Source: Planctomycetia bacterium
GTDB lineage: Bacteria; Planctomycetota; Phycisphaerae; UBA1845; Fen-1342
Length of the DNA: 64,000 nt
NCBI GenBank assembly: GCA_015709575.1
Contig: CP054190.1
Coordinates: 2,478,616 to 2,542,615 of the forward strand
Direction of reading: 5' to 3'
The translations under genes and the position numbers were made by a program. This document shows positions 1 through 64,000 of this stretch, piece by piece (the stretch's first letter is position 1; each line of letters opens with the position of its first letter). The notes under the pieces are model-generated. The model saw nothing but the letters and a program-made list of their open reading frames with translations. It ran no database searches and was not told the origin of the DNA.

Positions 1-1
1 G

Positions 2-817
2 AGCAGCGACGACAGCGGCGCATTTGAGTTCACGCCGATGGTCCGCACGGCCACGCTGACGGCGGAGCAGGAGCGATTCCTGTTCCTGCGATTCAACTAT
101 TGCCGGTTCCGCGTGAAGGCGGTCGTGAAGCGCTTCGAGGGCGAGCGGCTGACCGTTGAGGCCGCCCGCGAGATCCTGACGTGGAGCCAGCGCGCCCTGG
201 AGACGCGCAACCACATCGCCAACGCCAATATCCCGCTGGTGCTGGCGATGGCACGGCGGACGCGCGTGATCGGCGTCGACCTGGCCGACGTCATCAGCGA
301 AGGGAACATGGCCCTGCTACGGGCCGTGGACAAGTTTGACTGCATGCGCGGGTTCAAGTTCAGCACGTACGGCTGCCGGGCGATTCTCAAGAGCTTCGCC
401 CGCGCTTCCGGACGAGCGGCCCGCGACCGCGGCGTGTTCCCGGTCGAGTATGACCCGTCGCTCGAAAAGAGCGACCACACTGAACGGGTGCGGGAGGATA
501 TCGCCGATGACTACGCCGCGGAGCTGCGGTCGATCCTGGAGCAGAACCTGGCCGATCTGAACGACGTGGAGCGGCGGGTGCTGGCGGCACGGTTCGGGAT
601 GGATGAGCGGCCGGAGACCGAACCCCTGGAGGGCATCCGGACACTGGCCGAGGTCGGCAACCTGATCGGCGTGACGAAGGAGCGGGTACGCCAGATTCAG
701 AATCGCGCGGTGGTGAAGCTGCGCGACGTGCTGGAGTGCCGGATGCTGGGCCTGCCGTTACCCGACGACGAGCAGAAGGAAGCTGCCGGCTCCGGCGACT
801 TTGAATTGACCCGCTGA
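2..817 (+). CDS. RNA polymerase sigma-70 family factor, 5' partial
   Basis: Sigma factor that directs RNA polymerase to promoters. The frame is open to the left edge of the window, so the gene is truncated at its 5' end; the first internal ATG is at 38, but coding-like sequence precedes it. Region 2 is clear (NIPLVLAMARRTR, then DLADVISEGNMALLRAVDKF and FKFSTYGCRAI), followed by a short linker and a region 4 helix-turn-helix (NDVERRVLAARFGM ... TLAEVGNLIGVTKERVRQIQ ... AVVKLRD). No region 1.1 is visible in the available part. Presence of regions 2, 3-like and 4 with the RVRQIQ motif fits a group 2/3 or primary-like factor rather than an ECF sigma. Its regulon cannot be told from the sequence. 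A good intrinsic terminator follows. Confidence 0.9.
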   Translation, partial: SSDDSGAFEFTPMVRTATLTAEQERFLFLRFNYCRFRVKAVVKRFEGERLTVEAAREILTWSQRALETRNHIANANIPLVLAMARRTRVIGVDLADVISEGNMALLRAVDKFDCMRGFKFSTYGCRAILKSFARASGRAARDRGVFPVEYDPSLEKSDHTERVREDIADDYAAELRSILEQNLADLNDVERRVLAARFGMDERPETEPLEGIRTLAEVGNLIGVTKERVRQIQNRAVVKLRDVLECRMLGLPLPDDEQKEAAGSGDFELTR

Positions 818-870
818 AACGGAATCGCTTCCGGCGCGGCGACCACGAAGAATGCTGCCTCTCACTGGTG

Positions 871-915
871 CGGTCCGGTGCGGCCTGAAAGGGTCGCGCC
901 GGGCCGTTTCATTTT
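871..915 (+). terminator. Intrinsic terminator after the sigma factor gene
   Basis: A 12-bp stem (871-882 with 895-906, ten Watson-Crick and two G-U pairs) closes a 12-base loop and is followed directly by TTTCATTTT at 907-915. This is a Rho-independent terminator about 55 bases after the sigma factor stop. It separates that gene from the convergent fab operon. Confidence 0.65.
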
Positions 916-1027
916 GGGCGTAGGGGGAAAGCCGTGATTGAGGGCGTCGGTCCCCTGCTTCGCGGGAGTGGCGGCGCACGACCGCAATTTGGCCGTTCAC
1001 GGCGGCGACGCCCCGACATACGCGAGA

Positions 1028-1052
1028 CGGCGGCTGAAGCGCCCGGCCGCCG
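1028..1052 (-). terminator. Hairpin after fabG
   Basis: A perfect 7-bp inverted repeat (CGGCGGC / GCCGCCG, 11-base loop) lies immediately downstream of the fabG stop codon on the minus strand. It has no U-tract. It may be a weak terminator or a 3' stabilising hairpin of the lipid operon. Confidence 0.4.
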
Positions 1053-1053
1053 C

Positions 1054-1794
1054 TTACATATTCAGGCCGCCGTCCACGACGAGCGTCTGACCGGTCATGT
1101 ATGCGGCGCCAGGACCGGCGAGGAAGAGCACGGCGTCGGCGATCTCGCGAGCCGCCCCGAAACGCTGCATGGGGATCAGCTCACGGTAGTGGTCGCGCAC
1201 CTTCTCGGGCAGCACGTCGGTCATGTCGGTCTCGATGAAACCGGGGGCGACGGCGTTGACGGTGATGCCGCGCTTGGCGACTTCCTTGGCGAAGGATTTT
1301 GTCATGCCGATCAGCCCGGCCTTGGCGGCGGCGTAATTGGCCTGGCCCGCGTTGCCGGCGATCCCGCTGATGCTGGCGATATTTACGACACGCCCGCGCC
1401 GGGCGCGGATCATCGGGCGCGAGCAAGCCCGCATCAGGAAAAACGCGCCGCGCAGGTTCGTGTTCAACACTTCGTCAAATTGCGGCGTTTCCATACTCAT
1501 CAGCAGGCCGTCGCGCGTGATGCCGGCGTTATTCACGAGGATGTCGATCCGCTCGTGCCGCGCGACAACCTCGGCGACGAGCTGTTCGACCCGCGCCTCA
1601 TCCGTCACGTCCAGCGCAGCGGGGTGAACGCGTCCCTCCAGGCCGGATTCCTCGGCCAGCCAGCCGCTGACGGCGTCCGTGCTGCGGGCGGCGGCGACGA
1701 CCGTCGCGCCGGCGCGGGCGAGGGATGCACAGATCGCACGACCGATGCCGCGCGATCCGCCGCTGACCAATGCGACCTGACCTTCGAGTTGCAT
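1054..1794 (-). CDS. fabG: 3-oxoacyl-ACP reductase FabG
   Basis: NADPH-dependent reduction of 3-oxoacyl-ACP to 3-hydroxyacyl-ACP in type II fatty acid elongation; cytoplasmic. It is a short-chain dehydrogenase of 246 residues, the normal FabG length. Visible motifs are the Rossmann nucleotide site SGGSRGIG (11-18), the structural NNAG (88-91) and the catalytic Ser141, Tyr154 and Lys158 (YAAAK). The PG motif after the active site (APGFIETDMT) and the C-terminal VDGGLNM ending are typical. It is the last gene of rpmF-plsX-fabH-fabD-fabG; the family's usual next gene, acpP, is not found in the 230 bases downstream. Family assignment is very secure; the specific FabG role rests on operon context. 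Confidence 0.96.
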   Translation of the reverse strand: MQLEGQVALVSGGSRGIGRAICASLARAGATVVAAARSTDAVSGWLAEESGLEGRVHPAALDVTDEARVEQLVAEVVARHERIDILVNNAGITRDGLLMSMETPQFDEVLNTNLRGAFFLMRACSRPMIRARRGRVVNIASISGIAGNAGQANYAAAKAGLIGMTKSFAKEVAKRGITVNAVAPGFIETDMTDVLPEKVRDHYRELIPMQRFGAAREIADAVLFLAGPGAAYMTGQTLVVDGGLNM

Positions 1795-1840
1795 GAGACG
1801 CCTCCTGCGATGGGGCCGCCGCGGTGCGGCGCGGGACGGG

Positions 1841-2764
1841 TCAGGCGGAAAGGTCCGCCAACGTGCTGATGTTCACGGCCTTTGCGGCACGATTGATCTT
1901 CCGCATCATTCCGGAGAGATGTCGGTTCGGGCCGATCTCCCGGAACTCGTCGCAGCCGTCCGCGATCAGACGCTCAACGCACGCCTGCCAGCGAACCGGA
2001 TTGAAGACCTGCCGGAATAGCGACTCGCGGATGGACGCCGCGTCGCCATGATACCCGGCGTCGACGTTGGCGATCACGCGAATGCGCGGTGGACGAATTC
2101 TGGCGGCATCCAGCGTCTTTCGGAGCGAGTCGGCGGCCGGACGCATCAATTCGCTGTGAAACGCGCCGGCGACCTTCAGCGTGACGTGCTTGCCGCCGGC
2201 GGCCTCGATCTCGGCGGGGGCGGCCTCGCAGGCGGCGCGATCGCCGCTGATGACGATCTGCCCGGGCGTATTGAAATTGGCGGGCGAAATGCGCCCGAAG
2301 CGGGCGAGCCGCTCGCAGACCCCGAGCACGGCCGCCTCATCCAGCCCCAGCACCGTCACCATCCCACCCGGCTGAGCCTCGGCGGCGGCTTGCATCAGTC
2401 GGCCGCGCTCGTGCACCAGGCGCAAGGCATCCTCAAACTCAATCGCGCCGGCCAGGTGCAGGGCCGTGTACTCGCCGAGGGAGAGCCCGCCCATCGCGAC
2501 AAAATCGTCGCTGCGAATGCGACCGGCGGCGATTGCGGCGTGATAGATCGCCACACTGGTCGTGAAGATCGCCGGTTGCTGAACATCCGTCGCCCCAAGG
2601 CGCTCCTCCGGCCCGTCGAAGCACATCACCGAGAGCGGGATTCCCAGCATCGCATCGGCGCGGGCGAAGACCTCTCGCGCGCAAGCGTGCTGCTCGGCGA
2701 TGTCGCGCCCCATGCCGACGAGCTGGGCGCCCTGCCCTGGAAATATCGCTGCCGCCTTTGTCAC
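1841..2764 (-). CDS. fabD: Malonyl-CoA:ACP transacylase FabD
   Basis: Transfers malonyl from CoA to acyl carrier protein, supplying the two-carbon donor for fatty acid elongation. It has 307 residues, as usual for FabD. The oxyanion-hole loop FPGQGAQ is at residues 8-14, the nucleophile Ser95 lies in GLSLGEYTAL, and the catalytic His203 is in GAFHSELM. The nucleophile elbow reads GLSLG where E. coli FabD and most relatives have GHSLG, so the residue before the serine is Leu, not His. The gene follows fabH by 3 bases and precedes fabG by 46 bases. All catalytic residues are present, so it should be active. Confidence 0.96.
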   Translation of the reverse strand: MTKAAAIFPGQGAQLVGMGRDIAEQHACAREVFARADAMLGIPLSVMCFDGPEERLGATDVQQPAIFTTSVAIYHAAIAAGRIRSDDFVAMGGLSLGEYTALHLAGAIEFEDALRLVHERGRLMQAAAEAQPGGMVTVLGLDEAAVLGVCERLARFGRISPANFNTPGQIVISGDRAACEAAPAEIEAAGGKHVTLKVAGAFHSELMRPAADSLRKTLDAARIRPPRIRVIANVDAGYHGDAASIRESLFRQVFNPVRWQACVERLIADGCDEFREIGPNRHLSGMMRKINRAAKAVNISTLADLSA

Positions 2765-2767
2765 GCC

Positions 2768-3760
2768 TTAGACCCTCAGCAGCGCGGAACCCCACGTCAG
2801 CCCCGCGCCGATGGCGATCAGCAGCACCAGGTCGCCCGGACGCATCCGGCCCGTCGAGCGCGCTTCGTGCAGCGCCAGCGGGACGGAAGCCGCGGAGGTG
2901 TTACCGAAACGCTGGATGTTGATGACGACCCGCTCCTCGCTCAGCCCCATCTTTTCCATGGCGGACTCGATGATCCGCAGGTTCGATTGATGGGGGATGA
3001 GAAGCTGCACGTCGTCGCTGGTGACGCCCGCGTCGGCGAGCGTTTCCGAGATCAGCTCCTGGATGTGCGTCACTGCGAACTTATAGACCTCGCGGCCGCG
3101 CATGCGCATGTAATGCAGGCGCTCGCTGACGGTGCGCACGCTGGAGGGCTCCTTCGAGCCGCCCGCGGGTACCCAGATCAGGTCGCTGCGCCCACCGTCG
3201 GCGCCAAGCCGTGCCGCAATGAGCCGCCGCCCCGGATCTGTGGCACGGCGAATCACGGCCGCACCGGCGCCATCGCCGAACAGCACCGCCGTTGTGCGGT
3301 CCTCCATGTCCGTGATGCGGGTAAGGCATTCCGCGCCGATCAGTAGAACGTTCTTCGCAAGACCGGTCGTCAAGAACTGCGACGCCGTCACCAGCCCGTA
3401 CAGAAAACCCGAACAGGCGGCTGCGACATCGAACGACGGCACGCAGCGGCAGCCGATCCGCGCTTGAAGCTCGCAGGAAAGGGCCGGCAGCATGTGATCG
3501 GGAGTGATCGTCGCGCAGATGATCAGGTCCACGTCCGCCGGGGTGATGCCGGCGTTGTCGAGCGCGCTGCGGGCGGCTGCGGCGGCAAAATCGAGCGTAC
3601 TTTGCTCCGGGGCGGCCATGCGCCGCTCGCGGATCCCGGTACGCTGAACAATCCATTCGTCGCTGGTGTCGAGCCGCTTCGCAAAGTCCGCGTTGGTGAC
3701 GATGCGGTCGGGAATGCTCATGCCCGTGCCGGCGATTTCAACCGGCCAGTCGAGCTTCAT
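2768..3760 (-). CDS. fabH: 3-oxoacyl-ACP synthase III FabH
   Basis: Condenses acetyl-CoA (or a short-chain acyl-CoA) with malonyl-ACP to start fatty acid synthesis. It is 330 residues long, the family norm. The Cys-His-Asn triad is complete: Cys116 in AAACSGF, His257 in IPHQSN and Asn287 in FGNTSAAS. The N-terminal GTGMSIPDRIVTN and the TSDEWIVQRTGIRER segment are hallmark FabH sequences. Its start overlaps the plsX stop by four bases (ATGA), implying translational coupling. Starter-unit preference (acetyl or branched) cannot be read from the sequence. Confidence 0.97.
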   Translation of the reverse strand: MKLDWPVEIAGTGMSIPDRIVTNADFAKRLDTSDEWIVQRTGIRERRMAAPEQSTLDFAAAAARSALDNAGITPADVDLIICATITPDHMLPALSCELQARIGCRCVPSFDVAAACSGFLYGLVTASQFLTTGLAKNVLLIGAECLTRITDMEDRTTAVLFGDGAGAAVIRRATDPGRRLIAARLGADGGRSDLIWVPAGGSKEPSSVRTVSERLHYMRMRGREVYKFAVTHIQELISETLADAGVTSDDVQLLIPHQSNLRIIESAMEKMGLSEERVVINIQRFGNTSAASVPLALHEARSTGRMRPGDLVLLIAIGAGLTWGSALLRV

Positions 3761-4764
3761 GCGGCATCCCCGGGAACCGGCGCGAGCTGGTCGCCGATGA
3801 CGCGGTTCAGGTTGATGGCGAGCTGCTCATGCGCCACGCGGACGGCGTTGAAGATAGCGCGGCGGTCGCTGCGGCCATGGCAGATGATCGCAACGGAATT
3901 GAGTCCCAGCAGCGGTGCGCCGCCGTACTCGGCGAAATCATGGCGACGCCAGATCTTGTCCACGATCGGCTCGAACTGGCGCGTGAGGGCGGGGCTTTCC
4001 TCCTCGATTTCGCGGATGATCGTCTTGAATAACCCCTCCGCCATGCCCTCGGTCAGCTTCAGGACAACGTTCCCCACAAAACCGTCGCAGATGAACACGT
4101 CGCATTGGCCGGCAAAGAGATCCCTTCCCTCCATGTTGCCGACAAATCGGAGCGATTCATCACGCTTGATCAGCCCTCGCGCTTCTTTGATCAGCGCGTT
4201 GCCCTTCACATCCTCCTCGCCGATCGAAACGATGCCGACCCGCGGCTCGGCGATCTTGAGGATGGAGCGCGAGTAGCAGGCGCACATCCGCGCGTATTCG
4301 TGCAAATGATGCGGTTTTGGCGCGAGATTCGCCCCTACGTCGCAGATCACCACCGGGCCGTGAAAGGTCGGCATGACCACCGCGATGCCCGGGCGCGAGA
4401 CGCCCGGAATCGCGCCGATCCGCACCTGGCAGGCCCCGGCGAACGCGCCGGTGTTGCCGGCTGAGATAATCGCGTCCACCTCGCACTTGCCGGCGTCGGC
4501 CGCCATGCGCCCGATGGTGGAGTCCCGCTTGGCGCGTAACGCCTCCATGGCGGGTTCGTGCATGTCTATTGTCTGGGTGCAGTGACGAATGCGGATACGG
4601 GGGTCGCTCAACTCCGCCGCGCGGCATTCGGACTCGATCAGCTCCTGCGGGCCGTACAGCACCAATTCGTCCTGCGGGCCGAGATATCGCAACCCCTGCG
4701 CAGCGCCGAGAATGATCTCGCGCGGCGCGTGGTCCCCGCCCATGGCGTCCACGCCGATCCGCAT
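3757..4764 (-). CDS. plsX: Phosphate acyltransferase PlsX
   Basis: Converts acyl-ACP plus phosphate to acyl-phosphate, the donor used by PlsY to acylate glycerol-3-phosphate; a peripheral membrane enzyme at the start of phospholipid synthesis. The protein has 335 residues, typical for PlsX, and begins with the family signature MRIGVDAMGGDHAPREII. Also visible are SAGNTGAFAGA, DVGANLAPKPHHL and DVFICDGFVGNVVLKLTEG. It lies 4 bases after rpmF and overlaps fabH by four bases. The order rpmF-plsX-fabH-fabD-fabG is widely conserved and couples membrane lipid synthesis with a ribosomal protein gene. Confidence 0.97.
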   Translation of the reverse strand: MRIGVDAMGGDHAPREIILGAAQGLRYLGPQDELVLYGPQELIESECRAAELSDPRIRIRHCTQTIDMHEPAMEALRAKRDSTIGRMAADAGKCEVDAIISAGNTGAFAGACQVRIGAIPGVSRPGIAVVMPTFHGPVVICDVGANLAPKPHHLHEYARMCACYSRSILKIAEPRVGIVSIGEEDVKGNALIKEARGLIKRDESLRFVGNMEGRDLFAGQCDVFICDGFVGNVVLKLTEGMAEGLFKTIIREIEEESPALTRQFEPIVDKIWRRHDFAEYGGAPLLGLNSVAIICHGRSDRRAIFNAVRVAHEQLAINLNRVIGDQLAPVPGDAA

Positions 4765-4768
4765 GGGT

Positions 4769-4954
4769 TCAGGACTCCTGGGTACCCGCCGCGATGGACG
4801 TATGCGAGTTCACGTAACCACAGTTCTCGCAGGCGCGATGCGGTCGGCGGGCCTGTCCGCACTGCGGACAATCCGCAATCCCCGGCGGGCGCTTGGCATG
4901 GTGCGAACGCCGCGTCCGCTTGCGCATCTTGCTCTTTTTTGTGACCGGAAGCAT
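4769..4954 (-). CDS. rpmF: Large ribosomal subunit protein bL32
   Basis: Small zinc-ribbon protein of the 50S subunit, 61 residues. The start MLPVTKKSKMRKRTRRSHHA matches the conserved bL32 N-terminus. The two zinc-binding pairs are present as CPQCG (about residue 29) and CENCG (about 43). On the minus strand a GGAG sequence sits about six bases before the ATG. It heads the lipid operon. The usual upstream partner DUF177 (YceD) is not recognisable; instead panC diverges from the opposite strand. Confidence 0.93.
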   Translation of the reverse strand: MLPVTKKSKMRKRTRRSHHAKRPPGIADCPQCGQARRPHRACENCGYVNSHTSIAAGTQES

Positions 4955-5118
4955 GGCACTCCATCCGCTCTAGCCGGCGGCACACCCTCCCCGAAACGCC
5001 CGGCGCTACGCCGGCCGCGGTCAGGCGCACGCCGAACGGGAAACGGTACGACTTCGTGCCGCAGGTGTCAAGCCAGCCCCCCCCCGGACGCTGGCGGCGA
5101 CGGCGGAACCTCGTTGAA

Positions 5119-6033
5119 ATGTCGCGGATGATCCGAGCGGAGACAATTCGCAAGGTCCGAGAAGTGGTCGCGCACGCCCGTGCGGCCGGCCGACTGATTT
5201 CATTTGTCCCCACCATGGGAGCGCTTCACGCGGGGCATGCGGCGCTGCTAGGCGCCGCGCGGGCCGACGGGGCATTCACGGTGGTGAGCATCTTCGTCAA
5301 CCCGACCCAGTTCGGACCCAGTGAGGATTTCGCCAGCTATCCGCGCGACGCGGAGGGCGATCTTCGGCTGTGCAAGCAGCACGGCGTGGACCTGGTCTTT
5401 TTGCCATCGGCCACGGAGATGTATCCGCACGCGCCGCTGACAAGCGTCAGCGTGGATCGATTGACCCGACATCTCTGCGGACCGCATCGACCGGGACATT
5501 TCGCCGGCGTGGCGACAGTGGTTCTGAAGCTGCTGAACATCGTCACCCCGGATGTCGCCTGTTTTGGACAGAAGGACGCGCAGCAGCTTGCCGTCGTGCG
5601 CAGAATGGTCGCGGACCTCGATCTGCCGGTGCGAATCGCGGGGGTACCGACGGTTCGCGAGGCGGACGGCCTGGCGATGAGCAGCCGCAACCGGCGACTG
5701 TCGGCGGTGGATCGTGAACAGGCGCTGTGCCTGGTGCGAGCATTGCGGGAGGCGGAGCGAATGGCACGGGACGGCGTGCGGGAGGTCGCGGACATCGAGG
5801 CGCGGATGCGCGAGGTGGTGCGAGCGGCCGGTCCGAGTACGATTGACTATGTGAGCGTGGTCGATTGCGATGAGTTGCAGCCGATCGACCGGATTCACGG
5901 GCCTGCGCTGGCCGCGCTGGCAGTGCGAATCGGCGCGACGCGCTTGATCGACAACCTCGTCATCGGCCCGCCGCCGGATCCGCCGGCGGCTACGGGCACG
6001 AGACCGACGCGAACAGACCGGGAGCCTTCCTGA
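5119..6033 (+). CDS. panC: Pantothenate synthetase PanC
   Basis: ATP-dependent condensation of pantoate with beta-alanine to pantothenate, the precursor of CoA and of the ACP prosthetic group. The HIGH-type nucleotide motif is PTMGALHAGH (residues 31-40), followed by the hallmark SIFVNPTQFGPSEDF, the FGQKDAQQ segment and the second nucleotide motif GLAMSSRNRRLS. From the ATG at 5119 the protein has 304 residues; a GC-rich in-frame extension back to 5056 carries no family similarity, and an ATG at 5128 is an alternative start. The C-terminus after RLIDNLVI carries a Pro/Thr-rich tail of about 25 residues. The stop overlaps the lgt start. Confidence 0.95.
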   Translation: MSRMIRAETIRKVREVVAHARAAGRLISFVPTMGALHAGHAALLGAARADGAFTVVSIFVNPTQFGPSEDFASYPRDAEGDLRLCKQHGVDLVFLPSATEMYPHAPLTSVSVDRLTRHLCGPHRPGHFAGVATVVLKLLNIVTPDVACFGQKDAQQLAVVRRMVADLDLPVRIAGVPTVREADGLAMSSRNRRLSAVDREQALCLVRALREAERMARDGVREVADIEARMREVVRAAGPSTIDYVSVVDCDELQPIDRIHGPALAALAVRIGATRLIDNLVIGPPPDPPAATGTRPTRTDREPS

Positions 6034-7271
6034 TGATGCCGGTGGTGTTTCGGATTCCGGGGATCAACTGGGACGTCCCGGGCTACGGCCTGATGCTGAT
6101 GATCGCCTTCCTCGCGGCGATTCATTGGGCAGCGCGACGGGCGTCGCGCAGCGGCGGCAATCCGGACGTGATCCTGAACTGCGGGTTCGTGGCGCTGATC
6201 AGCGGCGTGGTCGGCGGGCGGATGTTTTACGTGCTGCACAACTGGGAGCAGTTCGGCGGTCGCGGCGGAGTGCTGGACGTGGCCTGGGGGATTCTCGACG
6301 TGACCCGCGGCGGGCTGGAATACTACGGCGGCTTTCTCGCCGCGACGGTGTGCATCTCGTTGTGGCTGCTGCTGGTGGAGCGCGTGTCGTGGCGGTGGTA
6401 CATGGACATCGCCGCGCCGTCCGGGGCGGTGGGACTGGCGTTCGGGCGGGTGGGCTGCCTGCTGAACGGCTGCTGCTTCGGTGCGCCGACGGCGCTGCCG
6501 GTGGGAATGACCTTTCCGTTCGGAAGTCCGGCGCAGATCCAGTACTGGGAGGAGGCCGCGCCGGGCAACGAGGTGCCGCTGGAGTTGCTGTACGCCACGC
6601 CGCGGTCGTACAAGCTGGACGGTGTGCCATTCGAACTGCCGGGATTAATGGCAAATGCGGCCATCGGCATCCCGATCTCGCGCGAGAGCCTCGCGGCGCC
6701 GGACGCGGCCATCGCCGCGGCAGAGGAGCGAGAGCGCGTTGCGCGCGCCGGGCTGCGAAAGGCCCAGGCTGACCTCGCAGCGGCCGACACGCCGGAGTCG
6801 CGCGCCGCGCTTCAGAAAGCGCGTCGCGAACTGGCGGCGGCCGCCGAGAAATTCGCCGACATCCGCCGGCCGATGCGCGAGCACGGGCTGGCAGCGCCCG
6901 TGCTGAAGGAAATGGCGGCCCGCCACCGATCGGTGCCCGTGCATCCGACGCAGGCGTATTCCGTGGTGATGGCGTTCATCGTGGCCGGGCTGCTCAGTGC
7001 GCTCTATTGGCGCAGGACGCGGGATGGGCAGGTGCTCTGCGCCTTGTTCATCCTTGAACCGACCAGCCGGTTTGTGCTGGAGATGATCCGCACGGACAAC
7101 CCGATCGACATGTTCGGAATCTTTACGATTTCGCAGTTTCTCTCGCTGTGCATGGTGGCGGCAGCGCTCGTGGCGCTCGCGCTGCTGCGGCTGCTTCCTC
7201 CTCGATCACCCCGCGCGTCACAGTGGTCGCCGCCGCCTCCCGCCGCCGAACCACGGATCGCCAAAGCGTGA
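6033..7271 (+). CDS. lgt: Prolipoprotein diacylglyceryl transferase Lgt, with insertion
   Basis: Inner-membrane enzyme that moves diacylglycerol from phosphatidylglycerol to the lipobox cysteine of prelipoproteins. The protein is 412 residues, against roughly 260-300 for most family members. Several membrane segments are visible, plus the core signature AFGRVGCLLNGCCFG (about 136-150, with the essential Arg139 and Asn145) and the HPTQAYS motif (304-310). Between them is an extra region of about 120 residues; 220-275 is Ala/Glu/Arg-rich and looks coiled-coil. At the position of E. coli His103 the sequence is GGLEYYGG, giving Tyr. A Pro-rich tail ends the protein. Start at 6033 or the adjacent ATG at 6036. 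Lipoprotein substrates in the window (25148, 28840) agree with the role. Confidence 0.93.
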   Translation: MMPVVFRIPGINWDVPGYGLMLMIAFLAAIHWAARRASRSGGNPDVILNCGFVALISGVVGGRMFYVLHNWEQFGGRGGVLDVAWGILDVTRGGLEYYGGFLAATVCISLWLLLVERVSWRWYMDIAAPSGAVGLAFGRVGCLLNGCCFGAPTALPVGMTFPFGSPAQIQYWEEAAPGNEVPLELLYATPRSYKLDGVPFELPGLMANAAIGIPISRESLAAPDAAIAAAEERERVARAGLRKAQADLAAADTPESRAALQKARRELAAAAEKFADIRRPMREHGLAAPVLKEMAARHRSVPVHPTQAYSVVMAFIVAGLLSALYWRRTRDGQVLCALFILEPTSRFVLEMIRTDNPIDMFGIFTISQFLSLCMVAAALVALALLRLLPPRSPRASQWSPPPPAAEPRIAKA

Positions 7272-7341
7272 CGGCGTGGAAATTCGTCCAGCCGTGCTGG
7301 CCGCGCCAGGGCGGACAATCCGATAAGATATGAGCGGGGCG

Positions 7342-7366
7342 ACGGGCCGATCGGGGGCTGGCCCGT
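7342..7366 (+). other. Short inverted repeat between lgt and the DUF1844 gene
   Basis: A 7-bp perfect inverted repeat (ACGGGCC / GGCCCGT) with an 11-base loop lies 70 bases after the lgt stop and just before the GGAGG ribosome-binding site of the next gene. It could be a terminator for panC-lgt without a U-tract or a leader structure for the next gene. In GC-rich DNA this may be chance. Confidence 0.25.
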
Positions 7367-7384
7367 GCCGGAGGTTCCGCACGC

Positions 7385-7783
7385 ATGAGTGATGAACAAC
7401 GCAAGATCATCGTGGATGACGACTGGAAGGCGCAGGCCAGAAGAGAGAAGGAGCAGCTTGCGCAGGAGACGGCTAAGCGCCCGGCAGCGCGCAGCGGCGC
7501 GGTGAATCCCGGATTCGTCGAGATCGTCAATTTGCTGTTCATGCAGGCCGCGGCCGCGATGGGCATGCTGGCGGGGCACGGCGGCGAGCGAATGGAGCCG
7601 AATATCGAGGCTGCCAAGCTATTCATTGACCTGATCCAGGTGCTGGAGGAAAAGACGCGCGGCAATCTGTCCGCGGAGGAAAAGAGCATTCTGGACGAGG
7701 CTCTCTATCGCCTGCGGATGAGCTACGTATCGCTCGCATCCGCGGCCGCGGGCGGTCCGCCGCCCGGCGTCGCCCCTGCCTGA
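7385..7783 (+). CDS. DUF1844 family protein
   Basis: A 132-residue cytoplasmic protein of the DUF1844 family, whose function is unknown. The charged N-terminal half (MSDEQRKIIVDDDWKAQAR) precedes the family core: FVEIVNLLFMQAAAAMGML, then NIEAAKLFIDLIQVLEEKTRGNLSAEE and a C-terminal helix with LYRLRMSYV. GGAGG at 7370-7374 lies 10 bases before the ATG. It is the first of a run of closely spaced genes leading into the VWA-ExbB-ExbD cluster, 16 bases upstream of the next start. No function is assigned beyond the family name. Confidence 0.85.
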   Translation: MSDEQRKIIVDDDWKAQARREKEQLAQETAKRPAARSGAVNPGFVEIVNLLFMQAAAAMGMLAGHGGERMEPNIEAAKLFIDLIQVLEEKTRGNLSAEEKSILDEALYRLRMSYVSLASAAAGGPPPGVAPA

Positions 7784-7799
7784 TGCACGGAAGCGCGTG

Positions 7800-8891
7800 A
7801 TGTCGCGAAACCCCGGCGAACAGATTTTGAACGAGTTGGGTGCTGCCGAAGAGGCGCAACCGGTTGCGGCCGCGCGTGCGCCGCTTCCAGATCGCGAGGC
7901 GGCCAATCCGTCGCTGCGATGGATGGTGCATCTGGGCGCCCCGCTTTTCGCGAGTCTGGGCACTCACATCGTGCTGATCGGGATCCTGGCGCTGGCTTCG
8001 TGGGGGGCGGGCGCGGCGAGCGCGCCGACCGAGTTCAGTGCGACGATCACCGAGACGCCGGTGAGCGAGAGCTTTCAATGGCCCAGCGAGGCGCCCACGG
8101 ACACCGCCTCCACGCCCGATGACTGGCCGGACGACCTGTCCAACCTCAGCCAGTTGGATGCGCAGCCCGTGTCCACGCCGACCGCCAGCGAGAGCACGGA
8201 CGTCGGCGGTTTCGGCGACATCGGGGAATTTGGTCGCTCCGGCATCATCGGCATGGGCGGCGGGATGGGCGAGGGCGGCGGCCGGGGCGGCGCAGGCGCG
8301 GGGTTTGGCGAGCGCGGCGCGGCTTCGATTTTTTCCGTCCGGGCCGATGGCTCAAACTTTGTTTATGTGCTGGATTTCTCCGGGTCCGTCATTGTCGCCG
8401 TGCAGGACTTGAAGCGTGAGTTGAAGCGCTCGGTGCAGGCCCTGACCCCCAGCAATCAATTCAACGTGGTGCTGTTCTACGAAACCGCGGCAGGCCGGCA
8501 GATGGTGGACGCGTTCGCCGGCGGATTGCAGGCCGCAACGACGCAAAGCAAGGTCGGCTTCTACGACTGGATCGGCAAAAAGGCGCCAAACGGCAGCACC
8601 GCCCCGCTGGATGCGCTACGACGGGCGCTGGCAATGAAGCCGGACGCTGTGTTCTTTTTCTCCGACGGCTACTTTGAGGACGACGTCGTCACCCAGGTGA
8701 CGGCGGCGAACACCCGCAAGACGCAGATTCACTGCCTGGTCTTCGATGAAATCCTGATCAATGACCGCAGCGACCTGCCGCGCACCACGGACGGGGCCAA
8801 GCGGATGCAGCGGTTGGCGGATGCCAATCGCGGCAAGACCAAGATCGTGACCGGCCGCGACATGGATCGCGGCACGAAAGGGTTGCGCTGA
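7800..8891 (+). CDS. Membrane-anchored von Willebrand factor A-domain protein
   Basis: About 363 residues. An N-terminal cytoplasmic part is followed by one membrane segment (about 48-68, APLFASLGTHIVLIGILALA), then a Ser/Thr/Pro- and Gly-rich stretch to about 175 and a VWA domain. The metal-ion site is intact: DFSGS with Asp192, Ser194 and Ser196, a downstream Thr in NGSTAPLDALRRAL and Asp in FFFSDGYF. The topology (short N-terminus, one TM, long flexible periplasmic region) is that of TonB/TolA-type transducers, and the gene sits directly before exbB and two exbD. A GTG at 7797 precedes the chosen ATG. A role as partner of the ExbBD motor is inference; other VWA functions are possible. Confidence 0.75.
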   Translation: MSRNPGEQILNELGAAEEAQPVAAARAPLPDREAANPSLRWMVHLGAPLFASLGTHIVLIGILALASWGAGAASAPTEFSATITETPVSESFQWPSEAPTDTASTPDDWPDDLSNLSQLDAQPVSTPTASESTDVGGFGDIGEFGRSGIIGMGGGMGEGGGRGGAGAGFGERGAASIFSVRADGSNFVYVLDFSGSVIVAVQDLKRELKRSVQALTPSNQFNVVLFYETAAGRQMVDAFAGGLQAATTQSKVGFYDWIGKKAPNGSTAPLDALRRALAMKPDAVFFFSDGYFEDDVVTQVTAANTRKTQIHCLVFDEILINDRSDLPRTTDGAKRMQRLADANRGKTKIVTGRDMDRGTKGLR

Positions 8892-8936
8892 GCGCTCGCG
8901 AATGGGCGAGGCCCGCCGCGCCAGGAAAGGAAACGC

Positions 8937-9728
8937 ATGAGTGCAGGATCGCGATGGATCGCCTGTGCCGGACTGGGGCTGCTGACCGCGGCGCCAGCGC
9001 TGGCGCAGCACGGCGGCGGCGACGGCAAGAGCCTGCTGAAAATCCTGTGGGACGGCGTGGAGTGGCCGGCGTACATCATTCTGGCCGGGTCGATCGCAGC
9101 CATCACGCTGATCGTGGAGCACTTCATCAACGTGCGCGCCGCGACGGTCGTGCCCGCGGAGCAGGTGAAGCGCGTCCGCGGCCTGATCGAGGCCCGCAAG
9201 TACCGCGAGTGCGTGGACACAGTGAAGCGCAGCTCGACCTTTTTCGCCGTGCTGATGAGCTCCTCGCTGCAGCACGGTCGGCACGGCTACGACGCCATGC
9301 ACACCGCCGCGGCGGAGAAGGCCGGCGAGATGGCCGGACGGATGTTCCGCAAGGTGGAGTACCTGAACATCATCGGAAACCTCGGCCCGCTGATGGGGCT
9401 GCTGGGGACGGTGCTGGGCATGATCGTCACCTTCGCCAACATGGGCGGCGGCGGCGGATCGGCCGACAGCGGTGCGCTCTCGCGCGGCATCTCGCTGGCG
9501 CTCGTGAATACGCTGCTGGGCCTGGGTCTGGCGGTGGTCGGCATGGGCTTCTACGGCGTCTGCCGCAACCGCATCGACGCGCTGACGGCGCACGCAACTG
9601 TCGAGGCGCTCGACATCATCGAGCACTTCCGCGTCATGCCGGCCCGCGGCGAGGCGGCCGCCGCGCCGACCGCTCCCCCGGCGACCACGGAGCCGCGCGG
9701 CGCACCCGTCGCGGGCGCGAAGGCCTGA
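8937..9728 (+). CDS. exbB: MotA/TolQ/ExbB proton channel family protein
   Basis: Inner-membrane channel subunit that couples the proton gradient to periplasmic work together with ExbD/TolR. The 263-residue protein starts with a signal-like segment ending in APALAQ, then has a first TM (about 40-60, AYIILAGSIAAITLIVEHF) and the two conserved helices of the family (NIIGNLGPLMGLLGTVLGMI and ISLALVNTLLGLGLAVVGMG). These carry the Gly- and Thr-rich packing typical of ExbB/TolQ. AAAGGAAA lies a few bases before the ATG. The C-terminus is a Pro/Ala-rich tail. Neighbouring VWA and ExbD genes define the complex. ExbB versus TolQ cannot be settled since no TonB or Pal is nearby. Confidence 0.9.
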   Translation: MSAGSRWIACAGLGLLTAAPALAQHGGGDGKSLLKILWDGVEWPAYIILAGSIAAITLIVEHFINVRAATVVPAEQVKRVRGLIEARKYRECVDTVKRSSTFFAVLMSSSLQHGRHGYDAMHTAAAEKAGEMAGRMFRKVEYLNIIGNLGPLMGLLGTVLGMIVTFANMGGGGGSADSGALSRGISLALVNTLLGLGLAVVGMGFYGVCRNRIDALTAHATVEALDIIEHFRVMPARGEAAAAPTAPPATTEPRGAPVAGAKA

Positions 9729-9828
9729 CCACGCCGCACGCGGGCGTCGTCATGACGTCGCGATTGGCGAGGTGCTCGAATCCGGCTTCGCTGGATCGTG
9801 ACGTTCGAACCGGAATGCAGGAGCGTGA

Positions 9829-10320
9829 ATGCTATTCAAGCCGCCCAGGGCCGTGTCGCTCACGCTGAACCTCGCCCCGATGGTGGACGTGATGATGTGT
9901 CTCATCATCTTTTTCATCCTCGCCGGCGACATCGTGAAGTCCGACCACCGGCAACTGGACATGCCCTTTGCGCTTGCCGCAGCGACCACGGACACCAGCC
10001 GCCTCGGGCCGCGGGTCGTGATCAACGTCGTGACGCCGGCTGGCGGCGGCGCCGCCGAGTACCGCGTCACCGGTTGGGACGGCGAGCAGATCGTGGACCG
10101 CGTCATAGACCCGGATGAGATCGCCCCGCTCCTGGCGCAGCGCGCCTCCGACGCGCGACGTGACGGCCAGGGCGAGCTGCGGTGCGTCATCCGCGCCCAC
10201 CGCGACGCGCGCTACCGCGACGTGGAACTGGTGCTGCGCGGCTGCGGGCTGGCGAAGATCCGCGGCATCGTGTTCGGCGTGCACGCCGGGCAGGAGCCAC
10301 CGGCAGGAGGCGGATCATGA
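9829..10320 (+). CDS. exbD: ExbD/TolR family protein (first copy)
   Basis: Single-span partner of ExbB. After a short cytoplasmic N-terminus the membrane helix begins LNLAPMVDVMMCLIIFFILA, with the conserved proton-carrying Asp in PMVDV. The periplasmic domain is about 120 residues and ends with the usual ELVLRGCGLAKIRGIVFGV fold strand. AGGAG (9819-9823) lies five bases before the ATG. Its stop overlaps the start of the second exbD (ATGA), so the two are probably made together. ExbB-ExbD-ExbD arrangements occur in other Planctomycetes and related groups. Confidence 0.9.
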   Translation: MLFKPPRAVSLTLNLAPMVDVMMCLIIFFILAGDIVKSDHRQLDMPFALAAATTDTSRLGPRVVINVVTPAGGGAAEYRVTGWDGEQIVDRVIDPDEIAPLLAQRASDARRDGQGELRCVIRAHRDARYRDVELVLRGCGLAKIRGIVFGVHAGQEPPAGGGS

Positions 10321-10793
10321 GGCGCAGCCTGGCCCCCGAGCCGATCGGCGAGCGCGTGCCGAACCTGGCCCCCATGGTGGACATCATCATGGTGATCCTG
10401 GTGTTTTTCATGCTGGGTGCGTCCTTCAAGATCATCGTGGAGGGCTTTCTGCGCACGGACCTCGACCCGCGCAGCGGTCCGGGCGGCGGTGAAGCCGTTG
10501 AGATCATCCCGCTGGTCAAAGTCGCGCTGGAGAGCGTGGACGGCGGCACTTCGGCAAACGTCTACGTCATGGGCGAAAAGATGCCCGGAGACGGCTTTAC
10601 ACCGCTGCGCGAGTACCTGGATGCCAAGCGCCGCCAGGGCGCGGACCCGACCAGCCCGGTCGTGATCACTGCCCACCCCAGCGTCACCTGGCGGAACGTC
10701 GTGCGCGCGATGGACGCCGCCATCGCAGCCGAATTCCCGAACGTGCAGTTCGCCGTAAGTCTCGGCGGTGACCCGAGCGGTGCGACGCCCTAG
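10317..10793 (+). CDS. exbD: ExbD/TolR family protein (second copy)
   Basis: A second, divergent ExbD of 158 residues. The membrane helix is NLAPMVDIIMVILVFFMLGA, again with the conserved Asp. The periplasmic domain carries TSPVVITAHPSVTWRNVVRAMDAAIAAEF, which matches the family core. The ATG at 10317 overlaps the previous stop, and this start fits the family; longer in-frame extensions upstream run through the other exbD gene and are not plausible. Two non-identical ExbDs suggest a heteromeric dimer in the ExbB channel (inference). Confidence 0.88.
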   Translation: MRRSLAPEPIGERVPNLAPMVDIIMVILVFFMLGASFKIIVEGFLRTDLDPRSGPGGGEAVEIIPLVKVALESVDGGTSANVYVMGEKMPGDGFTPLREYLDAKRRQGADPTSPVVITAHPSVTWRNVVRAMDAAIAAEFPNVQFAVSLGGDPSGATP

Positions 10794-10838
10794 CGCGCCC
10801 GTATCAGCAGAGGTTCGGTCTGCACTGGACGGGACGGC

Positions 10839-10844
10839 TAAAAT
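10839..10844 (+). promoter_or_regulatory. Candidate -10 element for the TPR-type gene
   Basis: TAAAAT lies 42 bases before the TTG start of the next gene. A TTCGGT at 10814-10819 could be a -35 but is 19 bases away. The gene has a good Shine-Dalgarno (AAAGGAG at 10874-10880), so a leadered transcript from here is plausible. Confidence 0.35.
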
Positions 10845-10886
10845 CCTGCGAACGCTGTCGATCCGTCACGCCGAAAGGAGTTCCCG

Positions 10887-13556
10887 TTGCGCCTCGCCGC
10901 ACTCGTCGCGCTGGCCCTGCTGATCGCACCCACCATCGCCCAGGACGCGCCGGAGCTGACCCCCGAGATCGAGAAGCTCATTCACGACGGTCAGACCGCG
11001 GCACTTGAAACCCGCCTCGGCGGTGTGAGTGCGCCTATCACGCTAGAGTGGACTGCGCGCTGCTGGGTCAATGCCGCGCTGCGGTCGCAGAAGCCCGCCG
11101 AGCGTGAGGAGCGGCTGGCGGAAGCCGAGAAGCGTTTTCGTCGCTGGATCCATGCCTGCGAAACCGCGCGCAACACCGACGAGGCAGTTCGAGCGGTTTC
11201 AACCGCCGCCGCCCGGATGGCGCTCGCGCGCTATCTGACGCACACGTGGGCCGGCCCCGACATCGACGAATTGGAGGTTTCCTCCGGTGGGCGCGGCGAC
11301 GCGGCCAAGGCCGTGCGCCTGCTCGAGCTGGCCGTGGTCGAACTGGAGAAGTCCGCGACGGCCATTCGGCCGCTGGCGGAGGACATTGGTCGCTACGAAG
11401 ACGCCCTGTTCGCGGCCGAGCTGTACGACACGGCATTGCGGCTGCGCTTCGAGGCGCCGTTTCATCTTGCGCGCGCCCGCATCTATATCGCACAATTCGA
11501 GCCAAAGGACGCCGAAAAGCGCGCCAAGGCGCTGCGTAGCGCCGAGTTGGGCTTGCAGCAGTTGATTGCCACCGCGCCGGACGGCGGGCCGCTGCAGCAC
11601 TGCCGGATCGCACTGGGCCTGGTTTTCCGCGAGCAGCGGCGCTACGAAGACGCCGAGCGCGAACTGCGCCGGGCCATCTCGGCGGAAGGCGATCCGCTGG
11701 TGGCGGTGCAGGCGCAATTTGAACTGGGGCGGGCGCAGGCGATGGCCGGCCGATTCGCTGAGGCCCGCACGACGCTCGCGCCGCTGGCGGCACGCTCCGC
11801 CGATTCGCTCTCCGAGGAGGAGCGCGGCGCGCTGTTCTATTTCAACTGCGCGAAACTGTGGGATGCGCTGTCGTACCTTCAGGAAGCCGACTCCAAACGC
11901 CGCGGCGGCGGCGGGTCGGCGGTCGTCGCGCAGCAGGCCGATCAGCTTCGCGCGACGGGAACGGCGCGGCTGGGAGCGCTGGGGGCCATGGGCGGACCGT
12001 GGCCGGCGATCGTGCAGCACTATGTGCTGGCCAGCGTAGACGTAGACGCCGATCCGAAGACTCTCGACCCGCAGCAACTGCTGTTCGTGGCGCAGAGGCT
12101 GGCGGAGCAGGACCGCGCCGCCGATGCGGCCGCTCGACTGGCCGAGGCCGCGTCGCGCCCGCTGGCGGACCTCGAGCTGCGCGGGCGGATTCTGTTTGAA
12201 CTGGGACTGGCGCAGCACCGGCTCAACAACCTGCGCGAGGCGGCCATCGCCTTTGAGACGCTGGCCGCACAGATTCGCAGCCACTCACGGGCGCCGCAGG
12301 CCGCGTCGAACGCCTTCACGCTTTGGGCACGGGTGGCGGATCAATCGCGCGAGAAGGCCGACTACGAGCGGCTGGCGGGAGTGCTGCTGAACCTCGTGCA
12401 GAGCTATCCCGACCATGAGCGGCGGCTGGATGCGGCCTGGTGGCTGCCGGTGGCGCTGCAGGCGGCCGGCCGATACTCGGAGGCGGTCGAGCAGTTCGGC
12501 AACGTGCCGCAGGGCTCGCCGCATTGGGAGGAGGCTCAGTTTCGTCGCGTGCAATGCGCCCGGCAGGAGATTGAGTCGCTGCGCGACACACTGGAGGCGG
12601 CGGCGTATGCAACCCGTGCGACGACCGTCGCTCAGCGCCTGCGCGAATATGCGACCGCGGCCCAGCAGCGGTCCTCCTCGAATCCGGCGGCGGGAGCCGG
12701 GTCGGCGCGCTGGGCGGCCGAAGCGCGAATCGCCGCAGCGGAATTGCTCAGCGCCCCTGGCTTGGAGCAGCACCAACCGGCGCTGGAGTCGCTGGCCGAT
12801 TTCGAACGCGCGTTTGATGCGGGCACCGTGGGGGAGTTGATCGGGCGAGTGCTGGCGGCGCGAATTCGCGCTTACAGAGGCCTGCGCCAGTTTGAGCAGG
12901 CGGCCCGCACCGTGCAGCAATATTTGGAGGCGGTGCCGGTCGAGAAGGCCGGGCCGGTGCTGACATTGGTGGCGCAGGGCATGCAGGAGGAGCTGGAGCG
13001 GCTGCGCCGGGACGGAAAGCAGGCCGAAGCGCGGCGGCTGGCGGCCGAGGCTGTGCCGACGTTTCAGGAGCTGGAGCGCTGGTGCCAGCGCGACCCGGCG
13101 CGCGCCAACGATGCGCGGATCGTGGCCCTCGGACTGGCGGGAATGCACTACACCGCCGGCCAATACGAGGAAGCGCTGGGGATCATCGACCGGCTGCTCG
13201 CGGCGGACGCAAACAACGGCAACTACCGCCGGCTGCATGCGCTGATTCTCACGGAGCGAGCCGATCAGGACGTGGCGCTGGTAGAGATTGCCCGCTCGGC
13301 GTGGTCCCGTCTGCTTTCGGACCCGGCGCTGCGCACCAAGTCGCCGGAGCGCTATTGGGAGGCCCGGTATCAACTCCTGCGGCTATCGTTGCGCTTGGGC
13401 CATTCCGCAGAAGTGGAGACGGCGATCCGGCAGGAGCGCGTGTGGTTCCCCGAGATGGGCGGGTCGCCGTGGAAGCAGCGGTTTGAGGCACTGTACGGCG
13501 AGGCGTCCGCGGCGTCGCCGCCGCCGGCCACGGCGCCGGCAGGCGGATCGAAGTAG
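10887..13556 (+). CDS. Large exported TPR-type repeat protein
   Basis: An 889-residue protein with a signal peptide (about 1-18, MRLAALVALALLIAPTIAQ) and an almost wholly alpha-helical body rich in Ala, Arg, Glu and Leu. Repeats of TPR character are visible, for example RIALGLVFREQRRYEDAERE, FELGLAQHRLNNLREAAIAF and LAGMHYTAGQYEEALGIIDR. The start is TTG with AAAGGAG six bases upstream. It follows the ExbB/ExbD genes by 94 bases. TPR proteins beside ExbBD systems often act as periplasmic scaffolds (compare TolQRAB with CpoB/YbgF); that role here is inference. No enzymatic motif is seen. Confidence 0.8.
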   Translation: MRLAALVALALLIAPTIAQDAPELTPEIEKLIHDGQTAALETRLGGVSAPITLEWTARCWVNAALRSQKPAEREERLAEAEKRFRRWIHACETARNTDEAVRAVSTAAARMALARYLTHTWAGPDIDELEVSSGGRGDAAKAVRLLELAVVELEKSATAIRPLAEDIGRYEDALFAAELYDTALRLRFEAPFHLARARIYIAQFEPKDAEKRAKALRSAELGLQQLIATAPDGGPLQHCRIALGLVFREQRRYEDAERELRRAISAEGDPLVAVQAQFELGRAQAMAGRFAEARTTLAPLAARSADSLSEEERGALFYFNCAKLWDALSYLQEADSKRRGGGGSAVVAQQADQLRATGTARLGALGAMGGPWPAIVQHYVLASVDVDADPKTLDPQQLLFVAQRLAEQDRAADAAARLAEAASRPLADLELRGRILFELGLAQHRLNNLREAAIAFETLAAQIRSHSRAPQAASNAFTLWARVADQSREKADYERLAGVLLNLVQSYPDHERRLDAAWWLPVALQAAGRYSEAVEQFGNVPQGSPHWEEAQFRRVQCARQEIESLRDTLEAAAYATRATTVAQRLREYATAAQQRSSSNPAAGAGSARWAAEARIAAAELLSAPGLEQHQPALESLADFERAFDAGTVGELIGRVLAARIRAYRGLRQFEQAARTVQQYLEAVPVEKAGPVLTLVAQGMQEELERLRRDGKQAEARRLAAEAVPTFQELERWCQRDPARANDARIVALGLAGMHYTAGQYEEALGIIDRLLAADANNGNYRRLHALILTERADQDVALVEIARSAWSRLLSDPALRTKSPERYWEARYQLLRLSLRLGHSAEVETAIRQERVWFPEMGGSPWKQRFEALYGEASAASPPPATAPAGGSK

Positions 13557-13688
13557 TATCGAAGGGGGATGATCGTGTACCAACGACCGATACGCATGCT
13601 TGCGGCGTTTCAGATCGCGCAGTGGTTCGGGCCGCCCACTTGAGCGATCGAGATTGCCCGGAGCGGTGGATTGCGCGCCGGGCGAGGA

Positions 13689-13717
13689 TTGGTCGAAGCG
13701 CGAAGCGTTCGTATAAT
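13689..13717 (+). promoter_or_regulatory. Sigma-70 promoter of the ABC exporter operon
   Basis: TTGGTC (13689-13694), a 17-base spacer, then TATAAT (13712-13717): a consensus -10 at optimal spacing from a four-of-six -35. It lies 42 bases before the ABC ATPase ATG, leaving room for an AAGGGAAG ribosome-binding site. It is one of the clearest vegetative promoters in the window. Confidence 0.75.
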
Positions 13718-13759
13718 CCTCCGCTGATGCGGCGACCTCACAACTGAAGGGAAGACCGG

Positions 13760-14479
13760 ATGGGCGCGGCCGGAATCGTGCTGCGGGATGTGCACAAGGC
13801 GTACTTCAAGGATCGCCTCGAAATCCCGGTTCTCGCCGGGCTGAATCTCGAAATCGCCCCGGGCGAGTTCGCGGCACTGATGGGCCCCAGCGGCTCTGGC
13901 AAGTCCACGCTGCTGCACCTGGTCGGCGGGTTGGACACACCCACGCGCGGCAGCGTGCGCGTCGGCGAGTCGCAGCTCGAGTCGATGAGCGAGTCGGCGC
14001 TGACCGCCTGGCGCAGCCGCCACGTCGGCTTTATTTTCCAGATGTACCACCTCGTACCGGTGCTGACGGCGGCCCAGAACGTGGAGTTGCCGCTGCTGCT
14101 GTTCCGCATGGCCTCGTCCGAGCGCAAGCGGCGGGTGCAGACGGCGCTGTCAATCGTCGGGCTGGGCGACCGCACCGATCATCGCCCGAATCAGCTTTCC
14201 GGCGGGCAGGAGCAGCGCGTGGCGATCGCCCGCGCCATCGTCACCGACCCCGACGTGCTGCTCGCGGACGAACCGACCGGCGACCTCGACGCGCGCACCA
14301 GCGAGGAAATCCTCAACCTGCTCAACGCGCTCAACACCGAGTTTGGCAAGACGATCGTGATGGTGACGCACGACCCGCGCGCCGCCGGTCACGCCGGCCG
14401 CACCCTGCACCTGGACAAGGGCGTGCTGGACCGCGAAGAGGTCAACGCGCGCAAGACCGCGGCCGCGAGCGCCTCATGA
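13760..14479 (+). CDS. ABC transporter ATP-binding protein, LolD/MacB type
   Basis: Cytoplasmic ATPase that powers the FtsX-type permeases encoded next. It has 239 residues with Walker [10 protein letters not shown] (42-50), a Q-loop in [14 protein letters not shown], signature LSGGQ (146-150), Walker B VLLADEP with D-loop GDLD, and the switch His in MVTHDPR. The sequence best fits the LolD/MacB/FtsE branch, which serves mechanotransmission transporters rather than classic importers. The stop overlaps the first permease start. It is the only ATPase for four permeases downstream, so it probably serves both permease pairs. Confidence 0.93.
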
Positions 14480-15645
14480 CGCTCGGCTACGTGCTGCTTC
14501 AGAACCTGCGGCGCAACCCGCTTCGCAGCGGCCTGACGATGGTCGCGTTCGCGCTGCCGATGGCGGTATTCGTCGTGGGCATCTCGCTCGTGCTGGCGCT
14601 GCAGCAGGTGTCGAAAGCCAACGAGGCCGAACTGCGGCTGGCGGTGCAGAATCGTATCGCGCTGGTGAATGCGCTGCCGGAGCGGCTGCGGCGCGAGATC
14701 GAGGCGCTCGACCCGGAGAAGAAGCGGATCGTCGCCGTGTGCGGGTTTCGCTGGTTTGGCGGGCGCGTGCCGAATGCCAAGTCCGGGATTCAAAGCCTGG
14801 GGGTGGATCCGGACACGTTTCCGATCGTCTATCGCGAGCTGCGCTGGACCGAAGAGGAGGAGTTGAACTGGCAGCGTGACCGCCGCGCGGCGGTGGTCGG
14901 CAGCAACGTCGCGGCGCAGTACGGCTGGAGGGTCGGGGATCGCGTCACGCTGGAAAGCACGGTGCCCCCCTACCTGGCGCTGGAGTTCGTGATCGTGAAG
15001 ATCACGGACGTGACGGGCCGCGTGAACGGCATGTACCTGCGACGGGACTATTTTGAGGAATCCCGGGCGGAGCGCGGCTTCCGCACGCCGGGTTGCAACG
15101 TCTTCTGGCTGCGCTGCACCAGCATCGAGGCGATGCGCGAGATGCAGAGCCTGATCGACGGGCACTTCGCCAATTCGCCCAACGAGACGCGCACAATGGA
15201 TGAAAACGCCTTCGCGGCGTCCTTCACCGAAGCGCTCGGCAACCTGCCGGGGCTGATGCAGGGAATCGCGCTCGTGGTGGTGTTCATCGTCGCCCTGGTG
15301 GCCGGAAACACGATGATGATGAGCTTTCGCGAACGCACCCGCGAGCTGGCGGTATTCAAGGCAATCGGTTTTTCGAACCGGCGTGTGTTCGGCGTCGTGC
15401 TGGCCGAGAGCGTGCTGCTGGCGCTGGTCGGCGCAGCAGCCGGCATCGCACCCACGGCGGCGGTGCTCAGCGCCGTTGGCGTGCGGACGGTCGGGTTCCT
15501 GCCGATCACGTCGCTGTCCGTCTCTCCGACGGCCATCGTGGTGGCCATGTGCATCGCCCTGTCGGTGGGCGTGGCGGCGGGGCTGGTGCCGGCGTGGCAG
15601 GCCATCCGCCTGAACACGGTTTCCGCGCTGCGGCGGGTGGGCTGA
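14476..15645 (+). CDS. FtsX/MacB-type ABC permease A
   Basis: A 389-residue permease with an N-terminal TM (about 18-42), a large periplasmic domain (about 45-260) and three C-terminal TMs starting near LMQGIALVVVFIVALVAGNT. This is the MacB/LolC/FtsX layout. The cytoplasmic coupling segment MSFRERTRELAVFKAIGF is typical. It is clearly paralogous to the permease at 16850 (shared NLxRNPxRSxLT, AALDPxK, NWQRDRRA, VGDRVT). The start overlaps the ATPase stop, and its stop overlaps the next start. Confidence 0.9.
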   Translation: MTLGYVLLQNLRRNPLRSGLTMVAFALPMAVFVVGISLVLALQQVSKANEAELRLAVQNRIALVNALPERLRREIEALDPEKKRIVAVCGFRWFGGRVPNAKSGIQSLGVDPDTFPIVYRELRWTEEEELNWQRDRRAAVVGSNVAAQYGWRVGDRVTLESTVPPYLALEFVIVKITDVTGRVNGMYLRRDYFEESRAERGFRTPGCNVFWLRCTSIEAMREMQSLIDGHFANSPNETRTMDENAFAASFTEALGNLPGLMQGIALVVVFIVALVAGNTMMMSFRERTRELAVFKAIGFSNRRVFGVVLAESVLLALVGAAAGIAPTAAVLSAVGVRTVGFLPITSLSVSPTAIVVAMCIALSVGVAAGLVPAWQAIRLNTVSALRRVG

Positions 15646-16829
15646 TGGCGCTTCCGCTCCGTTATCACTGGCGCAACCTGCTGGTGCGCCGCACGACCAG
15701 CGCGCTGACGATCCTGGTCGTCACCGCGGTGGTGGGAACGCTGACGTGGATCCTGGGCTTCTTCCTGGCGCTGCAAGCCTCCCTGTCCGTCGCCGGCGAT
15801 CCGCACAAGCTGCTGATCATCCAGCGCGGCACAACCTCCGAGACCAATAGCGCCATCAGCCCGGAGGAGTTCAACCGCCTGGCGCAGCTTGCGGGCGTGG
15901 CGCTCAGCACCGAATCCGGCGAGCCGCTCATCAGCCCGGAGCTGTATTGGCAGACGCAGCTACCGCGCTTGAGGGACGGCGGCAAAACCCGCGCCAACGT
16001 CGCGCTGCGCGGCGTCACGATGCGCGCGTTCGAGGTGCATCGCAACATCCGGCTGCTGGGCGAGTGCTTCTCCGTCGGCGAGCCGCAGGTGATTGTCGGT
16101 CGCGCCGCGGCGACGCAGTTCGCCGGGCTGTCCGTCGGCGACGTCATTCGCATCGGCGTCGGGGAGAGCCGCGAGTTCCGCGTGGTCGGACACTTCGACG
16201 CCGGCGGCGGGCCGATGGAGAGCGAAATCTGGATGTACCTGCCGGCGATGCAGAGCGCCTACCTGCGCAACGGGTACTCCTCCGCTGCGGTCCGGCTGAA
16301 CAACCCCGCTTCCGCATCGGCCGCCATCGAGCAGGTACGCTCCGCCCCGATCGAGTTGTCCGCCGAGCGCGAGGCGGATTACTGGCAGAGCCAGACCTCC
16401 AACGTGCGCTTCTACCAGGCGGTGTGCTTCGTGCTGGTCGCAATCATGTCGCTGGCGGCCGCCTTCGCACTGGCGAACACGATGTACGCGTCCGTAGCCG
16501 GGCGAGCCCGCGAAATCGCGATGCTGCGCACCATCGGCTACCGTCCATTCCAGATCCTGCTGGGCTTCGTGCTGGAGTCCGTGCTGCTCTCGCTGGTCGG
16601 CGGCGCCCTGGGCTGCATCGCCTGCGCGGCTTACCTGGAGCTGGTCGGCTCGACCAAGGACATGTTCGGCAGCAGCACGTTCACCACCATGGCCTTCGAC
16701 ATCCGCCTGACGCCGCTGCTCGTGGGCTGGTCCCTGGCGAGCGTGGCGGCAATCGGCGTGATCGGAGCGCTTCCGCCGGCGTGGCGCGCGGCCCAAACGC
16801 ACGTCCTCACCGCGCTGCGCGAGCCGTAG
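15645..16829 (+). CDS. FtsX/MacB-type ABC permease B
   Basis: A 394-residue permease of the same four-TM, large-periplasmic-domain layout. The N-terminus MALPLRYHWRNLLVRRTTSA is shared with the permease at 18028, as are the periplasmic VGRAA and ESEIW segments and the C-terminal coupling helix AREIAMLRTIGY. The ATG overlaps the previous stop (TGATG). An in-frame extension to 15549 lies inside permease A and is not used. With permease A it should form a heterodimer driven by the shared ATPase. Confidence 0.9.
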   Translation: MALPLRYHWRNLLVRRTTSALTILVVTAVVGTLTWILGFFLALQASLSVAGDPHKLLIIQRGTTSETNSAISPEEFNRLAQLAGVALSTESGEPLISPELYWQTQLPRLRDGGKTRANVALRGVTMRAFEVHRNIRLLGECFSVGEPQVIVGRAAATQFAGLSVGDVIRIGVGESREFRVVGHFDAGGGPMESEIWMYLPAMQSAYLRNGYSSAAVRLNNPASASAAIEQVRSAPIELSAEREADYWQSQTSNVRFYQAVCFVLVAIMSLAAAFALANTMYASVAGRAREIAMLRTIGYRPFQILLGFVLESVLLSLVGGALGCIACAAYLELVGSTKDMFGSSTFTTMAFDIRLTPLLVGWSLASVAAIGVIGALPPAWRAAQTHVLTALREP

Positions 16830-16849
16830 GCCAGGGAAGTCAAGCGCTG

Positions 16850-18031
16850 ATGGACCTGCTGCTGACGTTGCTGCTGCGAAATCTGGGCCGGAACCCGCGG
16901 CGCTCCGCGCTGACGGTCGCGGCCGTGGCGATGCCGGTCGTGATTCTCGTGCTGAGCTTCACGATTGTCGCGCAGCTCAATCGCTTTCTCGATGACTCGG
17001 CGGCGCAGTTGCGGCTGGCCGTCGCGCACAAGACCTCGATCATCAACCCCCTGCCCTATGGTCACAAGGCGCGGATCGCCGCGCTCGATCCCCAGAAGCG
17101 CGACATCATTGCGGTCGTAGGCATCGCCTGGATCGGCGGCGTGCTGGCGAACGATCGCGAGCCGCTGACGACGATGGGCGTGGACGCCGACGAGTTTCCG
17201 ATCGCCTTCACCGACCACCTGCTCACGCAGCAGGAGCGCGAGGCTTGGCAGCGTGATCGCCGTGCTCTGATTGTCGGCCGCTCCACCGCGGCCAAGATGG
17301 GCTGGAAGGTCGGCGATCGCGTCACCATCCGCGCTTCCATCCCCCCCTACTCCGAGTTCTCATTTAACGTAATTTCTACGGCGCCGAAGGCCATCGACCC
17401 GGTCGCCAACTGGTGCCATCTTTCCTACGTCTTCGAGGAGCGCGCCAGGAGCGGCCTGCCGGAATCAAGCGTGGACCTGGTGAGCTTCCTGTTCGTCAAG
17501 TGCTCCGGACGCGCGGCGTTGGAGCGCTACCGCGTGGAGATCGATCGCCTGTTTGAAAACACGCCGGATGAGACGCAGACGCAGGACGAGAAGGCATTTC
17601 TCAACCAGTTCATCTCGCAGCAGTTCGACTTGCCCACCAATCTGACGCTGCTGGCGCTGATCACGATTGCCGTGGCCGTGCTGGCGGCCGCTAACACGAT
17701 GAACATGAGCTTCCGCGATCGGATCGGGGAGGCTGCGACGCTTCGCGCACTGGGGTTCTCCGCGCGCTTCGGCGCCTGGCTCTCCCTGACCGAGAGCGTG
17801 CTGCTGTGTGGTATCGGCGGCTGCGTCGGCGTCCTGGCGCCGGTGATCGCCTTCGGCTACACGCCCATCGGCGACGTGCAGATCCCGCTGATCGTGCGGC
17901 TGGAGATCGGCCCGGGAGTATGCGTCGTGGCGCTCACCCTTGCGCTGGCGATCGGGACGATCGCGGGCGCGTGGCCCGCCATCCAGGGCGGGCGACTGCG
18001 CGTGATTGACGCACTGCGGAGCCTTGAATGA
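16850..18031 (+). CDS. FtsX/MacB-type ABC permease A' (paralogue of A)
   Basis: 393 residues, MDLLLTLLLRNLGRNPRRSA at the N-terminus, one TM, a periplasmic domain and three C-terminal TMs with coupling segment MSFRDRIGEAATLRALGF. It aligns along its whole length with the permease at 14476, sharing LDPQKRDIIAVVGI, EAWQRDRRALIVG and GWKVGDRVT. It lies 20 bases after permease B and its stop overlaps permease B'. It belongs to a second permease pair formed by tandem duplication. Confidence 0.9.
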   Translation: MDLLLTLLLRNLGRNPRRSALTVAAVAMPVVILVLSFTIVAQLNRFLDDSAAQLRLAVAHKTSIINPLPYGHKARIAALDPQKRDIIAVVGIAWIGGVLANDREPLTTMGVDADEFPIAFTDHLLTQQEREAWQRDRRALIVGRSTAAKMGWKVGDRVTIRASIPPYSEFSFNVISTAPKAIDPVANWCHLSYVFEERARSGLPESSVDLVSFLFVKCSGRAALERYRVEIDRLFENTPDETQTQDEKAFLNQFISQQFDLPTNLTLLALITIAVAVLAAANTMNMSFRDRIGEAATLRALGFSARFGAWLSLTESVLLCGIGGCVGVLAPVIAFGYTPIGDVQIPLIVRLEIGPGVCVVALTLALAIGTIAGAWPAIQGGRLRVIDALRSLE

Positions 18032-19194
18032 CGCTCCCGCTGTACTACAACTGGCGCAATCTCTTTGTCCGCAAGCTCACCACGCTGCTGACCGTCGCCG
18101 TGATCGCGGTCGTCGTGGCCGCGCTGATCGTGCTGCTGTCCTTTGGAACGGGAATGCAGCGCAGCGTCGGCGGCAGCGGACATCCGGCCAACCTGCTCGT
18201 ACTCAACGCCGGTGCCACCGCCGAAAGTACAAGCCTCATCTGGCCGGAGGATGCGCGGCTGCTGGTGCAGACCCCCGGCGCCGCCGTCGGACCGGATGGT
18301 CAACCGCTGGTGAGCCTCGAAGTCGTAGTTCAAACGGACGTGCGGCGGCTTCGCGACAGCAGTTCGGCCAATGTCGCCGTGCGCGGTGTCGACGATGTGG
18401 GATTCCTCGTACACGACCAGGTGCAAGTCCGCGGACGAATGTTCACCCAGGGCGCGCGGGAAGCAATCGTCGGCCGCGCCGCACAGTCGCTCTATCGCGG
18501 CTTGAACGTCGGCGACCGCGTCGCGCTCGGACGATCGCGCAGTCACGAATATGAGATCGTCGGCGTGTTTGAATCAGCCGGCAGCGCATTCGAAAGCGAA
18601 ATCTGGGCGCCGCGAACGATGATCGCAGATTCCTACCAGCGGCGCTTCGACTCCAGCGCCGTCATTCGCCTCGACAATGCGGACCGGATGGCGGCCGCCG
18701 CGGACTACGTCAACGGCCCGGCCGTGCGCCTCAAGGCCACGTCCGAACCGGAGTACTATCGCCAGCTCAGCGACCAGTCGCAGCAGGTTGTCTACCTTGT
18801 GCTCGGGCTGGTCATCATCATGGCGACCGGCGCGGTCTTCGCCGTCGCGAACACGATGTATGCCGCGGTGGACGGGCGGCGGCGCGAAATCGCCATGCTG
18901 CGGACGCTCGGCTTCTCGCGGTTGGCGATCGTGGCCGCGTTCCTGGTCGAGGCGGCGATGATCGCCGGCCTCGCCTGCCTTGTGGGTATTGCCGCGAGCC
19001 TGCCGTTTTCCGGCCTGCGACGTGACTTCCTCTCCAACGTCACGCACTCCGTCACCGGCTTCGAGATCGTTATCACCCCCGGCATCTGCCTGGCCGCCCT
19101 GGCCGCGGCGCTGCTGGTGGGCGTGATCGGGGCGGCCGCTCCCTCGGCGAGGGCCGCCCGAACGCCGATCGTGAGGGCGCTGCGCCGTGGATGA
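18028..19194 (+). CDS. FtsX/MacB-type ABC permease B' (paralogue of B)
   Basis: 388 residues, beginning MTLPLYYNWRNLFVRKLTT, closely matching permease B (MALPLRYHWRNLLVRRTTS). Periplasmic segments VGRAAQSLYRGLNVGDRV and FESEIWAP and the coupling helix RREIAMLRTLGF are shared too. It is the last gene of the overlapping permease run; a perfect 13-bp hairpin spans its stop codon. An HlyD-type adaptor follows after 172 bases, suggesting efflux across the envelope. Confidence 0.9.
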   Translation: MTLPLYYNWRNLFVRKLTTLLTVAVIAVVVAALIVLLSFGTGMQRSVGGSGHPANLLVLNAGATAESTSLIWPEDARLLVQTPGAAVGPDGQPLVSLEVVVQTDVRRLRDSSSANVAVRGVDDVGFLVHDQVQVRGRMFTQGAREAIVGRAAQSLYRGLNVGDRVALGRSRSHEYEIVGVFESAGSAFESEIWAPRTMIADSYQRRFDSSAVIRLDNADRMAAAADYVNGPAVRLKATSEPEYYRQLSDQSQQVVYLVLGLVIIMATGAVFAVANTMYAAVDGRRREIAMLRTLGFSRLAIVAAFLVEAAMIAGLACLVGIAASLPFSGLRRDFLSNVTHSVTGFEIVITPGICLAALAAALLVGVIGAAAPSARAARTPIVRALRRG

Positions 19195-19209
19195 TGACGG
19201 CGCAGCGCC
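19176..19209 (+). terminator. Perfect 13-bp hairpin spanning the stop codon of permease B'
   Basis: GGCGCTGCGCCGT (19176-19188) pairs perfectly with 19197-19209, with the loop GGATGATG containing the TGA stop (19192-19194). There is no U-tract. It probably ends or attenuates the ABC operon, or protects its 3' end. Confidence 0.5.
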
Positions 19210-19354
19210 GGCACCGGCACGCCGATCCGCGACGATCGCCGGGGATTCGCGTCGATCGGCGCCGGAATGGGCCATTAGACGCCGTTCCGCGGCCCATCCG
19301 GGTTGTCGCACCCGCCTCCGGATTCTCCCCGGCTCCGCCTTGTCGCCGGGCGGA

Positions 19355-19360
19355 TAGAAT
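19355..19360 (+). promoter_or_regulatory. Candidate -10 hexamer just before the adaptor ATG
   Basis: TAGAAT lies six bases upstream of the ATG at 19367. No convincing -35 and no Shine-Dalgarno are seen. The placement would give a leaderless transcript. Confidence 0.35.
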
Positions 19361-19366
19361 GTCGGC

Positions 19367-20614
19367 ATGAGCGCACCGCGCCTGCGCGAGCAGTTGCAAT
19401 CCCTGTCGATCGGCACTCATCAGCGGCCCGTCGCATCCGCCGCCGCGCGCACACGTCGAGTCGCTCCGGTTATCGTTCTGTTGCTGGTGGGTGGGTTGGG
19501 GGCTGCGGGTTGGTATGGTCGGGAACACATCCGCGGCTGGTGGGGTAGCGCCCGTGCGGTGTTGGACACCGCGCCTGCCCTGGATGTCCGGCCGATCACA
19601 GTCAGTGTCACGCGCAATGCCCCGCAGACGGGCGTCGTACTGACAGCGTCCGGGAAGATCGTCGCGGATCACCAGGTAGATGTCGCGACCAAGGTTTCCG
19701 GCCAGATCGTCGCGCTGAAGTTCGAGCAGGGCGATGCTGTCGCTTCGGGACAACAATTGGCTCTCATTGAGGATCGCAACTACCGCGCGCTGCGCGACCA
19801 GGCGGCGGCACGGCTGGCACGCGCGAAAGCCACGCTCGCTTTCCAGCAGGTCAACTGGGCGCGGATCCAGACGGTTGACCGCATGTGGTCGGAAATCGAG
19901 CTGGCCGACGCGCGACGGGCGCTGGATGAGGCCGCGGCCGACGTCAATGCGGCGGAGGCGGCGCTGGACTTTGCCTCGAAGCAGCTTGAGGACTGCGTGG
20001 TAACGGCCCCCATCGCCGGCGTCGTGCTGGAGCGCAACGTCGAAGTGGGGGATTTTGTCGCGGCGGAGGGCGGCCGCGGGGCGAACGCCAACGCCCTGTT
20101 CGCCTCCATCGCGGACATGACCAAACTGAGGGTCGAGATCGATGTCAGCGAGCTGGACATCGCACGCCTGTCGCGCGGGATGCGCTGCGTGGTGACGCCG
20201 GATGCGTACAAGGACCGCCGTTACAACGGCTCGGTGATGTGGATCGACCCCGGCGCAAATTATGCCAAGGCGACCGTGCAAGTGAAGGTGCGGATCGAAT
20301 CACCGGATGACCTCCTGCGGGTGGACGGCTCGGCGCAGGTGCAGTTCCTCTCGCCCGATGCCGCGGTGGAAAGCCGAGAGCCGACCTCCGCTGCGGCCGA
20401 GCAGCTTTGGATCCCGGCGCAAGCGCTTCGGAGTGAGGCCGACGGCGCCACATTCGTTTTCGCGGTGACGGACGGCCGGCTGCGGCGCGTGCCGGTGCGC
20501 GTGGCGGAGCGCCGGGGTGAGAGCGTGCGAGTCACGGACGGACTACGCGGCGGGGAGCGGATCGCAACGGCCGAGGTGGCGCGCCTGAGCGACGGGCAGC
20601 GTGTTCGCGAATAG
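19367..20614 (+). CDS. HlyD/MacA-family periplasmic adaptor
   Basis: Membrane-fusion protein of 415 residues linking an inner-membrane exporter to the outer membrane. A single TM at about 33-52 (VAPVIVLLLVGGLGAAGWYG) is followed by the first biotinyl-lipoyl half (VDVATKVSGQIVALKFEQGD), an alpha-helical hairpin of about 100 residues and the second lipoyl half (VVTAPIAGVVLERNVEVGDF). Beta-barrel and membrane-proximal domains follow and end in VTDGLRGGERIATAEVARL. The preceding FtsX-type permeases make MacA the best analogue. The next gene starts at or just after its stop. Confidence 0.9.
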   Translation: MSAPRLREQLQSLSIGTHQRPVASAAARTRRVAPVIVLLLVGGLGAAGWYGREHIRGWWGSARAVLDTAPALDVRPITVSVTRNAPQTGVVLTASGKIVADHQVDVATKVSGQIVALKFEQGDAVASGQQLALIEDRNYRALRDQAAARLARAKATLAFQQVNWARIQTVDRMWSEIELADARRALDEAAADVNAAEAALDFASKQLEDCVVTAPIAGVVLERNVEVGDFVAAEGGRGANANALFASIADMTKLRVEIDVSELDIARLSRGMRCVVTPDAYKDRRYNGSVMWIDPGANYAKATVQVKVRIESPDDLLRVDGSAQVQFLSPDAAVESREPTSAAAEQLWIPAQALRSEADGATFVFAVTDGRLRRVPVRVAERRGESVRVTDGLRGGERIATAEVARLSDGQRVRE

Positions 20615-20633
20615 GACGGCGGAGACGGTCGCG

Positions 20634-21422
20634 ATGCTGCGTCATCTGAGGCTGCTGGCGCTGCTGGCGAAGATCAGCATCCAGAATGAAGCGGCGTACC
20701 GCGTGGATTTCTACCTGCGGGCCGTGAGCAGTTCGCTTCAGCTCTGCGGCGAGCTGCTCATGCTATGGACGATCTTTTCGAACACGCGCTCGGTGGCAGG
20801 CTGGGGCGTCTTCGAAATGGTGATCCTGCTGGGGGTCTTTCGGGTGATCAGCGCGTTGATCGGCATGGTCATCGCGCCGAACATGCGCCAACTGATGGAA
20901 GACATCCGCAGCGGCACACTGGATTTTGTGCTGACCAAGCCGGTTAGCAGCCAGGTGTACGTCTCGTTCCGCACGCTGGTTTTCTGGCAACTAACGGACG
21001 TGCTGCTGGGCATGGGGCTGATCGTCGTGGGAGCGTCGCAGCTCGCGGGGGTTGTGTCAGCCGGGCGAGCGTCCGCGTTTGTCGTGATGGTGGCGTGCGG
21101 CGCCGTCATCATCTATTCCGTCTGGCTGGTGCTGGCGACCAGCGTGTTCTGGTTTACGCGCATCGCGAACATTGAAATGGTGTTCTGGAACGTATTTGAA
21201 GCCGGTCGATACCCGGTGGACATCTACCGCGCCCCGTTTCGCTGGATACTGACATACGCCCTGCCGCTGGCGTTTCTTACGACGTTTCCGGCCGCGGTGC
21301 TCGCCGGCCGCGCCGAGCCGACCTCGCTACTGGGTGCGGTCGGCGTTGCGGCTGCAGCGCTGACCGGCGCTACGCTTTTCTGGCGCTTCGGCCTGCGCTC
21401 CTACAGTGGAGCTTCGGCATGA
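20634..21422 (+). CDS. ABC-2 family transporter permease (COG3694-like)
   Basis: About 262 residues and six hydrophobic segments, with features of the COG3694 permease family: an N-terminal AYRVDFYLRAV, then GWGVFEMVILLGVFRVI, the cytoplasmic LMEDIRSGTLDFVLTKPVSS and ARVWLVLATSVFWF-like segments. Such permeases normally occur with a second permease (COG4587) and an ATPase (COG4586); neither is nearby. A GTG at 20601 would overlap the adaptor stop and add 11 residues; the ATG at 20634 fits the family better. The substrate is unknown. Confidence 0.8.
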   Translation: MLRHLRLLALLAKISIQNEAAYRVDFYLRAVSSSLQLCGELLMLWTIFSNTRSVAGWGVFEMVILLGVFRVISALIGMVIAPNMRQLMEDIRSGTLDFVLTKPVSSQVYVSFRTLVFWQLTDVLLGMGLIVVGASQLAGVVSAGRASAFVVMVACGAVIIYSVWLVLATSVFWFTRIANIEMVFWNVFEAGRYPVDIYRAPFRWILTYALPLAFLTTFPAAVLAGRAEPTSLLGAVGVAAAALTGATLFWRFGLRSYSGASA

Positions 21423-21490
21423 GTCACTTGTGCATGACCCGTTACCCCTGGATTCCCGACCCACCCTCTGACAGGACAGATTGACGCATC

Positions 21491-22057
21491 ATGGTTCACC
21501 CCTGGCACGACATCACCCCGGCACTCCCCGATTTTGAACTGCCGCTGCACTTCAAGACCGTCATCGAAATCCCGTCCGGCTCACGGAACAAGTATGAGCT
21601 GGACAAGGGATCCGGCCTGCTGCGGCTGGATCGCGTGATCAGTTCGTCGGTGATGTACCCGGCGAACTACGGGTTCATCCCGCAGACGCTGGGCGAGGAC
21701 GACGACCCGCTCGATGTGCTGGTCTATTGCACCGAGGAGATTCCGCCGCTGTGCATCTGCCGGGCGCGGGCCGTCGGACTGATGAGCATGATCGACAATG
21801 GGCAGGCGGATCACAAGATCGTGGCCGTGCTGATGGAAGATCCTCACTACGCCGAATACGAGAACGCGACCGATTTCCCGCGCCACGTCTTTCGCATGCT
21901 CAAGCGCTTCTTCGAGGATTACAAGCAACTGGAAAACAAGCAGGTCGCCGTAGAGGAAATTCAGGACGCGTCGGCCGCCCTGCCGATCATCGTGTCGGCG
22001 CTGGAGCGCTACTCGGCGGCCAGGCGGCGCGGGTCAATCAGCGGATTGCTCAAGTAA
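21491..22057 (+). CDS. ppa: Family I inorganic pyrophosphatase
   Basis: Hydrolyses pyrophosphate released by nucleic acid, amino acid activation and CoA reactions; cytoplasmic and Mg-dependent. The protein has 188 residues. The family signature DDDPLD is at 70-75, and the substrate-binding EIPSGSRNKYELDK and YPANYGFIPQT are intact. A C-terminal helix ends with SISGLLK. The gene is on its own, convergent with ffh 75 bases away, with a hairpin directly after the stop. Confidence 0.95.
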   Translation: MVHPWHDITPALPDFELPLHFKTVIEIPSGSRNKYELDKGSGLLRLDRVISSSVMYPANYGFIPQTLGEDDDPLDVLVYCTEEIPPLCICRARAVGLMSMIDNGQADHKIVAVLMEDPHYAEYENATDFPRHVFRMLKRFFEDYKQLENKQVAVEEIQDASAALPIIVSALERYSAARRRGSISGLLK

Positions 22058-22075
22058 GGGCCGGATCATCGGCCC
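22058..22075 (+). terminator. Hairpin immediately after ppa
   Basis: GGGCCG and CGGCCC form a 6-bp stem around the loop GATCAT, starting at the base after the ppa stop. No U-tract follows. It lies in the gap between convergent ppa and ffh and may act in both directions. Confidence 0.4.
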
Positions 22076-22131
22076 GGTACCCGGTCGCGAACCGTGGCGG
22101 CGCAGAAGCCGTCGCGGCGCCGGCCACCGGT

Positions 22132-23577
22132 TCAGCGGCGTTTGCGGCGCTTCTGATCCTTGGCACGGGCGCGCGGGTCGTGGCGCGAGCCTGCCGGCAT
22201 GGCGCCCGGCTTGAGCTTGGGTACGGCGCCGCCGCTGAACAGCCCCATCCCCGCCAGGTCGCGGGTCATGGCGAGCTTGCCGCCCATCCCCATCCCGGCC
22301 ATCTGCTTCATCAGCGGGCGCATCTGCAGGAAGTTCTTGACCAGTTGCGACACTTCCTGCAACTCGACACCCGCGCCGCGCGCGATCCGCCGTCGCCGCG
22401 AGGCCTCGATGACGTCCGGGTTGCGCCGCTCGCGCGGAGTCATGCTGTGTACGATGCCGCGCAGGCGGGCGAGCTGCTCCTCGTTGATATCGAGCTGGCT
22501 GAGCGCGTTTCCGACGCCGGGGATCATCTTCAGCAGGCTCTTGATCGGACCCATCTTGCCCAGGCTCTCGAGCTGCGACAGAAAGTCGTCCAGCCCGAGC
22601 TGCCCCTTGAGCATGCGCTCCTGCGTCTTCTGGACCTGCTCAGCATCCAGCGTTTCCTGGGCCTTTTCGACCAGCGAGACGACATCGCCCATCCCCAGAA
22701 TGCGACCCGCAATGCGCTCCGCGTGAAATTCCTCCAGCGCATCGAGTTTCTCACCGACACCGATGAACTTGATCGGCTTGCCGGTCACCGCGCGGACCGA
22801 CAGCGCCGCTCCGCCGCGCGTGTCTGAATCGAACTTCGTGAGGATGACGCCATCCAGCTCCAGCCGCTGGTCGAACACCTTGGCCGTGTTCACCGCGTCC
22901 TGGCCGGTCATGGCGTCCAGCACCAAAAAGACCTGGTGCGGCTGCGTTCCCTGCGCGACCTGCCCCAATTCGGCCATCAGCTCTTCATCAATCGCGAGGC
23001 GGCCGGCGGTGTCCAGAATCACGACGTCGCGGTCCATCCGCCGAGCGCTGGCAACGGCATTGCGGCAGACGCGAACCGGGTTCTGGTGGTCGCGCTCGGC
23101 GTACACGGGTACGTCGAGCTGGCGACCGAGCGTTTCGAGCTGGTCGATCGCGGCGGGCCGCTTCAGGTCGGCGGCCACCAGCAGCGGCTTCTTGCCGCGG
23201 CTCATGCAATAACGGGCGAGCTTTCCACAGGTGGTGGTCTTGCCGGAGCCCTGCAACCCCGCCATCAGGATCACGGTCGGCGGATCGGATACGAACGGGA
23301 TCCGCGTTTCGACCGTCCCCATCAGGGCAACCAGCTCGTCGTGGACGATCTTGACGATCATCTGCTCGGGCCGGACGGTCTTGACGACCTCCGCCCCGAC
23401 GGCCTTGGCCACCACGTCGTCGCAGAACTTGCGCGCGACGTCCAGGTTCACGTCCGCTTCGAGCAGCGCCGTGCGGATTTCGCGCATGGCGTCCCGAACG
23501 TTGCTCTCGCTGATGCGCCCCTTACCGCCGATCGCGCGGAAAACGCCGCCAAGTTTCTCGCTGAGTGCCTCAAACAT
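22132..23577 (-). CDS. ffh: Signal recognition particle protein Ffh
   Basis: GTPase that binds signal sequences and SRP RNA and delivers nascent membrane proteins to FtsY. From the ATG at 23577 the protein has 481 residues. The N-domain begins MFEALSEKLGGVFRAIGG. The G-domain has G1 GLQGSGKTTT (107-116), the DTAGRL motif, TKFDSDTRGGA and the GVGEKLDALEEF closing loop. The Met-rich M-domain includes LPLLK-type helices and GMGGKLAMTRDLAGMG; the tail is basic. The frame stays open far upstream but that region is antisense to guaB, so the longer form is not real. A TACACT -10-like hexamer ends nine bases before the ATG. Confidence 0.96.
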   Translation of the reverse strand: MFEALSEKLGGVFRAIGGKGRISESNVRDAMREIRTALLEADVNLDVARKFCDDVVAKAVGAEVVKTVRPEQMIVKIVHDELVALMGTVETRIPFVSDPPTVILMAGLQGSGKTTTCGKLARYCMSRGKKPLLVAADLKRPAAIDQLETLGRQLDVPVYAERDHQNPVRVCRNAVASARRMDRDVVILDTAGRLAIDEELMAELGQVAQGTQPHQVFLVLDAMTGQDAVNTAKVFDQRLELDGVILTKFDSDTRGGAALSVRAVTGKPIKFIGVGEKLDALEEFHAERIAGRILGMGDVVSLVEKAQETLDAEQVQKTQERMLKGQLGLDDFLSQLESLGKMGPIKSLLKMIPGVGNALSQLDINEEQLARLRGIVHSMTPRERRNPDVIEASRRRRIARGAGVELQEVSQLVKNFLQMRPLMKQMAGMGMGGKLAMTRDLAGMGLFSGGAVPKLKPGAMPAGSRHDPRARAKDQKRRKRR

Positions 23578-23630
23578 AGGCCCGGCAGTGTACCCGAGGC
23601 CCTTCTCTAACGGCACATGGCGGCCGGTCC

Positions 23631-23658
23631 TTGACGTTGCGGCGGCGATCCGTATGAT
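23631..23658 (+). promoter_or_regulatory. Sigma-70 promoter of guaB, likely leaderless
   Basis: TTGACG (23631-23636), a 16-base spacer and TATGAT (23653-23658). Only six bases separate the -10 from the ATG at 23665, so transcription should start at or next to the start codon. There is no Shine-Dalgarno. Confidence 0.7.
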
Positions 23659-23664
23659 CGCGAC

Positions 23665-25140
23665 ATGGCGGACAGTCCCCCTTTCGATCGCATCCTCGGC
23701 GAAGCACTGACCTTTGATGATGTGCTGCTGGTGCCGGACCGCGCCAGCGTCCACCCGCGCGACGTCGATGTTTCGACGCAGCTCACGCGCAACATCCGCA
23801 TCAACATCCCACTGCTCAGCGCCCCGATGGACACCGTTACCGAAAGCAGCCTCGCCATCGCGCTGGCGCAGGAGGGTGGTATCGGCGTCATTCACCGCAA
23901 CCTGCCGCCGGACGCGCAAGCACGAGAGGTGCGCAAGGTAAAGCGCTCCGAAAGCGGCGTGATTCTCGACCCCGTCACGCTGCGGCCGAACGACACCGTC
24001 GAGCGCGCCCGCCACGTGATGCGCCTGCACAACGTCAGCGGCATCCCGATCACGACCGAGGACGGCATGCTCGCCGGCATCCTGACGCGCCGTGACATGA
24101 AGTTCTGCGATAGCGCCGAGGGCCGAATCGCCGAAGTCATGACGCGCGAGGGGCTGGTCACCGCCGCTCCGGACACGACGCTCGACGCTGCGGAAAAGAT
24201 CCTCAAGCTCGCCCGCGTCGAGAAGCTGCTGCTGGTGGATCGCCACGGCCGCCTCACCGGACTGATCACCATGCGCGACATCGATCGCGCCCGCGAGTTC
24301 CCGCAGCGCTGTAAGGACAACCGCGGCCGGCTGCGCGTGGGCGCTGCCGTCGGCGCGCATGACTATGATCGAGCCGCCCAGCTCATCGCCGCCGATTGCG
24401 ATGTACTCGTGATCGACAGCGCCCACGGCCATTCGGACGCCGTCATCGAAACCTGCGCGAAGCTCAAGAAGTCCGGCAACGTGCAAATCATTGCCGGGAA
24501 CGTCGCCACTGCCCGCGGGGCGACCGATCTTGCCGATGCCGGGGCGGATGCCATCAAGGTCGGCATCGGCCCCGGCTCGATCTGCACCACGCGGGTCGTC
24601 TCCGGCGCGGGCATGCCGCAAATCACTGCCGTGATGAACGCTGTGAGCGTGTCGCCGGTTCCGGTCATCGCGGACGGCGGCGTTCGGCTGAGCGGCGACG
24701 TTGTCAAGGCATTGGCGGCCGGCGCCAGCAGCGTCATGATGGGCTCGCTGTTCGCGGGGCTGGATGAGTCCCCGGGCCAACTCGTGCTGTGGCGCGGCCG
24801 GCGCTACAAGGAGTATCGCGGCATGGGCTCACTCGGCGCCATGCAGGCCGGCAGTGCCGAGCGCTACGGGCAATCCGCCGATCAGCCGCGCAAACTGGTG
24901 CCGGAGGGCGTCGAGGGCCGTGTGCCTTACCGCGGACCGCTCTCCGAATACGTATTCCAGATGGTCGGCGGGCTGCGTCAGGGCATGGGGTATGTCGGCG
25001 CCGCCAATATTGAGGAGCTCCGCACGAAGACGCGCTTCGTCCGCGTCACCGGGGCAGGCGTGGTCGAATCTCACCCGCACGACATCGCCATCACGAAGGA
25101 ACCGACCAACTACGCGGTGGACTACACCGCCGAGGAATGA
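23665..25140 (+). CDS. guaB: Inosine-5'-monophosphate dehydrogenase
   Basis: Oxidises IMP to XMP with NAD, the committed step of GMP synthesis. The 491-residue protein has the N-terminal [13 protein letters not shown], two CBS domains at about 95-210 ([20 protein letters not shown] and [20 protein letters not shown]), and the catalytic loop [11 protein letters not shown] with Cys307. The flap region [20 protein letters not shown] and the C-terminal [20 protein letters not shown] follow. Length and motifs are standard. A clear promoter lies directly before the ATG; a lipoprotein gene starts 7 bases after its stop. Confidence 0.97.
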
Positions 25141-25147
25141 GGCCGCC

Positions 25148-25678
25148 ATGCTTCGCCAGACGCTCCGCTGTTGCATTGCAGCCGCCATCGCGGCCGCCGC
25201 CGGCTGCTCGCATGTCGAGAACCAGTGGCGCGAGGATGGGCCGTCGGTCTACGCCGCGTGGGAGTCCCCCACGGAGGCTGAGCTTCGCGCCGGCGGCGAC
25301 CCGGCCGCTCCGCGTGCCCGAGACTGGCCCGCGCTGGTGACTCACGCCGCGGACGGGCGGGTGTCGCATTTTCCATTGCACTTCGAGGATCCGCTTGAGG
25401 ATCGCGGCGTGGAGGCGCTTTCTTCCCGCGAAGAATACGCGCTCGGATGGGAGGACCTGGTCGCGGCGCCATGGAGTTATGGCCGCCACTGGCTCAACAT
25501 TGCTGCCTACCCGGTCAGCCTGATCGTGACGCCGCCGTGGACCCTGATGGAAAGCGACGGCCGCCTCAGTCGCCAGGCGCTCGGATACGACCACGACGCG
25601 ACGCGAGCCGACCCGTGGGAGGCGCGGGTGCCGCCGCCGGGACTGGCCCGCCGGGAAGCTGCGCCAAATCCCGAGTAA
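25148..25678 (+). CDS. Small lipoprotein of unknown function
   Basis: A 176-residue protein. The first 20 residues (MLRQTLRCCIAAAIAAAAGC) form a lipoprotein signal with Cys20 as the likely lipidation site. The body has no recognised domain: it is acidic and Pro-rich with a conserved-looking patch LSSREEYALGWEDLVAAPWS and a hydrophobic stretch NIAAYPVSLIVTPPWTLM. The gene is 7 bases after guaB, so it is probably cotranscribed. The ATG at 25148 was chosen because the signal peptide begins there. Confidence 0.7.
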   Translation: MLRQTLRCCIAAAIAAAAGCSHVENQWREDGPSVYAAWESPTEAELRAGGDPAAPRARDWPALVTHAADGRVSHFPLHFEDPLEDRGVEALSSREEYALGWEDLVAAPWSYGRHWLNIAAYPVSLIVTPPWTLMESDGRLSRQALGYDHDATRADPWEARVPPPGLARREAAPNPE

Positions 25679-25739
25679 TTCAGGGCGATCGGCATCATTC
25701 CGCAACAGCCTGCGTCTGACACCGCCACCGCCCCGGCAC

Positions 25740-25768
25740 TTTCTCGCCCGCGCTGAATCCGCGATAAT
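25740..25768 (+). promoter_or_regulatory. Candidate gltX promoter, likely leaderless
   Basis: GATAAT (25763-25768) lies eight bases before the ATG at 25777, with a weak TTTCTC (25740-25745) at a 17-base spacing. No Shine-Dalgarno is present. Confidence 0.45.
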
Positions 25769-25776
25769 CCGCCGCC

Positions 25777-27453
25777 ATGTCAGACATCGCCGCTTCGGTC
25801 CCCACCGTCGTTCGTACGCGCTTTGCCCCGTCGCCGACGGGGTATTTGCACATCGGCGGCGCTCGCACGGCCCTGTTCAACTATCTGCTGGCGCACCGTC
25901 TGGGTGGGAAGTTCATCCTGCGGATCGAGGACACCGACCAGGCCCGCAATATTGAGCGCGCGGATGAGAAGCTGATCGAGGACATGCGCTGGCTGGGATT
26001 GATCTGGGACGAGGGTCCGGGCGTGGGTGGGCCTGCGGGCGAGTATCACCAGAGCCGGCGCCTCACTGTCTATCGCCAGCACGCGCAGCGCCTGCTCGAC
26101 AGCGGCAAGGCCTACTATGCCTTCGACACGCGCGAAGAGCTGGATGCGATGCGAAAGGCGGCGGAGTCGGCCAAGCGCCGCTTCCGCTACCCGCGACCGG
26201 CGCAATTTCCCAGCGAGTCCGACGCCCAGCGCGCCCGATCGGAGGGGCGGCCGGTGGTCGTTCGATTTCGCATGCCCGAACGCGACTTCGTCGTGAATGA
26301 TCTGTTGTGTGGCGAGGGCGGCGTGCGAATCGCCTCCAGCGAGGTGGATGACTTCGTCATTCTCAAGAACGACGGCTGGCCGACGTATCACTTTGCCGTG
26401 GTCGTGGATGACCAGGACATGCTGGTGACGCACGTGCTCCGCGGGCAGGAGCACCTGATGAACACGCCCAACCATCTCGGGCTGCAGGAGTCGCTCGGCT
26501 TCCGCACGCCCGTGTACGCCCATCTACCCGTCATCCTCAACATGGACGGGTCCAAGATGAGCAAGCGCGAGAAGGACGCCGCGGTGCGCAACGCCGCGAA
26601 GGCCGCGATTACCTCCGGTGCGTCGAGCGAGGGGGCGCTCCGTGCGGCGACGGGCGCTGAGCCGGATTCGTTCGCGGCGTGGCTGCGCGGAGACGTGCAG
26701 CTCGATTCCGCAGCGCTGGATCGGCTCGCTGCGGCGCTGGAGGTGCAGCCGCCCGAGATCCAGATTCACGATTTTCGCGCCAGCGGCTACGTGCCGGCGG
26801 TGCTGCTGAACTTCATCTCGCTGCTGGGCTGGTCGCCGGGAGAGGATCGCGAAAAGATGAGCATGGCCGAGATGTGCTCCCTGTTTTCCCTGGAGCGCGT
26901 CGGTCGCACGAATGCGCGCTTCGATCGCGCCAAGCTGCTGAACTTCAACACCACCGCGCTCGCGGCGATGGACACTCCCTCGAAACGCACCCTGCTGCGC
27001 GACTATCTGGTGCTCCACGACGACAGCCCGCTCGCCGCGCTGGATGACGCCATGCTTGATCGCCTGATCGACATGTGTCCCGGTGTCCGCCTGTTGCGCG
27101 ACGTCGAGACCAAGTGCCGGGCGCTATTTGTCGCCGATGACGCGCTGCGGCTCGATCCGGCGGCGCGGGACAAGGTGTTGCTGAAAAATGAGCGGGCCGG
27201 ATTGCGGACGCTCGAAGCGTTGGCGTCGCGATTGGACACCCTTCCCGAGTGGAAGGCGTCTGCGATCGATGCGCTGGTGCGCAACTTCGCCGAGGAACAG
27301 GGCCTGAAGCTCGGCGATGCCGCCCAGCCGGTACGGGTGGCAATCACCGGCACGACCGTCAGCCCGCCTCTATTCGAATCCCTGGAGTTGCTCGGCCGCG
27401 AACGCAGCCTGGCGCGCATCCGAGGCACGATTCGCTCACTCTCCGTCGTGTAG
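25777..27453 (+). CDS. gltX: Glutamate--tRNA ligase
   Basis: Class I aminoacyl-tRNA synthetase that charges tRNA-Glu. The protein has 558 residues, somewhat longer than the usual 460-500. The HIGH-type motif is in APSPTGYLHIGG (17-28) and the KMSKR motif at 260-264. The extra length lies directly after KMSKR, where about 60 residues (265-325; Ala-rich with ITSGASSEGALRAATGAE) precede the conserved GYVPAVLLNFISLLGWSPG. The C-terminal anticodon-binding helical domain is complete (QPVRVAITGTTVSPPLFE). Discriminating versus non-discriminating specificity cannot be read; no gatCAB is in the window. Confidence 0.95.
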   Translation: MSDIAASVPTVVRTRFAPSPTGYLHIGGARTALFNYLLAHRLGGKFILRIEDTDQARNIERADEKLIEDMRWLGLIWDEGPGVGGPAGEYHQSRRLTVYRQHAQRLLDSGKAYYAFDTREELDAMRKAAESAKRRFRYPRPAQFPSESDAQRARSEGRPVVVRFRMPERDFVVNDLLCGEGGVRIASSEVDDFVILKNDGWPTYHFAVVVDDQDMLVTHVLRGQEHLMNTPNHLGLQESLGFRTPVYAHLPVILNMDGSKMSKREKDAAVRNAAKAAITSGASSEGALRAATGAEPDSFAAWLRGDVQLDSAALDRLAAALEVQPPEIQIHDFRASGYVPAVLLNFISLLGWSPGEDREKMSMAEMCSLFSLERVGRTNARFDRAKLLNFNTTALAAMDTPSKRTLLRDYLVLHDDSPLAALDDAMLDRLIDMCPGVRLLRDVETKCRALFVADDALRLDPAARDKVLLKNERAGLRTLEALASRLDTLPEWKASAIDALVRNFAEEQGLKLGDAAQPVRVAITGTTVSPPLFESLELLGRERSLARIRGTIRSLSVV

Positions 27454-27465
27454 GAGCGTCCGGCC

Positions 27466-27828
27466 ATGACGTCAAACCGCCGATCCGTCCGTTGCTTCGC
27501 TCCCGCGTGCACCCTGCTGGCGCTGCTTTGCGCAGCCGGCGGCTGCGGCGTCAGCATCAACGGCCAGTGGCGAATGATCCGCGCCAACCCGAATCGCGAC
27601 GTTTTCGCGATAGACCACGCAACTTTCTCGCGCGACCGCGGCTATTCCGCGACGATCACCGTGGATGGTCGCACCGCCGAGGAGACCGGGGAGTATGAGT
27701 TCAACGGGTTTCAGGTGCTGCTGCGACCCCAGGCGGGCGGCCAGCGACGCTACAGCGCCTCGGTGATGTTCGGCGAGCTGCGGATCACGGATTCGCAGCA
27801 GCGCTCCGTGACCCTGCGCCGAAAATGA
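27466..27828 (+). CDS. Small exported protein, possible lipoprotein
   Basis: 120 residues with an N-terminal export signal (about 12-27, APACTLLALLCAAGGC); Cys27 sits in a lipobox-like but imperfect context (AGGC). The rest reads as a compact beta-strand domain (SINGQWRMIRANPNRDVFAI, SATITVDGRTAEETGEYEFN, QRYSASVMFGELRI-like segments). This resembles small periplasmic domains of unknown role; no family is recognised. It is 12 bases after gltX, and its stop overlaps the acylphosphatase start. Confidence 0.6.
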   Translation: MTSNRRSVRCFAPACTLLALLCAAGGCGVSINGQWRMIRANPNRDVFAIDHATFSRDRGYSATITVDGRTAEETGEYEFNGFQVLLRPQAGGQRRYSASVMFGELRITDSQQRSVTLRRK

Positions 27829-28148
27829 TGAACGAATCCCACTCCCCTGCTGGCGAGCCGGGCAGCGCAGCTCCATTGCGCCGCGTTCGGGCGCGCTTCA
27901 CCGGGCGCGTGCAGGGCGTCGGCTTCCGGGCGACGGTACGAGCGCTGGCGCTTCAACTTGGCCGGATCAGCGGCTGGGTCCGCAATGACGCGGACGGCGC
28001 GGTGACGATGGAAGCACAGGGCGACAACCAGCGCGTATCCGCGCTATTGGACGCGATTCGGCGCGAAATGGCGGGCAACATTCGGAGTACCGTGACGTCC
28101 GAGGCAGCGCCACAGCACCCCGAAAGCGGCTTCGACATCCGGTATTGA
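27825..28148 (+). CDS. acyP: Acylphosphatase
   Basis: Small enzyme that hydrolyses acyl-phosphates. 107 residues with an N-terminal extension of about 20 residues before the domain. The phosphate-binding loop is GRVQGVGFR with catalytic Arg35, and the catalytic Asn54 is in GWVRNDADGAV; the spacing between them is one residue longer than in E. coli YccX. The C-terminal strand ends FDIRY, as usual (xFxIRY). The start overlaps the preceding stop (ATGATGA). It could affect acyl-phosphate pools made by PlsX, but that link is speculative. Confidence 0.92.
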   Translation: MMNESHSPAGEPGSAAPLRRVRARFTGRVQGVGFRATVRALALQLGRISGWVRNDADGAVTMEAQGDNQRVSALLDAIRREMAGNIRSTVTSEAAPQHPESGFDIRY

Positions 28149-28156
28149 CGCGCCCC

Positions 28157-28681
28157 TCACCATCGCGGGCGAGCCCGCCCGCGGCGCCGACGATCCCAGT
28201 TCAGGAACAGCGGTAGCGTTGTCAGGCCGACCGCCAGCAAGGCCGCCAGCATCGACACGGTGACGACGTGCAGGAACGTCTGCCCGGCGGACATGCGCCA
28301 CGCGGACAACCACCAATGCGTATAGAACGCCAGGACCAATTGGCCGGGCACGGCCGCGAGAAACGCGACCAGCAGGCGCACCCACCAGATCTGCGTGTTG
28401 AGCCACTCGCGCAGCCAGGTCACCGCAATTCCTGTCAATCCGAAGCAAAACGCCGAGGCCCCGATCGGAGCGCTTGTCCCGCCGTAACCACCGCTGCCGA
28501 GATCCTGCGCAAATCCGACGAGAAACGCGGCTATGCGAGCATCACCGGTCGGTAGCGCCAGGGCGCAGAAGAGTGCATACGCGAGCAGCAGATCGAGCGA
28601 CTCGATGCCGAACTGTCGCGCTGCCGCGGTCTGCAGCACGAAAGCAACCAGCAGGACGGTGAGAAATGCTCGCCAGGGCAT
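28157..28681 (-). CDS. MreD-like integral membrane protein
   Basis: 174 residues with five or six hydrophobic segments and a basic C-terminal tail (NWDRRRRGRARPRW). Segments such as GFAQDLGSGGYGG followed by GASAFCFGLTGIAVTWL resemble MreD, the small membrane subunit of the elongasome, in length, topology and the GxxxDL pattern in the third helix. mreB and mreC are not adjacent, so identity is uncertain; it could be another small membrane protein. The start at 28681 gives an N-terminus PWRAFLTVLLVAF that goes straight into the first helix. It is last in the leftward run behind the secretin and a lipoprotein. Confidence 0.45.
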   Translation of the reverse strand: MPWRAFLTVLLVAFVLQTAAARQFGIESLDLLLAYALFCALALPTGDARIAAFLVGFAQDLGSGGYGGTSAPIGASAFCFGLTGIAVTWLREWLNTQIWWVRLLVAFLAAVPGQLVLAFYTHWWLSAWRMSAGQTFLHVVTVSMLAALLAVGLTTLPLFLNWDRRRRGRARPRW

Positions 28682-28839
28682 GTGGGGACAGTGTAGTCGA
28701 GGTGGCGATCGGTAGCGCGGCCGCGTTGGGCTGTGCAATCGCGGATTCCGCCCAGTGCCGCGCCGCGGGAGGAGCCGCCAACGGGTACCCGATCAAGCGG
28801 CGCCGAGGCCACCGCCCGGCCGCGCGCAGCCGTCCGGCG

Positions 28840-29598
28840 CTACTCCCTGGCCGGCGTGAGCGATGGCGGCGGTGCGGCTCCCCCCAACGGTGCGACAGAG
28901 GTCGTTGAGGACGGGGGCTTGAAGCCGCGCGGCCGCTGCACGGCCGGCATCGGCACATCGAAGCCGCGCGGCGTGGATTGCACCAGCACGCCATCCGCCC
29001 GTCGATAGCCGATCTGCACCTCAATGCGCTTGCCGGAGGGATCGACGTTGGGCGGCCAGCGCAGCACGAACCCGTAGTAATAGCCTCCGACGGCCCGCTT
29101 CCGCACGCGGAATCCGGTCGCGGCGACCTGGTCAAGCGTCCACTCGTGCAGCGGCTCGCGGACAAAGTCGCCGGCGGCATCCATGCCGATACGGGACATG
29201 GACAGAACCACCGGATTGGAGACAAAAGCCCCTTTTTCGGTGTCACGAGAGACAAAATACGTCAGAACGCGAAAGCCGACGGTTTTTCCCGTGGCGGAAT
29301 CCTGAATCCACGGAACGGCGCTCCAGAAACACTGCACGCTGACGATGTCGTCGCGCACCGGAACCGCCATCACGTCGATGTAGGCGGGCGGCGCGACCGC
29401 CACCGAGGGCGGCCGGCCGACGCCCGCGTAAGGGTCCTTTGCCGGTTCGGCGCAACCGGCTGCAATCCCTGCCACCAGCGCGAGGGCCAGCCAGACTTCG
29501 GCTTTGCAACGCCCTACGAATCCGCCACGCCGGCCGAGCAGAAAGCGGGCCGACGGTGCATCCGCGCCGGCACTACGCCGTCGGTGAAGGTCCGTCAT
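28840..29598 (-). CDS. Lipoprotein coupled to the giant secretin
   Basis: 252 residues. After a basic leader the signal segment VWLALALVAGIAAGC provides a good lipobox. The mature part has a beta-rich domain (VAVAPPAYIDVMAVPVRDDI, FWSAVPWIQDSATGKTVGF, RVLTYFVSRDTEKGAFV) and a Pro-rich tail. Its ATG overlaps the secretin stop by four bases (ATGA), implying coupled translation. Secretins often need a lipoprotein pilotin for outer-membrane insertion, so a pilotin or accessory role is a reasonable inference, although sequence similarity to GspS or PilF is not apparent. Confidence 0.65.
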   Translation of the reverse strand: MTDLHRRRSAGADAPSARFLLGRRGGFVGRCKAEVWLALALVAGIAAGCAEPAKDPYAGVGRPPSVAVAPPAYIDVMAVPVRDDIVSVQCFWSAVPWIQDSATGKTVGFRVLTYFVSRDTEKGAFVSNPVVLSMSRIGMDAAGDFVREPLHEWTLDQVAATGFRVRKRAVGGYYYGFVLRWPPNVDPSGKRIEVQIGYRRADGVLVQSTPRGFDVPMPAVQRPRGFKPPSSTTSVAPLGGAAPPPSLTPARE

Positions 29599-32500
29599 TG
29601 CCTTGCCCCGCGCAACGTGACCGGAACGTTGTAGCCGCCACCATCCGACTCCTCCTCGCGGCGGGGCGCCGCCTCGCGCGACGGGCCGTACTCGCCGGAA
29701 TCGTCCTGTGGCAACGGCGACGGCTCAATCGGATCGGCCGGCGCCTCGCCGTCGACCGGCGCGTCCGGATCGGTGATGCGGAGACTCTTAAGCAGCGGGC
29801 TGCTGAGCACATCCTGCGGAATACCGCCGGTCTCGTCGCGCACCTCGATGGAAATCGCGCGAAAATCCTCCACCGTTCGGATGATCGTGGGCGTCAGAAC
29901 GATCAGCAGTTCGGTACGCTCGTTCGAATTCTGTGAAAAGCGGAAGAGCGTGCCCAGCAGGGGAATATCGCCGAAGATCGGCACCTTCGTGTCGGTGATC
30001 TGCTCGCGCGACTGGATCATGCCGCCCAGCACGATGGTTTCGTTGTTCTTCACGGACACGACGGTCTGCGCCTCGCGCTTGAAGAAAATCGGGGCGCGCA
30101 CACCGGGACCGACATCCACGGTGGAGTTGGTCAGGTCGCTGACGATCTGCGTGATCTCCATGCGGACGTAGCCGTCGGAGTTGATCTGCGGCGTCACGGT
30201 CAACTCGATTCCGACATCCTGACGGCCGACGGAGGTCGTGATCTGCCCGCCGGTGGTGGTGCTCGTGCTGTTCACGTACGGGACGTCCTGCGTGACCTTG
30301 AAAACCGCCTCCTGCTTGTCCATCGCGGTGACCTGCGGCCGGCTGAGCACCTTGAGCGAACCTTCGGTCTGAAGCGCGTGCAGCAGGAAGTTGAAATCGT
30401 TGCCGGAGATGGTGAAGGTGAAGCCGCCCAATCCGGCGCCCGCGGCGCCGATGTCAGTACCGCCGACGAAGTCGAAGCTGGTCGTGTCGCCCGGTCCGGC
30501 CTTGGTGAACTGCAGGTCCTGGGCGGCCATCTCGACGCCCAGCTCGAGCGAGTTGTTCATCGTCACTTCCAGGATCAGCACCTGGATCATCACCTGCGGC
30601 GGCGCCTGGTCCAACTCGCGCAGCACGCTGAAGACGTTGTCTTCGAAGCGCGGGCTGTAGCTGAGAATCACCGTGTTGGAATCCTCGTTCGAGATGGCCA
30701 GCACCTCGCGCTCGCCGAGGCGCTGCGCCGAGATCTGGCCGTCGCCGAGCGACTCGAGCCGCGCCTTCTCGCCCTCGCTCCACTCCCGCACCGACGCGGC
30801 CACGCTTTCGGCCGTGTTGTTCTGCGGCGAGAAAACGATGGTCTTGCGATCGGGGATTTCCTTCGTGTCCAGGTCGTAAATGAGCTGCTCTGCCAGTTCG
30901 AGGTAGCCGCGCGTGCCGGCGACGACCACCGAGTTGGTGCGGCGGTCCGTCGTAAACGAGAGCTGCTCGCGGCCGCCCGCGGACCCAACGCCCTCGAGTA
31001 CGAGGTTGCGATCGGTGTTGGTGATCACGTCACCCGCGGCGCCGGTACCGCCGGTGCGCGTGCCGGTCTGGCGGGTCGCGCCCTGCGTGGCCGTGAAAAT
31101 GCCCTGGAGCGTGGCGACCATTTCCTCCGCGTCGGAGTTGCGCAGCGTGAATACGCGGATCTGCTGGGAATCCGGCGGCACGTCGATCGCGCGAATGAGC
31201 GACTCCATCAGCGGCATGGCCGGCGGCGGCGCCATGACGACCAGCGAGTTGGTTCGCAGGTCCGCGATAGTCACGATGTCGCGGCGCAAGGCGCGGAGTG
31301 TCTCGGACGAGCGTTCTGCGGTCTGCTCGGTCTGCCACATGACCATGACCTGCGACAGCGCGTCCGTCGCGCCGGTGCCGGCGCCGGTGGTGCGGCCGCC
31401 CGTACCGCCCTGTTGATTCACACCCACTGACCCGCCGCGGCCCTCGAGCATGCTTTGCAGCAGTTCGCCGGCGTTCTGGGCATCGGCCTTTTCCAACTTG
31501 AACATGCGGATCAGCGTGCCGCCGCTGGGATCGACGTCGTCGATGCGGCGGACGATGTCCTCGAGGTCGCGCAGCAGCGAGGTAGGCCCGCGTGCAACGA
31601 TCGAATTGGTTGCGACATCATGCGACACGGACAGATCAATCGAGCCGGCCACACCGCCCGCGGCCCCGCCGCCGCCGCCGCCGCCGCCGGCCTGGTTCTG
31701 GAAAAGCTGCTGGACGGACTGAGCCAGCTCCTCGGCCTTGGCGCGGCGCAGCGGCAGAATCAAAGTCATGCGCCCGATCTCGGAGGGCTGATCCAGCTCG
31801 CTGATCCAGCGATCCAGCAGGATCATGTCCTCCGCGGAAGCCGCCAGCAGCAGGCTGTCGGTGATGACGTCGGCGGACACGTAAATCGGCGCCGCGCTCG
31901 CCCCACCGCCCGTCGCGCCCGCCCCTGTGCCGGCGCCGCCCTGGCCACGGACGCGCTGCAGGATCTCATTGAGCTGCGCGGCGACATTTGAAGCCGTGTT
32001 GAGGCGCACCTTGCGTATCTTGAAGGACACGGTCGGGTCAAAGCTCTTGTCCAACCCGGCCACGACCTGCTCCGCCTCACCGAGCCAGTCGCGCGTGCCG
32101 GTAAGGACGAGCGAATTACTGCGCGTGTCGGGTGTGACAAACAGCACGTCCTTGAGGTCGCCCTGCGTTTCACCACCGCCGGCCTGCGTCTTGGCCTCCT
32201 TCTTGCGGTCAAAAACCTCCTGCAGCAGCGACGCGAGCTTGGACGCATCTCCGAACTTCAGGGCTACAAAGCGCGTTGCAACGGTCGGGTAGCTGTCGCT
32301 CTTGTCGAGGCTGCCCGCCAGGTCAGCGATCATGCGCTGCATCTCGTCCGTCGCGAGCACCAGCAGCGCGTTCGAGCGATCGTCCGCGACGATCACGGCG
32401 CTATCGCGGGCCTTGTTCGCGTCGGCGTCACCCAGCGCCTGGGCGCGCTTTTCCAACATGTCGTTGAGCTTCGTGGCCAGCGACGTGGCCGACTGATTCC

Positions 32501-35500
32501 GCAGGTTCACCACGCTCAGCCGGATGCCCAGGTCCATGCCGGTGCGATCCAGCCGGGTCACGATATCCGCCGCCAGGTCGCACGCCTCGCGCCGCCCCAT
32601 CACCACCAGCGTGTTCGTGCGCTTGTCGTGGTTCACCACGAGCGTGTACTGCAGCCCCGTGCCTCCGCCATCACTCGAAACCGGCGGCATCACCTCCGCG
32701 GGCGTGGTGTCGCCGGACTCGGCCGGGCGCTTCAGCGCCTTTTTGCTTTCGTCGAACAGCCCCCGGACCAGTTCCGCGACGCGTTCGGCGCTGGCATGCT
32801 GCAGGACGAACGTCCGCACCTGCGTGTCGGCGCCGATCGGCAACGTGTCGAACACGCCCACGATCTCACGCAGGGCGTCATTGTTCGCGGGCGTCGAGTA
32901 GATGATCAGCGAGTTCGTGCCCTTTTCCGCCAGCACACGGATCGGGCGCTCCAGGTCGAGTTCCGGCAAGGTTCGGCCGTCGGCGGTCGTCAGGCGCAGC
33001 TTGCGCACCACCTTTCGCCCGGTGACGCCGCCGCCCGAGGCCGCACCGCCGGCCGCCTGGGCCGCGGCTTCCTGTTCCTGCTGGATCATTTCTGTCAGCA
33101 GCGTCGCCAGGCTCTCGGCCGTCGCGTTCACGAGGCCGACGATAATCATGTCGCTAGCCTGGCGGCTGGCGACGCCGTCGCGCGGGGCGATGTCGATATC
33201 AATCGTTTCGATCAGCGCGCCGATTTCCTGGAAGTCGCGCTCGGTGCCGATGACGATCAACCCGTTCGCGCGGTCCTCGGCGATGACCGTGGCGCGAGTC
33301 TCGGCCGCTTCCTGGCGCTGGTCGTAGAGGCGTTGAAGGATCGGCGTCAGCTTGGCGGCCGCTTCGACGGCGTCAATGAAATCCAACGGCACGAACATCG
33401 GCGCGGCGCTGTAAGTGCCTGCGCCGGTGTCGAATTTCTCGATGAGCGCTGCGATCATCTCGATATACGTGTCTGTGGCGACCACCACCAGCGCGTTACC
33501 CTTCGGCTCCGGCACGATCGTGACGGTATCGCCCGGGCCGGGGCGGGCCGTCCGAGTGCGGATGAACTCGTCGACGATCTGCTGGATGATCGCGGCGACG
33601 GCCGGCGCCTTGGCTTCCGCAAGCTGAAACACCTCGATCCGAGGCTTCGGGCCGGTGACTTCCATCGCCGCCAGCACGCGCTTGTATAGCTCCAGATCTT
33701 CCGCATTGCCCGACACGATCACCTGACCGCTGCCAAACGGCACCGCCGTCAGCGTGCCGCGCAACTGACCCGATATCGACTTGACCGCCTCAATCGCCGA
33801 TTGCGTGGCGGCCGGCTCCTCAACCAGTTCCTGAATGTCCTGTGCCGTGGCGCCGCCGATCGTGGGGCGCACCGGCCGCGGCGCCGCAGGCTGGCCCGCT
33901 GCGGAAGCCGCCCCGCTTTCGGACACCCCGCCGGAAGCGGCGCCCGCCCCAGGCTTGCCATCACCACCATCCATCGCGCTCGCAGGATCGTCAGGGTGGA
34001 TTTCCTCGACCTCGACAGCCGGCCGGCGCGCCGGCACAGCATCCGTCGGCGGCGACGCGCTCGTCGGCACAGTCGTTGTGCGACGGGCCGGACGCGTTGC
34101 GCCTGATTGCGGGGCGCCGACGGGCGGCGAGCCTTCCGCCGCAGATGCCGGTTGTGTCGCAGGAGCGCTTCGCCGGGTCGGGCGACCGGAGCGGCCGTCT
34201 GCCGCGGGCTGAGTCCCGGCCGGCTGCGTGGACGGTGCGGGATTCGCGGACGCGGGTTGTGTCGATGCCGGGCGTCCGCCAGCGTTCGCCGCGGGCTTTT
34301 CCGGTTGGGCCTGGGCAAGCTTGCGCCCGGAAGAGGAGCCGCCTTCGCGCACCCGTGGACGACTGCCGCCCTTGTCGCCCGATTTTTCGGCGTTCGGTTT
34401 GTCGTCGGCATCCGGTATCAGGAGTGCCACCAGCGCCGGCCCGATCATCGGCGCGATCAGAGTGAGGCCGCCTGACGCCCCGCCGCCGGAAACGGCGGAT
34501 CGCTGCTCGCTGCCGGTCGGCCGGGCAACGATGGGCCGCGTTTCCGTCGCGGGCGCCTGCGCTCCGCCGCGTTCCTCGCTGTTCGGTGCGCGGCGCGGGC
34601 GATTGCCGCCCGGCTGCCGGCCGGGCATGGCGCCCCCACCGCCCCCGGGATTCTGCCGACCCGGATTGACGGCCGGTCCGCGCGTACCGATGTCAGCCGG
34701 ACCGACGGCGGGCGGGGGCGAGAAGCCGCCGCCACCCGGCTGAAAGTTCGGCCGCGGCCCGCTGGCGCCACCGCCGGTGTTGATCGGTGTGCGCGTGGGC
34801 GTGCGTCGCGGGGTCTGACCGGATGCGCCGGCGCCGCCCGGTCGCGCGCCCTGCAACGTGTTCGCCAGGTCAACGGCCTCGTCCGACGATAGATTGCGCA
34901 GCGTAACGACCTCGGTAATGAAGTCGCTGCGGCGGATCCGCGACAACTGCGCGACGACGTTTTCCACCATGCCGGCGCCGACGGGATCGCCGTAGGCCAG
35001 AATCGTATTGGTGTATTCATCGGCCGTGACGATAATGACGCGCGGCTCGCGATTCTCCGTGCGGGACTGGACCTGTTCGGCGTCGTTGAGGAGGCGCTGA
35101 ACGTTCTCCGCGAGCTGCACGGCATCCATGCCCAGCGGCACCTCGATGATCTTGACGGGCGCGGCGACGATCGTGGGGTCATCGAACTGCGCGACCAGCT
35201 CGCGAATGCGGGCGAGTTCTCCCTTCGACGCCTTCACGGTGATGATCCGGGCCACGTCGTTCGGGATCATGATCGGACCGCGCGACGGAACGGCCGACCC
35301 CATCCCGCCCATCATGCCCATGCCGCCGCCGCCGCCGCGCTGGGGAACGGTGGTGCTGAGGAATTTCTGAATAAACGCGACCACCTGAGAGGGCTGCGCG
35401 TTCCGAACGGCGATATCGACGGGCGTCGGCTCCGGCTGGTCAACGATGTTGATGATCCGCTCGACGAACACAAACGTCTGAGGCGAGCCGACCACCATGA

Positions 35501-38500
35501 TGCTGTTCGTGCGCGGATCGGGCAGCGCGGTGAACGCATCAAACGGCATGCGCCCGGAAGCACTGGCGCTCTGGCGATAGAGCATCATGTACTCCATCAG
35601 CCCGGAGGTAACCTGGTCCTTGACCGCAACCGCGTCGGCGTACTGCAACTCGTAGCGCCGCACCTGCAACTGCGTGTTCTCGGTGTCGAGTGTGGCGACG
35701 ATGTCCTGAATCTGCTGAAAGACATCGTTCGGCGCGCGGACCAGAAGCTTCTTGCTGTTGACGTCTCCCATAATCAGCACGCGCTGTCCACTCCCGGTCC
35801 CGGCGGGGCCGCCCGCGGTGCGGCCGGTGCGCTGCGTCGCCCCGCCACCGACGAACAACTGCGAGAGCTGATCCGCGAGGGCTTCCGGATCGGCGTGCAT
35901 CACGGCGATTTCACGAATGTCGCGCTTATACAACTGGTCGAGGCGCTCGATCTGGCCAAAAATCTGGTCACGCATCTCGCGCGGCGCCCAGACCATGATC
36001 GTGCTGGAAGCCGCGTCGGCCGCGATCTTCACCGGCGACGCGCTGGCCGCGCCCTCGCCGATCGTCATGCCGCGCCGCCGACCGGGCGCCGCCACCGAGC
36101 CGCCGCCGAAGACCTGGTTGACCTGCTCGGCGATGGCGACCGCGTCGCCAAACTGGCAAACGTAGATCTCCGCTTCCGCCAGCCGTTCCGCGATATCGAG
36201 CAGGCGGATCTGCGCCTCGACGATCGGGATGTCCTTCTGCTGACAGGCGAAGATGATCGTGTTGCTCCGCGGATCACCGCTGATCTCCACCGAACCGAGC
36301 GCCGCGGGATTCGCGCCGCTGCGCACCCGCCCGCCCTCGCCCAGACCGCCGCCGCGCGATGCGCCGCCGCCGGCCCCGGCCGCGGCGAAAATCTCCTGCA
36401 ACATCGGCAGGATGTCGTCCACCCGGGCCTGCTGAAGCTCTACATGGCGGATCACGACCAGATCGCGACCCTCCAGCTCCTCCAACTCGCGAATCGTGTT
36501 CTCGATGATCTCCATCACGTCCGGCGGCGAAGACACGAGCAGCGAGTTGGTTGTGACGTTCGGTACGATCTCAACGGAGTCGATCTTTGCGCCAGCGCCC
36601 TGCCCGCCCGGCAGCGACACTTCCATCTGCATTTGCAGCATCTGCATGATCTGCTGCTGCTGGGGGTTTCCCTGACCAGGCTGCATCTGCTGCCGCCCGC
36701 CGCCGCCCCCGCGATTCTGCGAGGCGCCGATGCCCAGCGCCTGCTTGAGGTTCTGGGCCGTTTCCGTCGCGTCGAGGTTCAGCAGCTGAATGACCTTCAG
36801 GTCCACCTGCCCGGGCGGAATGTCCAGCTCGCGGAGCAGCTTGCGCAGCTCCGGCAGATCGGATTCCTCGCACTTGACGATCAGGTAGTTGTGCCCGGGA
36901 TCCGTCGCCAGGCGGATGCGCGTTCCGCCCTGCTGGCGCCGCCCACCGCGCTGCTGCTGCTGCTGGCCGATCATCTGGGCCATCTGGTCACGCAGGCTAG
37001 CGCCAGCCCCGGCCTCCTTGTTGTCGCCATCGCGACCCTGCCCCTGCTGACGGCCCTGTTGCTGCTGCTGCTGTTGCGGCTGCTGGGGAACCTGCACCTG
37101 CCGATCGTTGAACATCTGGTCCACGATCCGGGCAGCGAACGCCACATCGCCATACTTGAACTTGAAGATGCGGATCACCTCACCGGCGCTCTGGTCCTCC
37201 GTAAAGGTGTCGATCACTTCGTCGAGCGTCGAGACGCGTGAATCCTCGCCCACGATGGTGATCTTGCCATCCGGAAGGAAGACCACGGTCGGTCCGGATC
37301 GACCTGGCGCAGCCGTCGCCTCCGGCCCGGCACTCGATCCGCTCGATGGCGCGTCAGTCGCTGCCGGTCGCGGAGAATCCGCGGCGGCGTTCACCGCGCC
37401 CGCGCGTCGCAGCCCCGAGGCGGGCGGCGACGGATCGGTCGCGGGCGATGACGGTGACGGATCGGATGTTTCGTCGAACGCGACCAGGCGCACGCGCGGC
37501 GCAGGGCCGGCCGCAGCTCCCTCGTCATGGCGGGCGATCACACCGGCGATGATCCGATCGCGCATTCCTGGATTCGCGTCAGACCGCGTCCCGTTGCCGC
37601 TCGTGGGACCATTGCGCTCCGGCTTTGCGCCGGACGGACCGTTGCCGCGCCGCTCCCGCTGCTTCTGGAGGTAATCCGGTTCCTCGTCCTCGCCCCACAA
37701 CTCCTCGACAATGCCGGGAGCGGGCTTGCCTGAGTCCGGGGCGAAGTTCACCTGAATGTTCGGGTTCGTCTGCCTGAGGGCGGAGATCAGCTTTTCGCGG
37801 TCGATTGCGCGCACGTCGCGCACCACCGTGCGCGTCTTGACCTTTGCGCGCGCCTCCAGTTCGCGGATCATCCGCTCGATTGCGGGGAACTCGTTGGGCC
37901 GGCATCGCACGGAGATGTACGTGCCGTCCCAGTCCGCGCTGAGGTCCGGTCCGCCGTCCGAAGGGCTGGGGAAGTAGTCTTCCAGGTCCCACAGGATGTC
38001 GTTCGCGTCGCCGCGATTGATATCAACGAACTTCACGACCTTGCCGCCGATCGAGCCGTCCGCGAACGTCTGCTCGTTGGCGGCCTCGATCTGCGCAATG
38101 TACTGCTCGACCTGGCGCATCTTGCGGCGGTTGGCGGTGACGTAGAGGCGGTTGCGGTACGTGTCCTCGGTAATCGTCACCGTCTCGGCGGCCGTCTTTG
38201 CCCCGCCGAAGATCGCATCGAGCGCGTCATACATCTTCGTCGAGTCGGTGTTCTTCAGGTCCTTGACCATCAGTTCGGGGGCGAGTGCCCCATTGCTGGC
38301 CAGCTCCTCCACGATGCGGGCGGCCTCATCCACGTCGCGCGGCAGTCCGGCGATCAGCAGCGAGTTGCTGCCCGCGTCGGCCGCGACACGCACCTTTGCG
38401 GCGCCGCCGCGCCCGCTGGAGCCGACGATCTGCTGCAGCGCGGTGGCCACCTCGGTCGCCGGAGCCGCGTCTACCGTTACGATCCGCGTTACCTCGCCGG

Positions 38501-41500
38501 AAGCATCCTCGGCATCCACCATCGCGATCGTGTCGCGGGCCAGCGCCTGCAATTCCTCCGGTGCGAGCACGATGAGCTGGCTGCCGTTGGCGACCACGGA
38601 GGTCGCGAAGGCCGCGCCCATCCGCCGCCCGCCCTGCATCTCCTGCGCCTTGGCTCGCAGTAGCTGGTCGATGTTCGGCGCGACCTGGTCTGCCCGCGCG
38701 TTTTTCAGCGTATAGGCGCGCGTGCCGGCCGTCGGAACGCTGATCGAGTCGAGCTTCGCGACCAGCGCATCCACAAACGGAATGGTCTCGGCCGGGGCCA
38801 TGACGACCAGTGTGTTGGTGGTCGGCTCGGGGTAGGCCCCGGGCTTCATCTGCCCCGGCTTGGCCTGCACCTGGCTGGCGAAGAGCGCCGTCTGCACGGC
38901 CAGCGCCACCTGCGTGGCGTCCAGCACCTTCAGCGTATAGGTGCGGACCACCAGGTCCGGCGCCGGCACGTCCAGCGTCTCGATCAGCGTGCGGATTTCC
39001 TTCATCTTGACGGGCGGCGCCTTGACCACCAGCGTCGTGCCGTTGGTCGAGACCGTCAGGTCGCCGGCGGCCCCGCGCCCTCCACGGGACGCGCCGAACA
39101 TGGTCTCGATCAGCCCCTTGGCCTGGTTGGCGTCGACGTGCCGCAGTTCGAACGTGGCCGGCGCGCGATCCACCGTGTCCTCAGCGTCCAGGCGCGCGAT
39201 CAGTGACTCGGCCTCGGGCATCAGCGACTGCGGCATCTGCATCTGGATCTGATTGAGGCGCGTGTCCGCTGCCAGCGTGATGCGGTCGGCGATCTTCTGG
39301 CCCTTGGTACGCGCTACCTGCGTGACGAAAGTCTGGCGCAGCATCTCGACAATCGCCGAGGCGTCGCCGTTGCGGACCTGCACGAATGACTGCACCGGCT
39401 CCAGCGACTCGGCGTCCGTGGCAAAGCCGCCGAGGAATTTCTCCACGTCGGGCAGCATGTCCTGCGGGGCGTTGATGACAAGTGTCTCGGTCAGCGGCTC
39501 GGCGCTGAAGCTGGCCCGCAGGCGGTCGGGGCGTGGCTTATTGCCGAACACGTTGTTCATGATGTTGGCGAGGTTGTTCAGGTCGAGACCGGGCAGCTTG
39601 CGCGTGACGACCGTCATCGTCCCGCTCTTGAGCTCATACACCTTGCGAAAGTCCTCGACGATCTGATCGATGTCGGCCCACAGAATCCCGCTGGCGGTGA
39701 TGGTGATGGTCTCGGTGCCGGCGTCGCCGTCGCAGTTGAACACCACCGGCTTTCCCTGCGTCTTGACCCGCAGCGCGTTCTGAATCTTGGACGCGATCAC
39801 GGCGGTATCAGCGCCGGCGATCCGCACCGTCTGCGTGCGCACGTCATTGGCGGTCGGGTCGTCGATCTGGGCGACCAGCTCGGCGATCTCTTCCATCTTG
39901 GCGCGCGGCGCATCCACCACAAGTTGCACGCCTGAGGTGACGATCCGCACCGATCCGCCGCTGACCGAACCGCGCCCGAAGCCGAATCCCCCGCCGCCCC
40001 CGCCACCGCGGGCGACCATCTGGTTCACCGCGTCCGCGACTTCTCGCGGCTGCGAATACTTGAGCACGAACACCCGCCGCTCGGGATTCTCCGCGGCGAT
40101 GGCCTCGTCCATCCGCTGGGCGAAATCCTTGACCTGCTCCAGCGTCGCGCGATCGGCCCGCACGATCAGCGAATTGGTGGTCGGCTCGGCCACCACGCTG
40201 GCCGTCGACCCGCCAAACGGCCCGGCGCGCCGCGCCCCTTGCAGCATTTGCGAAATGTGCTGGGCCACCTGCGAAGCGTCCGCACGCGCCAACGGCAGGA
40301 TCTCCGGCCGGTCGCGCTCCGGCGGCACGTCCATCTGCATCATCAGCGCGCGGATCTCGTCAATCGCCGGCTGTACGCCCTGCACGAACAACTCGCTCCC
40401 CACCACGCTGAAGACCACGCTCGAACGGCCGAGGCGCGGGTGCTGGTACTGGCGATAGAGCATCTGCAGCGCGTTTGCGACCTCGTTCGGGTCGGCGTCC
40501 GTCAGCTTGAAGGACTCCGTCACCGGCGTGTCGCTCAGCGAGTTCTCGTCCCACAGCTTGAGCAGCTCATCCACTCGCGGCCACTTGTCATCCGGACAGG
40601 TCACGATCAGCACACCCGCCTCGTCCAGCGGAATCACGCTCGAGGACGGCGGCGCCGCCCCGCGCATCGGCTGGCGACCACCAAACTGCGGCGGCCGGCG
40701 CATCATTCCCCCTTGCGGAACTGAACCAACGTCCAGCAAGGACTGCACCGTCGGCGCCACCTGGCTGGGCAGCAGCGTGCGCAGCTCGATCACGTGCCGC
40801 GTGCCCTCGCTCTGCTCCACGTCCAGCAGCGCGATCACGTCCTCGACGCGCTTCATGTTTTCGCGATCCGCCACGACGTGAAGCGCATTGTTCGGCACGT
40901 CGGCAACGATCGTCACGGCCCGCGCTGCGCCGGGGCGGCTCTGCCCCTGCGAGAGCGCATTTACGGTGTCCTCGATCTCACCCGCCGAGGCATGCTCCAG
41001 CTTGAACGTGCGCATGTTGCTCGGGATGGCCTGGTCGATCACCTTCAGCATGTCCGCCACGCGCTTGTGACCGTCCTCATTGGCGTACACGATCAGCGCG
41101 TTCGTGCGATCGTCCGGCACGATTCGGATCATCTTCTTCGCCCGTTCGGCCACATCCTCGAGGATGCCGAACGGATCCTGCTGTCCCACCACGCCGCCCA
41201 TCGGCTGCGGCTGCGGCTGCGGCTGACCGGGCTGGCCCGGCCGCTGAACAACCGGCTGCGGCTGCGGAATGCGGCCACGCTGCCAGGCCGGCTGCCCACC
41301 CTGTTCCTGCTGGAAAATGCTGTTGAGCAGGTTGGCGATGTCCACCGCGTTGCCGTTGCGGACCTCGACCACCTTGGTGTCGAACTTGCCGATGTCCGGC
41401 ATCTTGTCCAGTTCGTTGAGTACGTTGGTGATCTTGGCGTGATCCTCGATCGTCGCCTTCACAATCAGCGTGTTCGTGCGCTCATCGGCGACGATCCGCA

Positions 41501-42989
41501 ACGATTCCGTCCCGCCGACCATCTCCCACTGCCGGGTCTGCGGGTTGAACTGCCGCTGCGGCGGCCCGGCCCCGATCATGGTCTGGACCATCGTCTGCAT
41601 CTCGCGGACGTTGGTCTTGATCTTGTAGAGCCGGATCACGCCCGGATCGTTCGGGCGCATGTCGATCCGCTCGCGCAGAACCAGGAACTTCTCGATGTCG
41701 CGTACCAGCGCCGAGATCTTGATCTGGTTCGTGTCGCCGACGTCACTCATCCGCGCGTAATCGCCGATGACGCCGCCAAACGCCTCCACGATCTTCTGCG
41801 CCGGCTGATCCTTGATCTGGATGTACACCGTGCAGTAGTCCATCGGGCGAAGGTTCGCCTCCTTGAACTTCTCCACGGACTCAAACACGTACTCCGGATC
41901 GACCCGCGCCGGCAGATCCGACAGCGGCAGGACGTACAGGTGGTCCGAGACATTCACGAACCGGTAGCCCAGCTCGTGCATGATCAGATTCAGCTCGTCG
42001 ATCGCCTCGTCTGTCGTGAAACGGCGGGTGGTCTTGTAGGTCAGCTCGCCCGGAATCGTCGCCATGTCGCGATTCATCCACGGCTTGCCCAGGCGCTGCT
42101 CAAAATGCGCCAGCACCTCTCCCCAACTCGCGTTTTCGAAGTTGAACCATTCGGTCGCCTCCTCGTCCGTTCCCGTGAGGACCGGCAGCGGCGGCTCCCC
42201 CGCTCCCGACTTCCCGGCGACTTCTCCGTCCGGGTCGGGCTGATGCTCAGATCCACCGTGTCCCACCCCTCCGTCCGGCGGCGCCTGTTCGCCGTCGGAA
42301 GTCCCCGGTTGCGGGAACCGCGGCGACGGCGTCAAAGCGCCCGGCCCGCCGCCCGGCGCAGGAGCGGTCGGTTGGACGACGCCCGTGTCCGTCTTGCCCG
42401 AAGCCGCTTCGTCTGAGAAGTCCGGCTGCGGCTTGATGGCGGGATGCTGCAAGTCAGGACGAGACGATCGATCCAGCACGCCCTGGCGACCCGTCGCGGG
42501 CGGCTGCGCCGGCGGAGTCGCCTCTCTGGTTCCGCCTTCAGGCGCCGCACCGCCTGCGCCGGTGCGCGTCGAACGCCGAAGTTCTTCGATCCGGCGGCTG
42601 CGCTCCGCGCGGGAATCCACCGACGGCGGCAGCACTCCGGACGCGGCGGCCGGCTGCGTTGAGGCAGGTGGAACAACAGGCTGAGTAGCTGGCGGCTTGG
42701 CCACCGGCGGCGCAGCAGGCTGCGTGGTTACGGCGGGCTGTGTGCTTGCCGCGGGCTGCGTTGCAGGCGATCCGCCCGTCCGGATTCCGCCCGAGCGCAC
42801 GGGGCGGATCGGCTGCGTTGTCACCGGTGAGGGCGGCTGCGCCGGCGGATCGGCGAACAGCTCGTCAAACTCGGCGTTATCCACCGGCTTGCCGCCCGGT
42901 GCCTGCCACGCCAGCACGCTTAGCGGCAACAGCAGCCCTGCGGTCAGCAGCACCGACAGCCCGCGGATGCGGCACATTGCATGAATCAT
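29595..42989 (-). CDS. gspD: Giant multi-N-domain secretin (GspD-like)
   Basis: Outer-membrane secretin of a type II secretion/type IV pilus-like system, about 4,464 residues against a usual 600-800. Signal peptide 1-28 (SVLLTAGLLLPLSVLA), a TQP-rich linker to about 280, and an N0/STN-like domain (about 280-356, WFNFENASWGEVLAHFEQRL). Then about 37 divergent N-domain-like repeats, each with a (R/T)TNxLxV-type strand (TNTLIV, TNALIV, TNSLIV and so on), in blocks of about 16, 9 and 12. Linkers lie at about 1776-1903 and 2837-3080. The secretin pore domain is at about 4128-4373 (PPQVMIQVLILEVTM; VPIFGDIPLLGTLF; ELLIVLTPTIIR), then an acidic tail. The frame is uninterrupted. Start chosen at 42989 for the signal peptide; 42977 is possible. 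Confidence 0.93.
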   Translation of the reverse strand: MIHAMCRIRGLSVLLTAGLLLPLSVLAWQAPGGKPVDNAEFDELFADPPAQPPSPVTTQPIRPVRSGGIRTGGSPATQPAASTQPAVTTQPAAPPVAKPPATQPVVPPASTQPAAASGVLPPSVDSRAERSRRIEELRRSTRTGAGGAAPEGGTREATPPAQPPATGRQGVLDRSSRPDLQHPAIKPQPDFSDEAASGKTDTGVVQPTAPAPGGGPGALTPSPRFPQPGTSDGEQAPPDGGVGHGGSEHQPDPDGEVAGKSGAGEPPLPVLTGTDEEATEWFNFENASWGEVLAHFEQRLGKPWMNRDMATIPGELTYKTTRRFTTDEAIDELNLIMHELGYRFVNVSDHLYVLPLSDLPARVDPEYVFESVEKFKEANLRPMDYCTVYIQIKDQPAQKIVEAFGGVIGDYARMSDVGDTNQIKISALVRDIEKFLVLRERIDMRPNDPGVIRLYKIKTNVREMQTMVQTMIGAGPPQRQFNPQTRQWEMVGGTESLRIVADERTNTLIVKATIEDHAKITNVLNELDKMPDIGKFDTKVVEVRNGNAVDIANLLNSIFQQEQGGQPAWQRGRIPQPQPVVQRPGQPGQPQPQPQPMGGVVGQQDPFGILEDVAERAKKMIRIVPDDRTNALIVYANEDGHKRVADMLKVIDQAIPSNMRTFKLEHASAGEIEDTVNALSQGQSRPGAARAVTIVADVPNNALHVVADRENMKRVEDVIALLDVEQSEGTRHVIELRTLLPSQVAPTVQSLLDVGSVPQGGMMRRPPQFGGRQPMRGAAPPSSSVIPLDEAGVLIVTCPDDKWPRVDELLKLWDENSLSDTPVTESFKLTDADPNEVANALQMLYRQYQHPRLGRSSVVFSVVGSELFVQGVQPAIDEIRALMMQMDVPPERDRPEILPLARADASQVAQHISQMLQGARRAGPFGGSTASVVAEPTTNSLIVRADRATLEQVKDFAQRMDEAIAAENPERRVFVLKYSQPREVADAVNQMVARGGGGGGGFGFGRGSVSGGSVRIVTSGVQLVVDAPRAKMEEIAELVAQIDDPTANDVRTQTVRIAGADTAVIASKIQNALRVKTQGKPVVFNCDGDAGTETITITASGILWADIDQIVEDFRKVYELKSGTMTVVTRKLPGLDLNNLANIMNNVFGNKPRPDRLRASFSAEPLTETLVINAPQDMLPDVEKFLGGFATDAESLEPVQSFVQVRNGDASAIVEMLRQTFVTQVARTKGQKIADRITLAADTRLNQIQMQMPQSLMPEAESLIARLDAEDTVDRAPATFELRHVDANQAKGLIETMFGASRGGRGAAGDLTVSTNGTTLVVKAPPVKMKEIRTLIETLDVPAPDLVVRTYTLKVLDATQVALAVQTALFASQVQAKPGQMKPGAYPEPTTNTLVVMAPAETIPFVDALVAKLDSISVPTAGTRAYTLKNARADQVAPNIDQLLRAKAQEMQGGRRMGAAFATSVVANGSQLIVLAPEELQALARDTIAMVDAEDASGEVTRIVTVDAAPATEVATALQQIVGSSGRGGAAKVRVAADAGSNSLLIAGLPRDVDEAARIVEELASNGALAPELMVKDLKNTDSTKMYDALDAIFGGAKTAAETVTITEDTYRNRLYVTANRRKMRQVEQYIAQIEAANEQTFADGSIGGKVVKFVDINRGDANDILWDLEDYFPSPSDGGPDLSADWDGTYISVRCRPNEFPAIERMIRELEARAKVKTRTVVRDVRAIDREKLISALRQTNPNIQVNFAPDSGKPAPGIVEELWGEDEEPDYLQKQRERRGNGPSGAKPERNGPTSGNGTRSDANPGMRDRIIAGVIARHDEGAAAGPAPRVRLVAFDETSDPSPSSPATDPSPPASGLRRAGAVNAAADSPRPAATDAPSSGSSAGPEATAAPGRSGPTVVFLPDGKITIVGEDSRVSTLDEVIDTFTEDQSAGEVIRIFKFKYGDVAFAARIVDQMFNDRQVQVPQQPQQQQQQQGRQQGQGRDGDNKEAGAGASLRDQMAQMIGQQQQQRGGRRQQGGTRIRLATDPGHNYLIVKCEESDLPELRKLLRELDIPPGQVDLKVIQLLNLDATETAQNLKQALGIGASQNRGGGGGRQQMQPGQGNPQQQQIMQMLQMQMEVSLPGGQGAGAKIDSVEIVPNVTTNSLLVSSPPDVMEIIENTIRELEELEGRDLVVIRHVELQQARVDDILPMLQEIFAAAGAGGGASRGGGLGEGGRVRSGANPAALGSVEISGDPRSNTIIFACQQKDIPIVEAQIRLLDIAERLAEAEIYVCQFGDAVAIAEQVNQVFGGGSVAAPGRRRGMTIGEGAASASPVKIAADAASSTIMVWAPREMRDQIFGQIERLDQLYKRDIREIAVMHADPEALADQLSQLFVGGGATQRTGRTAGGPAGTGSGQRVLIMGDVNSKKLLVRAPNDVFQQIQDIVATLDTENTQLQVRRYELQYADAVAVKDQVTSGLMEYMMLYRQSASASGRMPFDAFTALPDPRTNSIMVVGSPQTFVFVERIINIVDQPEPTPVDIAVRNAQPSQVVAFIQKFLSTTVPQRGGGGGMGMMGGMGSAVPSRGPIMIPNDVARIITVKASKGELARIRELVAQFDDPTIVAAPVKIIEVPLGMDAVQLAENVQRLLNDAEQVQSRTENREPRVIIVTADEYTNTILAYGDPVGAGMVENVVAQLSRIRRSDFITEVVTLRNLSSDEAVDLANTLQGARPGGAGASGQTPRRTPTRTPINTGGGASGPRPNFQPGGGGFSPPPAVGPADIGTRGPAVNPGRQNPGGGGGAMPGRQPGGNRPRRAPNSEERGGAQAPATETRPIVARPTGSEQRSAVSGGGASGGLTLIAPMIGPALVALLIPDADDKPNAEKSGDKGGSRPRVREGGSSSGRKLAQAQPEKPAANAGGRPASTQPASANPAPSTQPAGTQPAADGRSGRPTRRSAPATQPASAAEGSPPVGAPQSGATRPARRTTTVPTSASPPTDAVPARRPAVEVEEIHPDDPASAMDGGDGKPGAGAASGGVSESGAASAAGQPAAPRPVRPTIGGATAQDIQELVEEPAATQSAIEAVKSISGQLRGTLTAVPFGSGQVIVSGNAEDLELYKRVLAAMEVTGPKPRIEVFQLAEAKAPAVAAIIQQIVDEFIRTRTARPGPGDTVTIVPEPKGNALVVVATDTYIEMIAALIEKFDTGAGTYSAAPMFVPLDFIDAVEAAAKLTPILQRLYDQRQEAAETRATVIAEDRANGLIVIGTERDFQEIGALIETIDIDIAPRDGVASRQASDMIIVGLVNATAESLATLLTEMIQQEQEAAAQAAGGAASGGGVTGRKVVRKLRLTTADGRTLPELDLERPIRVLAEKGTNSLIIYSTPANNDALREIVGVFDTLPIGADTQVRTFVLQHASAERVAELVRGLFDESKKALKRPAESGDTTPAEVMPPVSSDGGGTGLQYTLVVNHDKRTNTLVVMGRREACDLAADIVTRLDRTGMDLGIRLSVVNLRNQSATSLATKLNDMLEKRAQALGDADANKARDSAVIVADDRSNALLVLATDEMQRMIADLAGSLDKSDSYPTVATRFVALKFGDASKLASLLQEVFDRKKEAKTQAGGGETQGDLKDVLFVTPDTRSNSLVLTGTRDWLGEAEQVVAGLDKSFDPTVSFKIRKVRLNTASNVAAQLNEILQRVRGQGGAGTGAGATGGGASAAPIYVSADVITDSLLLAASAEDMILLDRWISELDQPSEIGRMTLILPLRRAKAEELAQSVQQLFQNQAGGGGGGGGAAGGVAGSIDLSVSHDVATNSIVARGPTSLLRDLEDIVRRIDDVDPSGGTLIRMFKLEKADAQNAGELLQSMLEGRGGSVGVNQQGGTGGRTTGAGTGATDALSQVMVMWQTEQTAERSSETLRALRRDIVTIADLRTNSLVVMAPPPAMPLMESLIRAIDVPPDSQQIRVFTLRNSDAEEMVATLQGIFTATQGATRQTGTRTGGTGAAGDVITNTDRNLVLEGVGSAGGREQLSFTTDRRTNSVVVAGTRGYLELAEQLIYDLDTKEIPDRKTIVFSPQNNTAESVAASVREWSEGEKARLESLGDGQISAQRLGEREVLAISNEDSNTVILSYSPRFEDNVFSVLRELDQAPPQVMIQVLILEVTMNNSLELGVEMAAQDLQFTKAGPGDTTSFDFVGGTDIGAAGAGLGGFTFTISGNDFNFLLHALQTEGSLKVLSRPQVTAMDKQEAVFKVTQDVPYVNSTSTTTGGQITTSVGRQDVGIELTVTPQINSDGYVRMEITQIVSDLTNSTVDVGPGVRAPIFFKREAQTVVSVKNNETIVLGGMIQSREQITDTKVPIFGDIPLLGTLFRFSQNSNERTELLIVLTPTIIRTVEDFRAISIEVRDETGGIPQDVLSSPLLKSLRITDPDAPVDGEAPADPIEPSPLPQDDSGEYGPSREAAPRREEESDGGGYNVPVTLRGARQ
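33990..34481 (-). other. Internal hydrophobic segment and TQP-rich linker in the secretin
   Basis: Within the secretin gene, 34430-34480 encodes GLTLIAPMIGPALVALLIP (about residues 2837-2855), a 19-residue uncharged helix. It is followed by about 130 residues rich in Thr-Gln-Pro-Ala (PASTQPASANPAPSTQPAGT). The order signal-like helix then TQP linker repeats the layout at the protein's N-terminus, as expected if a second secretin gene had been fused in frame. Confidence 0.6.
36945..37090 (-). repeat. Polyglutamine tract in the secretin
   Basis: CTG/TTG triplet runs on the plus strand (36951-36965 and 37041-37085) encode two Gln-rich stretches, QQQQQRGGRRQQGG and QQPQQQQQQQGRQQGQ. They form a flexible insert within one N-domain repeat. 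Homopolymeric triplet runs such as these are prone to length change. Confidence 0.75.
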
Positions 42990-43070
42990 CACCCTGATTC
43001 TCCCTCGCGCGCCCGAACCACCCGGTCCGTCGGACCGATGCATCGAGCACCGCGTCGTGCGTCGAGTGCT

Positions 43071-43083
43071 GTTTATACCCGCC
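43071..43083 (-). promoter_or_regulatory. GGCGGGTATAA element upstream of the secretin
   Basis: On the minus strand GGCGGGTATAAAC ends about 80 bases before the secretin start, in the 231-base gap after the GspM-GspC fusion gene. The TATAAA core could be a -10. The same element recurs at 46151, 50586 and, less perfectly, 51259. No clear -35 was found. Confidence 0.4.
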
Positions 43084-43220
43084 AAACGATCGAAAGTGGC
43101 ACAATCGCGACCGGTCAAAGGCGTCGCGCAAGCCCAGCCTGTGGACGGAAATACCGACAGAGCCTACTACTGCTCGTGGTTGTGGTGCGCCGACCCGCTC
43201 ACCCGCGCTGCACCGGGCCG

Positions 43221-44450
43221 TCACACGCCGCGCACAACGTCCGGAAGCTGGGCTTCCTCGAGCGTGACCCGCTGCTTGAAATGACCGCCGATGGGGTAAA
43301 AGAAATCCTCGACAGCCGCCGGCTGCCCGGCCTGCTCGCGCGTCACCCGCACGATCATCCCGCGCGGATGCACCAGCACCAGCCGCCCGTCATCCACGGC
43401 ATCGCCGATCCGGAAGCGCTGGATGTCGCCCCCCGGCGAGCGATCGTCCCGAACGTACGCGACGAAGTCACCGGCGTGAGACGTTGTACCGACCACGAAC
43501 ATCCGGTCGGCGTCCTTTCGCGGATCCACCGGTGGTGCCGGCGGAACGTGGGCGACCGGCGGTCGATCCGGCGGCGGATCGCTCGGTGGCGGGGGCGGAG
43601 GCGGTGGAGGCGGTGGCGGCGGCGGAGTTTTGCGGAACCAGTCAATCGCCGCCAGCGCGGGAAACTGGTCCTCGTCGTAGGTAAACCGCTTCCGCGAGCG
43701 GGCCGCCCACACCTCATCATCCGCGCCTGGCGCCGGAAGCGCCCGCGACTTCACTTGGGGCGACGGGGTCGCCAGCAACGTGACAATCGTCATCCCGACA
43801 CGGATCCGCTCCGGCCCGATTGCACCGGCCGCCGCACCGCCGGCGCTTCTGGCGGCCCCGCCGCGCGCTTCGCGCCCGCGGGGTCGAACGGTGCTGGCGG
43901 GGCGGGATGGCTCGGGCGGCGGAGCCGACGACGACGCCTGCGCGAGCGGATCCGCCGGCGACATGCGGAGCGAGCGAATTCGGATCGGGTACGGCCGCTG
44001 ATACAGTTCCTGAAGGAAGCCGACTACTCCGCCCATGGTCCCCGTGAAACTGACCGAAAGCGCCACCTCGACGAACCCGCGCTTCGAAGGCGAGGCCGAC
44101 GGAATCGGCCGAAGCGCGACGTCTTCGGCCAGTCCGTGCGTGTCCAGCAGGCGGCTGAGGTCCGCCTGGAGACGACGATCCGTCTCCGCCACCTGGTCCT
44201 TCACCGGCTCGGCGTTGGAAATCATCGTCTCGGTGCGCTCGATCCAACGCCGATGCGACGGAACGACGTCTGTCGCCTGCTGTTCGAGCGTCGTGCGGAG
44301 GGAGCGCGCGGCGACAATCTGCGCGTCGATGCTCTTGAATGGCGCGATGATGAAGCGCTGCACGCCGAGGTAGCCCAGCCCCAGGCCGGCCGCCGTCAGC
44401 ACCACTGCGCCGAGCTTCTTTTCGCGATTCGTCACGCTGCACTCCGCCAC
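43221..44450 (-). CDS. GspM/PilO - GspC/PilP fusion protein
   Basis: 409 residues. One N-terminal TM (about 14-33, GAVVLTAAGLGLGYLGVQRF) is followed by a coiled-coil and a ferredoxin-like GspM/PilO-type domain (about 45-170, ending VEVALSVSFTGTMGGVVGFLQELY). After a Pro-rich linker with a run of about 14 prolines near residue 290 comes a C-terminal beta domain (about 315-395; MFVVGTTSHAGDFVAYVRDD, FRIGDAVDDGRLVLVHPRGM) with GspC homology-region/PilP character. GspC and PilP bind the secretin N0 domain, so this protein would bridge the inner-membrane platform and the giant secretin encoded next. Assignment of both halves rests on pattern and context. Confidence 0.65.
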   Translation of the reverse strand: MAECSVTNREKKLGAVVLTAAGLGLGYLGVQRFIIAPFKSIDAQIVAARSLRTTLEQQATDVVPSHRRWIERTETMISNAEPVKDQVAETDRRLQADLSRLLDTHGLAEDVALRPIPSASPSKRGFVEVALSVSFTGTMGGVVGFLQELYQRPYPIRIRSLRMSPADPLAQASSSAPPPEPSRPASTVRPRGREARGGAARSAGGAAAGAIGPERIRVGMTIVTLLATPSPQVKSRALPAPGADDEVWAARSRKRFTYDEDQFPALAAIDWFRKTPPPPPPPPPPPPPPSDPPPDRPPVAHVPPAPPVDPRKDADRMFVVGTTSHAGDFVAYVRDDRSPGGDIQRFRIGDAVDDGRLVLVHPRGMIVRVTREQAGQPAAVEDFFYPIGGHFKQRVTLEEAQLPDVVRGV

Positions 44451-44474
44451 GGGCCATCCGCCCGTGTTCCGCGA

Positions 44475-46097
44475 TCAGAACTCTCGAGCGAAACGCTCCC
44501 GTTCCGCCTTACGGGCGTTGACTGCCGCAGGCGAATGGAACTCCTCAACGTCCACAACGCGCAGCATCACCTGTGTGCTGCCGCTGAAGCCCGGCTCAGC
44601 CGTGTTCCCCTCGACCCACGAACCCTGCTCCACGCGATAGAGCTTCGGACGGGAGGAATCCTGCGGCTCATCCGGCAGGCCGCCGGCGCGCAGGTCGGCA
44701 AGTACGTCCACAAACTGCTTGACCCGCTCGCGATTCGTCGCGATCAGGTCCACCCGGATCGACGACGAGGAACTGTCGCAAACCAGCGAGCGGATGATCA
44801 CCTCGCGGCCCGGCCCCGGCAGCGCCCGCGACAGGATCATCAGGTGATCCAGCCACACGGCGTCGTACTGCCACTCATCCCATTCGGCGGAGCGGTTCGT
44901 CAGGTCGCGCGCGTCGCGCACCACCCGTCGCAAATCCTCCATCCCCTTGCGGACGTCCGCCAGTTCAGCGGCCTTGGCGCGATACGCGCTCCACGTCAGC
45001 GCAGCCGCTCCCACCGCCGCCGCCGTCGCGGCCATGCCCAGCAGGCGCGCCCGGCGGATGATCGTCTCGGAGCGGCGCACCACGCGCTTGGGATTGAGGA
45101 AATCGAGCTCGAGCAACCCCCGCGTGCTCAGCCCCCACGCCAAGCCCAGCACCGCCGAAAAACCACGCAGCTCAGCGCCGCGGTCGCCGGTGATGCCCAG
45201 CGGCAGCGTCGGGTCAAACAGGTCCGTCACCAGCGCCAGGCGCTTCTCCAGCGCCTGTGCCAGTTCCGTCTCGACACCGGTGTGTCCGGCCACGATCACG
45301 TTGTCGATGACAACATTGCTCTCGGTCGCGCGATACGCCTGCAAGGAGCGCACCACCTCGACCACCAGGTCGTGAATCGCCCCCGATATCGCGTCCTGCT
45401 CCCCCCCGCCGCCGACCACCACCAGCCGCGATGACTGCCAGCGATCATCATCCCCCAGCACCGGCACGCTGACATTCGCGGCGCGGGTGAACGCCAGCCG
45501 CCCACCGTGAACGACGTTGATTTCGGTCAGCGCCGGGCCGACGTCCACGAACAGCACGCGCCGCTCCGCCATCCCCGGCAGGTGCATCACCGACACGAGG
45601 TTGGCGTACGGCCGCAGCCCGATGCGCGCCGGCCGCAGACCGGCCGCGGCGCAGGTCTCGCGAATCCGCCCCAGCACATCCTTCCGCACCGCCGCCAGCA
45701 GCACTTCCGTCGCCGTCTTGCGCTCGGCGTCGGCCGTCAGCGTGACGAAGTCCAGCGCGGCATCCTCGACCGGGAAGGGCAGTTCCTTCACCGCCTGGAA
45801 TCGCACGACGTCCGGCAATTCAGCGATGGGTGTCGGTGGGAGCGGCAGACGCGCGATAACGGACTTGTCTCGCGGCACATCCACGATCACGTCGCGCCGC
45901 CGGATGCGGTGCGCCGCCATCGCCGCCGCGATCACACCGCCCAGCGCCGCGGGATCATCCGTGTTGACCTCCGCAGGGATACGGTGCGCGTGCGCGTCCT
46001 CCAGCGTCATCCGCCCGCTGCCGACACGCGCGACCAGCAGGCGGACGGTGCGCTTGTCCCAGTCGAGGCACAGCACTTTGCGACGCATACGCATCAC
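44475..46097 (-). CDS. gspL: GspL-type protein: PilM-like actin fold fused to PilN-like domain
   Basis: 540 residues. The N-terminal cytoplasmic half is a PilM/GspL actin-like ATPase fold (VLCLDWDKRTVRLLVARVG at about 8-26, the phosphate-2-like segment VLFVDVGPALTEINVVHGG near 195). A TM (about 350-370, LLGMAATAAAVGAAALTWSA) follows, then a PilN-like periplasmic coiled coil and ferredoxin-like domain (EVIIRSLVCDSSSSSIRVDL). In type IV pili these are two proteins (PilM, PilN); in type II systems they are joined as GspL. It recruits the secretion ATPase GspE to the platform. It lies 24 bases before the GspM/GspC fusion gene. Confidence 0.8.
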   Translation of the reverse strand: MMRMRRKVLCLDWDKRTVRLLVARVGSGRMTLEDAHAHRIPAEVNTDDPAALGGVIAAAMAAHRIRRRDVIVDVPRDKSVIARLPLPPTPIAELPDVVRFQAVKELPFPVEDAALDFVTLTADAERKTATEVLLAAVRKDVLGRIRETCAAAGLRPARIGLRPYANLVSVMHLPGMAERRVLFVDVGPALTEINVVHGGRLAFTRAANVSVPVLGDDDRWQSSRLVVVGGGGEQDAISGAIHDLVVEVVRSLQAYRATESNVVIDNVIVAGHTGVETELAQALEKRLALVTDLFDPTLPLGITGDRGAELRGFSAVLGLAWGLSTRGLLELDFLNPKRVVRRSETIIRRARLLGMAATAAAVGAAALTWSAYRAKAAELADVRKGMEDLRRVVRDARDLTNRSAEWDEWQYDAVWLDHLMILSRALPGPGREVIIRSLVCDSSSSSIRVDLIATNRERVKQFVDVLADLRAGGLPDEPQDSSRPKLYRVEQGSWVEGNTAEPGFSGSTQVMLRVVDVEEFHSPAAVNARKAERERFAREF

Positions 46098-46150
46098 GCC
46101 GGATACACCTTTCCCGCGCGCCCGGATCCCGGGACCGCCGCGATACCACC

Positions 46151-46163
46151 TGTTATACCCGCC
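46151..46163 (-). promoter_or_regulatory. GGCGGGTATAA element upstream of gspL
   Basis: Minus-strand GGCGGGTATAACA, about 54 bases before the gspL ATG, in the 105-base gap between gspK and gspL. A CTGTCA about 19 bases further upstream is a possible -35. It suggests that gspL onward can be transcribed separately from gspG-K. Confidence 0.45.
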
Positions 46164-46202
46164 GCGTACGCGATGGTGACAGCCGCGCCGCGCGCCGGTG
46201 AG

Positions 46203-48014
46203 TCAGCGCCGAATCACGACCGTGTCATCATCCACCGGCCATGCGGGACCGAGCGAGGTAAGGTCGCGCTGGTAGCGCACCTGCGGCAGCGGGCCGATCA
46301 TCTCGACGATCCACTCCATCCGCCGGGAAATCTGCGTGTGATCCGCATAACCCAGCACTTCGATGTGAAACTGGTAGGACTTGGCCGTGATATACGGCGC
46401 GATACGCTGATACGTGTCTACGTCGATCGTCTCTGTGATCAGCGGCCACGCCAGCGTGCTGAGCATCTGGCCGTCGAGGCCGGCCCGCGCCGAGACGATC
46501 GCTGAGGCGGCTTCCGGCGTCATGCCCGGCAGCACCGACAGCACCTCGACCGGTGCGGTATTGATGTTCACCAGCCCCGGAACCCCGGCCGGCCCGCCGG
46601 CTCCGCGCGTGCTGAAGCGGTCCATGATGTAACGCATTTCCTCGCGCGTGATCGGGCTGATCATCAGCCGCGAATCCTGCGCCCCGCCCGACATGTCCAC
46701 GCTCGGCTCTTCCGGAAGCACCGGAGGCGGCGGACCTTCGTCGGCCTCCGATCCGCCGCGACCGTCCTTACCGTCATCTTTGCCAGTACCCTGCGCGGCG
46801 GGATCCATCGTGCCCGACCGCACCTCGCGATCCTGCGAGCGCTGCCGCGATTTTTCTGGCGGCTTCTCGATCCCGTCCTCTTCCGCGGACTCTTCCGGCG
46901 GGTTGCCGTCAAACTTTTCGCCGGTCGGAGGCGGAACCAGCCCGGGCGGCAACTGCGGAATGCCGGTCGGCGGCGGACTCAGACCGCCCCGCGGGTCACC
47001 CTCAGCCCCGGCGCCAGAGCCGGGAAACAGATCGGCCGGGCTGCGGAGCGGGATGCTCTGCGACTTGACCTGCTGGATGAACTGGATCGAGGCGGCGCTC
47101 AACTCGCCGTTGGGAAGCTGCGCCGCAATCTGCGCCATCACCGCCCCGGCATCCGCGTTGAGATTGATGCGCGGCTTGTTGTCCGGCGCGGTGTCCGGTT
47201 CCCGCGACCAGACCGTCAGGAAGGGCGCGATGCCGTGGTTCAGCACGCCGTCGTTGTTGTCGTAGGGCGGAAACGTGGCGTCGCCGTCGTTTTCATTCCC
47301 GTCCAGGATGCCGTTGCGGTTCACATCCTCGCCATACAGCATCGCCGCGTTGACGCCCTTGACCAGCAGCAGCTCCTCGACGGTCGAAAACGGGCCGTTC
47401 TTCGCGTTGTAGGGCGGAACCAGCGTGTTGTAGTACGCGCTCTCCGCACCACCGCCGCGCGGCTCATCGTCCGAGTCGCGCCAATCCAGGATCGCGTCCA
47501 CGATCTCCGGCGCGTTCTCCACGCCCAGTTGCAGCAGCAGCGGCGTCAGCAGGTTTCGAAGCTGCTCTTCACCCGCGGTGTTGAGGTTCAGGCGCGAATT
47601 CTCCGGCGTGATGCCGAAGCGAACCGTCTCCGCCCCGCGCTGCAAGTTCACGCCGACGACTGAATAGCGCCACGCCTGCGCGAGCGCTTCGCCATCCTCA
47701 AATGCCTGCGCCCGCGAGCGCCCCTCCGCGAACGGATCCTTCGATCGATCAAACGCGTCCGAGTACACCAGCACGTTACGAAAACGCTCTGGCACGTCAA
47801 ACCACACGGAAGAATCATCCCGCGACTGCCGCAACAGCGCGATGATCTCCTCAAAGCCGGACTCGCAAGCCAGCCGCGCCTGCTGCGCGTCGCCGGTGGC
47901 GATGGTGCCCATCGTCTCCGCGCGGATGAAGAACACGAAACCCGCCGTCGTCAGCGCCAGCAGGCCGACCAGCACCAGCACCACCGGCAGAATTACGCCG
48001 CGACGCCGCATCAT
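46203..48014 (-). CDS. gspK: Type II secretion minor pseudopilin GspK
   Basis: Tip pseudopilin of the type II system, 603 residues, about twice the usual 300-330. The prepilin leader is very short (MMRRRG, then VILPVVLVLVGLLALTTAGF), with no Glu at +5 as expected for GspK. The alpha-domain with helix-hairpin-helix features is visible (TAGEEQLRNLLTPLL; VNINTAPVEVLSVLPGMTPE). Extra sequence includes an EF-hand/dockerin-like Asp/Asn-rich loop (DVNRNGILDGNENDGD) and a long Pro/Gly/Glu-rich insert of about 120 residues before the second hairpin motif. The start overlaps the gspJ stop (ATGA). Confidence 0.88.
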   Translation of the reverse strand: MMRRRGVILPVVLVLVGLLALTTAGFVFFIRAETMGTIATGDAQQARLACESGFEEIIALLRQSRDDSSVWFDVPERFRNVLVYSDAFDRSKDPFAEGRSRAQAFEDGEALAQAWRYSVVGVNLQRGAETVRFGITPENSRLNLNTAGEEQLRNLLTPLLLQLGVENAPEIVDAILDWRDSDDEPRGGGAESAYYNTLVPPYNAKNGPFSTVEELLLVKGVNAAMLYGEDVNRNGILDGNENDGDATFPPYDNNDGVLNHGIAPFLTVWSREPDTAPDNKPRINLNADAGAVMAQIAAQLPNGELSAASIQFIQQVKSQSIPLRSPADLFPGSGAGAEGDPRGGLSPPPTGIPQLPPGLVPPPTGEKFDGNPPEESAEEDGIEKPPEKSRQRSQDREVRSGTMDPAAQGTGKDDGKDGRGGSEADEGPPPPVLPEEPSVDMSGGAQDSRLMISPITREEMRYIMDRFSTRGAGGPAGVPGLVNINTAPVEVLSVLPGMTPEAASAIVSARAGLDGQMLSTLAWPLITETIDVDTYQRIAPYITAKSYQFHIEVLGYADHTQISRRMEWIVEMIGPLPQVRYQRDLTSLGPAWPVDDDTVVIRR

Positions 48015-48868
48015 TCCACCCCCCCCACGCCCATCTGCTCGCTCAGTTGCTGCCCCAGTCGCTGCACGCGGCTGCCGAACAGGCGGTCCGCCGCCGGCAT
48101 CCGCACGATCGTGCTGTAGCGATCCGGGCGGTAGGGTTTGGGCTGCGCCAACTCCTGTTCCTGCAGGTCGCCGTCTTCCAGTTCGTAGGCGGTGATGTCC
48201 TCAAAGCCGACGGTGATCTCGACCAGTTGCGGCAGCGCGTTGCCCTCCGTCAACTCCCACTTGGTGTCCCATTCCACGCCGTCGAAGTAGCGGAACTCGA
48301 TGTACCCAAGCTCCTTGGCCCACAGGTCCTGACGGAAGCGATTCGGGTCATCCTCCTCCACTACCTGCTGGTTCAACGTCCGCTGCTCGATCCGCGTGAT
48401 TCCGCCGATCATCGGGTCGCCGCTTTCCTTTGTCTGGTTCGGATCAACCCACAGCGCGTAGCTGATCATGCGCAGGTCGTGCCGCGCCCGGGTCGCCGTC
48501 TCGGAACCCTGAAGGAACCGGAATTGCTCGCGATCCGGCATGGCCGTCGTCAGAAACGTGATGTCCCGACGGGTGCCGGTCAGGCGCGTCTCGGTCGGAA
48601 ACCCCACCTGCTCCATGCCCGGAACGCCGCGCAGCTCGGCCGCGATCCCGTCCAGCACAAATCGCGCCAACGCTGTGCGATCCGATAGCTTGATCGCCTG
48701 CTGCCGGGCGTCGGCCGTCTGCCAGAAAAACGACAGCACCGCCGCAAACAGCATCCCCACCAGCGCCACGGCCAGCACCAGTTCAAAAAGCGTGAACCCC
48801 CGCGCTCGCGTTGTGCGCCGGGTCCCTCGCACCGACCGACGCCAGGATTGACTCGCGTACCGATGCAT
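48011..48868 (-). CDS. gspJ: Type II secretion minor pseudopilin GspJ
   Basis: 285 residues. Prepilin peptidase site RARG|FTLFELVLAVALVGML at about residue 24, with Gly at -1, Phe at +1 and Glu at +5. The N-terminal helix continues with FFWQTADARQQAIKLSDRTA and the body is beta-rich, ending in a low-complexity tail. Together with GspI and GspK it forms the pseudopilus tip. The gene lies 12 bases after gspI and overlaps gspK. Confidence 0.85.
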   Translation of the reverse strand: MHRYASQSWRRSVRGTRRTTRARGFTLFELVLAVALVGMLFAAVLSFFWQTADARQQAIKLSDRTALARFVLDGIAAELRGVPGMEQVGFPTETRLTGTRRDITFLTTAMPDREQFRFLQGSETATRARHDLRMISYALWVDPNQTKESGDPMIGGITRIEQRTLNQQVVEEDDPNRFRQDLWAKELGYIEFRYFDGVEWDTKWELTEGNALPQLVEITVGFEDITAYELEDGDLQEQELAQPKPYRPDRYSTIVRMPAADRLFGSRVQRLGQQLSEQMGVGGVE

Positions 48869-48880
48869 GTGCGCCTCACG

Positions 48881-49915
48881 TCAATTCGGCCGCTGACCCT
48901 CGCGAAGGCGCATCAGGTCTTCGATCGTGTAACGCGGCTCGCCGCCGCCAGTCTGCACGCTTGTGCCGCCGCGATTGCCCCCGCCACCGCCCGCCCCGCG
49001 GTTGCCCGCCCCACCCCCCGGTACGGCGCCGCCGCGCGGCGCACCGCTGCGATTGCCCGGCCGAATCGTCGGCGCATTCGGCGTCGCGGGTTGATTCGGA
49101 GCGCCGTCGGGCGAAAGGTCGCCCGCGACGGAATCGCGATTGCCGCCGCTGTCGCGCGCGCCGGCCGGCGCGCGTGGTGTCGCCCCAGGCAGCCCCGGAA
49201 GCGCCCCCCCTGCCGCGGCACCCTGCAACATCTCGCGGAATTGCTCCGGCGACGCCGGCCCGCCCTCGGCTCCGCCAAATTGCGACAGCAGACCCGCGCC
49301 GCCGGGTAACTGCTGCAGCAGGGGCATCAACTGCATGATCAGCCCGAGCAATTGCTCAGGAGGAAGGGACAGCAGCGCCTGCGGATCAAACGCCGTCGGG
49401 TCGAACCCCGGAATCAGCGCCCCGCCGGTCACAGTCTCGATCTGCTCGAGCGGCACGCCGAAGTCGTTCTCAAAGTTGATGCGTCCTGGATCGGCCTTGA
49501 GCATGTGCAGGCGTCGCACCACGCGCCCATCGCCGATGTCGTCGCCGCGCTGGCTGTCGAAGAGCACGGAGAGCGTGACGATGCCCAGCCCCTCGGTCGC
49601 GGCCGGCTCAAGCTGGATCTGCCAGAACCAGCCCGGATACTCCTCGCCGAATTCGCCGTCCATATCGTTGTCGACGAAGATGCGCTTCTGCAACTCCTGG
49701 TCCAGTTCAAGCAGCGCCAGCAGCCGATCCCCCATCTCACCCGCGCGAGTCTGCACCTCGGCGTCCTGCACGAGCTTCAGCCCGCCGGCGATCTGACCAC
49801 CCAGCAGCCCCAGCGCTGCGACCACGATCGTGAGCGCCACGACCACTTCGAGCAGCAGCGCCGCGCGACGACTCGGACGGCTGCCCGATCGATTGAAGCG
49901 CAGGTCCCGGTGCAT
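48881..49915 (-). CDS. gspI: Type II secretion minor pseudopilin GspI-like, extended
   Basis: 344 residues against a usual 120-130. The N-terminus SRRA|ALLLEVVVALTIVVAAL is a class III prepilin leader with Ala rather than Gly before the cleavage site and Glu at about +5. The first 170 residues (through ATEGLGIVTLSVLF) look like a pseudopilin globular domain. The remainder is a long Gly/Pro/Asn-rich tail (NRGAGGGGGNRGGTSV-type sequence). Assignment as GspI rests on gene order G-H-I-J-K and the LLEVVVAL helix. It follows gspH by 2 bases. Confidence 0.75.
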   Translation of the reverse strand: MHRDLRFNRSGSRPSRRAALLLEVVVALTIVVAALGLLGGQIAGGLKLVQDAEVQTRAGEMGDRLLALLELDQELQKRIFVDNDMDGEFGEEYPGWFWQIQLEPAATEGLGIVTLSVLFDSQRGDDIGDGRVVRRLHMLKADPGRINFENDFGVPLEQIETVTGGALIPGFDPTAFDPQALLSLPPEQLLGLIMQLMPLLQQLPGGAGLLSQFGGAEGGPASPEQFREMLQGAAAGGALPGLPGATPRAPAGARDSGGNRDSVAGDLSPDGAPNQPATPNAPTIRPGNRSGAPRGGAVPGGGAGNRGAGGGGGNRGGTSVQTGGGEPRYTIEDLMRLREGQRPN

Positions 49916-49917
49916 AG

Positions 49918-50574
49918 CTACTCTCCATACGCGGACGGCAGGTCGGCTTCCGACTTTGGCCGCTTGGACGCACTCGCGTCGATCCGCTCCACGTCGCTGA
50001 AATCAATCCGCCCCAGCCGGCCGTCAAACGTGATCCGTCGTCCGCGTCCCAGCACGTCGCGGATCACCCATCGCACTGACTCGGATGTGCCGTCCGGGGC
50101 GAACTCAACAAACACCGGCTCGTCCAGCGAATCCACCGCGATCGGTTCCTCCGTGAACTCGGTGAACTGGATCGACTCGCTGTCGATCTTGATCGGCGGC
50201 GGCCCTTCCGGCAGGCGCATCACCGCCTCCACCCATGCGTCCTCCAGGGACGCTGGAATTCCCGCCCAGTCATCCTCCACGCGGACGTACACCTCCGGCG
50301 CCCGCAGCGGGTCGCGCTGCCGATAGACGGCCAGCGAGCCATCCAGCGCAAACACCACCCGATAGCGCCGCGATTCGTTCATCGCCTGCGCACGGCACAT
50401 CGCCATCAGAGCGCGCGCCCGGACCGTGGACTCATCCAGTTGCTCACTGCGGCGTGCTTGCGAAAAATCAGGCCAGGCAAACACCGCCAGAACCGACAGC
50501 AGCGCCACCACCAGCAGCACTTCCAGCAGCGTAAACGCGCTGCGCCGTGCGGACCGGGTGGCTCTGTCGGGCAT
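49918..50574 (-). CDS. gspH: Type II secretion minor pseudopilin GspH
   Basis: 218 residues. Leader SARRSA|FTLLEVLLVVALLSVLA has Ala at -1 in place of the near-universal Gly, then Phe at +1 and Glu at +5. The hydrophobic helix is followed by a soluble domain with DESTVRARALMAMCRAQAMN, the conserved GspH/FimT helix, and beta strands (YRVVFALDGSLAVYRQRD). A GGCGGGTATGA element and a GAAGGGAAG sequence lie just before the ATG. Confidence 0.8.
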   Translation of the reverse strand: MPDRATRSARRSAFTLLEVLLVVALLSVLAVFAWPDFSQARRSEQLDESTVRARALMAMCRAQAMNESRRYRVVFALDGSLAVYRQRDPLRAPEVYVRVEDDWAGIPASLEDAWVEAVMRLPEGPPPIKIDSESIQFTEFTEEPIAVDSLDEPVFVEFAPDGTSESVRWVIRDVLGRGRRITFDGRLGRIDFSDVERIDASASKRPKSEADLPSAYGE

Positions 50575-50585
50575 CGGTGCTTCCC

Positions 50586-50597
50586 TTCATACCCGCC
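50586..50597 (-). promoter_or_regulatory. GGCGGGTATGAA element before gspH
   Basis: Minus-strand GGCGGGTATGAA, 12 bases before the gspH ATG and overlapping the ribosome-binding region. It matches the elements at 43071 and 46151 in its first nine bases. Its position would give a very short leader if it acts as a -10. Confidence 0.35.
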
Positions 50598-50699
50598 GGG
50601 TGACGAACGACCGACGTCCGCCTGAGCCAGTGAAAGCAACCGCTGCGCTGCCCGGCGACCATGCTCCCGCGTCGAACGTGCTCGCGGGCAATCGGCCTG

Positions 50700-51146
50700 C
50701 TAGCCACGCTTCCAGTTCGAGATGTCGTCGTCGGTGCCCGGCTGTCCGTCCGGCCCGGCGCTCGACAGGTCATAGGCGCCCTGGTTGTATTGGCCCGGGG
50801 AGTTATAGATCAGCGCCCGCGACCACGGATCCTTGACATCCGCCGTCTGAAGATACGGACCCGCCCACTTCTGGGAGATGGTCTCGTCGCTGGGACGCTC
50901 AAACAGAACGCGCAACCCCTCCTCGCTCGTGGGGTAGCGCCCGCAGTGTGTCTTGAACAGTTCCAGCGGCGTCCGCAGCGCGGTGCTGACCTGCTGCGCG
51001 GCCAGATCCTTCTTCGCCTGTTCACCCGTGCCCATGAAGCTGGGCACGATGACGGCCGCCAGCACGCCCAGGATCACGATCACCATCAGCACTTCGAACA
51101 GCGTGAAACCACTGCGTCGACGCCCGCGAACCCGATTCCGATTCAT
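50700..51146 (-). CDS. gspG: Type II secretion major pseudopilin GspG
   Basis: The main subunit of the pseudopilus, 148 residues, a normal length. Leader RRRSG|FTLFEVLMVIVILGVLAA with Gly at -1, Phe at +1 and Glu at +5. The family core is clear: HCGRYPTSEEGLRVLF, then GPYLQTADVKDPWSRALIYN. The C-terminal calcium loop DGQPGTDDDISNW matches the GspG consensus. AGGAGAG lies about six bases before the ATG. First gene of the secretion cluster, 190 bases from rsmG. Confidence 0.95.
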   Translation of the reverse strand: MNRNRVRGRRRSGFTLFEVLMVIVILGVLAAVIVPSFMGTGEQAKKDLAAQQVSTALRTPLELFKTHCGRYPTSEEGLRVLFERPSDETISQKWAGPYLQTADVKDPWSRALIYNSPGQYNQGAYDLSSAGPDGQPGTDDDISNWKRG

Positions 51147-51258
51147 CGATCTCTCCTGCTAACGAATTCTGAGTGCCCAGGGCGACACCCGCCGTCACCC
51201 GTTCCGTGTACACCAAACCGGACCCTGCCTGCGCAATGCCTGCCGGCCGAATCACCCG

Positions 51259-51271
51259 GGTTATACAAGCC
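51259..51271 (-). promoter_or_regulatory. Candidate -10 region upstream of gspG
   Basis: Minus-strand GGCTTGTATAACC, about 113 bases before gspG, contains a TATAAC core and partly matches the GGCGGGTATAA elements of the cluster. A convincing -35 was not found. Confidence 0.35.
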
Positions 51272-51336
51272 AGCCCCCGGATCGGTCGCAGCCGACCCCC
51301 GCCGTTGCTCCCGATAATCTTCGCCACCTACTAATG

Positions 51337-52092
51337 CTATCCGACATCAGAGCGGCCGTCCCGACGCTTTTTCGCCGCAAAACGCGGTCGCGCAACCGTC
51401 CCACCGGCCGTACCTCCTCGACGCGGGTATCCGGCCGCACAGTTCGCAACCTTCCGATAGAGCATCACACAACGCTTTCCGCCCAGTTCGCCGAGGTCAT
51501 ACTCGATGCTCCCCGCTTCGCGCAATCCCAAGGGACCCAGCAGAGGCGCAACCGCCGCCCGCTCCAAGTTCGCACTCGCGGGCGTTTTGAACGCCCAGCA
51601 CTCGCCGCCGACCGCCACAAAACCCGCCAGAAACTCCAAAACACTGCTCAGTGGCCCGATCGCACGCGCAACCGCCACGTCAAACCGCTCCCGCAGCTCG
51701 CGCGCGTGAGCGAGTTCTTCCGCCCTGCCGGCGATCGTCGCTACCGTCGGCAACCCACACACGTCAGCAATTCGCCGGCAGGCAGCGATTTTCTTGGACG
51801 TACCATCAACGAGCGTGACCCGCCAGCTCGTCAGGACACAGGCGATCGGAATTCCAGGCGCTCCACCGCCGGTGCCGACGTCGATCAGCGATCCCGCGTT
51901 GCGCTCTCGCACTCGACTGATTCCCGCCAGGCTGTCGCAGACGTGCAGCACCCACGCTGCGTGCGGAGAGCGGATGGCGGTCAGGTTCAAGCGCGAGTTT
52001 TCGTCCAGAAGCGCATTTATGTATGCCTGTAAGCGCTGTTGCGCCGCGTCATCCACCTCCACGCCGAAATTTCGCAACTCGTTGACCGTCAT
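51337..52092 (-). CDS. rsmG: 16S rRNA (guanine-N7) methyltransferase RsmG
   Basis: Methylates G527 of 16S rRNA (E. coli numbering) using S-adenosylmethionine. From the ATG at 52092 the protein has 251 residues. The SAM site is LIDVGTGGGAPGIPIA (69-84) and the upstream LNLTAIRSPHAAWVLHVCDS matches the family's LT-I-x(4)-W-x(2)-H-x-DSL pattern. VAVARAIGPLSSVLEFL is also typical. About 30 residues after MLYRK are an Arg/Gly-rich tail. ATG at 52110 is an alternative start; longer forms carry no family similarity. Confidence 0.93.
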   Translation of the reverse strand: MTVNELRNFGVEVDDAAQQRLQAYINALLDENSRLNLTAIRSPHAAWVLHVCDSLAGISRVRERNAGSLIDVGTGGGAPGIPIACVLTSWRVTLVDGTSKKIAACRRIADVCGLPTVATIAGRAEELAHARELRERFDVAVARAIGPLSSVLEFLAGFVAVGGECWAFKTPASANLERAAVAPLLGPLGLREAGSIEYDLGELGGKRCVMLYRKVANCAAGYPRRGGTAGGTVARPRFAAKKRRDGRSDVG

Positions 52093-52234
52093 AAGATTGT
52101 CACCGAGCATAAGGCTGGTGGCCGCGCGGGTCGAGCCGTCGAGCGCGCATCCGGTTTCGAGGAAGAACAACGCGATCGAAAATCGCTTAACCCGCCACCC
52201 GGCGCCGCTGAGTCCGGGCTGTGAGCAACGACGC

Positions 52235-53068
52235 ATGCATGAGGCCGCTTCTCAGATGGCAAGACCGGTTGCCGGCCCGACGGCCGCACCCGCGCACACA
52301 CCGCGTTCCACGCTTGTCTACATCGCGGGCATAGCGTTGCTGCTGACGGCGATCGCTTCGTCCATGACCATGGCGCTGGGACACCTCAACGCGATCACCG
52401 TCCCCGGCTGCGGTAAGGGCAGTGCCTGCGACCAGGCCGCCGGGGGGCCGTTCGGAAAGATCCCCTTGGGATTCACTGCATGGCCCACGTCCTTTGCCGG
52501 CGTCGCCGCGTTTGGCGGCTTGCTGGCGGCATGGATGGCGTGTCGGCAGGGTGTGCCGCCCGCCTTGCGCGTCCTGCTGCGAATCGGCGCAGTCGGCTCG
52601 CTGCTGCTGCTGGCGGTCATGATTCACGGTGGCTACCTTTGCAAGTACTGCGTCGTGGTTCACGCCTGCAACCTCGCGCTGGTCGCGATGGTTGAACTGT
52701 TGAGTGAGCGGGCAGCCGTGCGCGCCGCGTTGCCGCTTGCGATCGGCGGGTTTGTCGTGGCGACCACGGCCCTCGCCGTCGCCGAATCCACCACGCAGGG
52801 GCGATTCACGCGTGAGCAGACCGCCGCGTTCGAGGATTCTCTCGAGCGCTTGCGTGAGCGCGTGAGCAACCCCGGCGCGCAGTCGCCGTGGCAGGAGCCC
52901 CAGACGCCGGGAGCGACCGGCGACGGCGGAACCTCCCCGATCAGCGACCCAGGCAGCATGCCGATCGGACTGCCGGACAGCGTGCCGATCGGCCTTCCTG
53001 ATCCCCCGACCCCGCCGAGCGACGGCGCGGACTTGCCGCGGACCGGAACCTCCGATCAGAATCCCTGA
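52235..53068 (+). CDS. Vitamin K epoxide reductase (VKOR) family protein
   Basis: Integral membrane quinone-linked disulfide oxidase that reoxidises a DsbA-type thioredoxin-fold partner. About 277 residues with four or five TMs from about residue 28. The active cysteines are all present: loop pair Cys59 and Cys65 (GCGKGSAC, C-x5-C) and Cys136/Cys139 (LCKYC, C-x2-C). The arrangement matches bacterial VKOR. Unlike many bacterial VKORs there is no fused thioredoxin domain; the C-terminus is a soluble Pro/Gly-rich tail with a repeated PIGLPD motif. The partner is probably the DsbA-like gene 66 bases downstream. ATG at 52256 is an alternative start. Confidence 0.87.
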   Translation: MHEAASQMARPVAGPTAAPAHTPRSTLVYIAGIALLLTAIASSMTMALGHLNAITVPGCGKGSACDQAAGGPFGKIPLGFTAWPTSFAGVAAFGGLLAAWMACRQGVPPALRVLLRIGAVGSLLLLAVMIHGGYLCKYCVVVHACNLALVAMVELLSERAAVRAALPLAIGGFVVATTALAVAESTTQGRFTREQTAAFEDSLERLRERVSNPGAQSPWQEPQTPGATGDGGTSPISDPGSMPIGLPDSVPIGLPDPPTPPSDGADLPRTGTSDQNP

Positions 53069-53134
53069 AACGACGGCCCGCACGCCTGATGCGCCGGGAC
53101 GCGGTTGCCAGCCTCAGCAGGAGACTCGAAACCA

Positions 53135-54493
53135 ATGCTACGCTTCGCTTTGACGGCCGCGACGACCGCGGCTCTTGGTTGGACACTCACGTTCGGCCTT
53201 CCCGCCGCCATCGCGCAGGACGCCCCAAAACCTGCTACCGGCGCGTCCACAGCGCCGGCAGCACCCACCGCACCGGCACCTGTCGCCCGCAGCGGCGGCT
53301 TTTCGGGGCGCTATCGCCTCGGGCCGGAAAAGGCGATGGTGCGCATCGTGCTGTTCGCGGGCTATCAGTGTCCGCTGTGCAAAAACGTGGAAGTCGAGGC
53401 GATGAAGCTGGCGCGCTCGCGCAGCGATGTCGCGCTGTGGGTGCGCCACTTCCCGATGTGCCCGGACTGCAACCCCGGTGCGCCGAACATGCACCCCAAC
53501 GGCTGCTGGGCGGCCCGCGCGGCCGAAGCCGCGGCGATGCTGCACGGCGTCGAGGGGTTCTGGCGGATGCACGAGTGGCTCTTCTCCGTCAATGGCGCCT
53601 TCACGGACCCGCAGATCGAGGCGCAGATCAATGCCTTCGGCTGGGACTGGCAGGCGTTCAAGGCCGCCATGCAGGGGCCGCAAACGCTTGAAAACGTCAA
53701 GGCCGACATCGCGGCCGCCACGACACTGGGGTTGCATTACACGCCGATGGCGTTCGTCAACGGCGTGGAGATCAAGGGCGTCACGACGGTCGGGCAGGCG
53801 CTGACCCGCGCGGTCGAGGAAGTCGTCAAGCTCAATCCGCCGCCGGCGGGACCGGAACTGGATTCTCCGCCGCCCGCCGCAGACAAGTACGTCGACGACT
53901 GGCGACAGGCGCGGGTCGCACCGATCGTCCCGGACGGCAGCGACTGGAGCCTCGGTCCCGCGGACGCGACTGCATCTGTGATCGTGTTCGGTGATTATCA
54001 GCAGCCAAACACCCGCGAACTGTGGCAGTCGCTGAGGAGCTACGCGGCCGACAAGCGAAACCTCCGCATGCATTTTCGCCATTTTCCGTTCAACGCCACC
54101 TGCAACAAGCAGGTGAAGAACCCCAACGGAAACACCCGCTTCGGCTGCGACGCGGCGCGCGCCGCGGAAGCGGCCGGGCAGATGGGCGGCGTCACCGCGT
54201 TCTGGGCGATGCACGATTTCCTGCTGGCGAACCAGCAGAGCTTTTCGCCCGAGTTGTGGAAACAGGCCGCCGTCGCCTGCGGACTCAACCCGGACGCGCA
54301 CGCCGAGCAGATGAACGCCGACTCGGTGCGAGCCGCGATCGAGGAGGACATCGACGCCGCCGTGCGAATGGGGTTGACCGGCGTGCCGTGGATCTTTGTC
54401 AACCAGAAGCCGATTCCGCGCTGGCGGCTGGACGGCGCGAAGGAGCCGATCCTCAAGCGGATCATCGACGAGGTCACCGCGCCGAAGAAGTGA
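53135..54493 (+). CDS. Tandem DsbA-like thioredoxin-fold protein
   Basis: 452 residues with a signal peptide (1-27, ending AAIAQ) and an Ala/Pro/Thr linker, then two DsbA/DsbG-type domains. The first (about 60-235) has an active-site CPLC (Cys79, Cys82) and the cis-Pro region HYTPMAFVNG. The second (about 270-450) has QQPN at the equivalent position (289-292), so it lacks the redox cysteines, but keeps TGVPWIFVNQ. Both carry extra cysteines in HFPMCPDCNPGA or HFPFNATCNKQV loops. AGGAG (53119-53123) lies 11 bases before the ATG. Pairing with VKOR suggests oxidative folding in the periplasm. Confidence 0.87.
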   Translation: MLRFALTAATTAALGWTLTFGLPAAIAQDAPKPATGASTAPAAPTAPAPVARSGGFSGRYRLGPEKAMVRIVLFAGYQCPLCKNVEVEAMKLARSRSDVALWVRHFPMCPDCNPGAPNMHPNGCWAARAAEAAAMLHGVEGFWRMHEWLFSVNGAFTDPQIEAQINAFGWDWQAFKAAMQGPQTLENVKADIAAATTLGLHYTPMAFVNGVEIKGVTTVGQALTRAVEEVVKLNPPPAGPELDSPPPAADKYVDDWRQARVAPIVPDGSDWSLGPADATASVIVFGDYQQPNTRELWQSLRSYAADKRNLRMHFRHFPFNATCNKQVKNPNGNTRFGCDAARAAEAAGQMGGVTAFWAMHDFLLANQQSFSPELWKQAAVACGLNPDAHAEQMNADSVRAAIEEDIDAAVRMGLTGVPWIFVNQKPIPRWRLDGAKEPILKRIIDEVTAPKK

Positions 54494-54521
54494 CGCCGGC
54501 GCCTGGGCGTGTGGCGGGATA

Positions 54522-54557
54522 CGGGGACAACCGCGGCGACGCGTGGCGATTGCCCCG
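54522..54557. terminator. Bidirectional hairpin between convergent genes
   Basis: CGGGGACAA (54522-54530) pairs with TTGCCCCG (54550-54557), eight pairs with one bulged A, with further GC pairing possible in the loop. It lies between the stop of the DsbA-like gene and the stop of the leftward prenyltransferase-fold gene. A short TTA follows on the plus strand, so U-tracts are poor. Confidence 0.45.
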
Positions 54558-56705
54558 TTACTCCTGAACCAGCCGATCCTCCGCCGCGGGCGTCTCGCCG
54601 TCCACGTGGATGATCACGACCACGTCGCGATTGCTGAAGCGCTCGATCACACGCACTCGACCGACCGCCGCCCCGCCGCGCCGCACCTGCAGCGTCATTC
54701 CCGCGTAAGCCCGCGGCAGCGCCGCCGTCCCCAGTCCGCGCTCCGGCTCAAACAACCGCGCGCGCCCCTCCGCCCGCGCCTGTCGCGCGATCGAGTCAAT
54801 GCTCCGTTGCGCCTCGTCCGCCGCGGACCGATCCCAGGCCGAGCCGCTGTTGCGCACCCTGGCAATCACCGCCGCTCCCATCGGCGAATCAATCGCAGCC
54901 AGCGCGACGGCCGACGCCAGCGACACACGTGCATCCGGATCGGCCAGCAGCTCGATCAGCACGTTTTCACCGATCTCGTAGCGGCTGTCGCGCAGCACGC
55001 GCACCGCCAGCAGCCGCTCGCGCGGCTCGGCGGTCCTGAGAAATCCGCGCCAATCATCTCCCCGCACCACGCACGCCTCATCGAGAAACGCCGGCGTATG
55101 GCGGTAGTAGATCTCCAGCGTGAGCGTGCAGATCGCCGTCGTGTAGACGCGCCCGCCCATCCGTCCCCAGCGCCCCCAGCCCTGACCGTACGGCTGCCAG
55201 CTCCCGTAGGCGTGCCGCGGATCGCCGCGCGTCGTCATGTGCCGCTCCTGGAGCGGCAGCAGCGCATCGCGCAGCCGGCTGTTCCAGCGCGTCCACTCGT
55301 CGCCACCGGCCTGGAACATCGCGATCGTGCCGTAGTACCAGTAATACTCTGTGTGCAACTGCGTGCGATCACGACCTCGCGCCTGGGCCTGCGCCGGCGG
55401 ATCGGCCAGCAGCAGCGCCTGTTGGCGGCGCACGATCGGTGCATCGAGGCGAAGGCCCAGCAGCGGGGCGCACGTCAGCCCGGCGGCGGTCATGGCCGGT
55501 CCGTAGCGGTACTCAGCCCGCATCCCGGCATCCAGGTCGAAGCCGACGCCGGCGTCTGCATACCATACCTGCCCGTCGTTTTCTGTCGCACGGGCGAAGT
55601 GCAGCGCTGCGCGCACGAACGATTCCCCTTCCACGGGGATTCCCGCGCCGGCCGCGGCGCGAAGCGCCTGCACCGCCCACGCCGTGATCGACGTGTCGTT
55701 TCGTCCGCTCTCGGGTGTCGGCAGGTAGTCCCAGCCGCCCAGCGGCTGCTGAGTGCGCGCCAGCCATGCCGTCGCACGCACCAGCGGCTCACGCACCCTC
55801 GGCTCGCGCGTCAGCGCGAAGTACTCCGCCAGCGCGAATGTCGCGACCGAATTGTTGTAGCCCGCCATGCCGGGGTGCGGAGAAAAACCGCCGTCCGGAC
55901 GCTGAAGCTTCAGCAGGGCATCGACCGCCAGCGCGACCTGCTTCTGATACGGCCCCTGCCGATCCGAGTATCCCGCGCCGACAAACGCAAGCAGTGCCAG
56001 CCCGGTCGTGCCGGCATGCAGCGCATGCTCCAGCCGCCGAATGGCCGCACCACCGCACTTGTCCCCCTGCGGGCAGGCGCGGGCGAAATGAACGCGATCC
56101 CACGTACCGTCCGGCGCCTGGTGCAGCGCCAGCCATCGCAAGCCTGACTCTACGGCGTTCTCGGTGCCGGTGGTGCCGCCGTAGCGGCGCACGCCCTCGG
56201 TACGGCGACGACCCCCTGGTGCGTTGCCGGCGGACGGCGGGTCGACTTCTCCGGCAGGCGCGGCGTTGCCGTTGATTTCTCCATCGCGATGCGATCCGGA
56301 CGTCGGTGCAGCCTCCCAGTTCGGCGTGCCCGGATCCGGACCGTGCGCGACCACGGTCACTTCGGCCGTGGCGCTCCCGTCGCCGCTCCTGTCCGCACGG
56401 GAATCGTGGCCGGCATCGGCCGCGAGCGACTCTGGATCGACGGCGTCCGCTTCCGCATCCTCCTCGTCACTCTTGCTGCGCGGCTGTTCCCCGGGATGAA
56501 CCTGCGCCGCTTCGGAATCGGACACCTGGGGAGGCCGCACGAAGCGACCCACCCGCTCTGACTGGCCCGACGGCGCGAGACGAAGATCGTGAAAGAACAG
56601 GACGGGCAGCGCGAACGCCGCCACGATCACGCACAGCAGCGCGATGCGCGGGTTCAACCAGCACCCGCGGCGATCCCGATAATCACTGGGTAGCGGACCC
56701 GTCAT
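54558..56705 (-). CDS. Membrane-anchored prenyltransferase/squalene oxidase-fold repeat protein
   Basis: 715 residues from the ATG at 56705. A TM at about 19-38 (IALLCVIVAAFALPVLFFHD) is followed by about 150 residues of charged, Asp/Glu/Pro-rich sequence. Then comes an alpha/alpha barrel of prenyltransferase-type repeats: GLRWLALHQAPDGTWDR, ALLKLQRPDGGFSPHPGMAG, ATAWLARTQQPLGGWDYLPT. The QxxDGxW/F-type motifs are like those of terpene-cyclase/complement-type folds common in Planctomycetes. A C-terminal portion carries HEAT-like segments (RLLAVRVLRDSRYEIGENVL). No catalytic DxDD or zinc ligands are evident, so a binding or structural role is as likely as catalysis. Longer upstream frames are antisense to the next gene. 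Confidence 0.8.
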   Translation of the reverse strand: MTGPLPSDYRDRRGCWLNPRIALLCVIVAAFALPVLFFHDLRLAPSGQSERVGRFVRPPQVSDSEAAQVHPGEQPRSKSDEEDAEADAVDPESLAADAGHDSRADRSGDGSATAEVTVVAHGPDPGTPNWEAAPTSGSHRDGEINGNAAPAGEVDPPSAGNAPGGRRRTEGVRRYGGTTGTENAVESGLRWLALHQAPDGTWDRVHFARACPQGDKCGGAAIRRLEHALHAGTTGLALLAFVGAGYSDRQGPYQKQVALAVDALLKLQRPDGGFSPHPGMAGYNNSVATFALAEYFALTREPRVREPLVRATAWLARTQQPLGGWDYLPTPESGRNDTSITAWAVQALRAAAGAGIPVEGESFVRAALHFARATENDGQVWYADAGVGFDLDAGMRAEYRYGPAMTAAGLTCAPLLGLRLDAPIVRRQQALLLADPPAQAQARGRDRTQLHTEYYWYYGTIAMFQAGGDEWTRWNSRLRDALLPLQERHMTTRGDPRHAYGSWQPYGQGWGRWGRMGGRVYTTAICTLTLEIYYRHTPAFLDEACVVRGDDWRGFLRTAEPRERLLAVRVLRDSRYEIGENVLIELLADPDARVSLASAVALAAIDSPMGAAVIARVRNSGSAWDRSAADEAQRSIDSIARQARAEGRARLFEPERGLGTAALPRAYAGMTLQVRRGGAAVGRVRVIERFSNRDVVVIIHVDGETPAAEDRLVQE

Positions 56706-56801
56706 GACGGGCAATTCTACGCAGGTCCGCAACGTCGATCCGCACGCCCGACACCCTGCCCACACTTGTAACCACGCCGGCGGGGCATCCCGCCGGAAAT
56801 C

Positions 56802-56830
56802 CTGCCGCCAGCCCGGAACACCGATATACT
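56802..56830 (+). promoter_or_regulatory. Candidate promoter of the metal-efflux genes, likely leaderless
   Basis: TATACT (56825-56830) with CTGCCG (56802-56807) 17 bases upstream. The -10 ends eight bases before the ATG at 56839 and there is no Shine-Dalgarno. Confidence 0.5.
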
Positions 56831-56838
56831 GAGAAGCC

Positions 56839-57216
56839 ATGCTGTCGCGCCGCATCGTTGCTGCCTGGGCCATCGCGTCCATTGTCCTATGCCCGGTGTT
56901 CTGCACCGGTGCACTCTCGGCATTTGCCGCCAACGCGGCCGCCGCGCCGGCGCCACCGCCCTGCTGCGCCCACGACAACCCCAAGCCGGAACCCGGGGCG
57001 CCAAACCCGACACCGGCTGTACCGTGCATGGACGACTGCTTCTGTGCCGGCGTCGGCGTACTCAGTGACCCAACACGCCTCAGCGAATTGTTCGTCGCCG
57101 CGATTGCGCCGTTCCCCGAGCCACTGTTCATGGAACCGCGGCCGCGCATGATGCTGGCGGGTGACCTAAGTCCGTACGGGCAACCGCCGCCTCCGAGACC
57201 TCACCTGCGCATTTGA
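56839..57216 (+). CDS. Small exported Cys-rich protein upstream of metal efflux genes
   Basis: 125 residues with a signal peptide (about 1-31, ending SAFAANA). The short mature region has two cysteine clusters, PPCCAHD and PCMDDCFCAG, the latter C-x3-C-x-C, separated by a Pro-rich spacer, and a Pro-rich C-terminus. Such clusters could bind thiophilic metals. It is transcribed toward the RND adaptor 177 bases away and has its own putative promoter. No family recognised; a periplasmic metal-binding or sensing role is inference from the cysteines and neighbours. Confidence 0.6.
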   Translation: MLSRRIVAAWAIASIVLCPVFCTGALSAFAANAAAAPAPPPCCAHDNPKPEPGAPNPTPAVPCMDDCFCAGVGVLSDPTRLSELFVAAIAPFPEPLFMEPRPRMMLAGDLSPYGQPPPPRPHLRI

Positions 57217-57392
57217 TTCGACCGCCGCGCCTCGTCGGGGCGCGCAACAGCGCGCTGCATCCGGCGATGCCGCGTCTCCGGCCCGTCTGATCCCATTCTG
57301 TCACTCGCGCGGTTTCGCAGCGCATGTTTCCGCACCCTGTGCGGCGCGCTGCCGAATGAACCCGGTCTGAAAAATCCACAACGGGAGTCGCC

Positions 57393-59129
57393 ATGCGATC
57401 CCTCGTCATTGCCCTCATCGTCCTCGTCGGCGGCGTAGCAGCCGCTGCCGCGTATCACCCGCCTTTGCGAAGCTGGGTCACCGGCGTTCTGCACGGACCC
57501 TCATGCAGGCACGCGCTGACGGCATCGAACTGCCGGCTTTGCGACCCCGCCTCGGCGGACAGCCCCCCCTGCGCCAGGCATGACGTTCCGGCGGCGCTCT
57601 GCTGGCGCTGCGACCGTGGGCTGATCCCCGCCTATCGCGCGGCCGGAGACTGGTGCGCCGAACACGGCCTGCCGGAATCCCATTGCGGCATCTGCCGCGC
57701 GGACGCGGGTATTCCCACCCGCACCGTCAGTCACGATGGCCACGACCACGCCGCGGACGCCGGAACCGCCGACCGCCGCGGCGGACACGATCACGCGGGG
57801 CATGGCGACACCTGCGATCATGACCATGCCGACCACAGCACCGCGGACAATCGGCAACCGGCCGAGCATCCCGGCAAAACCGGCACCGCGCCGTCGGCGG
57901 CGAAGCCGGCGGCGGACGCCTGCTGCCCGGCCACGGCCGCGGGCGACACGTGCGCCGCAGGCACGGGCACGCCATCCGCCGCCGGCGGTCCCGGCATCGC
58001 GCTGCGATCGACGCCGCGCGCTCAGCGTCCACCGTCACCGGGCTGCACCAAGGCGGCACAGGTTGTTCGTCTGGCGTCGCCGGATGTCGCCCAATTCGCC
58101 GATTTGCGCACGGTTGCGCTCGAATCGCGAGAGTTCACACGCACCGTGCATTGCCCGGCCGAGATTACGTATAACCACAATCGCATGGCCCGCCTCGGCT
58201 CGCGCGCCCCGGGCGTGCTGCGCGAAATTGACGGTGACCTGGGCGAGCGCGTGCGCGCCGGCCAGACACTGGCGCTGATCGACTCGGCTGAGCTGGCCTC
58301 CGCCAAAGCGGATTACCTGACCGCTGCCGAGAGCCGCTCCTTCTGGCAGGAGCGCCACGATCGCGACCGCGAGTTGAATGCGCAGAACCTCGTGTCATGG
58401 CGGGAGTACACCGAGACGCAGACGCGCCTGAACGAGGCCGGCATCTCGCTCTCCCGCGCGCGACAGCGTCTGCGGGCGCTGGGCCTGGACGAGCCGCAGA
58501 TCGCCGAGGTGCTGAGCACGGGCGACACCAGCCCGCTGCTGGCAGTCGTCGTCCCGTTCGACGGCATGATCGTAGAGCGCGACGCGGTCGTCGGCGAGGT
58601 GGTCGATGCTACGAGGCGGCTCTTCACCGTCGCCGACACATCCGTCATGTGGGCGATGCTCGACGCGGCCGGCACGGACGCCGGCCTGCTGGCCGTCGGC
58701 CAGGAAGCGCTCTTCCGCGACGATCTGGGCATCACGCGCGAACGCAGCGGCACAATCGTGTGGGTCAGCACGGCGCTGGATGACCGTACACGCACGCTGC
58801 GCGCGCGGGTGGAACTGCCGAACGACGACGGGGCGCTGAAGGCCAACCTGTTCGGGCGCGCGGTGGTGCAGGTGCAATCGGGCGGGGGGCGGCTGGTGGT
58901 GCCGCGCGGCGCGGTGCAGTGGGATGGCTGCTGCAACATCGTCTTTGTCCGGCAAAGCGCCGTTGCGTTTTACCCGCGACAGGTGCGACTCGGCCTGGAG
59001 ACGGACGGCTGGTTCGAGGTGCTCGACGGGTTGAACTCCGGCGACGTGGTCGTGACGCAGGGCAGTTTCCTGCTCAAGACCGAGCTGCTCAAGGGCGAGA
59101 TCGGCGCGGGCTGCTGCCCGGATCACTGA
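57393..59129 (+). CDS. Heavy-metal RND efflux adaptor (CzcB/CusB type) with Cys/His metal motifs
   Basis: Periplasmic adaptor of 578 residues joining the RND pump to an outer-membrane factor. After an N-terminal anchor (1-20) come three copies of the pattern C-x(1-2)-H-x6-C-x2-C at 38-50, 60-73 and 88-101 (for example CAEHGLPESHCGIC). A His/Asp-rich stretch follows (HDHAGHGDTCDHDHADH, about 113-155), then a low-complexity linker and the classic adaptor from about 250: barrel, lipoyl (PGVLREIDGDLGERVRAGQT), hairpin and membrane-proximal domains. GGGAG lies five bases before the ATG. The N-terminal metal-binding region is unusually elaborate. Confidence 0.9.
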   Translation: MRSLVIALIVLVGGVAAAAAYHPPLRSWVTGVLHGPSCRHALTASNCRLCDPASADSPPCARHDVPAALCWRCDRGLIPAYRAAGDWCAEHGLPESHCGICRADAGIPTRTVSHDGHDHAADAGTADRRGGHDHAGHGDTCDHDHADHSTADNRQPAEHPGKTGTAPSAAKPAADACCPATAAGDTCAAGTGTPSAAGGPGIALRSTPRAQRPPSPGCTKAAQVVRLASPDVAQFADLRTVALESREFTRTVHCPAEITYNHNRMARLGSRAPGVLREIDGDLGERVRAGQTLALIDSAELASAKADYLTAAESRSFWQERHDRDRELNAQNLVSWREYTETQTRLNEAGISLSRARQRLRALGLDEPQIAEVLSTGDTSPLLAVVVPFDGMIVERDAVVGEVVDATRRLFTVADTSVMWAMLDAAGTDAGLLAVGQEALFRDDLGITRERSGTIVWVSTALDDRTRTLRARVELPNDDGALKANLFGRAVVQVQSGGGRLVVPRGAVQWDGCCNIVFVRQSAVAFYPRQVRLGLETDGWFEVLDGLNSGDVVVTQGSFLLKTELLKGEIGAGCCPDH

Positions 59130-59202
59130 TCGCACCGACCGTGCACCCTTCGTCGCGATGGTCGCGGCACGCAGCGCTTTCTCCTTCGCGGAGTCCCCTT
59201 CG

Positions 59203-62200
59203 ATGCTTGAGCGCATCATCCATTGGTCGCTGCGCAACCGTCTGCTGGTCATTGTCGGCGCGTTGGCGCTTGTGTGTTGGGGCGCCTACTCGCTCGCACA
59301 TCTGCCGGTCGACGCCTTTCCCGACACGACGCCGGTGCTCGTGCAGGTGAACACCGCCGCCCCGGCACTCTCGGCCGAGGAAATCGAGCTGCAGGTCACC
59401 GCGCCGATCGAGCGCGAGTTGGGCGGAACGCCCGGAATCCTGGAAATCCGCAGCGTGTCACGCTTCGGTTTCTGCCAGGTCACCGCGATCTTTGAGGACG
59501 GCACGGACGTGCTGCGGGCGCGGCAGCTCGTCGGCGAGCGACTACCGGCGGTGGAGCTGCCTGGCGGCGTCGAGCGGCCTCGCATCGGGCCGCTGTCCAG
59601 CGGCCTCGGCGAAATCCTGCATTACGCGGTGGTCGGTCGCGGGCAGGACCTCACCGAGCTGACCACGCTCCAGGACTGGGTCATCCGTCCGCGGCTGCTG
59701 GGTGTGCCCGGCGTGGCGGAGGTCAACACCTGGGGCGGGTTGCGAAAGCAGTTCCAGGTACTCGTGGACCCGGTGCGGCTGGTTAAGCACGGCTTTTCGC
59801 TGGACGACCTGCTCGACGCGCTGCGGCGCAGCAACCTCACGGTCGGCGGCGGCAACCTCGCGTATGGCGGGGAGTTGCACGTCGTGCAGGGCGTTGCGCT
59901 GACGCGCGACGTGCGCGAGATCGGCAACGTCGTGGTTTCCGCCCGCGACGGCGTTCCCATTCGTGTGGCCGACGTCGCCGACGTCGTGGAGGGGCACGAG
60001 CTGCGCCGCGGCGGCGTCACCGCCAATGGCGAGGGTGAGATCGTCCACGGACTGGCGTTCATGACCATCGGCGAAAACGCCCGCGAAGTGACGCAGCGCC
60101 TGCTGGATCGCATCGCGGAGGTGCGGCGCGAGCTGCCCGCGGGCGTCGAGATCCAGGTGCTGTACGCCCGCAGCGAGCTGGTGGACCAGGTTATCGCGAC
60201 CGTCCGTAAGAACCTTCTCGAAGGAGCGCTGCTGGTCGTGGCGGTGCTGTTCGCCTTTCTCGGAAGCCTGCGGGCAGGGCTGATTGTCGCACTGGCGATT
60301 CCACTGGCGATGATGTGCTCGTTCAACGCGATGCTGCAGGTCGGCATCGCCGCCAGCCTGCTGAGCCTCGGCGCGATCGACTTTGGACTGGTCGTGGACA
60401 GCTCCGTGATCATGGTCGAGAACAGCGTCCGTCGGCTCTCGTTGGCCGATCCCGCGATTCCCTCCGCTGACGTCGTCCGCGACGCCTGCGTCGAGGTGCG
60501 CCGCCCCACCATGTTCGGCGAATTGATCATCATGGTCGTGTACATGCCGATCCTGCTGCTCGAAGGCGTCGAGGGGCGGCTCTTTCGTCCCATGGCGCTG
60601 ACCGTGATTTTCGCGCTCGGCGCGTCGCTCGTGCTCTCCATGACCCTGGTGCCTGTGTTGTGCGCGATGTTCCTGGGGCGCCGCGCCGCTCACCGGGAGG
60701 GGCGGATCCTGCGGGCGGCGCAGTCCGTCGTGCGACCCGCCGTCCGCGGCGCTGTTCGCCTGCGCTGGGTCACCATCCCGGCCGCGTGCCTGCTGCTGGC
60801 GGCGGGCGGATGGTCGTCGTTGAGGCTCGGGGCCGAGTTCGTGCCGCGCCTCGGCGAGATGGCCATCACCATGAACGGCATCCGCCTGTCGGGCGTCTCG
60901 CTGGGCGAATCGCTACGCGTTGGTACGCAGATTGAGCGCATGCTGCTCGAGGAATTCCCCGACGAGATCCGCGATGTCTGGAGCCGCACCGGCACCGCCG
61001 AAATCTCCACCGACCCGATGGGGCTCGAAGTCACCGACCTCTTTATCACGCTCCAACCGCGCGAGCGCTGGACGCAGGCCCGCACGCAGTCCGAGTTGAC
61101 GGAGCGCATCGACGCCGAAATCGCTCGCTTTCCAGGGATGAACCGCGTCTTCTCGCAGCCGATCGAGATGCGCATGAACGAGCTGCTGGCCGGCATCCGC
61201 ACCGACGTCGGCATCAAGCTGTTCGGACCCGACCTGGGCGAACTGCGCAGCCTGGCGCTGCGCGCCGCTGAAATCGCTGAGTCCGTTCGCGGCGCCGCGG
61301 ATGTCTCGGTCGAGCAATTGACCGGCCTGCCCGTGCTCGAGATCCGCGTCGACCAGGACGCCATCGCCCGCTACGGCATTCCCGCCGAGCACGTGCTGGA
61401 GATGGTCGAGGCCGTCGGCGGAATCCAGGTGGGACAGATTCGCGAGTTTGATCGGCGCTTCGACCTGGTGGTGCGGCTCGATGAGCGCTCGCGAGGAACC
61501 CCCGAGTCGATCGCTGCGATTCTCGTCTCCACCGCCGACGGTCAGCGCATCCCGCTCTCACTGCTGGCCGACGTGCGCCAGGTCGAGGGGCCCGCCGCAG
61601 TCAACCGCGAGTCCGGTCGCCGGCGCGCGATCGTGAGCTGCAATGTCCGCGGGCGCGACCTGGCCGGCTTCGTCACCGAGCTGCGGCGCCGGCTCGATGC
61701 CGAACTGTCGCCGCCCACCGGCTACAACTTCGAGATCGGCGGGCAGTGGGAGCATCTCACCCGCGCTGCAGGCCGCCTCGCGATCATCATTCCCACGGCG
61801 CTGGGAATCATCCTGCTGCTGCTTTACCTCAGCACCCGCAGCGTCGCCGATGCGATGATCATTTTCACGGGCGCTCCATTCGCGGCGCTGGGCGGAATCG
61901 TCGCCCTCGCGCTGCGCGACATGCCCTTTACGATCTCGGCCGGCGTCGGATTCGTCGCCGTATCGGGCGTCTCGGTGCTGAACGGGCTGGTGCTGGTGGC
62001 GGCGATCCGGCGCCGGCTCGCCGAAGGCGCGCCGATCGACGAAGCGATCGAGCACGCCCGCAGCATTCGCCTGCGCCCGATCCTGATGACGGCGCTCGTC
62101 GCGGCCCTGGGCTTCGTGCCGATGGCGCTCAACACCGGAATCGGAGCGGAGGTGCAGCGACCGCTGGCGACCGTGGTCATTGGCGGCGTAATCGCGGACA

Positions 62201-62280
62201 ATCTACTGACGTTGCTTGTGCTCCCGGCGCTGTTCCGCGCGTTCGCACCGACACGGCGAACCTCTCCGGCCGCGGCATGA
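59203..62280 (+). CDS. Heavy-metal efflux RND pump, CzcA family
   Basis: Inner-membrane proton/metal antiporter, 1,025 residues, twelve predicted TMs with two large periplasmic loops. The start MLERIIHWSLRNRLLVI is the standard family N-terminus. The proton-relay signature DFGLVVDSSVIMVEN contains Asp393, Asp399 and Glu406, with the same spacing as Asp402/Asp408/Glu415 of CzcA, pointing to the divalent-cation (HME) branch rather than the CusA branch, which lacks the DFG. It lies 73 bases after the adaptor with GGAG upstream. No TolC/CzcC-type outer-membrane gene is in the window. The metal is not certain. Confidence 0.94.
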   Translation: MLERIIHWSLRNRLLVIVGALALVCWGAYSLAHLPVDAFPDTTPVLVQVNTAAPALSAEEIELQVTAPIERELGGTPGILEIRSVSRFGFCQVTAIFEDGTDVLRARQLVGERLPAVELPGGVERPRIGPLSSGLGEILHYAVVGRGQDLTELTTLQDWVIRPRLLGVPGVAEVNTWGGLRKQFQVLVDPVRLVKHGFSLDDLLDALRRSNLTVGGGNLAYGGELHVVQGVALTRDVREIGNVVVSARDGVPIRVADVADVVEGHELRRGGVTANGEGEIVHGLAFMTIGENAREVTQRLLDRIAEVRRELPAGVEIQVLYARSELVDQVIATVRKNLLEGALLVVAVLFAFLGSLRAGLIVALAIPLAMMCSFNAMLQVGIAASLLSLGAIDFGLVVDSSVIMVENSVRRLSLADPAIPSADVVRDACVEVRRPTMFGELIIMVVYMPILLLEGVEGRLFRPMALTVIFALGASLVLSMTLVPVLCAMFLGRRAAHREGRILRAAQSVVRPAVRGAVRLRWVTIPAACLLLAAGGWSSLRLGAEFVPRLGEMAITMNGIRLSGVSLGESLRVGTQIERMLLEEFPDEIRDVWSRTGTAEISTDPMGLEVTDLFITLQPRERWTQARTQSELTERIDAEIARFPGMNRVFSQPIEMRMNELLAGIRTDVGIKLFGPDLGELRSLALRAAEIAESVRGAADVSVEQLTGLPVLEIRVDQDAIARYGIPAEHVLEMVEAVGGIQVGQIREFDRRFDLVVRLDERSRGTPESIAAILVSTADGQRIPLSLLADVRQVEGPAAVNRESGRRRAIVSCNVRGRDLAGFVTELRRRLDAELSPPTGYNFEIGGQWEHLTRAAGRLAIIIPTALGIILLLLYLSTRSVADAMIIFTGAPFAALGGIVALALRDMPFTISAGVGFVAVSGVSVLNGLVLVAAIRRRLAEGAPIDEAIEHARSIRLRPILMTALVAALGFVPMALNTGIGAEVQRPLATVVIGGVIADNLLTLLVLPALFRAFAPTRRTSPAAA

Positions 62281-62401
62281 CGCCGGGTTCAGGAGATCGA
62301 GCCGCGCGATCGCGGAATCGCAGATTCGCGAGGCTGTCACGGACTGTGACCGGCGCATGGGCGGCCGTTACATCAGCGACGCGCTGGCAGGAGTAGTTCG
62401 A

Positions 62402-62806
62402 ATGACCCCGCATCTCTATCGCGTGATTGTGCCCGTTCGCGACGTGGACGCCGCGGCGCGCTTCTACGGGGCGATCTTCGGCGACCCCGGTCGGCGCATC
62501 TCGCCGGGACGGCACTATTTCAACTGCGGCGGCACGATCCTGGCCTGCCTCGATCCCGCCCGCGACGGGGAAGAGGTCCAGTTCCGGCCGAACCCCGAGT
62601 GGTTCTATTTCGCCGTCGAGGACATCGAGGCCACGTATGCCACGGTGAAGCAAGCCGGGGCGACGCCCGCCGGCGACGTGCACGGCGGAGCGGGCTTCGA
62701 GATCGTGAAGCGCCCATGGGGCGAGCGCTCGTTCTACGCGTATGACCCGTTCGGCAACCCGATCTGCTTCGTGGATCGCACGACCATCTTCACCGGCGAG
62801 GATTGA
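62402..62806 (+). CDS. VOC/glyoxalase superfamily protein
   Basis: 134 residues, one vicinal-oxygen-chelate unit of two beta-alpha-beta-beta-beta modules. Family features are LYRVIVPVRDVDAAARFYGA at the N-terminus, WFYFAVEDIEATYATVKQAG in the middle and ERSFYAYDPFGNPICFVD at the C-terminus. The last contains the YDPFGNPI motif common to glyoxalase/bleomycin-resistance and dioxygenase-like members. Candidate metal ligands cannot be fixed without a structure. AGGAG lies eight bases before the ATG. Substrate unknown; it follows the efflux pump but a functional link is not shown. Confidence 0.88.
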   Translation: MTPHLYRVIVPVRDVDAAARFYGAIFGDPGRRISPGRHYFNCGGTILACLDPARDGEEVQFRPNPEWFYFAVEDIEATYATVKQAGATPAGDVHGGAGFEIVKRPWGERSFYAYDPFGNPICFVDRTTIFTGED

Positions 62807-62811
62807 AACGG

Positions 62812-62849
62812 GCGCCGCCGCCGGTTCCGCGAAGAACCAGCGGCGGCGC
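62812..62849. terminator. Strong hairpin between convergent genes
   Basis: A 16-bp inverted repeat with a single mismatch: 62812-62827 pairs with 62834-62849 around the loop CGCGAA. It lies just after the VOC stop and points toward the convergent PEP-CTERM gene. There is no U-tract, so it may be a bidirectional or 3'-protecting structure. Confidence 0.55.
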
Positions 62850-62952
62850 ACCCGCAGACTCGATGAATGATCCGACCGGTCCGGGGCCATGCCTGCCGCG
62901 TCCGGAGCCGCAGCGCGCCGCGCCCGCGTCGTTCGCCGATCGTCCGTCCTTC

Positions 62953-63672
62953 CTAGCGACGGCGCAGCATTAGCACCGCAATGCCAAACAGCGCCAGCGA
63001 CGCCGGCTCGGGGTTCGCCACACCTGGCGTGTCTGTCGCATAGTTCACGAGATCCGTTTGGGCCGTCGGTGTGCCGTTGTCAAACGAATCGAAGTTCCAA
63101 CTGCCCAGGCCGTTGGGCAGGCGCCACAGATGCCACGGCGAACCCTTGATCGGGTCCGGCCCGACGGTCGTCGAGGTGTAAATCTGGTCCGCGCCTTCGC
63201 CGATGAACGCGACCACGTCGATGATCTCGGCCCAGGGCGTCAGGTCGAGGATCCCGTCGTCGTTTGTGTCCACGTCCAGGTTCAGCGCGCCGGAAAACCC
63301 GCGCACCAGCATGTGCGTGTAGTTGTCGTCGTTCTCGAAGTTCAGCGCCGACGCGGAGAGCGTCAGGTCAATCTGCGACGGATTGACCGTGAGCGTCGCC
63401 TCGGCCGCCAGGAAGTATCCGTCGGCGGGAATCGAGAATCCCGTCAGCGGCGTCACGTTCTCAATCGTTCCCGACCCGCCCGCACCATCGCCGATGACGA
63501 TGTACGTCAGGCCGTTCAGCGAAGCGCCCGGCGCGCCCCACAACTCGAAGTATTCGTTGATGTCACCGCCCGGATTGTCCGTCCGGATCTCGTTGATCCG
63601 AATGTTTGCCGCCGCAAGGGCAGCCATTCCGCCGACCGCAGCAACCGCCACGGCCTTGCTCCACAGAGTCAT
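62953..63672 (-). CDS. PEP-CTERM protein with lamin-tail-like domain
   Basis: 239 residues from the ATG at 63672, chosen because GAGGAGGAGC lies four bases upstream. Signal peptide (AVAVAAVGGMAALAAA), then a lamin-tail-type beta domain starting IRINEIRTDNPGGDINEYFE and containing LTYIVIGDGAGGSGTIENV. The C-terminus is a PEP-CTERM sorting signal: PEPASLALFGIAVLMLRRR, that is PEP, hydrophobic helix, Arg cluster. Such proteins are sorted by an exosortase and usually displayed on the surface or exported; no exosortase gene is in this window. Confidence 0.88.
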   Translation of the reverse strand: MTLWSKAVAVAAVGGMAALAAANIRINEIRTDNPGGDINEYFELWGAPGASLNGLTYIVIGDGAGGSGTIENVTPLTGFSIPADGYFLAAEATLTVNPSQIDLTLSASALNFENDDNYTHMLVRGFSGALNLDVDTNDDGILDLTPWAEIIDVVAFIGEGADQIYTSTTVGPDPIKGSPWHLWRLPNGLGSWNFDSFDNGTPTAQTDLVNYATDTPGVANPEPASLALFGIAVLMLRRR

Positions 63673-64000
63673 CGAAGCTCCTCCTCTCCGCATCCGCGCA
63701 TTGCGGACGCGCATCAGGACCGATCCCTTCGCACCGGCAATATGCCGCCGACGTCAGCCCGCTCCTCCAGCGGGCCGCCGCCCTGCCCGAGCGGCATCAC
63801 GACGCCGATCGGAAGCGCACCGAAATTCGGTACGGCCGGGAGAGTAGAGACCCGAATCAACGGGCGCAACCCCGCCACTGCCGACCTAGCGCAATCTTCA
63901 CGCCCCCCAGCCAGAACCCACACGCAGGTGAAAAACTTCGCGCGCCCTTAGCGCCCCGCCCGGCCACGATCCGGGGACGAAAGCAAGCCGCGCAGGCCGT
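63673..64000. other. Right-end region without a recognised gene
   Basis: After the Shine-Dalgarno of the PEP-CTERM gene (63676-63685) the remaining bases hold only short frames in both directions with no family likeness. It is GC-rich; no convincing promoter, terminator or RNA gene was identified. A gene reading in from beyond the edge cannot be excluded. Confidence 0.5.

Follow-up and report, generated by a model that had tools for sequence, protein, structure and literature searches.

Secretins assemble into rings that carry few periplasmic domains, and the GspD secretin usually has three N1-type modules in its periplasmic part. Thermus thermophilus PilQ has been described as a 350 Å complex in which six N-domains make up a stack of six rings (PMC5745081), and a single giant gene product, of 13,493 aa, is mentioned for a cultured strain of the Phycisphaerae (PMC8882080). 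Our search of the open-access literature turned up no account of giant secretins; most subscription papers and all bioRxiv preprints lie outside that scope. Here we analyse a planctomycete locus, contained in a 64,000-nucleotide stretch of DNA hereafter called the window, which encodes a GspD-type secretin whose design is kept module by module within its family and is cut mid-module into two or three genes in related families. These observations suggest a very long channel across the envelope.

Architecture and identity of the giant secretin

The first-pass annotation of the locus, made by a model, had described one uninterrupted 13.4-kb frame of about 4,464 residues. This is borne out on the minus strand, where the frame runs from an ATG at 42989 to a stop codon at 29595-29597 with no internal stop and with a GC content of 68/48/85% at the three codon positions. 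Long plus-strand frames lie antisense to the giant gene (42981-45434 and others), as is typical of high-GC DNA, and they are probably spurious. In a Pfam search, PF03958 (Secretin_N) matched the whole protein with an E value of 1.7e-253 and in 27 stretches at E<=0.01, while PF00263 (Secretin) matched as a single domain (residues 4205-4371, E 3.3e-49), in agreement with the C-terminal secretin domain recognised earlier. A module HMM of our own, built from 18 seed repeats and then refined on relatives, detected 36 modules, two of them by merging separate half-hits. Two further modules were read by eye, one interrupted by the linker J1 and one degenerate, which brings the number of N1-type modules to 38; the previous estimate of about 37 N-domain-like modules was therefore right. 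The N0-like domain was assigned by eye alone, the Pfam search of the protein having yielded no N0 match. As judged from its sequence, the protein thus comprises a signal peptide, a Pro/Gln-rich stretch reaching to about residue 280, an N0-like domain and then about 38 N1-type modules, the two hand-read ones included. The coordinates are collected in Table 1.

Table 1. Features of the giant secretin, from its N- to its C-terminus, and of the neighbouring genes, in window coordinates
Feature	Position	Strand	Residues or size	Basis and remarks
Giant GspD-type secretin	29595..42989	minus	4,464 aa, 474 kDa	Frame, Pfam, NCBIfam
N-terminal signal peptide	42909..42989	minus	1-27	By eye
N0-like domain	41895..42146	minus	282-365	By eye
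Degenerate N1-type module	41658..41831	minus	387-444	By eye
Modules 1-16	37857..41627	minus	455-1711	Own HMM
J1 module, first half (beta-alpha)	37749..37838	minus	1718-1747	Family alignment, by eye
J1 linker	37296..37748	minus	151 residues	Intramodule; equivalent place is a gene boundary in L119 and L128
J1 module, second half (beta-beta-alpha)	37194..37295	minus	1899-1932	Family alignment, by eye
Modules 17-24	34944..37175	minus	1939-2682	Own HMM
J2 module (25), first half (beta-alpha)	34830..34913	minus	2693-2720	HMM, alignment, AlphaFold
J2 linker	33765..34829	minus	355 residues	Disordered in model; equivalent place is a gene boundary in split families
Hydrophobic stretch within J2 linker	34413..34466	minus	2842-2859	Sister-family counterpart signal-peptide-like, with AxA-Q
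J2 module (25), second half (beta-beta-alpha)	33660..33764	minus	3076-3110	HMM, AlphaFold
Modules 26-36	30606..33638	minus	3118-4128	Own HMM; last eight modelled
Secretin pore domain	29820..30587	minus	4135-4390	Pfam, sequence search, NCBIfam
Lipoprotein gene	28840..29598	minus		Overlaps secretin stop codon; lipobox by eye
GspM-like	43221..44450	minus		NF040576 E 5e-5, below cut-off
PilM/GspL-like	44475..46097	minus		PF11104 E 1.4e-22, over cut-off; TIGR01175 below cut-off
GspK	46203..48014	minus		PF21687 E 9.3e-21, over cut-off; NF037980 E 4.1e-25, below cut-off
GspJ-like pseudopilin	48011..48868	minus		PF07963 prepilin motif just over cut-off; PF11612 E 5.8e-5, below
GspI-like pseudopilin	48881..49915	minus		NF047828 E 2.5e-7, below cut-off; no Pfam match
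GspH-like pseudopilin	49918..50574	minus		PF07963 prepilin motif over cut-off; TIGR01708 E 6.2e-6, below
GspG major pseudopilin	50700..51146	minus		TIGR01710 132 bits, over cut-off; PF08334

To identify the type of secretin, we compared the protein with NCBIfam models. The last 1,080 residues scored 460.2 bits against the GspD model TIGR02517, above its equivalog cut-off of 351.35, whereas the window secretin stayed below the cut-offs of the PilQ model TIGR02515 (214 bits; cut-off 284) and of the SctC model TIGR02516 (174 bits; cut-off 238). GspD chains were also the best matches in both the sequence search and the fold search. Together with the Pfam and HMM results, these data support the earlier proposal of a GspD-type secretin of giant size that carries N-domain modules by the dozen, and the best reading of the sequence is that the protein serves a type II secretion system (T2SS) of the Phycisphaerae as its GspD secretin. 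Among the T2SS-like neighbours, which lie upstream in the same orientation, GspG alone passes an NCBIfam equivalog cut-off, and GspK and the PilM-like protein pass Pfam cut-offs. The H-, I-, J- and M-like genes remain below their equivalog cut-offs, which counts against reading the protein as the stacked channel of a T2SS GspD. No GspE or GspF was recognised by eye beside the operon; elsewhere in the genome there are four regions with GspF-type domains and three further secretins.

Downstream, the lipoprotein gene has a homologue adjoining the secretin in all 24 loci of the order (L031-L054), and none was found at E<=1e-4 in ten more distant loci (L055-L064). The lipoprotein has no match in Pfam or NCBIfam, and its place beside the secretin gene suggests that it is a candidate pilotin. 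It is followed by an MreD-like gene (28157-28738, minus strand; Pfam E 0.0012, below cut-off), a homologue of which occurs close to the secretin in 12 of the 13 loci from the family (L031-L043) and was not found in L044-L064. Farther upstream, the window contains a minus-strand gene for an 863-aa protein with prenyltransferase/squalene-cyclase-like repeats (54558-57149) and a plus-strand efflux cassette (57393-62280) in which a Cys/His-rich membrane-fusion-like protein precedes a 1,040-aa RND-type pump, all assigned by eye.

Conservation of length and of individual modules

We asked how far this architecture extends among relatives, the loci of which were collected by phmmer search. A secretin match was present in every one of the 150 relatives searched. 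The earlier suggestion to look for conservation of length in homologues was followed: a frame of 4,025-4,916 codons is present in 14 of the 27 genomes of the window's family, with the architecture repeated. Of the other 13 genomes, 11 were inspected: nine frames leave contig ends, the frame of L075 is broken into two, and that of L093 reaches the contig end and appears broken near the C-terminus. A frame of more than 4,000 codons is listed for 15 of 17 genomes of the sister family (f7, the second family of the order), and for several families of the class only frames of ordinary length are listed. Among the matches listed for 246 genomes of the phylum, all frames of more than 4,000 codons fall within this class, and a link to the crateriform structures of Planctopirus, as these appear in PMC5394234, is for that reason unsupported. 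By title, most of the 79 named loci belong to metagenome assemblies of Phycisphaerae, Phycisphaerales or Planctomycetota. The giant L143 is labelled Verrucomicrobia and the split locus L117 Alphaproteobacteria, by mislabelling of the assembly or by transfer. That the giant frame is an assembly artefact can be dismissed for practical purposes: the genome is a single contig, and the relatives, with a like architecture in many independent assemblies, refute it.

As counted with our HMM, ten near-complete proteins of the family have 35-49 modules, ten of the sister family 38-48 and ten loci outside the order but within the class 21-50; a further such locus, L070, has 3. Most family relatives have one module more than the window protein between its modules 22 and 23 (window 33165-35462 aligned), and L035 has about ten additional modules between modules 10 and 11.

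To compare modules one by one, we searched for reciprocal best matches. In 13 family proteins (L031-L043), such matches were found for 29-35 of the window's 36 HMM-defined modules, with a mean identity of 45-52% between orthologous modules, compared to 21% among the modules of the window protein itself. Of these matches, 28-35 form one collinear chain, and what is out of order amounts to a single pair; chains obtained after shuffling (200 shuffles each) had means of 8.3-9.5 and a maximum of 14. Collinearity is weaker in ten sister-family proteins (L044-L053), where the chains comprise 8-16 modules, the shuffled maxima are 8-11 and L053 is not above the shuffles, and the chain exceeds the shuffles in one of ten proteins from outside the order (L055-L064). 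The reciprocal and collinear matches across the family indicate that every module has its own conserved identity, and on this comparison of sequences the length of the secretin is no local accident. The varying module numbers and the insertion in L035 are what neutral growth of a repeat, with extra modules of little function, would produce; this explanation is nonetheless very improbable, as orthologous modules are about 50% identical and fixed in order and the frames have stayed open over 12-15 kb across many genera.

The same data bear on how the modules are arranged in space. Modules follow one another at short, regular intervals (median 8 residues, 10-90% range 5-15), and the loops within modules are rich in Gly, Gln and Arg, with 23% Gly compared to 3% in the cores. 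Such low-complexity loops would suit flexible arms, in which only the pore-proximal modules form rings and the rest are extended chains that bind substrate, the peptidoglycan, the pseudopilus or inner-membrane parts; flexibility has also been described for the rings of Thermus PilQ (PMC5745081). However, we regard such arms as rather unlikely, given the regular spacing and the retention of module identity and order across the family.

Joints within modules and split genes

The two longest linkers of the window protein, J1 and J2, lie within modules, between a beta-alpha and a beta-beta-alpha half. These half-modules can be aligned across the family, the first half at J1 being the poorest. In relatives, the equivalent places are gene boundaries. 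For example, at loci L066-L069 a modules-only protein with 24-36 modules (2,792-3,823 aa, that of L066 being incomplete at the stretch end) adjoins a secretin with 12-15 modules (frame of 1,435-1,908 aa). The split set comprises 16 loci: a script called 18, of which L075, L136 and L141 were removed because their breaks resemble mid-gene frame breaks, and L145 was added; an additional break in L116, at a masked stretch, was left out of the count. In these 16 loci the genes are 5-610 bases apart on one strand. As read by HMM and by eye, with some sequences incomplete, a first half-module closes the upstream chain, and the second half opens the secretin. The last HMM match of the upstream chain is a first half in 11 of the 16; this half was found by eye in four near-identical species (L106, L107, L116, L117), and in L147 the helix alone is visible. 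The first HMM match of the secretin is a second half in 12 of the 16 (in L092, the second match), this half being identified by eye in L098, L100 and L110 and covered by a weak match in L145. A signal peptide was seen by eye at the start of the secretin in 14 of the 16 loci, the heads of L098 and L145 being incomplete. The downstream gene of split relatives is thus ordered as signal peptide, linker and second half-module. In L119 and L128 the array is distributed over three genes, and the first boundary falls at the J1 position and is of the same make. Some modules-only proteins (e.g., L069, L107 and L128) end in a short Arg/Lys/Ser/Gly-rich tail after the first half-module.

We then compared four split pairs with nine fused giants, among which L044 and L099 represent one genome. 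In 32 of the 36 comparisons the collinear chain was longer than any obtained in 500 shuffles; in two it matched the longest shuffled chain, and in two it was shorter. The modules-only proteins correspond mostly to the N-terminal two thirds of the fused giants. In the split relatives, the two proteins would be held together by completing one shared module. An array whose two or three chains meet inside a module suggests in-line continuity, and breaks in mid-module, not between modules, again argue against flexible arms. The construction in three segments, the joints in split modules and the signal-peptide-like linker stretches of relatives were absent from the first-pass annotation and are new here.

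These last stretches were found in the J2 linker of the sister family, which contains an uncharged hydrophobic segment ending in AxA-Q or near it, in 13 of 15 proteins by pattern and in the other two by eye. The looser pattern used for this count was picked after viewing the sequences, and some of the 15 are close kin (L047, L048), so that the 13 of 15 should be taken as descriptive. In the same 15 proteins this pattern matched once elsewhere in the module part and twice at N-termini. A strict pattern, in which Gln, Asn and His are forbidden, gave eight matches in the sister family, two in linkers and one of doubtful register. At J1, a match was present in 4 of the 14 sister-family proteins that reach this joint, and L054, from a third family, has one match at J2 and one elsewhere. 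In the window's family, a match at J2 was found in 3 of 18 proteins and three matches occurred elsewhere, which is not above background, and the hydrophobic stretch of the window's own J2 linker has no AxA-Q motif. Since J2 in this family seldom carries the cleavage-like motif, and carries it no more often than other sites do, the window protein is probably left as one whole chain. Outside the order, the script detected no J2 linker in any of 11 proteins. An internal translation start at J2 is not favoured, a Met preceding the hydrophobic part in 7 of the 15 sister-family sequences, as counted by eye.

To order the fused and split states, a tree was built from the last module and the pore domain only, and 26 of its 96 rows, of unknown state, were excluded from the fused/split count. 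One fused/split change suffices on this tree, and the count with three states is 3, the least possible being 2. The fused rows lie outside, and the split L092 sits in an open fork; L071 was labelled "no linker" by the script, although its J2 linker is present in the alignment. The split genes therefore look derived, and the internal signal-peptide-like stretch may predate the split. A fuller scenario, which we offer tentatively and hold to be possible but doubtful, combines these elements: the tube, of about 100 nm and about 39 rings, would be made of three segments, each joint being a split module to which both chains contribute one half, all around the joint ring. The order's ancestor would have made a polyprotein with internal signal peptides, cut after export, and the sister family would still conserve the signal peptide at J2; in the split families the cuts would have become gene boundaries, and the window's family would have lost the cut and kept a single chain.

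Cutting of a precursor at J1 and/or J2 could also release N-terminal parts that act apart from the pore, for instance as an inner-membrane scaffold. In relatives these parts do have genes of their own, a signal peptide being visible in most, and the AxA-Q stretches of the sister family could be read in the same way. However, each part is left at the boundary with only one half of a module, for which a rejoining of the parts makes most sense, and the scarcity of the motif at J2 in the window's family also speaks against it; we consider such a separation of functions distinctly unlikely.

A proposed stacked channel and its relation to known secretins

Two single-chain stretches, the last eight modules with the pore and the J2 region, were modelled with AlphaFold. 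In the first (mean pLDDT 69.5, pTM 0.36), all eight modules were predicted as beta-alpha-loop-beta-beta-alpha, with many loops at pLDDT <50; the structure prediction advised in the first-pass annotation thus gave this order of elements in each of these last eight modules. In the second (pTM 0.30), confident halves (pLDDT mostly >80) flank a disordered linker. The best Foldseek matches were GspD and, for the J2 region, N-domains of GspD and XcpQ, with low TM-scores: the best seven matches, all GspD structures, had TM-scores of 0.14-0.22 by query length and 0.29-0.37 by target length, at an rmsd of 19-24 Å. These low TM-scores and high rmsd values indicate that the module arrangement of GspD is not recovered in the predicted monomers. 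The disorder predicted for the long linker and the low pTM would fit flexible arms as well.

We consider it probable, though by a modest degree of confidence, that the modules form a continuous stack of rings and thereby one channel, the GspD of a type II system. The C-terminal domain would provide the pore in the outer membrane, and the N0-like domain and the about 38 beta-alpha-beta-beta-alpha modules would extend it towards the inner membrane. Each module would most likely form a ring with its counterparts in other subunits, by analogy with known secretins, and the rings would stack into a single continuous channel. With an assumed 2.5-4 nm per ring, about 39 rings would measure roughly 100-150 nm, and a 15-mer would have a mass of about 7 MDa. 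Such a channel might serve to guide the pseudopilus or cargo across the deep planctomycete periplasm. The continuous array of modules is well supported by the sequences, and from it we infer ring formation and channel length. A tube tens of nanometres long had already been proposed as an inference, which it still is, yet the proposal is strengthened by the collinear module orthology, the even spacing and the meeting of chains in mid-module. Several points weigh against the stacked channel: (i) the monomer models lack the inter-domain geometry of GspD, (ii) the channel supposes a single ring symmetry for 38 different modules, and (iii) the J2 (355) and J1 (151) linkers could be hinges or cleavage sites. 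No report of a secretin object of about 100 nm in this class was found in the open-access literature. In the account of a planctomycete of a different class, the periplasm is greatly enlarged at times and its width varies by tomography (PMC5394234); with such variation, a rigid 100-nm tube would span the periplasm in places only.

A family with about 38 modules conserved position by position means that the periplasmic part of a secretin can be extended roughly tenfold, and it prompts one to ask how type II systems bridge an envelope that is deep or varies in depth. With joints in split modules, two small fragments, each half a module, would be enough to test whether the array is continuous, and the joints may represent a naturally occurring case of two chains completing one fold. 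The presence of a signal-peptide-like stretch within a fused chain hints that bacteria may process polyproteins. One bacterial precursor that is cleaved at an internal signal peptide is the Bradyrhizobium cytochrome b/c1 polyprotein FbcH; the sister-family giants, though unrelated to it as proteins, may be processed in a like manner.

Among known secretins, GspD (TIGR02517; structures 5wq7, 6i1x and 6hcg) shares with the window protein the secretin domain, the N1-type modules and the company of GspG, GspK, PilM/GspL-like and further T2SS-like proteins. The window protein differs in its about 38 N1-type modules, in the linkers inside two of them and in the lipoprotein without Pfam or NCBIfam match encoded downstream. 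Deinococcus radiodurans DR_0774 (8co1) was matched by both sequence and fold search, but it has 740 residues and so far fewer modules. Thermus thermophilus PilQ resembles the window protein in having N-domains beyond the usual number; it is, however, a type IV pilus secretin of 757 residues, with six rings compared to about 39.
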